64,000 nucleotides of DNA from Polychytrium aggregatum. Its lineage: Eukaryota; Chytridiomycota; Chytridiomycetes; Polychytriales. Of this stretch, positions 1 through 64,000 are shown in pieces (within the stretch, counting starts at the first letter, position 1; the number at the start of each line of letters is the position of its first letter). The stretch spans positions 496,001 through 560,000 of the forward strand of contig NW_026516219.1 in NCBI RefSeq assembly GCF_025602895.1, in the 5' to 3' direction. Position numbers and translations under genes: made by a program. The notes below the pieces were generated by a model. That model saw only the letters and a list, made by a program, of their open reading frames with translations, was not told the DNA's origin and did no database searches.

Positions 1-163
1 AGCAGCTTTCTCTTGTGTGCCCTCCGGGGGCGGGCTGATAGAGCAATTACAAGCCGGTCAAGGGCGGTTCAAATCTGTCAACCATGCAGATCAACATGGC
101 GCTTTGCCTGATGGAGATTCCACAGCCAAGTGAAAACACCCGAGAGCCTATCAGCAATAACAC

Positions 164-3100
164 TTACAGTGGCAAGTCATGCTCTCGCATATCGACCGAC
201 TGCTCTGTTGGCACATGTTCTGGCCCTGGCACTGGCATTAATCCTGACACTGGCACTGGTACTGGTCCTGGCCCTGGTACTGACGCACTAATGGGCACTT
301 TCAAAGGTTGTTCGGAGCGACTCTTTGATTCAGTGACGGCTGTGTCTGCCCCATGAAGGCCGACACTCTCTTGATCGGACTGATCGGGTTGATCGCCACC
401 GTCGCTGGATAGAGAATGGCTCATTATGCTGCTTCTCTTCTTCTTCTTTCTCTTCTTCTTTGCACCTGGTTGCGAAGGAGAGCTGCTCGGACTGGAGAAA
501 CGATCGATATTTGGCTATTAGCACCTGCCTTGGATAGACTGACTAATGCGAATCATTTCAAATGCAGCTGGCTCGAGCCGCCGTCATACCTGCTCTCAGC
601 CGACATCACTGTAAATGTGCTTTCGATGTGTGAGCTACCGGACCCCGTTGCTCGTGACTCTGAATCGATTTCGGGGCGGACTGCTCGCTCAAGAGCTGTA
701 TCGGAGTGGCTAGACTCTGGATAGTCCGAGCTGCGGCCCATAAACGAAAGCCGTCGGGGAGGCTCAAGCTTCTCAAGCTCAGCCGGACCGACGGACTGGT
801 GGCGTCGCTTGCTGCAGTGCGCAGGAGAGGAATATAGGGGAAGCGAGCGATGCAGTGACATGAAGGATGAGCAGCAATTCCAGGCTACCAGTGGATGGTG
901 AATGCGCTTTCAATCTGCCTTCCTTTGCTTACCTAAGCTTCAAACTTCGGGCGGCCTGTGGACTATCGGTATTCGGGGTAGTCGTCTCCACTGCGGGTAC
1001 AGAGGCGGCGACGCCCAAGGGCATTTTGGTGTCGAGCGGCTCGGCACGTATGCCCGATTGTGCCTCTTCCGTAATTCTCGGTCGGCTGGATGTGCTCGCG
1101 GATGTGCTCGCGGATGTATCCGCAGCAACGACGAAGCCTGGGTCACTGCTCGCCACGGTGTCGTTAGCAAGCCGCAGTGGAGACAGGGGAGAGGCTGTCT
1201 TGACTGGCGTTGACGAGACTGATCGCTTCGCCAAAAAGTTTTGGACAGCAAGGGCAATTTGTGCTTTCATTGAGAGAGGCTTGCTTGCATCAAATCCGCT
1301 TGATGACGCCTTCTTCGCCGTCAGTGTCTGGAGAGGTACAGCTTTCTTGGCCTGAATCGGAACAGAGCTAACGCCATCGAGCTTGCGCTTCTTGGAAAGT
1401 GGCGTCGAAGGAGCCAGCAAAGACTCTGGGACACTAGTGCTGGAGCTGCCGGGGGTGGGGGACGAAACGAGTTCGAGCCGATCCTTATGCTCTGCCATGC
1501 TGGACTTTCGTTTACTCCGCTTCTTGCTCAGGGCGGCGTTCTGGGCGGCCGTCTTTGGTGTGCCAACGCTACGGACAGGCGAGGGTGTTTGATCACGGGC
1601 GGGGGTCGTTGATGGGATCACCTCCTGTTGCTGTACAAGCTGTTCCGGTGCGAGCAGCTCCGACGCGGATACTGGCCCGATCGATTCCTCCGGCAGTCGC
1701 TCGCCATATCCGCGAGGAGACCCAACCGAAGGCTGCGCTTGCGGCTCAGATTGCCTTGAGGCCAGCGAATAGTCTGACTCAGTGGCTGCTGGCGGTTCCC
1801 GAGTCGCAGGGCATTCTAAGGACTGGGGTTCCAGAGTCTGCACCTCAGGCCCCGAGATTTCCAATACCTTGATCTCGAGCGCCTGTGCTTTTGGTGTTTG
1901 TGTGGGAAGCTCCGGTGATGGACACGACACTCTTGTGGGACTGCCCAGGGGCGGCTGTTCGAGAGGGAGGCCCATTGACTCGTGCTGAGGACCAAGTGTG
2001 GCTGCCAATGAATCCATGTCGGCTCGCTCCGGAGCCCCGGGCGTCACAGGATTCGATCGAACAAGCGGTGACAAGCTCTCTGTTTGCGCAGCTAAAGCAG
2101 CTTCTGACAACGGCGTTTTGGTGCTGCGACGACGCTTCTTTCGGCGCTTCTCACTGGATGGTGGTACCTGAAGCCGATTCCCATCAACGAGCTGCTTGGG
2201 AGGTGTTCGGAGGACTGCGTCATCAGGGTGGGGGTGTGACTGGGTCTCGGGAAGGACAGCGGAAGAGTCATCGACTTCATTTGCACGGTCAGGCATTTCG
2301 CCCAAAGAATGTGTCACGGATATGAGACTGTGCTCTGGTGAAAGCGGCTGCATCTGCAGGGGTTCTCCAACAAGCAACGAAAGGTCCTGCGCGGAGATTG
2401 GAGGTCCAACGCTACTATCCAAGAAAGGGTTGTTCAACGGATCGTCGAGAGGGGTAGGCTCTAGAGCCAGACTTTCGACGTCGCTGCCATCAATGCCAGC
2501 AGATGCTTCATTGATCTCGGGCGGTACGAAATATTGATCGACTCGGACTGTCTCGCTGACGGACACACTGTCGCGCGATACATTCGAGGGCTGGGCTCCG
2601 ATTTCGAAGTGGAGTGGGGAAATGGCCTCAGGGCGTGTCGACATTGGTGTTTCGGTATTGTCCAAGATCTGTGTTTGGAATCTGTGCGCGCCTTGGTATT
2701 CGGGGTGAGTGGGTGTTGTGAACATGAGCGGGGCAGGTCCAAGGGTATGGCGGCGTGACCGTTCGGGGGATGCATCTCGAGCAGGCTGGGACGAGCTTGT
2801 ACTGGCACGTCGTTGATTGATGACTGTGAAGCTTGCGGGAACGAGCGTGGTCGTGCTGAACAGGGGAATACCGATTGTTTGGGTGCCCATCGCTTCCAGC
2901 TCTGGGGGAGAGTCTGGTAGTGTTGGCAAGACTGCTGCGACAGACTCAGGCCCGGGCTCTGCCTCAGCGTCCGTTGTAACAACGGCTTGAGGCGACAGTC
3001 TATCAGAAAGGGTGATGACAAAATCACTTGATGAATCGCCGCTCGAGTCAGACGAGTGGTCGATGGGTTCGGTTGCGGCGATCGAAAAGTCGGGCATCGT

Positions 3101-5514
3101 CGGAAGTTCCGGCTTTGTGACCGAGACCTCGATCGACCAAGTTGGAGGTGGAGTGCCTGCTCTGCCACAGTCAACCATCGAAATGACAGCTGCACAAGAC
3201 TCGTCCTCCAAAGCATCCTCCCCTTGTGCGCCCATGAGCTTGTCCAATAGATTTGGACTGGGCTCTGCCGGAGCGGAATGGTCCTCAAGGGACGATTCAG
3301 ACGACGCGAGACTGCTCGACGGGACCAGCTCGGGCCTGGCGTCCTCATGCAAGACGGGAGGCCTGCGGGGTGAGGGGCGCTGAGGTGTGGGACTTGTGAT
3401 GCGAGTCGGCGGGGTCCAGGTGCGGGTTTTGAGAGCAGACTTGATCAGGGCTGACCTTGGGGTTCGTGCGCCTCGCTTGAGCGGCGAGGCTGTTGGAAAA
3501 TCCTTATCAAAAACCTCGGGCGACAGCTTGAGCCAAGCCCAGGGACAACAGTGCGTGAGTTACTGGTAGCATTGCAGCTATGCTCCCCTTGGTGTTGCAT
3601 CGATCGCATCGGTTTCAACTCACCTGTGGGCCAAAAGTAACTCCCTTTTTCTTGGCCGACTTGTCCGGAGATTTAAAGGATGCCTCGATACGCCGAGTCA
3701 CTTCGGCAACGACGCCTTGGCTCGCATTCATGTTCTGTACACCAACGGTATGCTGTGCTGCGGGCGACGATGGCATGGCAGACTTGCCGGAGGGAGAGTG
3801 CCAGCCGAGGAGCTGAGACATCTGGTGGTTGCGGCTTCCGCTGCTCGGAGGGACGATAGAAGTGGGGAATTTGGTTCCCTCGGTATTGTCGGCAGGACTT
3901 TTGGGAAGCGTGGCTACTTGGGGCTGCAATCCTTTCTGCGCCGACATCATGGTTCGAGAGACTGTGCTGTTGTAAGCAGCAGCAGGGGTCTTGGGGCGAC
4001 GAAGGACAGGAATCATGCTGGGAGTTGAGGACGGGACAGAAACCGGCGCCTTCTTTGTGAAGGCCGACTGGAGGGGCAGACACTGAGATGGTAGCAAAGT
4101 CGGCTCGGGACGCGGGGCTGGAGCTGGGTAGATGGGATATTGGGCAACCACGTTCGCCTGTGACGCCGTGGACAGCGGCTGTGCGATCCCACCCGAGCCT
4201 GAGTTGGAGATGGCTCTCTTTGGCCTTGAATCATCGACTGGTTTCAAGTCCGTTTTGGTTTTGGATCCAACAACCAGAGGCGAAAAGGAAATCAAGTCAA
4301 CCTTGGTCGGCTCCGGAGAGAACTGGATCAAATCGCCAGTGGGCGCTATCGAGGCTGCGACCCGCTTAGGAGAGAACATCGGTGGGTGACTCTTGATCAA
4401 AGGTTGGTCCTTGACTCGCTCCACCACTGACTGAGAAGAAAGCGCAGACGGTTTTGCGGTGGACGCCTGTAAGTGCGCAAATTAGCGATCGTCATAAGTG
4501 GAAGCCATGACGAACCGGTGCAGCTGGACCAGGTTGCGATTGCGTTTTGTTTGTTTGGCTTTACAATACAGGTTCCATTTCTGGATACATTCTCACCTTT
4601 TCAATGTGTGGTCCCGAGAGAGTCTGGGCTTCAGGCTTCTCGAGCTGAGCTGCCTTGAGCGGAATGTTTTCGTTGTTGGCATCGCTTTGGCCAGCGAGAC
4701 GGCTCTACAGGCCCGAGAGACCCGGTATCAGCATGCAACGCTTCAAGTCAACGCAAAGACACTCTGTCGAAATGCCAACCACTCATACCTGATATGTTTG
4801 AATGATATCATGGAAGAACACAACGCAGAACTGGCTGCCATCAATTATAATCGAGTCCTTGTTATTGAGGAGAGTTTCTTCGTTCCGGTACAGGACATTG
4901 TTGACCAGCGTCCCGATGTCTGAGTGGTCTCGAAGCCAAACCTACCAATCATTGCGGTCGACATGGAAGAATTACGATCAGAATATGCTGTGGAGAGGTA
5001 TGGTGGCCTCTGGCGACAGCAGCACGGCGCACCTTGGCGTTATCGCGAATGATGATGGTGCAATGCTTTCCAGAAGCATGTTCGCAATGGAGGCGAAGGT
5101 TGCACGACTTGTCCCTATATGAGTGATCGTGGCGAATGAGGAGAGTTGGATACTTTGAATGAGGCCACTGATGCTTGTCCCGTCCAACCAACACAGATCG
5201 GATTGTCGAGGCGACAGCGACCCAACTGATTCCAAGTGCTGACTCGAGAGGCAGCAAAGCAAGCAAGCCCGCGACCTACTTTCCGATCGTGAATTCAAAT
5301 TTGCTGATCGGGAAGCTGGAAGCACATCAGAGCAACAGGCAGGTCGGGATCAGTATAGTGGCATGCAATCGAGCCTCGATCTCGTGCCGTGCTGTCAGGA
5401 AGGAGGCAGGGGCCGGACTGGAGCTTACTTGAGCCTCTCGCCCCTGCGGATGGCCAATATAAGACCAAATATTGGATCCTTGATGGTACACTGCGTGGGC
5501 AAAACCGAGCTCAT
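164..5514 (-). CDS. Ki-67-like protein: N-terminal FHA domain plus PP1-binding motif
   Basis: Nine exons keep phase: 5514-5429, 5315-5280, 5114-5033, 4941-4789, 4704-4597, 4466-3624, 3526-933, 811-590 and 404-164, giving about 1454 residues. Residues 1 to about 115 form an FHA domain: FTIGKDKSCNLRL, then KHCTIIIRDN, then VWLRDHSDIGTLVNN and DSIIIDGSQF, closest in pattern to the Ki-67 FHA. At 427-455 the intron at 3623/3527 splices KKKGVTFGPQ to LSPEVFDKDFPTASPLKRG, which is the VxF-x-SPE(L/V)FDK-xxP-xxPL(K/R)RG pattern used by Ki-67 and Repo-Man to recruit protein phosphatase 1. The rest is long, Ser/Pro/Glu-rich and probably disordered, with basic clusters such as KRRKKRRR, and a VPVPGPGP-type repeat near the C-terminus (about 219-300). 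A chromosome-periphery or PP1-targeting role is inferred from architecture only. The small exons rest on splice reading. Confidence 0.75.
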
Positions 5515-6452
5515 AACGGCCGACGAGTGTGCTCAGGCAGCGACGTGATCTAAGCGATGAGTTGTTGGTTGGTTGGTCGTGGATGTACCGTCCGCTGCGA
5601 GCGGCGATGCAGAAAGCGCTGACGGGTCGAATCGCAGGAGCCGCAGGCAGATCAGCCGGTTGCTCTGGGACTATGCTCGTGTGGGTTGGGATTCAGGTGG
5701 CTCGGGCGCTGCCGGATGCAAGCGAAAGAGGCTGGAACACGACGGGAAGTCTGCTGGCGATGCTGCGAGGGGAGAGACGAACGCCGTCGGGTCGTTTGCG
5801 AGAGCGCGCAGTCCAAAAAAGGCAAAATGCACCTGGCCCAGCCGCCCCGGATATCGGCCGTGGGTCGATCAAAAAACGCATGCGCTGGACGGGCGGTCTT
5901 GCGCTCCGTCGCCATGGACGAGATCCACATCGTCCGCGAGGTCGCCGAGATTGCTGCCCAGGCCCGAAGAAGGTGGGGAAGAGCGGCGGCGTGGCGAGAG
6001 ATGCTGCGAGCGTGGGATCGAACTGCGGCTATTGAAGGGCGCAGATCTGATCGAGGGCTCAAATGATGCAGCTGATGCAGACTCTCGAGCCAGAGATGGC
6101 GATCCGTCCGAGCCGGCGGCATCAAATAGTGGAGCGGGTCCGGAGTGTAGCATGCCACCAGCTCTCTGGACTAATATCCGCCCACATTGCCGTCTGCGAC
6201 CAGAATCCTGGACTGGGCCGAGAAGGGTAGAAAAGGAAAGGTGGCGCTTGCAGCATTTCCTGGCGCCGACGGTGAGCTCGGTGGTTCGCTTCGCTGTTTC
6301 CATCGAGGCCGAGCAACAGAACTATGTCAGGCTCTCTGGCCAGACGGAGACATCGGTGCAAGAGCAATTCGCCTTCCCTGCTTGCAACAAGCCGACTCAT
6401 AATCGGCGGCATGATGCTTGTCTCTCTAATCTAGTGACCGGACAAAAGCTCT

Positions 6453-7160
6453 ATGACGTCCGCTCGTGTCTTGAAGACCGTGAGTGTCGACTCAGATGTA
6501 ACTTTGCCGATAATTCGAAATGAATGCCTTAGTGACGAGTCTCGCCTTCGGCTTCCAGTTCACAGCATTGTTTTCGATCTCGTGGATTTCCGAGCACGGC
6601 TCTGGGTTTTGCTGCCGCAGCTGCCGCCCCAGCCTCCGGTGCGTATTATGATGTCTGCAAGGATGGCATCGATCTGGTAGCGCCGCGGCATCGATCTGGT
6701 AGCGCCGCAGCAACGATGGCATCCCACAGGGAGCAAGCCTTGTCTGCTGACGACATCCACACTCGACTCTTCGGCTCGACAGGCCCCTGTGTCGAATGAG
6801 CCGCAGCTTTTGCCACAGGACATACTCTCATACATTGATATCCACGCCGAGATGCTGTCGAAGGAGTACTCCGTGAAGGTAGGAAGCCACCGCTCCGGCG
6901 TCAGAGTATCGGACAACAGTGCTCCGTGCACAGCATCGCTCCTAATACTGGCCCTTGAATCATAGGAGACCATCGCCGTCGATCTGTTCCAGCACCATCG
7001 GTCACTAGCGCCTCAGCAGGTGGCCCTGATGCGTGCCCTTTGGGAGCGAGAGGCCTTTCTGGACTCGCGATTAGCGTTCGAATGGGATGAACGCTGGTGT
7101 CTGCATGACGCCCGCCTGTCACAGACTGAGCTGCTTCCAAAGCCTGGTGCCAACTCATGA
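6453..7160 (+). CDS. unrecognised protein, partial gene model
   Basis: Two exons are well supported. One ends at 6878 and encodes QDILSYIDIHAEMLSKEYSVK. The other (6966-7160) encodes ETIAVDLFQHHRSLAPQQ, then VALMRALWEREAFLDSRLAF and a short tail ending in GANS before the stop. They join in phase across a gtagga...atag intron. The composition (amphipathic, with charged residues spaced as in helices) looks coding. The 5' part is unclear: an ATG at 6453 followed by a gtgagt donor at 6480 and an exon near 6566-6640 is possible, but the tandem copy of a 23-nt segment (about 6666-6712) makes the acceptor ambiguous. I do not recognise the family. It is divergent from the Ki-67-like gene and convergent with the RNF216-like gene. 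Confidence 0.45.
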
Positions 7161-7402
7161 GGCAACCACCGAGTGACCTCGAAGCAGAGCGCTTTCCGTG
7201 CGCGATGAACAAAAACTCGCATGACCAAGTGATTCATTGCCGACATACGGATCTGGAGATGCACGGGCAGCATTCGGTGCTGTCCATACACGAAGCTACA
7301 CCGGTGTATTCGGGACCCAGAAGAAGGGGGCAAGTCTAGCTCAAAAACGGATGCTTCGCCTCGTGTCGGGTGCGCTGTGACCAGGACATTGACTCGTCAG
7401 CG

Positions 7403-9923
7403 CTACCGGAGAATATTCGTGGCTGTAGGAACATCAATCTGCAAGTCGTTTTCATCGATCTGGTTGGCATCCACGGCGGCTCGATATGCGTGCTGTACTT
7501 CATTGGCCACTCTGGTGGCAGCATCGTCGTGCAGCGGGCAACTGCCTTTATGAAGCAAGGCAAGTGAGGGATGTTAGTGCGGACGACGAGTGAGCAGGAC
7601 AATATCAATAAACGCAACTTACTTCCAGCGCGATTGAAATGATCGTAGCCTTTGATGGCTTTGCGACAGACATAACACATATCTAGAAAGCCGCAGCGGC
7701 AGTCAGTTGGATGCAAGGCAGGCTTGTTCATGTCCCGTGTACCAGTCCAGGCGCACTCCTGTTGCTCCTGTTGCTCAGCATGCCATGGACCGCAGCTCAT
7801 CCCACAGACCCTCGGCGATACTCACATTGGCCGCACACACAGGTGATTTTGTTGCACTGGATCGTCGAGAAACACAAAGCCAGGGTGAGAACCAAACAAT
7901 GCTGCCCATCCAGTCAGGCAGAACACCCACACTTCCCTTTGAGACTCAGAGACATACCCCGTCTTCCTTGATGATTTTCTTTCCACATTTCGGACAGGCC
8001 CGAAACAATGCCTCGGACATTTGCTCCTCCACAGTGTGCTGAACATCCAGCTTCTTATCTTTCTTGTACTCTGTAGCAGGAGTTTCGTCGCGTTGGTCAA
8101 TGGTATATCGGCATAATCGCGTATCGGTGGGCTATGATAGAGATTGAGTTTATGGGCACCTTCACATGTGAGCGGCAGATGATTGAGCTGCTTGCATAGG
8201 CGGCACGAAACCGCTTTGCATTCCTCGCGCTGGCAGTAGAGGAGCTTGTCTTCCTCGGGCAAAGTTGTCAACTGAACGCCAAAAGAACAAAACGGGCATT
8301 CGGTGAAGCCCTCTAGGCCGGCCTACAGCGCACCAATTGGAATGATTAGGACGAACAAGACAAAACAGTCGACCCTATCACAAGTTCATACACAAACATA
8401 CCTGGCGAATGGCTTCTTCCTGACGGATCTTCGAGAGGCCTTCAAAGTCGGCCTCGGACAAGAAGCGACGAAGCTCTCCATCGGTAAAGGAATACGGACA
8501 CGAACTCATGTCCATGCACTTGACCCGGCCTTTGCCTGTTCGTCGAATGCCAAAGGTTGTCCGACGGAAACGATCAGAGCCCAGCCCAAGTACAGGTTCT
8601 CGTACGAACTCACGAGCCAGCCTTCATGACCAGAGTGGATATGGAGCAAACATTGTCGAGACCAGACAAACTCACGTATTCCAATGGCTTCTTTAGCGGC
8701 CCGGTTAGCACACTCCATGCAGAACAAATGCCCTTCTTCGCATTGAGTCATCTATCGGAGGGCAATCATGGGCGGGTCAGCCTCCTTGTAGTTGAATTGG
8801 CGCCGACGATAATGCGCATGCATGTGCATACCATATCAAAGGCATACTCATCGCAGCAGCATCCGCACTCGTATTTGACCTCAGGAGCCTGAGTGCGATC
8901 GCTGCTCTGCGGCTTGTACCCTGGATTCAATTGTCGAGGAAACAAGATCAGACAACGGCAACGAATGTGCTAGACTCGAGCGGAAGAGCTGATCTCAACC
9001 GGACCCGATCAGGAAGACGGCAGTGGCGAGATTGTTCTTACGGAACCATGGAATAAACGGCCTGATCTCCCGGCCCAGTCGAGAGTCAAGCGGCTCGTTG
9101 CTTTGATCCGCGCCCTTGCGTTTGTTCTGCTTTCCCTTTCGCTTCAGGAATCCGCGGGTCTCATCTGGGCGTGAAAGCCGCTCCTTCAAGATCAAGTAAG
9201 TTGGAGTGAACTGCGAGTTGTGAATGGCCATAGCTGTGCGGACTACAGAAACCAATCGAGTTCAATGATAATCCAGAGTCAGCACGGAGCGAATGCCCAT
9301 CCCAAAGACGCAAGAGGATGCAGCCGGAAGGGCAGGCCTCTCAGAACCAACCGTAGTAGCTTGGAATCTCTGGAAAAATATCGCAGAGGATCTGAAAACT
9401 GTTTGGAACAATAGCCACGACTGTTAGCGTCTGAGGAATCGCAGGATGCTGGCGACCCTGCGAGTGAGGACGCCGGAGGACGAGCAAAGGTACAACCCGA
9501 CAGACCCGTTGAAGCAACCTACCACTGAGCGATATAGAGCGGGCTCATGGCAACGTCGGCGTTGACTACTCGAAAGTCGATTTGGTCCTTGCGTTGATCG
9601 AACGACTGTCGTTTGGGGAGGTCTTTTACGGTTTTCATAAGTTCCTCAACGGCACGTTCCACATCGCCATCGAGCTCCTCAAGCTTTTGATACAGGTATA
9701 CCGGCTGTACATCTGGAAACATTTCTTCCAAAAATTGAGTAGGCAGCGGGGGGCTGGGAGGTCTTCGAGAGGATGATGGAGCTGGAACTGGATCAACAGC
9801 ATCGACATCGATACATTCATCAATGCGGCGACGTTTGGCGGTGATGGGCTGGTTCCCCTCATCGTCCAAAACGACAATGTCGTTGGGAGACGGAGGGTCA
9901 ACGATGTCGATGGCCGGACGCAT
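7403..9923 (-). CDS. RNF216/TRIAD3-like RBR E3 ubiquitin ligase, copy 1
   Basis: Eleven exons all keep phase and give 485 residues: 9923-9523, 9398-9352, 9242-9042, 8920-8832, 8751-8676, 8535-8402, 8322-8160, 8070-7958, 7856-7826, 7682-7623, 7545-7403. Residues 63-98 (FLEEMFPDVQPVYLYQKLEE) look like a CUE-type ubiquitin-binding helix bundle. A RING1 follows (ECGCCCDEYAF, TQCEEGHLFCMECANRA, VKCMDMSSCPYSF), then an IBR (ECPFCSFGV, CQREECKAVSCRLC) and a RING2 (CPKCGKKIIKEDGCNKITCV, CYVCRKAIKGYDHF, CPLHDD). The RING2 cysteine in CNKITC (C414) matches the catalytic cysteine of RNF216, so thioester transfer activity is expected. KRRR at 30-33 is a possible nuclear signal. Introns are 60-120 nt. A second copy lies 10 kb away in the same orientation. 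Confidence 0.85.
7687..7975. repeat. near-identical block shared with the second RBR gene (copy A)
   Basis: This 289-bp stretch spans part of two exons and the introns around the RING2 exon. It matches 17430-17771 almost base for base, introns included. Differences: a few bases near the exon at the 7.69-kb end, and the number of CTGTTGCTC units (two here, eight there). Outside the block the two genes are clearly diverged at protein level. Confidence 0.85.
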
Positions 9924-10467
9924 GTCAAGATGATGAGCAGCCCAGAGAATGCCTTCAAATCAAACAAACAGCAGGGCGCGAAGGGAAACAGCACAACAAA
10001 GCTCGCTGATGGCTGCCAGTTGACCCACAGATGCTGGATGAAGCGGGAACCTGAGGAGACGGGGCATGCTTTGCAAAAAACAGGGACTTGCTGCGCATCG
10101 ACATGGGGATTGCCGAAACCGAAGCAGAGAAGCCTTCCATGCATGAAAATATCAGAGACGGAAGATTCCAACGCTGCCCTGGACCAAACCTCCATGCGAG
10201 CACCAAGACACCCGGACAGGGGGCGACCACGATAAAATATTCAAAGAACCAAGAGCCAATCCATGTGAATTTGACAACCACATCTGGCAGAGGAACTCCG
10301 CGCCGCATGATGTGCAAGTGGGATGACGAAGGAGATGCACCATCGATGGCAATCAACTCGGCGCAGGGACATGGAGCTGTGTGTGGGCGACGAGAGCAAG
10401 GATATATTGTCTCGGTTCCTGGATGCCTGCCGAGTCTCGAACCTGGATGTCGGCTGAGTCTCGATTC
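9924..10467. other. intergenic, no gene assigned
   Basis: This is the region between the RNF216-like start and the Gemin6-like stop. A minus-strand open frame (9955-10356) begins with plausible protein sequence, but I see neither a family match nor splice sites that would support it. It includes the promoter of the RBR gene. Two short near-repeats reading cctggatg...gccgagtctcga lie at 10417-10465. Confidence 0.4.
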
Positions 10468-11324
10468 TCACGATCCCGGACTCTTGTCGGCCAAGTCGGC
10501 CGGATGTGACGGAATCGCCTGCCATCGCTCAACGGCATCGACCACCTGCGACAGCAGAATCTCATTCGCCGACTGGACGCACGACGAGAGATACGGCGAG
10601 CCGATCAGGACGGCGCCGTTGAGCACCGAGATGCGGGTTGAGTCGGCAGCGAGGCGGCATGGGATGTTGCTTGGGTTGAAGATAGGACAGAACCGAATGA
10701 GCCGCACTGCAAAGGCGACAGCATCGACATTGGCAGATACTTGACGGCTTCACCCCGATGCAGAGAAGCATGAGGCAGCCGACCAGAGGACGCAGACAGC
10801 CAAGCCGCCCACTTGTCGGTGCAGGGCGATGGACTGATGCAGAGCGATCCATCGCCGGTTGTGACAAGGCGGACGATGGCCATGATGCCCACCTTCTGCA
10901 GGAACAGCAGCAGCGAGTCCCTCGCCTGGGCCTCTGTTTCAAACCGCTTGCCGGGACAAAAGGGCGGGTCGGCTATCCGCCGGATGAAGGCGCTGATGTG
11001 CTCGAGGGGGATTGCAGGGTGATCGGAATACTCGTCGACTTCGATTGACCTGATCGCATGGCCCATCACCAGCACCAGCGAGTGCGTCTCGCTGCTCGGC
11101 AGCTGCGTTGCCTCGGCGAGGCGATGGACTGGCTCGGCCTTTGGGACGAGCAGGAACAGGCTCTGGTTCTGGTGATCTGCGACGATGAGAATGCCAGCAA
11201 GGATGCGAGGGCTGTCGAGTGGGTCCTGGTTGATGTCGGCCAGAGCGACATGGACGGGTTGGCCGACCAGCTCTTGCAGAAATCTGGGGTCTGCAAACAA
11301 CCCCGAGTCTAGAACTGGCGGCAT
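10468..11324 (-). CDS. Gemin6-like SMN-complex protein
   Basis: Two exons (11324-10754, 10706-10468) joined by a 47-nt gtgaag...gcag intron give 269 residues in phase. The N-terminal half is an Sm-like fold: FLQELVGQPVHVALAD, ILAGILIVADHQNQSLFLLV, LVLVMGHAIRSIEVDE. The last block matches the GIMGHAVQTVE strand of animal Gemin6. The C-terminal half (ISVLNGAVLIGSP, QSANEILLSQVVDAVERW) matches the Gemin6 AD domain, where human has SSSNEIILSRVQDLIEGH. Gemin6 works with Gemin7 and SMN in assembling Sm rings on snRNAs. The protein is longer than the human 167 residues because of a loop in the middle. The alternative, an NAA38/LSMD1-type protein, explains only the first half. Confidence 0.65.
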
Positions 11325-11398
11325 GCAGCAAAGCGATCGGAGAGGGGAGGTGGAGATCGAGGGCAAGATGGGATGGGCGAGTGCTGAGCGTGTTGGGC

Positions 11399-11458
11399 AT
11401 GGCAATGGCAATGGCAATGGCAATGGCAATGGCAATGGCAATGGCAATGGCAATGGCA
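11399..11458. repeat. hexanucleotide repeat (GGCAAT)n
   Basis: About ten perfect copies of a 6-bp unit lie between the Gemin6-like start and the GSKIP-domain stop. Read on the minus strand they give an artificial Pro-Leu or Ala-Ile run, which is not part of either protein. Confidence 0.95.
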
Positions 11459-11501
11459 CTGATCATATCGATGCAGACGACGGCCTGCTGCATCGGTGGT
11501 C

Positions 11502-14496
<2,995 letters not shown>

Positions 14497-15572
14497 GGAG
14501 GAGATGTCCAAGGGAAGCGGATGGGCACCCGACGATGGCGGTGGGCGATGAGCGATCGATGGGCGATCGATGGCGACGGAAGCGGCTCTCAGCGGCGGTA
14601 TTTGAGGCGACGGAAGAATCACCCAGCCGGCCTGTTTGTGGCGGTTCGTTGGCCCGACAATGCCAAATGCTCGACAAATGCGCGACAAATGCACTCGGTG
14701 CACGCGTTGGGCCAATCGCACGCGGGCCGAAACCGGGGCGAGTGGCGCACGTGCTGTCTGCCTTCCCGATCCGGCTGCTGACTACGCCCCCGTGAGCGCA
14801 GCAAAGCCGGGAGGGCTGGCCTGCCGATGGCGCCATCGGCCACGAGGCTCTGCCGATTCGATTCTGCCGACAATCAAGGCAGCCACGCCCCCATCAGATC
14901 CAGCATCTGCATCACCCCTGCAAACAGGGGTGAGGCCGAGATCCAGCACGCGGTGCGCCGATCCATGTGCAGGGCACATCCTGGGCGGCTTCCTCGGCGG
15001 CTGTGGGGTTTGGCTCGGAGATCCATCGCCTGGTGCGTGGTGGACAGGGCTCGTCGGAGACATCCACAACCCAGCACACCCGCTGCCTGGGCGGCTGACA
15101 GAGATCGAGACTGCAGCGACGCATCGCAGATATCCATTGCAGATATCCATCGCAACGCCAGACGACCATGACCCGCCAGAGAAGCCATGCCGCCAGCCCA
15201 GGCGGCTTCATGGCAGCTCTGTGGGCATCCGAGCCCAGCAGCGCCTCCGCTCGTCTCCTGGCGGCAAAACTGGCCGGCTTTCGTGGGAATCGCAGGCAGA
15301 GCCGCACCTGGCTGGCCACCAACAGCGTCTGTGCTTGTTCTATCGCAAACGTGGCAGCTCGATTCGCGTCCACGAGTTCCGATCCATCCCATTGGGACAG
15401 CCAACATGATCCCGTGGGATTCGCAGGCACGAAATGTCTTTCCGCCTTGCTGTTCCTTTCAGGTCGCGGACTGCTGGTGGAGCTCGCTTTCTTGGCATTC
15501 ACCACATATAAAATCGCTCTCTCGCACCCTTCCCGACATCACATATTATCAGTTCTCCGATTTATCACCAGA
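14497..15572. other. intergenic, divergent promoter region
   Basis: This is the region between the chromate transporter and the sulfotransferase-like gene, transcribed away from each other. I see no exon with family similarity. Two TATA-like motifs (ATATAAAATC at 15508) lie about 60 bp before the sulfotransferase start. A pair of gatatccat repeats sits at 15129-15149. Confidence 0.5.
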
Positions 15573-16567
15573 ATGAGCACCTCTTCCACAGATCTCAAGG
15601 TCATCGGCGCTGGCTTTGGCCGCACCGGCACCACATCCCTCAAGACCGCCCTCGGTATCCTTGGATTCCCTTGCTATCATATGAGGGAGGTTATCAAGAA
15701 CCAAGACTCGCAGAACTGGATCGATGCCAAGCTGGGTAAGTCTGTCTGTTTCCGAGCGTGCAGTCCCGAGCGCTATCCCATCGGTGCCTTCTCCCAGGCG
15801 CTTCGGTGTCCACCACTCGCTTGAAGGAAACACCCTGCACTCCCTGAATCTTGAGCGGACCATCCTGTCCTTTCCTGACCTCTCGTGTCTTTCCTGGCCT
15901 CTCCTGATCCATCCAACCTTCCATTTCCCAACTCCCGCAATAACCCTGCGCTCGTTCCCCGTCGCCCCCAGGCAAGCCTGACTGGGACCGCATCTTTGAC
16001 GGATACACCGCAACCGTCGACCATCCCTCCACCGACTTTTACAAAGACCTCATGGTCAGATATCCAGATGCCAAGATCATCTTGACCGTTCGCGACCCTG
16101 AAAAGTGGTACAAGTCGGCCTCCGACACCATCTTTGCCATCCCTACACCTCCATTCTACTTCCACCTGTTTCCATTCTGCTATTTGCCCGGTATCTCGAC
16201 CATGATCAAGTTTGATCGGATGCTCAATGTTGTGATATACGCTCCCAATGCCACCTTCAAGGGTGCGCATAAAGACAAGGAGGCCATCAAGCGTGTCTTC
16301 AGCGAGCACATCGAGTCCGTCAAGCAGCACGTTCCTCCGTCCAAGCTGCTTGTCTTTTCCGTTTCGGAAGGATGGGAGCCACTCTGCAAGTTCCTTGAAG
16401 TCCCTGTTCCGAATGTCCCCTTCCCGCGAGTCAACGACACAGCCGAGTTCAACCATCACGTCCAGTTTCGAGTCCGACTGATCAGAAATGTCAACTTTGT
16501 CATGGGTTCAACCACGATTGCACTCCTGGCTTATGCTGGTTACTATGTCTGGAAGCAGTATGCCTGA
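15573..16567 (+). CDS. sulfotransferase-family P-loop protein with C-terminal membrane anchor
   Basis: Two exons (15573-15735 and 15972-16567) join in phase and encode 252 residues. GAGFGRTGTTSLKTAL near residues 12-27 is the 5'-phosphosulfate (P-loop) motif of the fungal Sulfotransfer_4 group. FYKDLMVRYPDAKIILTVRD and EKWYKSASDTI match the conserved substrate-side motifs and the 3'-phosphate loop. The last 20 residues (TTIALLAYAGYYVWKQY) form a likely transmembrane tail, so a membrane-bound enzyme is inferred. The acceptor is unknown. The 236-nt intron is pyrimidine-rich. TATA at about 15508 and a start context of accagaATG support this start. Confidence 0.85.
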
Positions 16568-17101
16568 ATGCTCGTGCAAACCTGAGGGATTGGCAGCCGG
16601 GTGCTGTCTGGTTTGAGGGTCCTGGCAAACGTAATAGTGTCTAGTGCAGTCGCTGGTTGTGCGGCGACTGGTGGTGCAGACCCCGAGTTGTTTGAGCCTT
16701 GGCCCCAGACCCTGTCCCCACTCCCCTGCCCCAGCTGTGGCAATATATCGATGTATTGATGTCCAATGCAGTCCAATCTAATCCAATGCAGTGCGTCTGG
16801 GAGGCCGTCGAATTGTCCTGACACAGCCTGGCCCGGCTGGCGCTGGCCGATCCGATCCAATCCAATCCAATCGAATCAAGCGAGGTGGTGGACCCAACCA
16901 GACCCAGCCTGTGTTGCCGCACGATCAAGCACCTGGACATGCGGTTGTGTCATCAAGGAAGCCCACAAGACCAGGCTGCCGATCCGCTGGAATCTGCGCT
17001 GAGCTGTGCAGAGCCATGCGCCATTGCGGAACAATGTCCACAGTCGCGGGAGCATCAAAGCCGAGCGCACAAAGAGCCCGTCGGCCCGGGCCACTCGTTG
17101 G
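16568..17101. other. intergenic, no gene seen
   Basis: The space between two convergent genes is rich in short ccaat/tccaat repeats (16769-16880) and holds no supported exon. Confidence 0.6.
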
Positions 17102-19565
17102 CTATCGAAGAATGTTTTGGGCCGTTGGGACGTCAATCAGCAGGTCGTTCTGGTCAATGGCGTTGTTCGCCACGCCGTTCTGATATGCCTGCTGCACTTG
17201 CTGGGCCAGTCGGGCGGTGGCGTCGTCGTAGAGCGGACAGGGACCTGGACATGGAGCGGTTTAGCATGGGGTGAATCGTGATGTGGTGGGAGGATCCTGG
17301 TGCGTGGAAGGATCGTGATGGTGGAAGGATTGTGGTGCAATGCGAGGGACTGGAAGCAGACTCACCGCCGTTATTGTTGAAGTGGCTGTAGTTTTGGATA
17401 GCCTGTCGACAAACATAGCAAATGACTGCAAAGCCGCAGCGGCGGTCAGTTGGATGCAAGGGGGTTTGTTCATGTCCCGTGTACCAGTCCAGGCGCACTC
17501 CTGTTGCTCCTGTTGCTCCTGTTGCTCCTGTTGCTCCTGTTGCTCCTGTTGCTCCTGTTGCTCCTGTTGCTCAGCATGCCATGGACCGCAGCTCATCCCA
17601 CAGACCCTCGGCGATACTCACATTGGCCGCACACACAGGTGATTTTGTTGCACTGGATCGTCGAGAAACACAAAGCCAGGGTGAGAACCAAACAATGCTG
17701 CCCATCCAGTCAGGCAGAACACCCACACTTCCCTTTGAGACTCAGAGACATACCCCGTCTTCCTTGATGATCTTCTGGCGACACTTTGGGCACGTCAGGA
17801 ACAGTGCCTCGGACATGTCCTCCTCGATCTTGTGCTGCACGTTGAGGTTATCTTCTTTCTGGAGATCTGTGAGCCGGTGCCATCGGGCAAGTGAGTGCAT
17901 CGCCCTCGTGGGTTCAATATGAGGCCAGCTTGAGGCCAGCATGGGCCAACTTGCGCTCGGCACAGGCTCGACATGGCTGGCGTCACTGTGGCATCGTTGT
18001 AACTTGCCGCTGGGCGATCGTCCGCCAAATGCACACCACTCAGGCTCCCCGAATCAACAGCCATACCGTCGCATTTGCGTGGAGAGTGGTTTTCCTTCTT
18101 GCACCGCCGACACGACACCACTGCACATTCGGGATTCTGGCAGTGAAACAAGGGTTCGTCCTCAAGAGGCGCCAGGATCTCAGCGCCGTAGTTGCAGAAG
18201 GGGCACTCGACGAAATCCGTCAGCTTCGCCCGAAAATCGTGAACAGGGACAGCGGTTTGCAAGATCAGCGACGGCCAGGTGGCGAGGACATGCGAGGACA
18301 TGCGAGGACAGGACATGGCGAGAACAGGACCTGTCTCCGAGCACGATTTGCAGGACAGCCAAGCAGCAGAATAGCCGGACAGCCGACAGCCGACTTACAA
18401 TGCCGATTCCTTCCGCCAGACGGAGTCTCATGAGTGCATCAAACGAGGGTTCGGGAAGCAGTTGGCGGAGTTCTCGTTCGTGGAATGCGTATCCGCACGG
18501 ATCGGTGTTCATGCACTTGACCACCGATCTGCCTGTGTGCCATCAGAATGCAGATCGAGTCGACATGGCGCACAGGTCAGCGCTTGTCCACCAGCCCTTG
18601 CACCAATCGATGTCCTCTGGCTGTACTGCGTCCCAGGTTGCCCTCCGTCCCAGGACAACTGCTTGCGACTTACGCATGCCGATTGCCTCCTCTGCGGCTC
18701 GACGGACACAGTCCGCGCAGAACAGATGGCCCTCTTCGCACGGAACCGTCTGTGGAGTGCAAAGTGTCAGGATCGTCAGGTGCCTGGGCAGTCGGATCGG
18801 CTTTGCTGATGGATCGGCATCATGGCGCCACACCCAGCCCGACAAGAGCGTTGGCACAGCGCACCTGGTCCATCGGGACAGTGTTGTAGCAGCATCCGCA
18901 TTCGTGTTCTGGATTGGGCTCGGGCTCGGGCTCCGTCACTGTCAAGTTGCATCGAGAGAGGATGGCAGAGCGAGGAGTCAGGGGATGGTCGACTCGCGCC
19001 GTGGTGCCGTTGGCGGAATGCCTTTGGAGGCCATGCCGCGATCACTCTCATGGCGTCGGCTGGATCAATGTGGACGGCAGCGCAGCGTGATTGCACATGT
19101 TGCTCTGTTGGGCTCTGTCGTGAGAAGTACATACGGGGGGAGTCCGGTCTGGTCGGATTGTCGGGACGAGACAGTCCGAAGGAGTTGTTAATTGAACCAG
19201 GCAATGAAATGCCGAGCGACGAGGAAGGGACCTCAACGGGAGGCGAATCTTGTGACTTACGGAAGAACCTCTTGTCGACTCTGAACGGCCTCTAAGAGAG
19301 TCGCTGCTATATCGACATTGCCGTTGCAATCCTCCAAGATCTGAGCGACCATCTCCGGGTGAACTTCGGGATATATTCCCAATAGGAATGCAGTTTTGTG
19401 TTGATCATCAAGATCCTGTCCGTCATAGTTGTCATGGTTGTTGTGTTCTGGTGGCGGAGCAGGTTGTTCTCGCTGCTGTGTTTGCCGTCGAACGTTGGCT
19501 CTGACGGGGACGTCTTCGAGCATGACCATGCCGAAGGCATCGATAGCGGACCTGCGGGCGGCCAT
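17102..19565 (-). CDS. RNF216/TRIAD3-like RBR E3 ubiquitin ligase, copy 2
   Basis: This is a paralog of the gene at 7.4-9.9 kb. The exon sizes of the RBR part match: 76 (18749-18674), 134 (18532-18399), 157 (18223-18067), 113 (17866-17754), 31 (17652-17622), 60 (17425-17366) and 140 (17241-17102). The first exon (19565-19261) holds a CUE domain, FLLGIYPEVHPEMVAQILED then NGNVDIAATLLEAV. The exon 18938-18865 gives ECGCCYNTVPMDQ, followed by VPCEEGHLFCADCV, VKCMNTDPCGYAF, ECPFCNYG, CQNPECAVVSCRRC, CPKCRQKIIKEDG, CNKITCVCG, CYVCRQAIQNYSHF and CPLYDD. The RING2 catalytic-type cysteine is kept. One or two exons between 19260 and 18939 were not resolved. The RING2 intron carries an expanded 9-bp repeat. 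Confidence 0.8.
17430..17771. repeat. near-identical block shared with the first RBR gene (copy B)
   Basis: Counterpart of 7687-7975. It includes the 31-nt RING2 exon and both flanking introns. It is longer because it has six more CTGTTGCTC units at about 17501-17573. Confidence 0.85.
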
Positions 19566-20940
19566 GTTCTTGGTATCCTGGAGCAGCAGTGGCGATAGGA
19601 ATCGGTGCTCGTCAGCGTTGCGAAAACGCTCGTTGCTGGTGGTCCAGCCCAGCCCGACGAGGCAAAGCGGCTCAGCCCCCCACACAGTCCAGCAGATGCG
19701 AGCGGTCTGCCGTATTGGTTTACCTTGGAGCTCCGTTGCTGGCGGTGCTGGTGCTGGTGCTGGTGGTGCTGGGTTCGGGGACCGAGATGGAGTTGCAGGA
19801 GCGGACGAGAGGAGAGCAACCCAGACGGCGGTGGGAGATGAAACCCGCAGGAGCGAAATCGGCATTTTGTGCGCCCGCCGTGCCACCCGTGTGTGTGTGT
19901 GTCCTTGTCCCTCGGGCGGCGGTGTGGCGGTGAGCCTCTGTGGTTGGCCGACGACTGATACCCGAAACATGGGGATGGTTTGTGGGGACAGTTTGGATTG
20001 AAGGATATCGATCGGCTGGGGCTGCTGTGATGGACTCGGCTGAGAAAATGCGATTAATCTCTTTGCTCTGCGCCTTTCTCCCTCATCCAGGCGTGTCATC
20101 TTGCTCTGAGCTGCAGCGACACCATCTGCATCGACTCGCTGGTCCTCCTCGTATCCGCTCACCCCATGCATCTCATCATACAAGCCCCCCCCCAGGGCGA
20201 TGACTTGTCCTACTTGGCCGCTGTTGGCCGAGTGTGTGATTTTATACCGCTGCGGTGTGTTTTTGTCCGAGAGAATTCGGGTGTCTCGCTATTTTCAACA
20301 CCCTGCATCCACATCCATGTCGCTGGTTGTGTGTTCTAGATTTGGCTTTCGCCGCAGGATGCATTGAACATGATTAATCCGGCCAATTTCTTCGCCGCCA
20401 CCGTTCATCACTCCATGTTTCCTCCTCTCTCGCAGAGTCAGAATCCACACCGACCCACTGGTCTGGCCGCCCTCCGCGGATTCGTACTTTCTGCTTGCGC
20501 AGGATGCTTGATTGGACCAGGATCCATCGCATTCCCGGTTCGCCCGGCTGTGCTACAATGTTGTATACAATAAATCGCTCATATAACCTCAACAGCATCA
20601 TCTGTGTCCAGGAGGATTACCGTTCGCGGTGAGTGCAGAAAAACGGTGGTCGGCAAGCGAACGATGAACCACCCTCCATTCAGTTATTCCGTCGATGAAG
20701 CCGCACAATGGATGATCCATTCATGTTGGTCTGGCATGTGTCTAGACTGACGACTTTCGCCACGAAAATGATCAAGAGCCGTATATTCATTCAATTTCAC
20801 CGATCCGAACGCAGTTGCGCTCGATTTGGCCCAGGTTCTTGGCAAGGTGCTGATGCTTCCTAAGCCAGGTTGATCCCATCTCCAAACTTTCCAAGACCAC
20901 TTGCTGCGGCAGCGAGCAAACTGTGATGGTGCCATGGGAA
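19566..20940. other. intergenic, no gene assigned
   Basis: The space lies between the start of RBR copy 2 and the stop of the CH-domain gene. A long minus-strand frame continues upstream of the RBR start and contains Pro-Ala-rich repeats (about 19735-19790) and a Thr-Ser stretch, but I see no domain. Only the promoter of RBR copy 2 can be inferred. Confidence 0.4.
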
Positions 20941-23900
20941 TCAGGCTTGCTCGAGGGGGTACTTCTTCAAGATATAGTTGAAGAGCGTGAGGATCTTGCC
21001 GCGATCTCCCGACACGAGGTCTGAATGAGAGTCAGGTGTAATGTGTAAGTAACTTGAATCATCACCCGTCATCAACGCAATCTCATTCGCCGATCGCGCG
21101 GGCATTTGGTTACCTTGGGGAGTCAGGAACGAGGTCGGAACATGGCGATCGCCCAGGAATTTGAGGGCAACCGCGATGTTGTCAATCTTTTGAGTGGGAA
21201 TGCGGACCATCTTGTTGTATCGACCAACGCTCTCGCCAGTGGCAGCCTGTGTGGATGCCGAGCCCAGTTAGTTGCGATGGCGGTGCACAGCTCTCGCGAA
21301 TGCGCTAGCTTTACCTGGAGAGCATGAATCAAGTTGAGGCCATCACCAAGCGAGCTATACAGATCATCAATGTGCACGCTTTGGCTGGAGAGATGGTGGT
21401 TGAGCCAATCGATGGCATGCTGCATGAAGTAGATCTGTGTTAGCATTCCAGTTGCGGGGATTACGATCGTCATTGATAGCCGAGATCAACACCGAAACGC
21501 ATCATCCTCACCTTCTCAATAGCTTTGTCATCGCCGCTCGAGCTGTTTTCCTTCTTCTTGATCACCTGGGATAATGATGGAACGACTACGTTTAGGTGGT
21601 GTTCAACCTGCCGATGCGTATCCGAGGGAGCCTACCAAAGGAGGACCCGTTGGGGTGTACAGTTGCTCCTACATTATGCCGAAACGATCGGTATTAGTTA
21701 CATACAGATATGGCGACAGTGCTTGCACCGCAGATATACGTACCACTACTTTGGGAGGTCGGTACTTGATTTCCTCCTGATGGGTTCGTCAATTGTCAAC
21801 GATAGGTTAGAACACCAGCCATTGTGACCAACCGCGGGTGAAGGTCCATCATGCAGCTCAACACTCGTCATCTCACATGTTCTGCAGGCTCATCATGGCT
21901 CTGTGCTGTGTCGACTTCGATAGGCTGTGGAACTCGAGGCTGGGCGATTCGATGCAAAGTGTCAGCATTCTATGTCACCAGCAACATGAATTATGCTCGA
22001 GTGCAAAGGCCTCACCTTGGCCAATTCGACATCAACTTTCGACTCTCCTTCAACAGGGGAGGGAGCCGAGGCAAAGACTGGCTTCGGCGGGCGAGGAGGA
22101 GCGGCCTTAAGGGCGGCCGCCAAAGAGGAGATGGCGCTGTTCGAACCATGTGCACCGAAGATTTTCTTGGGCCTGGCTGGCAGTGGAACAGGCTCAGGGG
22201 TGGGTTCGACGCCCGAGTCCACCTCACCAGATGCCTCGTTATGGTCCTCTGTTTGGATCGCCTCGCTCGTCTCGTCCTTAGTGGCTACGGATTCATCATG
22301 GGCCAAGGGCGACTCTGGTGCCTCTGACGGGCGCAAAGGAGATGCTGGGCTTTCAGGAGCCGTTTCCGCCTCGGCGTTGAATACGGTATGAGGCCGTCGG
22401 GGAGGCACTGGTCTCGGCGGCAGTGCTGTTTCTTGAGCGATGGTTTTTGGCCTTTCTGTCAAGCTTGGACGACTTGCTCGGGGCAAGACGGGAGGCGGCG
22501 CCGCAGCCGAATCAGTATCCAAGCCATGGTCGTAGCTCCGCGAGAGTCGTGCGGCAGGCGAGGGTTCGATCGGTGGGGGGTGATCGGCGATGTTAGTCGA
22601 GTTGACCGAGTGAACGCTTTGAGGACGGGAGGGAGGGAGGGGTCTGTTTGGGCGGGGCACCGGTGCGGGGGTCTCGCTACTGCCCGAGTCCTCGTAAACC
22701 TGAGTTTCCGATGGAGCTGAAGCTTCGGCACTTTGTCCAACATGAGCGCGATGAACCAAGTGTGATTTTCCGCCAAGGGGCCCACTCTTCATGGCATTTG
22801 CCAACGCCGCTAAGGCGGCTGTCGGCTGAACTTTCTTGACTTGTGGAGCTTCGTCGACGGGATGTTCCTCGGCACTGGCATCATGCTCTTGGTCGATATG
22901 AGACTCGGGTGCCCCATCGTGCGACTGCTCGTTGCTATCCGGCTCATGCGAATCGGCAGGACCGCTGGCCTCGCCCGTGTGGCTGCGAAGCAAGTCATCC
23001 GAGAGGACCGAGGATACGCCTGCAGACTTGCGGCGAGGAGGAGGCACTGGCGGAGCGGAGGCTTGGCTTGGCGGAGCGGCTTGAATGGGAGAATCGATGG
23101 ACTTGTCATCGTGAGACGCAACTGCAGGTCCTGCCGGCTCAGCAGGGGCAGGATTCGGATGGTGATCGTCAGAGGCCGCATCTAGAGGTTCTTCGCGGGC
23201 TGTGACTCCATAATCGGCCGCGGCATTTGGAGTCTGCGAGAGAATGTTCGTGTGAGATGACAACCCATCCGAGGTGCAAGCCAGAGCTATCTGTACCAAC
23301 CTCGGAGGACGTGCTTGCTGCGCTGGGCTTTTTAGTCGGCTTCTTTGGTCTGTCTTTGTTGAAAGAGGTCAGGAACTTGGCAAATCCCTTTTTCTCCTTA
23401 TCTTTATCCACAGCATGCTCAGCCACGACAGGCTTGGGCAGAGTAGCACCGACAGGGGCCACTGAAGAGGCAGCCGGCTGTGCGGCTGGTTGAGAGGTTG
23501 GTTGCGGTGAAGGAGAAGGCAGGGAGACGGAGACTGCCGTTGGAGCCGGAGACAGCTGAGCGGCAGGTGAAGGGCTAACTTCAAGCTGGGAAGCTTTGTC
23601 GGGCCCGGCAGAGTCCTGTCCGTGCGTCACATCAGCGGGCTGGACAATGGCGCTGGAAACAGGCTCGGCAGCATCCTGCAGCCGAAAACGAAGCCGAGGA
23701 TCAAAAAATCAGTCACTACTAGCATGAGGACAGGCCAGTCGACACTCGCTACGATGGAGGTCGAACCCACCTGGATAGGTTCCTGGGATGGATTTCCAGC
23801 CGGATCCTGAACTTGTTCTGTTTCATCGGGGAGGATCGCAGGCTGGTCTCGTTCGGTATGTCGTCGGGGAGGAGGGGCAGGGCGAGGACCGACCGCCAGC

Positions 23901-24760
23901 ATGCGGTTAAGATCGGAAAGCAAGCTGGACTTGGGATCGCCCGGTGGCTGCACCTTGGCTGGCTCCACACCGTCTTGAGTTCGAGTTTGCTGAGAGTCAG
24001 TTTCGTCGTCGACGGAAGATGTGGCGGCAGCGGCTGGTTTCTGGGGCGACTTGGGCCGCACAGGAACCGACGGAGGTGGCCCGGCAGTTGGCTGTCGCTG
24101 AAGAGCAGCAGGCGCAGGAGCCGAGGGCTTCGGCTGTGGGCTGGGAGCTTGCTTTGTCCGGCTTGCTTCGATATGCTCCCGCAACTGGGCCTCGGTGTTA
24201 CGAACAACGGAGACGAGCGCCTCCTCGGCGACGGTGCTGACTGAGCTGAGCATCGCACCGTACATATCACCCAAGAGCCCAAGAAGGCGGGTTTGGACAA
24301 ACTCCTGGATGGCGCCCTCGAGCTCAGAACCGAGCTCGTATTTGTTTGTGATGCCCTTGAACTCGTCTCGGCATCTCTGAACGTTCTCTGGGCCGGTACT
24401 TTCATTGCTTACGAGCGCAGGATTGAGTTCGTCGAGCAAGACATTGCCAAGCTTCTCGAGCTCACGGGTCAGGGCCGTCTGCGCTCGGGTAGCAAAGTCA
24501 TGGGAAAGAACAGAGAGGGCCTTGGGAACCTTGTCCTGCAGAACGACATCAGACTGTTCAAGCAGGTCGCTATGAGTTATTTCGAAGGACTTGATAAGGT
24601 TGATAGTATTGTGGACTGAGGTGGACAGCTCGTCAATCGACTCCTCGGAAGGGTTCAGGGAGGCATAGTCATCCAAGAGTGAGGGCAGATGCTCCAAGGC
24701 AGTCTTAAGCTGAGGCTCTGGCTGAGCTGCAACGCTTCGCGGGGGTGGGGCAGGCGGCAT
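20941..24760 (-). CDS. proline-rich adaptor-like protein with C-terminal calponin-homology domain
   Basis: Nine exons keep phase and encode 1011 residues: 24760-23771, 23675-23301, 23233-22016, 21776-21744, 21668-21636, 21565-21512, 21434-21315, 21246-21114, 21020-20941. Residues 1 to about 200 are helical (YASLNPSEESIDELSTSVHN, LGSELEGAIQEFVQTRL). Residues 200-870 are Pro/Ser/Glu-rich with many SH3-type PxxP motifs (PPVPPPRR, PLPARPKKI, ALPPRPVPPRRP). The C-terminal 120 residues form one CH domain: HAIDWLNHHLSSQSVHIDDL, LGDGLNLIHALQ, IDNIAVALKFLGDRHVP, DLVSGDRGKILTLFNYIL. A single CH domain with SH3 ligands suggests an actin or microtubule adaptor; that is inference. The central basic segment KEKKGFAKFL...KKPTKKP could bind membrane or filaments. 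I know no named ortholog. Confidence 0.75.
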
Positions 24761-25042
24761 CTGAGTAAGTGTTGATTGCTTGAGTGGGGGGCAAGTCTCT
24801 CACCGGCGGTGCTGGATGGGCAAAGGCGGCCTTGAGGGACAGGACAGAGGCCGACGAAACGGCAGGGGAAGGACAGGGTGGCGGCTGCGGGATCGACGCG
24901 GGCTTGCGTCAGCCCGGCGGCTCGAACCAAGCAGCCAGCCGAGCGCCACAGAGGCTGTTGGGTGGGCGGCGGCCTTGGCCTCGATCAGGGCAGATGCGGC
25001 TCGTTGCGATCGAAGGAAGCGTCAGCCGGCGACACGACAGCG

Positions 25043-25913
25043 ATGGGCAGATCTGACAAGCGGGGCAAGGCCCGGGGAGGCGACGGCGGCAGACAGATCC
25101 ATGTCGAGAACAGAGATGCCTTCCAGCGGATGAACTTTCTGCACCAGGCGGCATGCTATCTGGGATCTCGCAGACACCAAGCGGACCAGAAGGACGGCGC
25201 GATAGCGGCCGGGGTGCCGCTGGCATCATACTACAACCACGCAATGAAGCGCATCTGTCGTAAACTCGTTGTCCGTCTGTAGGTGTTCGGAGGGATGCAG
25301 TGCATATGAATGCAGTAGAGAGCTACCTCCTAACCATGTCGATCCACAGCGATCCGAGCGTGAAGCGACAGATCTGCAAGCAGTGCCATGCGCCATTGAT
25401 TCCGACTTTGACATCCGATATCGAGTTGAAGAGTAAGCATCGGAAAGGATGCAGCTGAGCATTGTCAGCACATTGCCATACCAACAAGGAAGGCATGAGC
25501 GAGAAAGCTCGACGATAACATGTGAGGCAATGACACTGGTCCGAATAACTGACACACATTATTCGCTGACGCCCAAAGAGGAGCCACTTCGAATCGTTAC
25601 GACATGCGGCAGATGCAAAACAACAAAGTCGCTGCCAGCGAAGGGTCGAAATCCAGTCCTTTTTTACGACAAGAGCACGATCGGGCTGGACGATACCGAT
25701 TGGCCGTCAGCAAAGGATCCGCGTGAGGAAGACAGCCTTGACCCGAACAATACGAGCGCGACTGAAAGAATTGAGGGGCAACAGAAGCCAGATTCCACCC
25801 CGAGAGATGTAATTCAGGCAAGAGATGTGGAAGGCGAACCACCCGTTGATCCAACAGACGAAGCGACAGACGAAGCGACAGAGAAATCGACAGACGAAAT
25901 AAACTCGCAATGA
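25043..25913 (+). CDS. RPR2: RNase P/MRP protein subunit Rpr2/Rpp21-like
   Basis: Three exons (25043-25274, 25319-25432, 25489-25913) give 256 residues in phase. FQRMNFLHQAACYLG, then YYNHAMKRICRKLVV, then SDPSVKRQICKQCHAPLIP and LRIVTTCGRCKTTKSLPAK follow the Rpr2/Rpp21/Snm1 family. The two CxxC pairs (C97/C100 and C155/C158) form its zinc ribbon. The protein is a component of the tRNA 5'-processing ribonucleoprotein in the nucleus. The C-terminal 80 residues are acidic and end in repeated DEATDEATEKSTDE. The last 69 bp (25845-25913) lie inside the left arm of the large inverted repeat, so their copy at 38631-38699 is an orphan gene tail. The introns are very short (44 and 56 nt). Confidence 0.8.
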
Positions 25914-26129
25914 TCAGATCGATCAGATCGATCCAGCGAGAGGGGGGGGCGAGAGGACAGGAGGGGAGCTGGTGCGGCACGAGTATGGCAAAGATGCGGC
26001 ATGGGCATGAGCATGAGTATGGCCAACGGTGCAAATGCAGAAGCGAGCGAACCACCTTGGAGGTTGTTGGATACCAGCACACCCATGAGACATCATTCTC
26101 TGGGATGGAGAGCAGAGAGCGGTGTCGAT

Positions 26130-26314
26130 AACGACCAACGACCAACGACCAACGACCAACGACCAACGACCAACGACCAACGACCAACGACCAACGACCA
26201 ACGACCAACGACCAACGACCAACGACCAACGACCAACGACCAACGACCAACGACCAACGACCAACGACCAACGACCAACGACCAACGACCAACGACCAAC
26301 GACCAACGACCAAC
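26130..26314. repeat. heptanucleotide array (CGACCAA)n, left arm
   Basis: About 26 uninterrupted copies of a 7-bp unit. It opens all frames on both strands (WSLVVGR-type or NDQRPTT-type repeats), which are not proteins. Confidence 0.97.
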
Positions 26315-27242
26315 CAGCAGTATCCAACAAGAACCGACACACTTGGACTTGCACACATGCGCATGGTTGGCTTACGATGATGCTTATGTATTTACAGGAT
26401 CAATATCTGCCGCTCCATTCACCGCTTGGAGCATCACCACTCAGCGCAATACACACGTTGCATCTGCTCATCGATCACGTCTCGATGTCTGTGCTCATAT
26501 GCTCGTGCTGTCTTTGCAGAGGGGGTTTGTCAGCCGCGTCAAGACTATGGTGCTCGTACACTGCCATCAGGTTGATTCCTCGTGGGGACAGGTGTTCATA
26601 CAACACCAAACCATCATGGCAAGCAACGATCTAGACCAGCATCGTTCGGTGGTATTGCCGATGCCAGCGACAGTGACAGTGCCAGTGCCAGTGCCAGTGA
26701 CTCGGATGCAATGCCTTGACCAATCCGTCGGGGACGAGCCAGGGAGGGAAGACCAATGCCAGATCGCAGTTCGAGACAAGCAAGCAGTAGCGAGTGTCGT
26801 TGAGGCAGAGGAGGATGAAGCCAAAGTGGGAGGGGGGAAACGGTGTATCTGGAGAAGACCGAGGGGGGGGACAGCGGGGGTGAAGCAAGACATGCGGTAA
26901 AAAAAAATCAAGTGAAGCCGGGGGTGAGGCGTGGCAAAGGAAGACAAGGCAAGGCAGGGTGAGGCGAGGCGATACACCAAGCTGCCAGGGAACGAGGGAT
27001 ATGGAGGTAAGGTTCAAGTGACAATGGAGCGGAAGCGAGAAGATGACCACAAATACAAGGAGAGCGGTGCCAAATGGAACCAGGAGGAAAAGAAACAGAG
27101 AAAAGTGCCAGACCAAAGTAAAGGCACCAAAACTTTTGACGGCCTTGCAGAAGGATCGACCGACTGCTGTATCAGGCAATATCGCAGCATCCGGAGGGCC
27201 TGTTTCGCCAGGATCTGCCGCCACATACACATGGCAAACAGC

Positions 27243-28463
<1,221 letters not shown>

Positions 28464-29068
28464 GCGTCAAACATGGCTGCAGGCGGTAGCATGGACACAC
28501 GCATGTCAGGGATGGCATTGACGGAACAGTACAATAGTACACCACAGCGGACAAACAACCATACGGCGACAGTCCAAAAGCACCATTACAAGGATCGAGA
28601 GCAAGCAAGACAGCACAAACACAAACACAAGATAAAGTCTAGCAAAGCAGATCGACGAGATTCCAAGATGATACCAAAATTGCCACACTTTCATTCTTCG
28701 ACGGCACTGGTCGACCGCCGCGCCAATTATGGCGCTGGAACACGCCCCTGTGCATCCTTTCTATTTCAGTTCGCTCCGTGGTCCTGTCCCGATGTGATCT
28801 TGGCCTGACCGGCACTGGATGCTCAACAATTGTTGGAGACTTGAGGGGGGGGGCTCGCTGCCCCAGCAGTTGCCTCCAAGATGGATCGTTTACCGTTTGC
28901 CGTTTGCCGTTTGTTCCTCTCTCGCTTTCCTTGATGCTCCGGCCAGCCGATCTCAGGCATCGTTCTCTTGTACATACCGTGGCGCACACCAGCAATCATC
29001 GCATTTGTCTCTAATACACAATCATGTGTCTTTCGACACAGCTGAAGCTGAAGCTGAATGGCCAAATT

Positions 29069-29165
29069 GTGCTGGTGTGCTGGTGTGCTGGTGTGCTGGT
29101 GTGCTGGTGTGCTGGTGTGCTGGTGTGCTGGTGTGTTGGTGTGCTGGTGTGTTGGTGTGCTGGTG
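29069..29165. repeat. octanucleotide array (TGGTGTGC)n, left arm
   Basis: About 12 copies of an 8-bp unit, two of them with a T variant (gtgttggt). The same variants at the same places occur in the right arm at 35379-35475. Confidence 0.95.
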
Positions 29166-30187
29166 ATTTGCGGTGCAACGGACTTGGCGCCCGTCGCATC
29201 CCAAGTCAGTCGCACCCCCAAGATCGCAGTTTGGGCTGCACAAGTCAAGCAGAGCGCGTGATTAGAGTGCGATATGCATCAGTGCACTCAAGAACCCGCA
29301 AAGGGTCTGTATCCCAGTCGGAGAGGGGGACTTGACCAACATGTCCATTGCCCCCCAGGAATCGCTGTCAATCTCAATTGCTCTGCAGTTCGACCATGGC
29401 TCTGTGTTTGTGCGATTCGGTTCGTTCCGGCCGTGTGCGGCAGACGGCTCGGCCATCAGGCTGCTGGGCTGTTGAGTTGGGCTGGACTGGACTGGACTGT
29501 TGGTCTGGGCTGGACTGGGCTGGACTGTTGAGTTGGGCTATTGAGTTGGGCTGTTGAGCTGCGACAAGCAGTTCGCGCTTTGGTCTGCTCGATCCCAGCA
29601 TCTGCCCCGATCTGTCTGGATCTGCCCCGATCTGCCTCGATCTGCCTCGATCTGGATCTGTCGGGCCCTCCCCCATTCACTTCCCCCATTCACTTCCCCC
29701 ATTCACTTCCCCCCTCAACTCGCTGCCTTCTTCTGCTCTTGTCTCCCTTCCACCACCGGTTTCCCCCGCCCATCCGCCGATGCGTGCTTTCTCGGCAGCC
29801 AACCCGCGCTGCAGTCACCATCCACATTCGTCCCACCGCGTCCTTTCCCCGCCGCTCGAGCGAGTCTTCGCCAATCTCGCCTCATGTGCCTTCCATGCTC
29901 TGACACCATCTGCATCAACCCTCGTCGTTGCGCAATCCGACAAGGCGCGCGGATGCCGTGCCGGGGAGTTCCTGCTGTCCCGTGCCTGTTTTCCCGGGGT
30001 TCAGGCTTCCTGTCCTTGTGTGCGCGTGGATCCCTCCTATTTTTTTTTCTTGCTCCAATGACTCAGCGGCCGCACGCCCCTGCCACTGCTCTTGTTTGCA
30101 TGTGGGCTGGTGGGCCTCCCCCAAATATATGGCCGCGATGTCGACCATCCTCCGCGCTTCGACAGCCTCCCCCCTCTCACCTCCGAA

Positions 30188-32278
30188 ATGGACAGTCACC
30201 CGGAAGACGCTGCCGAGCAGGCAGCAGCACATCCGTCTCAGACAGGGAACCTCATCGATTCATCTCAAGATATCATCGAAACCGTCCAGGCTGATGGGAC
30301 CATCGTCCAGCAGGTTCACCACCATCACACCGTGAATCGCTATGTTAATCGCTATGTCATCTTCAATCGCTACATCTGTCGGAGTCGATGGTATGCGTCG
30401 GTCCGCCGCAAGCCCAAATCTAAGAGTGTCGATGAGCACCTCCAGTCCTTTCCGAGTGCATCTAAACGCCAGAGCCGCCTTGCGTCCACCAAGACAATCT
30501 CGGACAGTCGGGCCACATCGTTCAGTCGGGCCACATCGTTCAGCCGGAACCCCACCCTGCAAGGTGTGCTGTTTGATGCATCTCTTTGTTGGCACTTCGC
30601 TCACATTATGCGTCATCAAACACTCGTTGTTCGACGTCTGTATCGACTGAATCCTCGTATGATGCTGCATAGATGCCCCGGCTACTCTTTCGGATCGCCC
30701 GTACATCTTTCAGACGCCCAACGTCAGCAGCACCGCAATCGGAATCGTGGATGATCCCGACCGGTTTGAAAAGCAAGACCTTGTTGTCCGTCTCGGTAAG
30801 ATCCCGTGTCCACCGTCCTCCCCCGGCCTTTGGTCATGGTGTGAGATTGCGGCGACAGCTTGGTTGGCAGAGCTCTATATACCTGCTTCATCAACGCCGT
30901 GGCTATCAATGTTTGGCAAGGTCCGTTCACCGCACATAACAGTCGACTCTAATGCCCCACTGCACCCGCATATATAGGCAAGGCCCTCTATCGATACGGC
31001 GCAACCAGCTTCCGAACCGAACTCCATCTCCGCTATATATCCAGGCTTCTTCACCTCCCCGCCGACTACGCGGCATTGCCGAGTCTTATCATGGTTTCGT
31101 TCGGCCTGCCCCACGTCACAACGCTGTCCACAGAGACTTTTCTGAACTTTGCGCCCCAAGGATACGACATGGGCAAGCTTTCCGCGGTCACCCGACTCAG
31201 CGAATCCATGTGCACCAAGATCCAGGAGTGCTATGCTGGCCCTGAGCCGTCGTCAGTCAAGCCCATCCTTGTCGAAACCATCCAGGAGCTCGACCACATC
31301 ATGTCCTCTCGTGGGATGTGGGATCGTGACTGGATCCAAGCGTTCACATTCGCCCTTGCCGGCGGAGCTGTCGTCGTACTGGCCTTCAAGGGTACTTGGA
31401 TCGACTCGATGGTCAGCTTCTTCTTTGGCTGGGTCGTGGGATGCATCTGCGTCTACGGCCCCAGACTGTTTCCGAACTACACCTACCTGAGCGACCTTGT
31501 GGCCGCTTGTCTGGTCACTTTACTCATCCGCGTGGTGCAGACCCTCATTCCCAACGTATGCTTCAATTTCGTGCCGATATTCCTGTCATCGATGATCGTG
31601 CAGCTCCCAGGGCTTCCATTCACCATTGGTGTCCTGGAACTTGCATCTCAGAGTCTGGTCTCCGGAACCGTGCGGCTCGTCTATTCGCTGCTCACGGCCT
31701 TGCTGATGGCCGCCGGTGTCGTCATGGGATCGGCTATTCCTGGCCTGGCCGACTTTTTCGACACCACGGGGCACACCAACAATGCCCACCAAAGCTGTGT
31801 CATGCCCACCACTCCCACGAGTCTGTGGTGGGTGCTGCTGATGCTCCCGATCGGAATACTCTCAATCAATGTCACCTTCAAGGCCGCCATGCGCGACTGG
31901 CCAGTGATGTTTGCCATTTCGTCGTGCGGCATGGGTACCTACCTGCTCTGCACCACGCTTGGTCAGCTGCAGAATGCACCTTCCACCGCCATCGCTGCGT
32001 TTGTCATCGGGGTCCTCGGCAATCTCTACAGTCGATTCGGCGGTGGTCTGGCCACTGTCCCGATCATTACAGCAATCCTCATTCTCGTGCCGGGCTCGGT
32101 CGGCGTCCGTGGGTCCCTCCAAATTATGCTGGCGACCGACATTGGCAGCGCCTCTGCTGTCCTCAACATGTTCCTGGTTTCTGTGTGGTTGACGATCGGG
32201 CTTTGCTTCTCGACCGTCCTCGTATACCCTTCGACAAAACGCTTTGTCGATCGCCGAGATCTGTTCCGGGGCTTTTAA
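30188..32278 (+). CDS. ThrE/Prm10-like multipass membrane protein
   Basis: Three exons (30188-30563, 30673-30795, 30978-32278) join in phase for 599 residues. The first 165 residues are cytosolic, with a HHHH tract and a duplicated SRATSF segment. Then FEKQDLVVRLGKALYRYGAT and FLNFAPQGYDMGKL start the ThrE domain (amino-acid exporter family), followed by about ten hydrophobic segments from GMWDRDWIQAFTFALAGGAV to FSTVLVYPSTKRF. This is the architecture of yeast Prm10 (pheromone-regulated membrane protein 10) and related fungal proteins. Transport of threonine or another small solute is inferred from the bacterial family only. It lies wholly in the spacer of the inverted repeat. Confidence 0.8.
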
Positions 32279-33102
32279 GATCGGCCCAGAGTTTGCAAAC
32301 TGTAGGCCACTTGACATGCCCATCATCCCCGATTCTCAGCCTGATTTGTTGTCTGCCGGCCTTATCGTATGGCCAGTGCCTCATTGTATCTACTCCACAT
32401 TGCTGCGATTGCATTCAGCTTGAACTGGCTGCAGAAGGACAAGCCATCCACAGCATGCTCTACCTCATTCCCCACTTTGGCATGTTACCTTCTATGTTTG
32501 AACTGCCACCTATGGAATCTCTCGATACTTACCATAATAAGTGTGAATCGCCTTCCAATATATTGGAATGAATCTCGGAATGAGCGCTGGCCAGACATGA
32601 CTACTGCGAATGCTCTCCAGGTCTATGTTGCTGGCTGTCAACGTTGAAAGATCAAATGACACAGCCTGGCTCGTTTCCCAACCTTACTACTACAGTCAAT
32701 CCAGAAAGAAACGGGACAGTCACTCCCTGGCATCAGCGACACAAGTCCGTTGATCCGTAGGCTCCAGTGAGCAAGCCATGTGATTGTTCCCGTCCTTACA
32801 CCCGGTCGGTCTCCTGTGGCGACAATCGACTGGTATTGATGTGTCGATGTGGGAGTGTGATTCATCCACTCGATGGGTGAGTGTGGTTCATCCACTCGAT
32901 GCATGCCACTTCGCAGCCATGGAATCGGTGATATCGAGACTCAAGTGGTGCGCAGAAACACAGCGAGAATGGGCCATGAATCTGTGCCCGATAACGGTGA
33001 TATCCCCAAGCCGTGATCCCACTAGTGGGGGACCACACATTTCTGTCTTTGTATTGGCTCTATGAAGATTCAGGGAGTATTTGAGAAGCTGTCCTGGAGC
33101 AC
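32279..33102. other. intergenic between convergent genes
   Basis: No supported exon. The exact centre of symmetry of the large inverted repeat (32272) falls at the very end of the Prm10-like gene, but the spacer itself is not symmetrical. A direct repeat of a 17-nt segment (gtg-g-ttcatccactcgatg) occurs at 32858 and 32885. Confidence 0.6.
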
Positions 33103-34774
<1,672 letters not shown>

Positions 34775-35378
34775 TGCAAATGCGGAAATGTCGGTGTGGA
34801 GACAAGAGCAGAAGAAGGCAGCGAGTTGAGGGGGGAAGTGAATGGGGGAAGTGAATGGGGGAAGTGAATGGGGGAGGGCCCGACAGATCCAGATCGAGGC
34901 AGATCGAGGCAGATCGGGGCAGATCCAGACAGATCGGGGCAGATGCTGGGATCGAGCAGACCAAAGCGCGAACTGCTTGTCGCAGCTCAACAGCCCAACT
35001 CAATAGCCCAACTCAACAGTCCAGCCCAGTCCAGCCCAGACCAACAGTCCAGTCCAGTCCAGCCCAACTCAACAGCCCAGCAGCCTGATGGCCGAGCCGT
35101 CTGCCGCACACGGCCGGAACGAACCGAATCGCACAAACACAGAGCCATGGTCGAACTGCAGAGCAATTGAGATTGACAGCGATTCCTGGGGGGCAATGGA
35201 CATGTTGGTCAAGTCCCCCTCTCCGACTGGGATACAGACCCTTTGCGGGTTCTTGAGTGCACTGATGCATATCGCACTCTAATCACGCGCTCTGCTTGAC
35301 TTGTGCAGCCCAAACTGCGATCTTGGGGGTGCGACTGACTTGGGATGCGACGGGCGCCAAGTCCGTTGCACCGCAAAT

Positions 35379-35475
35379 CACCAGCACACCAACACACCAG
35401 CACACCAACACACCAGCACACCAGCACACCAGCACACCAGCACACCAGCACACCAGCACACCAGCACACCAGCAC
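35379..35475. repeat. octanucleotide array, right arm
   Basis: Mirror image of 29069-29165 with the same copy number and the same variant units. Confidence 0.95.
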
Positions 35476-36080
35476 AATTTGGCCATTCAGCTTCAGCTTC
35501 AGCTGTGTCGAAAGACACATGATTGTGTATTAGAGACAAATGCGATGATTGCTGGTGTGCGCCACGGTATGTACAAGAGAACGATGCCTGAGATCGGCTG
35601 GCCGGAGCATCAAGGAAAGCGAGAGAGGAACAAACGGCAAACGGCAAACGGTAAACGATCCATCTTGGAGGCAACTGCTGGGGCAGCGAGCCCCCCCCCT
35701 CAAGTCTCCAACAATTGTTGAGCATCCAGTGCCGGTCAGGCCAAGATCACATCGGGACAGGACCACGGAGCGAACTGAAATAGAAAGGATGCACAGGGGC
35801 GTGTTCCAGCGCCATAATTGGCGCGGCGGTCGACCAGTGCCGTCGAAGAATGAAAGTGTGGCAATTTTGGTATCATCTTGGAATCTCGTCGATCTGCTTT
35901 GCTAGACTTTATCTTGTGTTTGTGTTTGTGCTGTCTTGCTTGCTCTCGATCCTTGTAATGGTGCTTTTGGACTGTCGCCGTATGGTTGTTTGTCCGCTGT
36001 GGTGTACTATTGTACTGTTCCGTCAATGCCATCCCTGACATGCGTGTGTCCATGCTACCGCCTGCAGCCATGTTTGACGC

Positions 36081-37301
<1,221 letters not shown>

Positions 37302-38229
37302 GCTGTTTGCCATGTGTATGTGGCGGCAGATCCTGGCGAAACAGGCCCTCCGGATGCTGCGATATTGCCTGATACAGCAGTCGGTCGATCCTTCTGCAAG
37401 GCCGTCAAAAGTTTTGGTGCCTTTACTTTGGTCTGGCACTTTTCTCTGTTTCTTTTCCTCCTGGTTCCATTTGGCACCGCTCTCCTTGTATTTGTGGTCA
37501 TCTTCTCGCTTCCGCTCCATTGTCACTTGAACCTTACCTCCATATCCCTCGTTCCCTGGCAGCTTGGTGTATCGCCTCGCCTCACCCTGCCTTGCCTTGT
37601 CTTCCTTTGCCACGCCTCACCCCCGGCTTCACTTGATTTTTTTTTACCGCATGTCTTGCTTCACCCCCGCTGTCCCCCCCCTCGGTCTTCTCCAGATACA
37701 CCGTTTCCCCCCTCCCACTTTGGCTTCATCCTCCTCTGCCTCAACGACACTCGCTACTGCTTGCTTGTCTCGAACTGCGATCTGGCATTGGTCTTCCCTC
37801 CCTGGCTCGTCCCCGACGGATTGGTCAAGGCATTGCATCCGAGTCACTGGCACTGGCACTGGCACTGTCACTGTCGCTGGCATCGGCAATACCACCGAAC
37901 GATGCTGGTCTAGATCGTTGCTTGCCATGATGGTTTGGTGTTGTATGAACACCTGTCCCCACGAGGAATCAACCTGATGGCAGTGTACGAGCACCATAGT
38001 CTTGACGCGGCTGACAAACCCCCTCTGCAAAGACAGCACGAGCATATGAGCACAGACATCGAGACGTGATCGATGAGCAGATGCAACGTGTGTATTGCGC
38101 TGAGTGGTGATGCTCCAAGCGGTGAATGGAGCGGCAGATATTGATCCTGTAAATACATAAGCATCATCGTAAGCCAACCATGCGCATGTGTGCAAGTCCA
38201 AGTGTGTCGGTTCTTGTTGGATACTGCTG

Positions 38230-38414
38230 GTTGGTCGTTGGTCGTTGGTCGTTGGTCGTTGGTCGTTGGTCGTTGGTCGTTGGTCGTTGGTCGTTGGTCG
38301 TTGGTCGTTGGTCGTTGGTCGTTGGTCGTTGGTCGTTGGTCGTTGGTCGTTGGTCGTTGGTCGTTGGTCGTTGGTCGTTGGTCGTTGGTCGTTGGTCGTT
38401 GGTCGTTGGTCGTT
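38230..38414. repeat. heptanucleotide array, right arm
   Basis: Mirror image of 26130-26314 with the same length. Confidence 0.97.
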
Positions 38415-38854
38415 ATCGACACCGCTCTCTGCTCTCCATCCCAGAGAATGATGTCTCATGGGTGTGCTGGTATCCAACAACCTCCAAGGTGGTTCGCTCG
38501 CTTCTGCATTTGCACCGTTGGCCATACTCATGCTCATGCCCATGCCGCATCTTTGCCATACTCGTGCCGCACCAGCTCCCCTCCTGTCCTCTCGCCCCCC
38601 CCTCTCGCTGGATCGATCTGATCGATCTGATCATTGCGAGTTTATTTCGTCTGTCGATTTCTCTGTCGCTTCGTCTGTCGCTTCGTCTGTTGGATCAACT
38701 GGGATGTCCATTTCGCAGGCCCTTCCTCCGCGCGCGTTTCGGCCCTGGCCAATTGGTCGTTCCGCCTCGTCTCCGAGATCCGTGAATGTTGCGGCCCTCC
38801 TCTCTGTCGTCCTTCATCTCCCCCATCAATCCTCCGGCCGATTTGCATGCTGGC

Positions 38855-41800
38855 ATGCCACCAAACCCCCCTGTCTTTTCGGTGGATGGGCGGGCCAGCC
38901 CTACAAAAATCCTGGATGAGGAGGCTCTCCAGATCCTCCGGCTCCGTCTCGACCAACTCGATTACAGAGAGCATCTTTCCGCCGAGTGTGTCCCCCTCGT
39001 TCGACGGCTCCTTGCTGATCTGGTCCAAACCACAGAATCCAGCCGTAACCTAAGAACGCAGCTCGAGCTAGCCGAGCGAGAAAAGGCCCAGCTCCAGGAT
39101 CAGGTCCGACCCAACCTTCCGATCTTCTTAGGGCATCGACATCCGCAACCCCGTATTGATGCTGTCCTGCTCATCCCTCCACCAGACAACTCCACTACGC
39201 AATGAAATCGCCCGTCTCACCGATGAAAACAACCATTTGCACATGGATCTCATCCGGCTCGCCGATGAGCGGGACGCTCGGGATCGGAAAGTTCAGCAGG
39301 CTGCAAGACGGGGCGAGGCCGAAAGGGCTGATCTCCGGTTCATGGTCTCTCAGTATCTCAACAAAGCTACTCTTGAGCAGAAGAAGGCAGAGGAACAGCG
39401 GATACGAGTCGACGAGCTCTTCAGTCGAATGGGCATGTTCAGCCAACCGGCCGCCCCAGGTATAGTGGTGCCTTATCTTGATGAGCCCGCGGATCGACAT
39501 GCTCTGATCCCTTCTGAATCACCACAGGAAAGCCTTCCAAGGCAAAATCTGATAAGATATTCCAGCGGCTCCAGCGGATCGATGTTGAAACAGGACTCGG
39601 TAGGAACAGCCAGCAGCGGCTTTGCAATCGGCTCTCCCTGTGTCTGGAAGACTCCACATTTATCTCACATCTGCGGATCTTTAGAACCCCTCGAAGCTTC
39701 CCCTTCGCCCTTCCCTCCCCCCAACCCAGCTGTTGCAGACATGCTCCGTCTGAACGAGGGACGGATGGAAATGCTAGAGCAGTCTGAAAAGGATCTCAAG
39801 GCCAAAAATGCCGATCTGGAGAACGAGGTTCGCTAATTTCACGATCCTATTTGATGGGCCCACCAACTGTCCTTGGTGAAAGTTCACGCATCGCTGACCC
39901 ATGTGTTCTAACATATCCTCTCGTTTCTAGATTGAGCTGATCCGTGAGCAGCTTTCAAAACGTGAGCAAGAAATCCAACGTCTTGGGACTGAGCTCGAAG
40001 TTTGCCGAGCCCAGCAATTCGGGACTGTGCCGGAAGGAACTCTGCCTTTGTCATCCATCAAGGACCCAGGTACATCCGAGACTGCCCTCATCAACGACCT
40101 TCCGGTCGCGCGGCAACGCATAGAGCAGCTCGAGATGCAGATTGAATATCTCCAGGAACACATCGATGAGCTGGAAAAGGTATCTGTCGCATACTCAATG
40201 GGGCTGCTTGGTGCCGTCGGCAAGCATGGCCTAGCGCAGGAATTACTGCAGCGCTAACGACAGCCCTTTTGGCCACAGGAACTGGCCGGCCAAGAAGGAG
40301 AAAAAATGAATATTTTTGCGGCGTTTGACGAGGAAAAGAGGCTCCTCAACCAAGATCTCCAGAAGGAGAAAAGTAGGAGCGAAGGACTTGTGCGCAATCT
40401 CAACCGCTTGGAATCTATGGTCCAAGATCTGAGCAAAAGCCGTCCCGATGGTCGGTCGCCTTCCCCAAAGCATGGTACGGTCTGTAAAGCGATTGATTCT
40501 GGACAAGTGAGCGGATGAGATCGTCGTTATTGCTCTCCGCAACTCACACGGGCTTTTGATAACGTACCTACAACAGATACTGCTGACGGCCCGATCCGCA
40601 AGAGTCCCCCTGCGGTGAGCATTCATTTGCCGTAGAGCTCTGTGCTGGCCTTTATGTGCCCTTCTCTGCTTCATGACGACTCTCACTGACATCAAACAGC
40701 TTTCCCAGCCGATCCGGGCACAGAATATGGAGGAGCAGCTTCATAAATCCAACGAGTCTCTCCAAAAAACTGCGTCGGATCTTTTGACGTTGAGAACAGA
40801 TTTCGAATGTAAGTTGCTGATTGGGTGACTGACTGCTCCCAGTAGAACTCGGCACACAGCATTCTGACACATCATCTACAGACGTCAACAAGGAAAACAC
40901 ATCTCTTCGCGGATCGCTGGCAGAGGCCCACGCTCATATCTCCCAGCTGACGAAAGAGCTGTCAGAGCTCAAAGATCGAATCATAAAAGACCCCGCCGTT
41001 GGCATTCCAGATGTGAATGTGCGTATGCCTCATGGTCGCTAGAATCGCTCGCTTGGATTGACTCTCGCATTCGCTGCGCTCGAGCAGACCAGCCACTTGA
41101 ATCGCGTTTCGCAGTGCCGCTAAAGGGTATTACAAACGCACCATCCTCTACTGTGTTCATAGGCTGTACCCACGACCAGTCCCGAAGCACGAGCATTGGT
41201 TTCTAAAGTCCAAGACCTTGAAAGAAAGGCGTGGATTATGGAGAACGACAAAAGGGTTTTGGAAAACCAGGTAATTTCATCCAACATCGGTTGAAGCTGT
41301 TGAGTCGTTCCGTGGAAGAGCTCCTGATAAATCAGCCTGTTCGAGTCGCGACGGCGTATGACTGCGGTACCCTTCGCTTTCGAACCCGATGCTGTCGTTT
41401 ACCAACGCCTTCGCTGAACTATGGCAGATCAAGTCCATGCAAAGTGAGCAACTAGACTGGGAGGGCCACCGCACCCGCGCCACCGCCCTTCAAAAGGAGC
41501 TCACCGTTGTTCAAAAGCAAATGAATAATGCGCTGCGAAATCTCGAACAGTCAGAAGCTGCCAAACAAGAGGTAGCGCCATCATCTCGCAGGCTTAATGG
41601 CCGAAATGCCAAATACTAACGACTTATCATGCGGCCCACAGATAATGGGACGATTCAACGCTGCTTCCGAAGATGCAAATGCGTTGCGGCAGTAAGTCCA
41701 ATATCAGAGGTGCATTGATTACATCTCTCGTCGCCGTGCTTGGGCGACAAGTAATCTCTGAACTTTCTCTCACCTCCTCGATCAGAGAGCGCAACAATCT

Positions 41801-44800
41801 TGTAAAGGCTCTTCAGTCTTTCGAACAGCAGCTAGCAGAGATACAGGCGTGCATCGTCTCGGTGGCCGAAGAGCGTGACAATATGGTGTTGCTCTACGAG
41901 CAGGTACTTGTCAGAAACACCTCTATTCCGACGCCGCCGGTGTTGCTCATACATTCTCATACGCATTGCATTCAAATTGCCTTGTGGTGGTCCAGGTTAA
42001 TCAAGAGCTCCAGCTTCTCCGAGTCCAAACTGGACGGGTATGCTTAATTGGTGGTGGCAACTTGAAGTTACGGTCACCAAAGCGGATGCAACTGCATGCC
42101 GCAATTCCCGGTACATAGCGTTGCTTCTAACATGGCATGTTTACAGAGTCCTGCGGAGCCGCCAAAATCCCGGATACCGTTTCCTCCTCGGGCCCCAGTC
42201 GCGGTCGAAAGCTGTCGCGAGCATGCTCAACAAGAACGTATCCGAGACCTCGAGGACGAGATCAGCAGACTCCGATCTGACATTGAGGCCATTCTTGTCA
42301 AGCAACGTGAGCATAGTATTGCCACACAAGATGCAATTGCCGATCTCGAGGAGGAAGCCCACCGGTAGGCTTCCCCGGACTCGCCCGCGCAATCAATCAA
42401 ACCGAAGGATGGCGCGTAGGTGGAGGGCTGATATGGTTTGGTATCGATGCTCATCTGCACCCTCTGCCCATGGCGGACTCAGACTCAAGGCTGAACTCGA
42501 AGCCCAACTCAAGATCAGTGCGGGACTCGAAAATGAAATCGCCGACTGGAAGAACCAGGTGGTGAGACTCAAGAACGACTCAGACAACCACATCCTCACT
42601 ATCGAAACCTACCAAAGGAAGCTTGCTAATGCCGAAGGCGAGCGGGATCGCACGGTGAGTGTCTCCCAGATTGGAGCAATTGGGATTTTGCCTTCTCAAC
42701 TATTAACGATTCCATTTTGTCGTTGGTTAGTCTGGCCAACTGCGCGAACTGCGCTCACGCCTTTCGGAGACAGAGATCAAGCGTGACCGGGCTTATTCGA
42801 ACTACGAGCGGCTCTGTAGCGATGTCGACGAGCTGGAACAGCGGGCGAAAGACCAGCGCGCTCTGTTCGACCGAATTGAAGGCGAACGCGAGCTCTTCCG
42901 CGCTGAAAAGATCAAATATGGCGAGCGTATCGCCGAGCTGGAGAGTATGTCCGCAATCGCACTGTCCGCAGCGCAAGGAGACGGAATCAAAGAGGCCCTG
43001 ATGAGCCTGCTGACGCGTTTTGGTTGATAGACGAGATCACAAAGCTCAAGGCTGTGGCTGCACTTGCAGAACAAGATGCGCATCAGCTCCGAGACGCTTT
43101 GGATTCACTCAACAAGCAAGCAAGCACGCAAGAGCAAGATCTTGGCAGCGTGCATCGGCAACTGGACGAAATGGTTCTTGAGCGAGATCACTATGCGTCA
43201 GTGAGTCAGGTATGAAGGAAACTATTGGTGTCGGTTGGAGTGACTTCCTCGGACGAACCCGCTAATTACTTGCCCTCAACCTGACAGCATATGGAGCTGG
43301 AGGCCCAGAAGCTCGGGGCCGATCTTGCAGCACTCATGAAGGAAAATCAAATATTGAGCTCGGAGCTCTCCAAGGTATTTGATGGTCATTGTTTCCAGCC
43401 TGGGGCAGCGACGCCGAATTTTGCCTTGAAGTCGGTAACTGATCGCGCCAAGCTACTCCATCAACTAGACTGCCACGACTCGCGATGATTTTGAAATGGA
43501 GCTGAGAGAGTGCGAGAGACAGATCCAACATCTGGACAACCTTATCCGAGACCGAGACCAAGAGAAGGACCAGTTGATGAAAGCCTATCGTGAACTAATC
43601 TCAACGCATGAGAAGCTCGAGATCCATGCAAAGGTTGGCACCGAAGAAACTGGAGAGCTGAGGTGAGTATGGACCGATAGCGGGAGCAACCCGTGATACC
43701 TACCCGCGGTTCAGGATGCTGTTCTGCCAGATATCTCCGTTTCAGCTATTGACCCGTGGGTGCTTGTAAATGCGAAAGAATGGAGATGGTGTTCCGTGAC
43801 AAGAAGATCCAGCAGCTACAGCAGGCATTGGACCAAACGGCTGCCGAGATCGGACAGTACAAAGCAGATCTGAATGCCTTCGAGAAGCAGTGTGCAAGTC
43901 GGTATCCGATTTCGATCCTCGAACCGTGGATACCGGGCGAGATTGGTTGGCACGCGCCAGACTGAGCCACCCAGCAGTGTGGATGGGGACTACCGACACG
44001 TTCGTCTTAATCCTGTGCCATCATGCCATCGTAATGCTTACGCCGGTGCCTCTATCGAACGGCCTAGACCTCACAAGAGCTTTGGCTACAGCCGAACGAA
44101 CGATCCGCCACGTCGAGTCCGACAAGGCTCGCCTGATGAGAGAGATCGGTGCTGCCAAAGACCTCTCTCTGAACATCGAACGGGCCAAAGAAGAATCGCA
44201 GCGACAAGTGACCACGCTCTCGATGGAGATGGAGCAACTCGCCAACACCCTGCGCGCGCTTGAGGTTGAAAAGGAAGGGCTGTTGAATCAAGCCAGATCC
44301 GACGTACGTACGGGGCTAGGGACGTGAAGTTATGAGCACTAAAGAACATGGTGGCATGAGCTTGACAAAGCACTGGACCCGGGAATGCTTTGGCACGTTT
44401 GCCGAAGTCACCAATTTACAAGCATTCTCATGGTCTGCCTTTCACCTCCCTATCCCGAAACAGAAGCTGAAGGTCGAGCGACTTGAGCGGCTCCTCGCGC
44501 TCGAGAGAACCAAGAAAATCAACAGCGACAAGTCTGCGCAGGCAAGTAATCGCGATGATCTATCCGGCGCACGATATTGGGCTTGCACCAGTCGATAGAG
44601 TTGACTTGTTGCTTGCATCCAACAAAACCCCAATGGGCGTTTAAAATAAGCACATCATCGAGTCAGCTGCGGGTCTAACGCTGCTTGTGTGTGCTCGAGG
44701 GTGCAGGAGCTCCAGAGTGCTCGAGAAAACTTGGACGAGCAGCTTCAAAAAGTGAACCAAGAACAGGCCGAGCGCATCCTGACCTTGACCAAGGACTTGA

Positions 44801-45535
44801 TTGCGGCCAAGGCGCAGGCCAGCGAAGGCGCGTCGCGGATTTTGAGCCTCGAAAAGGACTGGCAGTCGAAGGAAGAAGGTAACCTCATTGCTGGGCTCGG
44901 AGAAGCTCGGTATTGTCAGCAGGTCTTGAACAATGCTTATACTTGGGTTCCCGCTGGCCCAAGGATCTCGGTCGAACGGGAATGGGCAAGAAACAAACCA
45001 ACTGATCGTTTTGCTGCCGTCCCAGAATGCTCCAAATTGACAAAACGCGTGCAGCGACTTCTGGAGGAAATGTCCAATAAGGATCGGATCATTGACGGCC
45101 TACTTAATCCAGGAACTTCGGTATGCTCGATCGAAGAGTGCTTGCTATAATGACTCTACCTGCTCGGCGGCTGCTGTCGCCAGATTGTCTTGCTCATCCC
45201 GCCTGCTGGACGTTGATTACCAACAGGATACAAGCACAAGCCTCGGTATGGACCAGAGGCTAAAAGGGGAGATTGAGAATGCACAGCGCCAACTCCGCGA
45301 ATACGAGCACAAAATCGCGTTGCATCGGACACGGGAGACGAATAGCGCCACAGAGGGCGGAACGACGTCAAAAGCCCAGGACTCTTCTGCCCTTCCGATC
45401 TCGAGTTTGAGCCTCGACAGGGACCGCTCTCCATCTCCGCCGTGGTTCTCACGAGTCGATCGCAGCATTGCGGGCGACGGTCATCCAAAGAGGTCAGAGT
45501 CTGTCCTCGCGAGTGAGCAACTGTATAGCGTCTGA
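38855..45535 (+). CDS. CEP135/Bld10-like centriolar cartwheel protein
   Basis: The N-terminal exon reads EEALQILRLRLDQLDYREHL then SAECVPLVRRLLADLVQTTE, matching human CEP135 (RKRLDQLGYRQTL..ECLPLVEKLFSDLVHTTES). Next come NEIARLTDENNHLHMDLIRL, ADLRFMVSQYLNKATL, VADMLRLNEGRMEMLEQSEK and DLPVARQRIEQLEMQIEYLQ, again in CEP135 order. First exons: 38855-39103, 39186-39459, 39528-39599, then one ending near 39829. Some 18-20 coiled-coil exons follow to about 45.5 kb, many only 60-150 nt, and I did not fix all of them. An in-frame ATG at 38786 is an alternative start. The protein builds the cartwheel and pinhead of centrioles and basal bodies. The right arm of the inverted repeat ends 156 bp upstream. 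Confidence 0.85.
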
Positions 45536-46928
45536 CGAATGGATTGTGGCACTCCATCGTCTGTAACATGCGGCTCTTCAAGAGAGCTAAACCGTCGGCG
45601 GTGACTACTTCATGGTGGCCAAAGAACGCACAGCACCATTCATTGACCAGGAATCATCCTGTTGTGTCGCCGCAAACGGTTCACAGGGCCTCAAGTCAGT
45701 ATGGTCTCGAGCTTCGTGCTCAGTCAAACCCTGGACTAAACGACCGGCCTTCGAGCACCAAAGGCGACTACAAGATCAGCCCGCTGTTGGATACAATCGT
45801 CCAGGTAAGCAAACCCTGTGTGCGCGAACCATGGATGGGCTCGCGTGGGTGGATCTCAGGCACTGGCCACTTATTGCGCAAATGACTATGCTGAATTGGG
45901 GTAAGGGCGGTGCCCTGGCTTCGCCAGCCCTTCCCCGGATGTCCTCGATTGCTCTGCGCATGTTGTGACTGCCGATGTTGTCTGCATTGTGTGGTGATGG
46001 CCGTGTCGCTAACGCTATCCGCACTGGTATTTGGCAATGTTCTGCGCCGTGTGTACGCACGACTGCAAAGGTCAGCGAGCAGCTCAAGTAGCGACGAGAC
46101 AGCGCGATGTCGTCCTGATGACCTACTGGATGTCAGTGGATGGCAATCGCACCATAAGCATAGGATCCACAGCCAATACAGTGAGCATCCACTGCCATAG
46201 CGAGCTGAAGAACCAGGGCCTCGTTGTTGTGTCGAAGCAGTCGCTGTTTGACTACATTCACAGTCCCCCCGTTAGGAACAGGGGGGGGGGCACTCGGATC
46301 ATGGCAGAGAGAGAGCTACGAGGAGAGGGTGGTGTTCATAGATTGCCCGTTGCGATGCAGTCTCGTTGCAATACAGTCTCGTTGCGATGCAGTCTCGTTG
46401 AATCACTCCACCGGTGATGTTGCTGCCGAGGGCGTCTTGGGTGAACTGTCCACCGGTTGTGTTGGTGTCGCATATTGAACTGCGGTGCATCGTATCGATG
46501 AACTGCGGTGTGTCATATCGATGGACTGCGGTGTATCATATCTGTCCACTTCCGCATGCGCATGCCTTGGTGGGTCGCGCAATTGCGCACCGCAGGCAGT
46601 GGGCGCCCATGAAGGCCGAGCGGGCCGCTGGTCGCCTTTCGGGCTCATGGCGGCCCGGTGAACCACTGTGCAAGGGCGCCATCCTTGTTGCATTTTTTCC
46701 CCCCCTTCGTGTCATCGTCTTGCTTTCGAATCCTTGCTGCGGATCAGTGGTCAGCCTGAACACAGAAACTGATTCTCCAGCTCCGATTCCCCAATCTTTC
46801 TCTCCGACGCCCGACCAGACCTCAGCCAGCTTCGCCCGAAATCCACTCTCCGCTTCGGCGTTGGCACTGCTCCCATCCATCGCAACGCCGCTGGACCAGC
46901 CCGCTCTGGCCGCATCCTCACCACCACG
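45536..46928. other. intergenic, possibly with the 3' end of CEP135
   Basis: 45,550-45,800 keeps a coding-like composition and could be a further CEP135 exon, but no conserved motif decides it. 46,350-46,540 has short repeats of gttgcgatgcagtctc and of gaactgcggtgt(g/a)tcatatcgatg. No other gene seen. Confidence 0.45.
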
Positions 46929-48556
46929 ATGCCAATCTTCCGTCTGCTTGGTCCAGGATCGAAAACACGTCCTCGACGCACTACTCTTGTTCCGGCTGCC
47001 GGCGAGCATTCGTTTTTCCTGGGAATCGCGGGTATCCCACTCAAGCTGCTCGAGGCGTCAAACCCCTTTGACTATGAGTCGCTTCTCCCACGTGTATGTG
47101 GCCTGGTGCGACTCCAAAATGCAGTAGCGGCCCACGACTCGCATCGCATCACGTCCATTCGCATCACCTTCGTAGGCCAGCACACGGTTGGACCCAAGGC
47201 CACCACATTCATCGAGAGGTCCGTCGGCCTGCTTCCGTCTGACTTTGAGCGCTATCTCGAACCTGGATTTGTACCATTCAGGATCGAGCTGGCCGAGCTC
47301 GAGTCTCAGGCGCTCGTCTCGGCAGCTAGGTCGCTGAGAGTCCGAACCCGGTATCGACTCTGGTGCGCCCTGGGTTGGTCCAATGGTCGGACGGTTTGCT
47401 CGGAGATTTATGACATCCCAGCGGATCATATCCGACCGATACCGCTTTCCGAATTGGCACACATTCTCGCCCCCCAACCCACCATCCAGCTTGAGCATCA
47501 CAGCTGGGATGCCGACCGCCCATCGATGAGAATTACTTGCTCGGTGGAGAAGCCTCGGGCTATTCCCGGCGATTCGCTCAAGCTCTCCTTCCGCTTGAGC
47601 CCGTGGGAGCACGGCCAGGGCTCAGGCATGTCGTCCTGTACCGTGTTCATGTCGATCATCGAAGTCATCGAGGACGAAGCTCCGGCAAGCTCTGATCATG
47701 GATGTGGCTGGATGGGTTCTCTTCCGTGGGGCATCCCCAAGAAGAAGTGCGAGGAGCACACCCTCAACATTTTGTATGTGCGTCTCGAACAGGAGCACAA
47801 AACCGACCTTGGCGTCTGGGATATGGCAAGTACTCTACTTCTTTATCGCGATATGTGGCTCGTTTTCCGCACATGCCTTCGTTTCGTTCGGTTCGGTCCG
47901 CTGTGGCTCAGGCCGCGTTGGTTCATGGGAACATGTACTGCATTTGGATGAGGGTGGATGGGTGTCCTGCGCGTCCGCCGTTCCTCAGCTACTGCCTCCG
48001 TCATTTCCTGATCGTGATCTTTATTGCGCTCGCCGTGGAATCCGACCACCGCAATTCCTGCTGTGTTTACACTGGCTAATATCGCGGTGATACACCCACC
48101 TACCAATCGTTACAACTACCGATGCAGTCGCGACGGCTCCATATCCCGTGGATATTTGGCAGCGCCCACCCGAAGGGAACCGACATTCGAAGCAACCCGA
48201 GCGTCCGAAATACGCTCTTCCACATCAGCCACTACGTTACCTTCACGTTCACATTGAGCCACTCCGAGACTGTGCGCTATCGCATCCCAATAAGTGTTGC
48301 TCAGTTTGACAGGACCGACATCGATAAGGTCCTTCCATATTTCAATGATGCCGTCAACGAAGAGATTCACAAGATCACATGCTCGAGAGTCGAATACCAC
48401 GACCCCGACGCTGGGTACTGGCTGCCGCGATTCCAAGCGTGCGAGTCATGCCTCGCCGAGCCCGGGTCGTCGCTGGACGATCGACCTCCACAATACGAAA
48501 GCTTGGGGATCCAGCCGCCGAGGAATGCTACAACCGCGCCGACCGTACCTACATAG
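46929..48556 (+). CDS. alpha-arrestin-like protein with C-terminal PPxY
   Basis: The first exon (46929 to about 47827) has an arrestin N-domain pattern: CGLVRLQNAVAAHDSHRITS, IRITFVGQHTVGP and VPFRIELAELE. PSMRITCSVEKPRAIPGDSL starts the C-domain. The last exon (from about 48125) carries TLFHISHYVTFTFTLSH and YRIPISVAQFD, the usual final arrestin strands. It ends with DDRPPQYESLG, a PPxY motif that binds WW domains of Rsp5/NEDD4 ligases, as in fungal ART proteins that direct permease ubiquitination. One or two introns between 47828 and 48125 were not resolved, so the exact join is open. The start is the first ATG of the long frame. Confidence 0.7.
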
Positions 48557-49620
48557 TGCGGTTCAAAGAGATTCTCATCGTTCCGTGCGCGGATGTGATC
48601 TGAGTCCAACGGATCAGCGGGTATGCTGGGTCAACAATGTGGCATATTGTCCCATTCGGACAAAATCACTCCGCAGTTGGATCATATCACATTCGGCTAA
48701 CGACAGAGTGGTCCAAGCCATCTCCTTGTGTGTCCTGGGTGGGCAGGGAGATGCATGGAGTGAGTGAGCACGACGAGGCCAGCGAGTCGCAGGAGATGCC
48801 GTCGCTGCAAGTCAGAGCAAGACGACTAGCCGGAGAGGGAAGGAAGACAGGGCAAAGAGCGGAATCACATTACAGTCTATCGAGTTAAAAACGGGACACC
48901 CGTGTTTTTGACCATTGAACAAATATTTTGTTACCCAGTACCATCGCGCGCTGGCCATGACCATTCGCCAGTGTGTCCAAGAGCGCCATTCACCGCCGGC
49001 ACTCCGAGACCAGTGTGCAGGTCGACTGTGGAGACCGGAAAGCGACCGGCGGTCTTCACTCGGAGGCTACCAAAGTGATCTGTGTTATTTCCTATGGCTT
49101 AGCTTGACGCATGCCATCACAGACTTCGCTGACATATGGGTTGTGGGCAAGTGTCCATTACCCCTCTGAATTAAGTGTATTCATCAGCCGTGCTCACAGC
49201 AGTGCCAGCCGATTGATATCGTTTGAATCCGCACACTCGCATGTCGCGATGTCCCATCTCGGAATGGGTTCGCTGTCCAACCAAGATCCTCAAAACGAGG
49301 CAGTTTGCTTGATTTGTGGAGACTGTCACTGAGGCCAAGGGCCAAAAATCTATTTGATAAATGAGCCGCGTCAAGGACGCCGAGCTCGTTACAACAGAGT
49401 CCAACCTCCGTGTCTGGGACAGGACAATTGGCTAATACAAGGAAGTACACATTGTAATGGAAGTGCGTGCGTCGATGGTTGGATGCAGAATGACGTTACA
49501 AATGCGAGTGTGCGGAGCATAGGGCGTGCGTTGGGGTCAAACGAAGAATGGCCAGAGAAGCGGCCAGAAACAACCTAAATCAGGGATATAATTGAGCACT
49601 GGAGCACCGGGGCTGCACAT
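48557..49620. other. intergenic between convergent genes, no gene seen
   Basis: No exon with recognisable similarity. The DNA is less GC-rich than the coding parts. Confidence 0.5.
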
Positions 49621-49833
49621 TTAGTGCGACCACTTGAACCATCTCTTGATCTTGTCCATGGAGTGGACGCTGGTACGTGAGTCCTTGGTGAGGTGCTTGG
49701 CGAGCGGGAGCCCGATCGGGGAGGAGGACTCTAGATCGAGCGACGCGGCGGCGGCGTTTTCACCCTTGAGCAGCGAATGCTTGGCGGCAAAGGCGGTGAT
49801 GTGGGCTGGCGAGCGGTTGATGGGACGGGCCAT
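49621..49833 (-). CDS. small basic-tailed protein, paralog A of an undescribed pair
   Basis: A single exon encodes 70 residues. It shares a continuous alignment with the 73-residue protein at 56312-56533: RSPAHITAFAAKHSLLKGEN here versus RSPAYITAFASKHTLLRGEN there, then a variable acidic-polar link, then P(I/L)GLPLAK followed by (H/T)(L/M)T(K/R)(D/E)S. Both end in a Ser-rich stretch and a basic amphipathic tail (MDKIKRWFKWSH here). There is no signal peptide or membrane segment. I do not recognise the family. A perfect ATAAATA box lies 65 bp upstream, as for a strongly expressed gene with a short leader. The tail could bind membrane or nucleic acid; that is inference. Confidence 0.75.
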   Translation of the reverse strand: MARPINRSPAHITAFAAKHSLLKGENAAAASLDLESSSPIGLPLAKHLTKDSRTSVHSMDKIKRWFKWSH

Positions 49834-49897
49834 GGCGGAGAAGGTGTTGATATAGCAAAGGAAGCTGGTGGTCGGGACGAGAGCTCGCCAGGCCGGG

Positions 49898-49904
49898 TAT
49901 TTAT
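49898..49904 (-). promoter_or_regulatory. TATA box of small-protein gene A
   Basis: ATAAATA on the minus strand, flanked by GC-rich DNA, 65 bp before the ATG at 49833. Confidence 0.7.
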
Positions 49905-50230
49905 GGGCCCGGCTCTGCGAGGCGGTGCAGACGGTGCAGGCGGTGAGCAAACATGTGTCGTCGGTGCAGGGGGGTGGAGGCGCACCTGTGACAACATGTA
50001 CATCATCCGCCAGGGGCGTGCACCGGCCCTGGGTCACGCCGAGTCACGCCGAGTCACAGCGACGCACAGGCGCGCCCAGCCCTGCATCGCCACTGCGGCC
50101 GCCGCCCAATCAGAATGCGTCTCCCCCGCCTCGATTCTGCCCAGACGCCCACGTGCGCTTTGCCTGGCTGCTGCGCAATCCAGCAAGTCGGCAGCCGCGT
50201 TGCGATTCCCAGGGGAATTCCAGGAGCATT

Positions 50231-50256
50231 ATCACTATGAAAAAAAAGCTGACGTG
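50231..50256 (-). promoter_or_regulatory. upstream element shared by the two small-protein genes (copy A)
   Basis: On the minus strand it reads cacgtc, three bases, eight T, then catagtgat. The CAT lies 404-406 bp before the start of gene A. A matching string (cacgtc, three bases, seven T, catcgtgat) occurs 403-405 bp before gene B. The surrounding promoter DNA is not otherwise alike. Confidence 0.5.
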
Positions 50257-50711
50257 TAAATTACGCGTTGGCCAATACTTCCCTCGCAAATCCCCCACCG
50301 GACTCAGCATAACAAGGAAAAACACGTCTTCTCGCGTTTTGTTTTGCCTTGGGGGTCGCGTCTGGCCACTGAAGCGACCGCGACGGGCTCGGGTCACCCG
50401 CATTTCTCCTTGTTCGTCCAGGTTGCTGGCTCCCTGGGTGTCCCCGAACCCGCACTGCCACATCCCGTGGAGCCCTCGGCCAATGGGCTGCTTCCGTTCA
50501 CGTGACATGGCATCCGAGTCATCCCGGCTTTTCACTGTCTTCCGCGACTCGTTCACTGTCCATGACCCCCGGCTGCTTTCCTGACTCATCTGTGTTCATG
50601 GGTCATCAGAGCCTTCGGACTTGGACAAAAACCGGGCATTTCCGCCCCCAGTTGCTTCGTCAATCTCCTCTTGATCCTTTCTCCCCTCGACCTTCTCATC
50701 CGACTCTAATC

Positions 50712-53700
50712 ATGAGTTCAGCCGCTCAACCATCTGGGCACGATCACCCAAGGCATACTCCATATCCAATATCATCGACCAGGGTACCATCCTCGATAAA
50801 TAGGGCTCACGATGGGCTTCCCAAGAACAGATCCATCTGTCGTTGTCGCAAGTGTAGCACCGATTCGCAAGGCTTCAGGATTGTCTCCAGAACGACCTAC
50901 TACGACCACTTCTATCGCTATGGCTTTCCACCTGGAGTCCCCCCTGTTCACATGTACTCGCTCAAAGATCCTCAAGAAAACACAGCTGGCCATCTTTCTT
51001 CGTTCCCTCACCGTCCTATTACAAGCATATGCGAAAATAACCCCAATTTGCGAACTTCGCCGACATTTCATCCCCCAGTGTTGGTGGTAGATGAACTGCG
51101 ACCACATGGGATAACATCGCAGCGACCTTCATTGGGTAAGACTGAGCACCTGATATCACATTCTCGCTAAATTTTTGTGTGCGTCACGGTTTCAGTCTTG
51201 AGCAATAATCAGTGATCTGTGCTTGGACGCTGCCAGAGCTCACTACGAAATGACCAATACACTCTCGATTTGTCCGACTTTGTTTCTTCATCCTTGGCCT
51301 GGCCCAAAGGCTCACCCCGCGCATTTGAGCACGAGAGCATGGATATCCAAACAGGAGCATCTATTCAGCAATGCACCCAAGACAACGAAGGCCCTGCTCC
51401 AGCTCAATTTGAACGCTGCCCTTCGTGGTCGCCAAGCATGTGGGCATCGCGGGACTCTGAAGAAGCGTCCATGTACTACGAAGACTCTGAAGACTCTTCG
51501 ATAGACTCAGAAGACACCACTTCAAGCTCACCGAGAGAATTCGATGACATTTCGGGTGAGATATCAACGTCACCCAGCCTGATCGTATCGTCGAATCTTC
51601 CTGGTCTTGCTTCAGAGTCCGGTTGACTCATATAAATGCCACGGTTCACCTTCCAGGACAGTATCCGGATAGCTTCCTCGGCCACTTTCGACTGCTTGAA
51701 ATGAATGAAGATGATGAAGAAACTGGTGACGAAGAGCCCCGCATATCAGATGGTGAGTCAAATTCAAAGGACAGATAGCAATCCGATGTAGCATCCGAAT
51801 TGATGTATTCACCCGCGGCTTTCCCCCAGATATCCCGCCCTTCTATTCGCAGCTGGTCAAGGTGTTGACCGAGTGCAATGTTACCGACAAAGCCATCAAA
51901 TCTGTCCTTAATCATTGCAACAAATTCCAAGGATTGTCATTACCAGCTGCACCCAGTCTGTACAAGATCCAAAAGATCATTTGTTGCGAGTGGAACGAGT
52001 ATCTTCAGAGGCTTCCCTGCTGCCCAAACAGCTGCATGGGATTCGACATCAATGATAACCAGAGTCGAATATGCACGTTTTGTGGAGAGGATGCTTATGC
52101 GACGGTGAACGAAAAACTTCTGAATGGCGGCATTCAACCACAACTGAGGCCGATTCAGACCTACAAGTATTTCGATTTTGTTCAGATACTTCAGACACTC
52201 TACCGAAATCCAACTATGGCAGAGTTGATGATGTACAGAGCAAACAGAGCGAGCGAACCAGGTACTTTCCACCCGTATTATTTCCCAATACTATATTGCT
52301 ATATGGTGCTCTGAACTCACCAAATCTGAATCTTCAGGCATCATGAACGACATATTCGATGCCGAATATTACCAGCACCTTTGTAGTCGCTCAATGTTCC
52401 AGCAGCCCACCGACGTTGCTCTCGGGCTGCATTTTGATGTCTTCAATATCAATCAGAGGTACGCCCGCTCTCTGTTTCAAAATCAGATTATAACCACAGC
52501 TGACCTTTGTATCTGGTGTAGGCAAAGCCATCAATCGTGGGGCTTCATCTTGATCAACTTCAATCTTCCACCTGCTCTGCGCTACAAAAAGGAAAATCTC
52601 ATTACGGTCTTGCTTACGCCTGGTCCACGATCGCCTCGTGACTTTGATACATTTTTGAAGCCGTTTTTCGAAGATATGAAGAGACTTGAGACCGGTGCGT
52701 AAGCCCCTCTGGTGTGGATCACTTGGTCACTCCACATAATCCTCGCGAGAGCACGCTGCTGACGGAGCAATGTCTCTCGCTCCCAGGTGTTGAGGCGATA
52801 AGGGTCGACAAAAATGGCGTGGAACATTCTTTCACTCTCCGAGGTCACTTGCTGTACTGCCAGAGTGACATGCCCGGATCCAACAAATTCGGTAAATTTT
52901 CTGGGCACACCGCCACGAAGGGCTGTCGTCTCTGCGAAATAACGGCCACGAGGGCCGGGGGTGCCATGTGCTTCTATGAGCGTGACACTCCCAGTCCATA
53001 CCGCACCGAAGAGAGTCTGAACAGAATATGGGAGGCCATCGATCAAGACGGCATGCCCCGAAACGGTACGTTAACGAGACGAGTCAGGGCGTTGTTTTCG
53101 ACTCCGATGTTAACATTAACTATGTTGATCAGGGATCGTGGGGCGACCAGGTGTAACTCAACTTGAGTCCATCGAGCTCAGCTTCTGTCTTCCTCTCGAT
53201 CTGATGCATGTGATCTCGAACATCGGTCCACTCATGATGGAGATTTGGAATGGAACGCGGAAGGCTCCCTCATCCTCAAGTTTGGACCAAAAGATCACGT
53301 CCAAGTGCCTGAAAAAGATCGGAAGATGGATCAGCGAAGGCAGGATTCAGATTCCAACAGGCTTTGGTGCCTCTTGTCGGGACCCTGTCTCATACAAAAG
53401 CTTCAAAACCGAAGAATGGAAGAATTGGATTATCATGTACTCCCTACCTCTGCTCAATGCGGCGGGCTTTCCACTAGAACACTTGTAAGCTCTTGATATT
53501 GTACCCTGCTCGAACCGGGGCCCGTCCTACGGTCGATGAGATACTTGATTCGAATTGATCCTAACAGTGATGCTATTGTGCCTAGATTGGGATGGAGGCG
53601 CTTTGTCTATGCCCTTCGATTGATGCTGCTTCCCCAGTTGAATGTTGCTCAATGCAATCAGATCGAGAGAAATCTTCAGAGGTTCCAGGAGTACTACACA

Positions 53701-54824
53701 GAGCAAGTAGCACGAGACAGCAGTCCCTTCACTTGAGGATGTTGGGCAGCTCACTAATTCTCAATATCTAACCACGTATACTCGAAATGTATTCACCAGG
53801 TCAATCGCAAATCTCCCAGAGTCACTCGAACCTCCTCCAGACAGAGCTCCAGACCTGTCTGGACTTCGTTTGATGAAAACCTACGTGCATCAGCTCCAAC
53901 ACTTGCCCAGGTGCATCCGATTGTTTGGACCCTTGGTATATCAATGGCAGTTTGAAATGGAAAGAACCTGTGGTCGCCTGAAGCTCATCGGGCGATCGAA
54001 GGTCCATCCAGTGGACAATATGGCCAATCGGCTCGTCCTCCAAAGCTCTCTGAGCGGTCCAAGCATTGCTCCGAACTTGACCTTGAGAGGAACATCCAGG
54101 TTGGGCGAAGACCCTGGGATATGGCCATCCTCCTTTGCAAACAATGGGCGGGCCTCGAATCAAGATAGCCGCGGAACCTTGTCTGGCCAGCAACAAAAGC
54201 TGAAACTACCTTCTGAACAAGTCGCGAAGCTAAAGAGCGCTTATGCCAGGACGATTTCTGCCAATTCCTCATACGGCTATCGTGAAGCCTTGCAATATGT
54301 CCATTCACTTTGGGATCAGAATTCGGACACTTGCTCCAAACACACCAAGATGGACGCGGGGGAACTACATGTCATATCTCAATCACATCGGATGAGCACG
54401 GCACATCATCGGATGAACTCTGTTGTGAAGGTAAGGCATTCGGCAGCGCGCGATAGCGAAGCCTCATATGAGCTAATGCATTCTGAATCTACAGGTTTGG
54501 ACCAATATGCCCGATGCATCAGCAAGCAATCACCCATATTCTTCTGTCCGCTTCTATCAAGTCCAATATTTCATCAGCCACTCCTTTGATGGAGAAACAA
54601 CAAACTGGGCATACTGTGTGATTCCAAAGATCAACATCAGATATGGAGATGACAGTTCAGGATACCGCCCATGCAAAGAGTGTGCTACCTTTCACCTCGA
54701 CAGCATGGAGTCAACGAATCATATCTTTGTCCCAGTCGATACAATCGTTTCTACTGTCGGATACTTCGAGATGGAAGGCGGTGGGTACAGCTTTGCTGCA
54801 ATTGGAGAGGCAAAGTCAGGCTGA
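50712..54824 (+). CDS. Tnp2-type (CACTA-like) transposase-related protein, multi-exon
   Basis: Successive exon-sized frames follow the order of fungal Tnp2/Transposase_21 proteins: an N-terminal ICRCRKCSTDSQGFRIVSRT zinc-binding motif; CCPNSCMGFDINDNQSRICT with FCGEDAY; GLHFDVFNINQ; LPPALRYKKENLITVLLTPG with PRSPRDFDTFLKPFFEDMKR; HSFTLRGHLLYCQSDMPGSN; KFSGHTATKGCRLCE; CLPLDLMHVISNIGPLMMEI; IPTGFGASCRDPVSYKSFKT; VHQLQHLPRCIRLFGPLVYQ. The stop is at 54824. Stretches between motifs look like normal short introns (for example 51771-51830 and 52262-52337). The junction near 51136/51237 does not keep phase, so either the model or the gene is broken there. No CACTA termini, inverted ends or target duplications were found, so it may be a domesticated gene or an old insertion. 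Confidence 0.65.
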
Positions 54825-55892
54825 TACTTATATCAACCATTCCAGGTGGCTTTTATATTATCGAGCAAGATCCTCCGATTTGACAAGTCGATGCAAATGT
54901 CGCAGGTAGTTGGGCCAAAAAGTGCTTGAGGCCGCTTGATGACGAAGGGAGTTTGTCCGAACTTGACCCATAGTGACCATATCAGTGTAATGACAGGTCA
55001 AGTCGGAAGGTTTGGAATATAAATATCCCCCCGACCACCGCTTCCTGCCCGCTTCCGTCGTCAGGCTCAAGTCAATACTCCCCTCAGGCCCTCTCTATCC
55101 TAACTTCCTCGGCGGGCCCATGAGCCGATCGATGACATAGGTGCCGTTAAACGCATGCATATTGAGGATGAGCCGCATCATGAATATGTCTCTAATGTTT
55201 TTAACTCTAACGCTTCCTCTTTCACTATCTTGAATATGTCTCGAATGTAGGAAGCCATCCAAATCCAAGTAAGTCCCTTCATGACGATTGAGTATCATCT
55301 GAGAGAGCTCGAAGGCGACGCTTCAACTAACCGCATCGCTCATTCCCTCCAGATATCCTCGCCCCCATGGGACATTATCTTGATTATTATCATTTCGGGT
55401 TTGTTATCACTTGCGTTTTTACTGAACACGGCATATCATACCGCATTCTGTTTGCGACTCTGAGGTTAAACTGGCTGGTGGAGCAGTGACCACCGCGGGT
55501 TTGACCTAATCCTGGACTAGTTAGAACGGCCGAGGATTGCCCCAGGAGTTCACGGTGCCGCCCAACGGCGGTCGGAACTGGGGTGTCCGAAAGGCAGTTC
55601 TCAGAACGGGTCATGGTGAGGGAGAATGAGGATATGAGAGGTTCGGGGCCGGGAGAAACCGGGGCGGAGGGGTCCCGGAACGGAGCGGGACGGAGCGGGA
55701 CGGCAAGCGAATGCCAAATCGGGCCAGAGCACGTGTGGGAAGCAACGCTGTTGATTGGCTAGCGAGCAGTCCCAAAATGGCATCGTTCGGACGAGGCTGC
55801 ACCAGACTGTCGGCACACACGTGACTCATTCTGTGTCTTAATGTGCCTGCTGACCAGGTCCCGAGCCGAACACAGCCACTGTAGAGGGGTCA
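54825..55892. other. intergenic, with an isolated promoter-like block
   Basis: A TATAAATA at 55018 is followed by a pyrimidine-rich leader (cccgaccaccgcttcctgcc) like that of small-protein gene A and an ATG at 55121 that opens only six codons. A 60-residue frame at 55281-55463 has one hydrophobic segment but no support. CACGTG occurs near 55728. Confidence 0.35.
55018..55025 (+). promoter_or_regulatory. orphan TATA box
   Basis: TATAAATA followed by a leader that resembles that of the small-protein genes, with no long reading frame after it. Possible remnant of a third family member. Confidence 0.35.
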
Positions 55893-55915
55893 CGTCCTAT
55901 TTTTTTCATCGTGAT
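55891..55915 (+). promoter_or_regulatory. upstream element shared by the two small-protein genes (copy B)
   Basis: cacgtc, three bases, seven T, catcgtgat. It lies at nearly the same distance from the start of gene B as its counterpart (50231-50256) from gene A. Confidence 0.5.
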
Positions 55916-56220
55916 TCCGGGGGCATCGAGACGGCCAGAGACAGATCGCCAGATCCAGCTGCGTCTGCGTCGAGGGCAATCCATCCGATCATGTCGCTCT
56001 CGGTGTCGATCGCGCTGGCTGCCCCCCCCCCAATGCGTTCCTGCGCTGCTGCCACGTTGCTTCCAGCGCCTTCCATCGGGCCAAGCCCGGCTCAAGCCCG
56101 CTGTTGCGCAAACAGAACGTGATTGTGTTGGCTCGGCTGGCCTCCAGTCCATTGTCTTCCAGCCCACAAACGGATTACGACAGAGCGGTCGGGCTCGCAA
56201 ACAAACAAATGGAGCACAGG

Positions 56221-56228
56221 ATATATAG
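56221..56228 (+). promoter_or_regulatory. TATA box of small-protein gene B
   Basis: ATATATAG, 84 bp before the ATG at 56312, followed by a pyrimidine-rich leader. Confidence 0.65.
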
Positions 56229-56311
56229 AAACCTACCTATCCAACTTGCCTCGCTCCCCGCCTCCGTCGGCTGCAGCAGCTCATTCAGCACCATCCTGTG
56301 CCCCCGTCGCT

Positions 56312-56533
56312 ATGCCCTCTGGCAAATCACACCGATCTCCGGCCTACATTACCGCCTTTGCCTCAAAGCACACCCTGCTTCGAGGCGAAAACGCCCAGAT
56401 CGCGTCCCAAGATCTGGCGGCTCCCAATCCACTGGGGCTGCCCTTGGCCAAGACCATGACCCGTGAGAGCTCCTCCTCGCTGAGCAGCCTCACCGGGATT
56501 AAGCATTGGCTCCGCAAGAAGTTCGAGCGCTGA
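56312..56533 (+). CDS. small basic-tailed protein, paralog B of an undescribed pair
   Basis: A single exon encodes 73 residues. Its conserved parts are SPAYITAFASKHTLLRGENA at 9-28, PLGLPLAKTMTRES at 40-53, a Ser-rich linker, and the basic tail TGIKHWLRKKFER. About half of its residues are identical to paralog A (49621-49833), in a pattern that points to selection: the first 28 residues and the GLPLAK block are best kept. It is transcribed away from paralog A, with the Tnp2-like gene between them. Function unknown; no signal peptide, cysteine or membrane segment. Confidence 0.75.
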   Translation: MPSGKSHRSPAYITAFASKHTLLRGENAQIASQDLAAPNPLGLPLAKTMTRESSSSLSSLTGIKHWLRKKFER

Positions 56534-57315
56534 GCGTGCGGCCGCGCCGCATTGCTTCCTTCCAGCCTCAGACTTCGTGTTATGTCTGTTTCGGTGGGCC
56601 GGCAACGGATCTCATTCACATCGGCTCCAGACTGGCCAAGTTGGCCCTGGACAGCTTTGTTTTTATCTTTCCTGTTCGTCCACACCCCAACACTCATCGA
56701 TACCGCGGGAACATTCCTTTTCTGCTCGCACATTTTCCCCCAATTTTGTCGGTCTTCTGAGATCTGCCAGCCCTCTGCGTCGCCTCGACGGCCGCTGGGG
56801 TGGAGCGTTCTTGGAATCCGCTGGCCCAATTCATATTCGGTGATGCCGATTCCGCAGTTCACGCAAGCAAGACCGGCACTGCAATATATCCATATCGAAC
56901 TGGGACACTGCTACACATGCATGGCTTGTGGGTTGCGAAGGTTGTGGATTGCGGGACGTCGATCGTTCATCAAGCAACACCGTTCCTTGCCCCGCGTCTT
57001 CCTCACCCTCCGGGTGTGTCCTGTGCGAAAATGCTTGCTGTGCTTCAGTGTGCACTGTCTTCCGTCTGCCCTTTTGGCCGCTTGGCTTCTGGAGGTGGCG
57101 TAGAATCCGATTTGCGTTTGCTGCGTTGCAAAATAAGTCGGCGGTCAGCTTTCTTGAGGTATAGAGATGGAACCCCGCTTGAAGGCTACGTGTCGGAACA
57201 CCGAGTTGCATTGACGCCGAACGTGCCATCGCACAACGCCGCCCCAAGACAGGAGTGTATGTCCCTCCAGGCCCATGTCGTGGGGACGCCTGGTCTTTCT
57301 TGCAGATGGCTCACC
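56534..57315. other. intergenic between convergent genes, no gene seen
   Basis: Frames here show no domain or plausible splice pattern. This is probably the 3' flank of small-protein gene B and of TRM5. Confidence 0.5.
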
Positions 57316-60300
57316 TCACCTTGCTTCCTCAGGACGGCTTTCGCCTGCAGGGTCGGCATATGCCACCGCAGGCGGGATACGGAAGCTGAGACAGAGCATC
57401 TCTTTCTTGGGCGCCACATCGCGGACCCGGTGGATGTTCACGACGCAGCCCTTGATGGAAGCTCCCAGATAATGCTCGGCCCTCTGGAAGAGTAAGTACG
57501 CCATGTAAAATTAGCTCCCGAGCGGTGGGCGAATGCTTGCATGCACAGCAGCCGGGAGCAGACGCGACGGCTTTCCTTCCTCGACGTGCTCATCGACCGG
57601 CCAGATTCCAGCAAAAATGCTCGCACCCGTACCTCAATCACATCGGCGTCCAGATCCTCGGCCTTGGAAAAGCAGTGGACGTGAACGATAGGAAGTTTGT
57701 CGTCCGGGACGATATTTTCCTTTCCATGGAGTAGCCCGCGGAATGCATCTTTTGGAGGGAGGGGGTAACAGGACGGCGGCGGCGCAAGTCCGCGAGTTAG
57801 TCTATCACTCGAATAGCCTGCATTCTGGTGCTGTGTGGCTTGACAGATTATCGATCACAGCACCAACGGAGCTGTCTACCGAGACCAGTCTGCATCACCC
57901 CTAGCCAAAGACGCACCCAAGAACTCGATCGCGGTGGCCGGGAGATTCATGACATAGTGGTGAAAGATCTTGAAGCCCTCGGGCGGGTGAAGCTGTTTTG
58001 TCTTTTGGACCTCGGCGAGTCGCTCGGCCTCTCGCTCGGCTTCGGTTGGCGGAATTTTGGGGTGTCGGGCCGGCCGCTTAACCTGGACGTTCTTGCGGAA
58101 CTCCTCCCAAACGGCCGGGTCGTTGAGATACGTCAGCGATTGGCGGATGAAAGCCCGTCCGTCCATGTTGTAAGGACGGACCAGATGGCCAACCTGCTCG
58201 TACAGATTTCGTGTCAGCGAATCGTACTGCCAGGAGCCAGGAGCCCGGAGCCCCTGCGCATAACACGGAAAGGGCTATGATGGAGCGATGGCCACCACAG
58301 CTCTCACTGGACCAACACAACTATCCAAACGCTCGATTTCATCGCCATCGCCATCGCCATCGCCATCGCCATCGCCATCGCCATCGCCATCGCCATCAAG
58401 AATAACCAGTGCTTACGCGGTTGAGACCAACGTTTCCAACAAGCGATGAGTAAGAGTCCGGGTTCAGATCGTTTGCAAAGACGACCGCACCGCGCGTCTT
58501 GGCCGCCGGAACGGCGAACGGGCCCACGCCCGCCATGACGTCGCAGATCAGATCGCTCGAGCCGAACGACTTGACCAAGCGCTCGTGCTCGCCCTGCAGA
58601 CGAGAGTTCCAGTAAACCTTGGAATAGTCAAATTGGAAGCGGCATCCCCCTTCTTTCTGTCGATTGGAGGTGTTGGAGAGAGCAGAAATTGCAACGCCGT
58701 CAGACCTGGACACTGTCGACTCCCAGTCACTGCGCCAGCAGGCATCGATATCAACCTCTCTTTGAATAGGGCCCGGCATACGAACAGAGCGCATCCACTG
58801 ACCATCTCCGTCACAAAATTGTCCTCTCCAGCCAGAACCTCCATTTTGAAGAATCTGAAGGTGTGGTCGATGCTGTCCAGCTTGTTGACGACGGTTTTGA
58901 TGTACTTGTGTTTCTGGTCAACGAACGAGGGAATGGCAATGGAAACACATGAGATTGGGCAAGGCACGAAAGACGAGGCCTGGCAATCGATTTGAACGCA
59001 TGGCTCAACCGTTGATTCTTGCAGGCTCCCATCGCCATCCGCCCTGAGCATCTGCCTTGACACTCACGTCAATGATGACTTGTCCAATGATGTTTTTGTA
59101 GGGCATGTGCTGTTCTCGAAGATTCAGGTGGGCTACAGTCCACGCAATCAACCAATACGTCAGACAGCGCGGCCTCTTTGGCTGCCCTTGGCTGTGTCGC
59201 TAGTTCAGACTCGATATTTCGATCGATCGATGTATAGCCTGATGCCCTCGGTTTGGTGCATTCCGTTGGATCAACTCGGTCCGATGCGCTTCGACAGGCT
59301 AAAGTTTGCCGCCCATGCTCGTCATCCAACAGCGATCCATACTAGTCTCATACTATCCATTTGCCAGCCCGGACCTACCGATGTGGCCGACCATCTCAAA
59401 GGCAGAGGGTACTTCCAAGTCGTCCGGCAGAATCGATCGCAGGATCTGGTCTGAGTTGTCGGTTGGTGACCAATAGCTTGGCATCAGTATCCAGGAGACC
59501 GATCACTCGTCCGTTTCCTTGCCGCTAAAGAACCCTGCCTCTGATGAACCTCGTCGTGTCCGATGCCAACCATTGTCTGTTGGCCATCGCCCTTCGCCGC
59601 TGTCGGAAGGTGGTCTGCTCCTGGCTTGGGCTTGGGCTTGCCTCCCCACCACAACAGCTGCTGGAGCAAGATGCAAATCGCGCCTAACCTGCAGACCAGT
59701 AGTCGTAATCCAGTTCGACCGAGTGTGTGACGAGCTCGGCCTTCTCGGAGAGTGCGAATTGCTTGACATTGTCGGGCAGGCTGTCAATGTCTGGCAGAGA
59801 TACCACAGCGTCAGTACAAACCAAAGCATCCCGCCAGTCCAACTCAGCCTGACGACCGACCAGACCTTTATTCAGCTGTCGCCGTATGTCCTCACGTACT
59901 CAGTGGCCCGAAAGATAGAGCCCCAGGCTCCCCGAACAGTACTTACTGCGGGCTTGGATCTCGGGCGAGAGCAAGACCAGGCGACGGGCATTGCGCTTCG
60001 TCATGCCCTTCTCGACATCCTGTGGATCCTCGATCAGATGCCGGAGCTTGGGGATGTTGAGCAGGCTCCTGTACGACCAGAACCACGGAATAAAATTGAA
60101 TTGCTTTCAGAAGAGATCGGGCAAGAGCGGGAGACTGTTCCGGGTTATGTGGGGGGGGGAGAAGGGAGAGAGGGAGACTCAAAGAAAGATTGCGATCTCG
60201 CGGGCAACTGAGGAGTCTTGCCCTGGGACGGGTACATTCGGGGCCATATTTCCCTTCAGTGCTCTCTGGATTTGGCTGCTCGATCTCGCCGACCATCGCT

Positions 60301-60471
60301 CTCTCCACCATCGTCGGAGAATGCTGACCCTTCCAGCGCCGGCAGAACCTTGGGACAGGTGGCCACGTCGACTCGTAGAGCTGCCAGCTCGATCGACCTC
60401 TTGAAGAGCAGCTTCTCGAGGGTCTTGATGCCCTTATTGGTCGGCGGTGCGAGCAGCTTGATGCTGGACAT
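57316..60471 (-). CDS. TRM5: tRNA (guanine37-N1)-methyltransferase Trm5
   Basis: The exons read in Trm5 order: MSSIKLLAPPTNKGIKTLEK at the start (60471), SLLNIPKLRHLIEDPQDVEK, LPDNVKQFALSEKAELVTHS with VELDYDYWSA, NIIGQVIIDKHKYIKTVVNK, CRFQFDYSKVYWNSRLQGEH, then the SAM-binding LICDVMAGVGPFAVPAAKTR and VVFANDLNPDSY. After these come RAFIRQSLTYLNDPAVWEE, the substrate-pocket motif FHHYVMNLPATAIEFLG, LPIVHVHCFSKAEDLDADVI and a last exon (57483-57316) with VRDVAPKKEMLCLSFRIPP. About nine exons. The enzyme makes m1G37 in cytosolic tRNAs and a mitochondrial pool. The intron at about 58405-58290 contains a (CATCGC)n repeat. Exact exon edges in the middle were not all fixed. Confidence 0.88.
58340..58396. 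repeat. hexanucleotide repeat (CATCGC)n in a TRM5 intron
   Basis: About nine perfect copies lie between the SAM-motif exon and the next exon of TRM5, close to the donor site. Confidence 0.95.
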
Positions 60472-60854
60472 GGCTGACTGCTGCTGCGATGAGGGATCTC
60501 GGATGCAAGGCGGCAGATGTCGGGGTGCGATCGCGAAGGCAAAGGCGAGGTCGGTGATCAGACAATCGGGCTGTGGCTTGGCAAGCCGGGAGGACTTTTG
60601 GCTCGACATCGACCCGTGCGTGTTCTGGGTGACAACAGCTTCTCAGAGCCGGACCACCAGTCTCGCCAGGGTAGTGGCAATTGGGCAGCATCTGCGAAAT
60701 CAAGAGCCCGCCTCCATGTGTGTCCTATGGAGCCCCAAAATATATATACTTTGTCTTGATCGGCCAAGGCTCGATCGAACAGGATCGGCCTCTGGATTCT
60801 CGGCAGTGACGGATGTGCCTCCTCGTCTCGACCGAGATGCAGTGGTCAACGAAA
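60472..60854. other. intergenic between CorA-like stop and TRM5 start
   Basis: Contains the TRM5 promoter; a TATA-like run (atatatata) at 60741-60749 on either strand. No gene seen. Confidence 0.5.
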
Positions 60855-63518
60855 CTACAGCGTCCGACGCTTCTTCCCTATTCCCCAAGTCGCCCAAAGC
60901 GCAAGGAAGGAAAGCAAGCAGGCAAGAACGGCCAAAAGCGCGATGCACATCTGCCAGTGCACCAGTGTGTCCTCCTCCTCGCCTGGGACATAGACGTTCA
61001 TGCTGCCGGAGGTGGGGAGGTGGTGAGAAAGCCACGGTGTTAGATGCAATCGGCACGAGCATTCGAACCCAGGCAGAGTGAGTCGAATTGGCGAACAACA
61101 CCTATGGCGACCTATCTCACCTCATTATCCCTGTGAATAGTGTGAGCGGAACGACGATGCAGCCAACGGCGGTGAGGTTCTGCATCGTCCTCGCAACCAG
61201 CTGTGCTGATGCCGTGATATGATTATTCAGCAGCGAGAGATATGTGCTGTAGTGGCTGTGTGGTCAAAGGCAGAATGGCTCAGATCCCATGTCGAGCCAG
61301 CGCAGCTCAGAGGAGCAGCCCCATCCGCTGCAGAGTCAACAGCCAAGACAGAAACAGAGAATACATACGCCGTCAGTAGGTCGTCGTAGTTTATCAAAGA
61401 CTGCATCATGCAAGCGGCTCGGTCCTGAAGAACACACGCACGTTGGTTTAGTACAATGTGAGGCCATGACCTGCTCAGCCGTAGGTTGTCTGTCCACGGC
61501 GACAAATCCGCTTGGATTCAGCTCGACCATCAAATGCAACCGGCTCGGGATGCAGCTCCAGCTCACCTCTGCGCCTTCAAAGTACAACTCTAGCTCGTCC
61601 TGGAACCAGTCGGCGCTGCATTTCTTCCGGACAATGCGCGAGATGTGCACCTTCTCGATAAAGAGGCGCATGAGCAGAGTGGCACGCTTGCGAGCCGAGT
61701 GAATTCGTACGAGAAGGATGCTCGAATTGCGGAGAGTGTCGCGCGCGAGCAGTTCCTCGATAGCGTCGGTTTCGACATCGAGCGATTGAATCAGTGGCTC
61801 GAATGAATTGAGGATTTGATCGAGAAGCTTGACGGACGATCGCGGCCGTTGAAGTGATGGGAGCGGTGGAGGTGATGGGAGCAATTGGGCGACTGTCAGG
61901 GATAATAGCAGTGACAAACGTGCATGTGCATCCATTTCACCACACGGGCAGGGTGTTTCATGGCCATCGACCGAATGGGGACGGACTTGGAAGCCTCAGC
62001 GATGCGCATGCGTACCAGGTATGCAATCCAGGTGGGCTCAAAGTATGCTGTGATCTGGTCCTTCACCAGGTTCTGGTTGTGTGTGTGAATGATGCCCAGA
62101 CGCTGGACGACGTTTTGACAGTGCGGAATTGGCTCCGGATGGATGCTGATGATGCAGCCGTCGAGGACGATGATCGCGACGGGTATTGGCTTCAGAAGGC
62201 GAGGCCGACTGTCGTACTGATCAATGACTCTGGTGATGATGACAAAGTAGTTGTCTTGGGTCCGCGAGAGCATCGAGGGTGAGTTGCTGTTCCGATCGAG
62301 TTGCCTGCCGAGACAACTGGCCAGCAATCGCTCCAGGTGTGTCCTGGCAAGTAAGCAAGCCCAGGCAGCCATCCAAAGCGACCTGCCCCTCCCCTGCCAG
62401 AAGCCTGAATCCTCCTGCGAACACCTCCCAGAGAGCTCACCAAACAGATCGCACTTTTCTCGCCGCAGTTCGTCCTGTTGGATGTCTTCGAGAGTCAGAG
62501 GATGGATGTCAAAGACCTTCTCGAGCAGATCGTATTCTTCGGGCGTGGGCTGTTGAATGTCGATCCAGAAGGTTCCTTCGTCGGCCCGGCTTCTCAGCCA
62601 GGTGCCATCGTCTCCAGCCAGCCCCTGTGGATTTGAAGCCAAGCCAGCGTGCATATCGACGACCATGGGTGCAGCCACGCATAAAAAGCAGATAGTGTGA
62701 GGATCGCTGAGGGACGGACATTCCAGGGTCCATGGTGAAATCGGAGCACATCGTTCTCCAGAATAATGCAGGACAGGGCCGTCGATCACCCCGGCACTGA
62801 ACCATACCAAAAGGCCATCGGTCTGAGCCACACCAAGAGCGGACGAGTAAAAGTAGCACCGCGGCTGCAGGATCGACAGGATCGACGGTGATCGCTTCAT
62901 CCTGGACTCGGAGGGGATGTGCCCCTGGATATCGAGGGACGGGATGGGCCAGCCCAAACGAACATGCTTCTGGAATTCGCTTTCGAGATGGTCCAGATTC
63001 CATGTTTTGATCAGTTCGGCGTCGTCCTCGATCGAGTCGGATGATTCAGAGCTGCCGGACAGAGCCAACGAGAGCGAAGACTGGGCAATGGACTCATCGA
63101 AGCGGAGGTCGACGGGATACTCTTGCGGCAGGCTGAGCTGCGAGCTTTCCGAGTCGGACTCGGACTCGCTGTCGGAGAAGAAGTCGAGCCGGATCGAGCG
63201 GCGCCGCTGGGAAAAGGACAGATCCCGGTCCCCATATTCATAAGATGCTTGGCTCGCTTGAGAAAGGGGGCTTCCACCTTCGGGCGGGAAGATCTTGGAG
63301 CCCTGGGTGGGCGTCGATGGCACCGGGAACAGCGGGATGCTCGCCTCGCTGGAAACGACCCGTGGCCACAGCACCTGGCTCTGGCGACGGCTGCTCTGCG
63401 GGGTGGTGAGGAAAATGGGCGGCAGGTTCTCAGGGCCGGGTTCATCTCGGCGACTGGGGGGGTCGAAGGACGGGGCCGAGAGCAGGGATGTGCGTTTGTA
63501 GGGGGTTCCGGAGGGCAT
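60855..63518 (-). CDS. CorA/Alr1/Mnr2-type divalent cation transporter with SMN in place of GMN
   Basis: Six exons keep phase for 635 residues: 63518-62441, 62254-62016, 61827-61567, 61424-61369, 61246-61121, 61002-60855. The N-terminal 250 residues are Ser/Asp/Glu-rich and cytosolic, as in fungal Alr1 and Mnr2. The CorA fold follows: GTFWIDIQQPTPEEYDLLEK, HPLTLEDIQQDELRREKCDL, NYFVIITRVIDQYD, LDGCIISIHPEPIPHCQNVV. Helices LLDQILNSFEPLIQSLDVET and LLVRIHSARKRATLLMRLFI come next, then TM1 LTAVGCIVVPLTLFTGIM, loop SMNVYVPGEEED and TM2 QMCIALLAVLACLLSFLALW. The pore-mouth signature is normally GMN; here residue 587 is Ser, made by the codon AG/C across the last intron. It probably sits in the plasma or vacuole membrane. 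Whether it still carries Mg2+ is uncertain. Confidence 0.85.
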
Positions 63519-63553
63519 AGGGGCGATCGAAGCGACAGATGAGGGCCGGAGAA

Positions 63554-63620
63554 TCAGGATGTGATGGTGCGATGGCGAGATGGCGAGATGGTGCGATGGC
63601 GAGATGGCGAGAGGGATGGC
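63554..63620. repeat. short tandem repeat upstream of the CorA-like gene
   Basis: Alternating gatggtgc and gatggcga units in the 5' flank. Confidence 0.9.
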
Positions 63621-63755
63621 ATGGGATGCGACGAAACCTTTTTTCGCTGTGGGCATGGGCGTTGTTGCCAAGGGCACGGACAAGGACCCTTGGCCATGTC
63701 CGCATTCCAATGCAGATGCCACGCCAATGCCATCCAACATGTCATATGCATGCCA

Positions 63756-63835
63756 TATCAATATCAATATCAATATCAATGTCAATATCAATATCAATAT
63801 CAATATCAATATCAATGTCAATGTCAATGTCAATA
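63756..63835. repeat. hexanucleotide repeat (ATCAAT/GTCAAT)n
   Basis: About 13 copies in the 5' flank of the CorA-like gene; read on the minus strand it gives an artificial Ile-Leu run. The rest of the window to 64000 shows no gene. Confidence 0.95.
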
Positions 63836-64000
63836 TACGTGCCGCATCAGTGTCAATGGCACTGTGCATGTCATGTCTGATACCATGCCGGCATTGACAC
63901 AACCGCATTGGCACAACCGCATTGCACCCGCAATCACACCGGCACAGCGGCCGCACATGGCCCGCACGACCTCCTCCTCCCCCGGCGCCGTCGCCATCGC

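Follow-up and report, generated by a model that had tools for sequence, protein, structure and literature searches.

Uncharacterised families of small proteins are common in early-diverging fungi. Among the small fungal proteins that carry names are Hsp12, Con-6, Con-10 and Grg-1, charged polypeptides of low complexity that belong to the stress response or to conidiation. A second class of sequences bears on the locus described here, namely DNA transposons of the CACTA/EnSpm type. The action of the transposase at the terminal inverted repeats is established for such elements in general, and the transposase domain tnp2 is usually accompanied by the domain DUF4218.

Termini of the form CAC..GTG and target duplications of 3 bp have been used for the classification of fungal EnSpm elements, and the EnSpm families treated in the excerpts of that work considered here (CMCT clade) carry a TET/JBP dioxygenase gene (PMC12730594). 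The same excerpts describe Plavaka elements, which have a related transposase, target duplications of 2–3 bp and termini that read TGT..ACA in PlavakaA and CATCA..TGATG in PlavakaB (PMC12730594).

The DNA analyzed in this study, referred to as the window, is a stretch of 64,000 nucleotides that lies in contig C79 of a genome assembly of 64.7 Mb and 418 contigs. An initial annotation of the window drew attention to two small genes (A and B) with a matching element at a matching distance upstream of each, and interpreted this element as regulatory. The matching itself was confirmed: the window has exactly two copies of the string cacgtc-N3-T7/8-cat-N-gtg, one at 50233-50256 (minus strand) and one at 55891-55913 (plus strand), and the string is separated from gene A by 399 bases and from gene B by 398. 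The regulatory interpretation did not stand. Judged by sequence, the string is the terminal inverted repeat of a CACTA/EnSpm-type transposon, and its paired occurrence goes beyond chance with this transposon as the cause. We assign a probability of about 0.95 to the reading that an insertion of this type between the head-to-head genes A and B accounts for the repeated string. The features of the locus, by window position, are the following.

49621..49833, minus strand: gene A, intronless open reading frame (ORF) of 70 amino acids, MARPINRSPAHITAFAAKHSLLKGENA...DKIKRWFKWSH
49834..50232, no strand: part of the ancestral head-to-head intergenic region next to gene A, 399 bp with the left duplication ATT and the extra AT counted in
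49898..49904, minus strand: TATA-like box upstream of gene A, ATAAATA, first base at -71
50233..55913, plus strand: DNA transposon assigned to the CACTA/EnSpm type, 5,681 bp, missing from contig C34
50233..50256, minus strand: left transposon end with terminal inverted repeat, the "upstream element" of gene A in the initial annotation
52343..52702, plus strand: exon-sized ORF with a Transposase_21 (tnp2) domain (Pfam E 2.6e-10; score 40.3 bits, gathering threshold 28.6)
53873..54589, plus strand: exon-sized ORF with a sub-threshold match to DUF4218 (Pfam E 8e-5; score 22.9 bits, gathering threshold 27)
55891..55913, plus strand: right transposon end with terminal inverted repeat, the "upstream element" of gene B in the initial annotation
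55914..56311, no strand: part of the ancestral intergenic region next to gene B, 398 bp, starting with the right duplication ATT
56222..56227, plus strand: TATA-like box upstream of gene B, TATATA, first base at -90
56312..56533, plus strand: gene B, intronless ORF of 73 amino acids, MPSGKSHRSPAYITAFASKHTLLRGENA...GIKHWLRKKFER

The same two genes occur on contig C34, where they are arranged head to head and 793 bp separate their start codons. This contig is 99.4% identical to window positions 45800-50230 and 99.1% identical to positions 55914-61329, and the DNA between these two stretches is missing from it. Three further 9.9-kb pieces of C34 match the window at 99.8–99.9% over unique stretches, the inverted-repeat region aside; the comparison as a whole covered four 9.9-kb pieces, or about 40 kb out of the 120 kb that the contig measures. 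The differences between C34 and C79 are scattered single bases and small indels, and the ORFs of A and B show zero nucleotide differences between the two contigs. On these alignments C34 is most simply read as the other haplotype. Four of the 18 listed differences, a list that leaves out a length difference of roughly 42 bases near 58.3–58.4 kb, fall within 158 bp at window positions 49968-50125, in the part of the intergenic region next to gene A.

A repeat search of the window found the two ends of the inserted DNA to form an inverted repeat. Its termini are CACTATG...CATCGTG, and the terminal sequences CACTATGAAAAAAA and CACGATGAAAAAAA are alike at 13 of 14 bases. Nine ORFs of the element were scanned in all and, apart from the two listed above, the remaining seven gave no match above the curated cut-off. 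The target site of the window copy reads GAGC-ATT-CCGGG when empty and GAGC-ATT-AT-[element]-ATT-CCGGG when filled; the duplication is not clean, with ATT on both sides and, on the left only, an additional AT.

The element is a dispersed multi-copy repeat with breakpoints at its termini. Its first 368–372 bases are present at 22 places and its last 491–521 bases at 21, the window included in both counts and one match each, the flank of the empty site on C34, excluded from them; identities range from 97 to 100% at either end. CACTATG starts all of the 20 left ends examined and CATCGTG closes 17 of the 20 right ends, the other three (98% variants) being unmatched to the 30-base terminus even with eight substitutions allowed. 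From these ends 18 left/right pairs were formed, four of the 22 left ends staying unpaired, and of the 17 pairs that could be read, 10 have the same 3-mer on both flanks. Among the seven pairs that fail the exact 3-mer test, six, including the window copy (ATT), share 3–4 flanking bases after a shift of up to two positions, as judged by eye. The copy on contig C2 has no flanking bases common to both sides, even shifted. This copy (C2:451508-457188) and one on another contig (C311:7645-13327) have a common left flank and a matching target duplication is found only in the latter; they are possibly recombined copies or alleles. At C397:662807-686409 the element ends lie 23.6 kb apart, compared with 5.7 kb, and the flanking 3-mers still match (TTG/TTG), which perhaps represents a nested insertion or an enlarged element.

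As far as the excerpts of the comparative work extend, the element resembles fungal CACTA/EnSpm elements of the CMCT clade in its tnp2 domain, CAC..GTG termini and 3-bp duplications, but differs from them in that a Pfam match to TET/JBP is missing from the nine ORFs scanned (PMC12730594). A likeness to Plavaka, as characterized in the same excerpts, exists in the related transposase and in the target duplications of 2–3 bp, whereas the termini CACTA..CGTG differ from those of both PlavakaA and PlavakaB (PMC12730594). Because the termini are CAC..GTG, the duplications measure 3 bp and the Plavaka termini are different, the element is filed as CACTA/EnSpm-type, a class assigned from sequence characters (tnp2 domain, termini, target duplications and dispersed copies). 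A literature search for Plavaka or EnSpm together with chytrids found nothing, one for CACTA in Chytridiomycota gave a single paper, and no wider absence is claimed.

With respect to the genes themselves, the description of A and B as intronless, paralogous ORFs with shared blocks was correct: the proteins align at 51% identity, and in a protein search of the genome each retrieves the other (E about 1e-17). A third paralog, gene C, is encoded on contig C90 (76 amino acids, laid out as A and B) and is 44% identical to A and 35% identical to B (26/74). When the three proteins were used in turn as queries against the whole genome (E up to 10), three family loci were obtained, with A and B present on both C79 and C34, and none beyond A, B and C. 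A small protein family, as had been proposed, is thus supported by three loci, by substitutions compatible with coding and by the lack of a match above cut-off to any catalogued family in Pfam or NCBIfam. Pfam gave no match to A or B at E up to 1, and the best matches of gene C in Pfam (DUF3378, E 0.14) and of the search against PDB sequences (uL23, E 0.09) are taken as chance. Pattern matches to the family were obtained in viral contigs (37) and in prokaryote genomes (25), and none of either set was confirmed as a homolog. As far as Pfam, NCBIfam and PDB sequences reach, the family appears uncharacterised. Its members recall Hsp12, Con-6, Con-10 and Grg-1 in small size and charged, low-complexity character, and are set apart from them by the Pfam scan, with no match for A or B and a chance-level DUF3378 match for C.

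The upstream regions of the three genes contain TATA-like boxes, which start at -71 in A and -90 in B (offsets from the ATG measured on the empty allele) and at -153 in C; the boxes reported earlier for A and B are present, the distances then given being 65–84 bp. The CCAAT boxes noted on either strand include ones that begin at -278, -282 and -295 in the promoters of A, B and C, respectively, and TTC repeats at 10-base spacing were noted in those of B and C. The promoters of B and C also contain a 15-base near match, TTCCAGCRCCTTCCA; as 4 of 40 shuffles reach it, and 8 of 40 if the comparison takes in the entire intergenic region, it is not claimed as a common motif.

In favour of the string as a shared cis-regulatory element jointly controlling A and B, the string, its distance and its orientation relative to the gene are all alike for the two genes. 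An element with mirror-image ends inserted at the midpoint, however, accounts for the equal distance and the same relative orientation, the near-exact midpoint (399 against 398 bp) being taken as a coincidence. Sought either exactly with 6–9 T or, in its 7-T form only, with up to four substitutions, the string gave no match in the DNA surrounding the genes on C34 (9.9 kb) and C90 (9.5 kb) and so is missing from both the empty allele of the pair and the third paralog locus; on that account it says nothing on co-regulation. Its absence from the other family promoters is, within this genome, the outcome that the initial annotation had named as refuting its view. The string is the terminus of a repeated transposon, the ends of which recur at 21–22 places. 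Once the transposon is removed, the promoter halves of A and B share no ungapped match better than in shuffled sequence (38 of 40 shuffles reach the best one), and the same applies to A and C (34 of 40). The string is accordingly rejected as a shared regulatory site, and a cis-element of this kind is scarcely credible. Co-regulation of A and B is nevertheless plausible for another reason, as the empty haplotype has one divergent intergenic region of 793 bp through which it could operate. It is improbable that the transposon ends have been co-opted as a boundary or enhancer altering the expression of A and B on the insertion haplotype: the insertion does lie within the promoter region, and ACGTG is present in both termini about 19–24 bases from the end, but the near-identical copies together with an allele free of the insertion make the event look recent.

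The transposon reading makes use of C34 as the empty allele, and this contig might instead be a duplicated locus. The assembly is not double everywhere, the C90 region being found once, which would allow for such a duplication; the four C34 pieces nonetheless follow the window at 99.1–99.9%, and the scattered single-base changes and small indels that separate them are of the kind that alleles would show, so that a duplicate is decidedly unlikely. Since an empty site exists, the transposon conclusion stands in either case. A similar question concerns the small ORFs, which are short, have no family match and could be merely duplicated DNA instead of genes. Between A and C the coding frame is only just ahead of others (0.44 against 0.42–0.43), in line with that suspicion. 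In all three pairs, on the other hand, the coding frame is stop-free and more similar than any of the other five frames, codon position 2 has the fewest changes, and a TATA-like box precedes each of the three genes (by 71, 90 and 153 bp). Values of dN/dS (Nei-Gojobori) are 0.51 for A-B, 0.54 for A-C and 0.38 for B-C, with dS of 0.97–1.79; ratios near 0.5 at dS of about 1 or more would indicate only modest purifying selection. The substitution pattern appears compatible with coding, and an origin of the ORFs as non-genic duplicates is very hard to sustain.

Some features of the encoded proteins can be predicted. Net charges, counting K, R, D and E only, are +6, +7 and +9 for A, B and C, and the highest hydrophobic moment in an 11-residue window lies near the C-terminus in each (0.74, 0.58 and 0.65, respectively), a value reached by 6–11% of shuffles of the C-terminal segment. 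An AlphaFold model of A built from a three-sequence input is of low confidence (mean pLDDT 58.8, pTM 0.23), and only the last ten residues, which are helical, average 77. These data suggest basic, poorly structured proteins with a C-terminal amphipathic helix. Tentatively, A, B and C may be small peripheral membrane proteins that dock via this helix, the proposed docking segment being DKIKxWFK in A and C and GIKHWLRK in B. A search of DNA for the KIKxWFK pattern with one mismatch allowed gave three hits, corresponding to gene A (on C79 and C34) and gene C, and none in gene B; the reversed control pattern gave zero hits.

The history proposed for the locus begins with paralogs A and B head to head across a 793-bp intergenic region, a state still present on C34. 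A CACTA/EnSpm-type transposon of 5,681 bp then entered this region almost exactly at its middle on the window haplotype, duplicating about 3 bp (ATT) and pushing the genes 6.5 kb apart, with the terminal inverted repeats as the sites at which its transposase would act. Each gene was left with 398–399 bp of its own side, including a TATA-like and a CCAAT box, and hence probably retains its core promoter; control shared across the midpoint would presumably be interrupted on the insertion haplotype. The insertion itself is ordinary and well resolved, and it explains the striking part of the initial annotation by turning an apparent regulatory coincidence into a documented transposition event. As a caution for similar loci, where an "upstream element" recurs at mirrored distances from two divergent genes, its two copies can be nothing other than the ends of a transposon lying between them. 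With empty and filled alleles in one assembly, the effect of splitting the promoter should be readable from allele-specific RNA. A broader and rather doubtful proposal is that a lineage-restricted family of membrane-docking proteins of about 70 residues in a zoosporic fungus includes a pair that was driven by one divergent promoter, recently split by a heterozygous midpoint insertion and uncoupled on one haplotype; if true, the two natural alleles would allow shared promoter control to be tested in an allele-specific way.

The attribution of the DNA to a chytrid in the initial annotation is compatible with the presence of radial-spoke (flagellar) genes, for which eight matches above cut-off were found in this genome and none in 14 control genomes. 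Polyrhizophydium stewartii was considered as the source and set aside, since the 132 DNA transposon copies in 68 kb reported for it (PMC12204190) agree poorly with some 22 copies of 5.7 kb. Elsewhere in the window, positions 25842-29746 and 34798-38703 form a 3.9-kb inverted repeat with arms that are 99.97% identical, each of them holding a 26-copy array of a 7-bp tandem repeat (26130-26314 and 38230-38414). The segment of roughly 5 kb between the arms has an ORF for a ThrE-type transporter (30953-32278) and is reversed on C34, as far as the sampled end shows, which reflects either a haplotype inversion polymorphism or an assembly flip. About 1.9 kb past gene B, an ORF on the minus strand (58396-58794) has a TRM5/TYW2 methyltransferase domain (E 1.5e-18).
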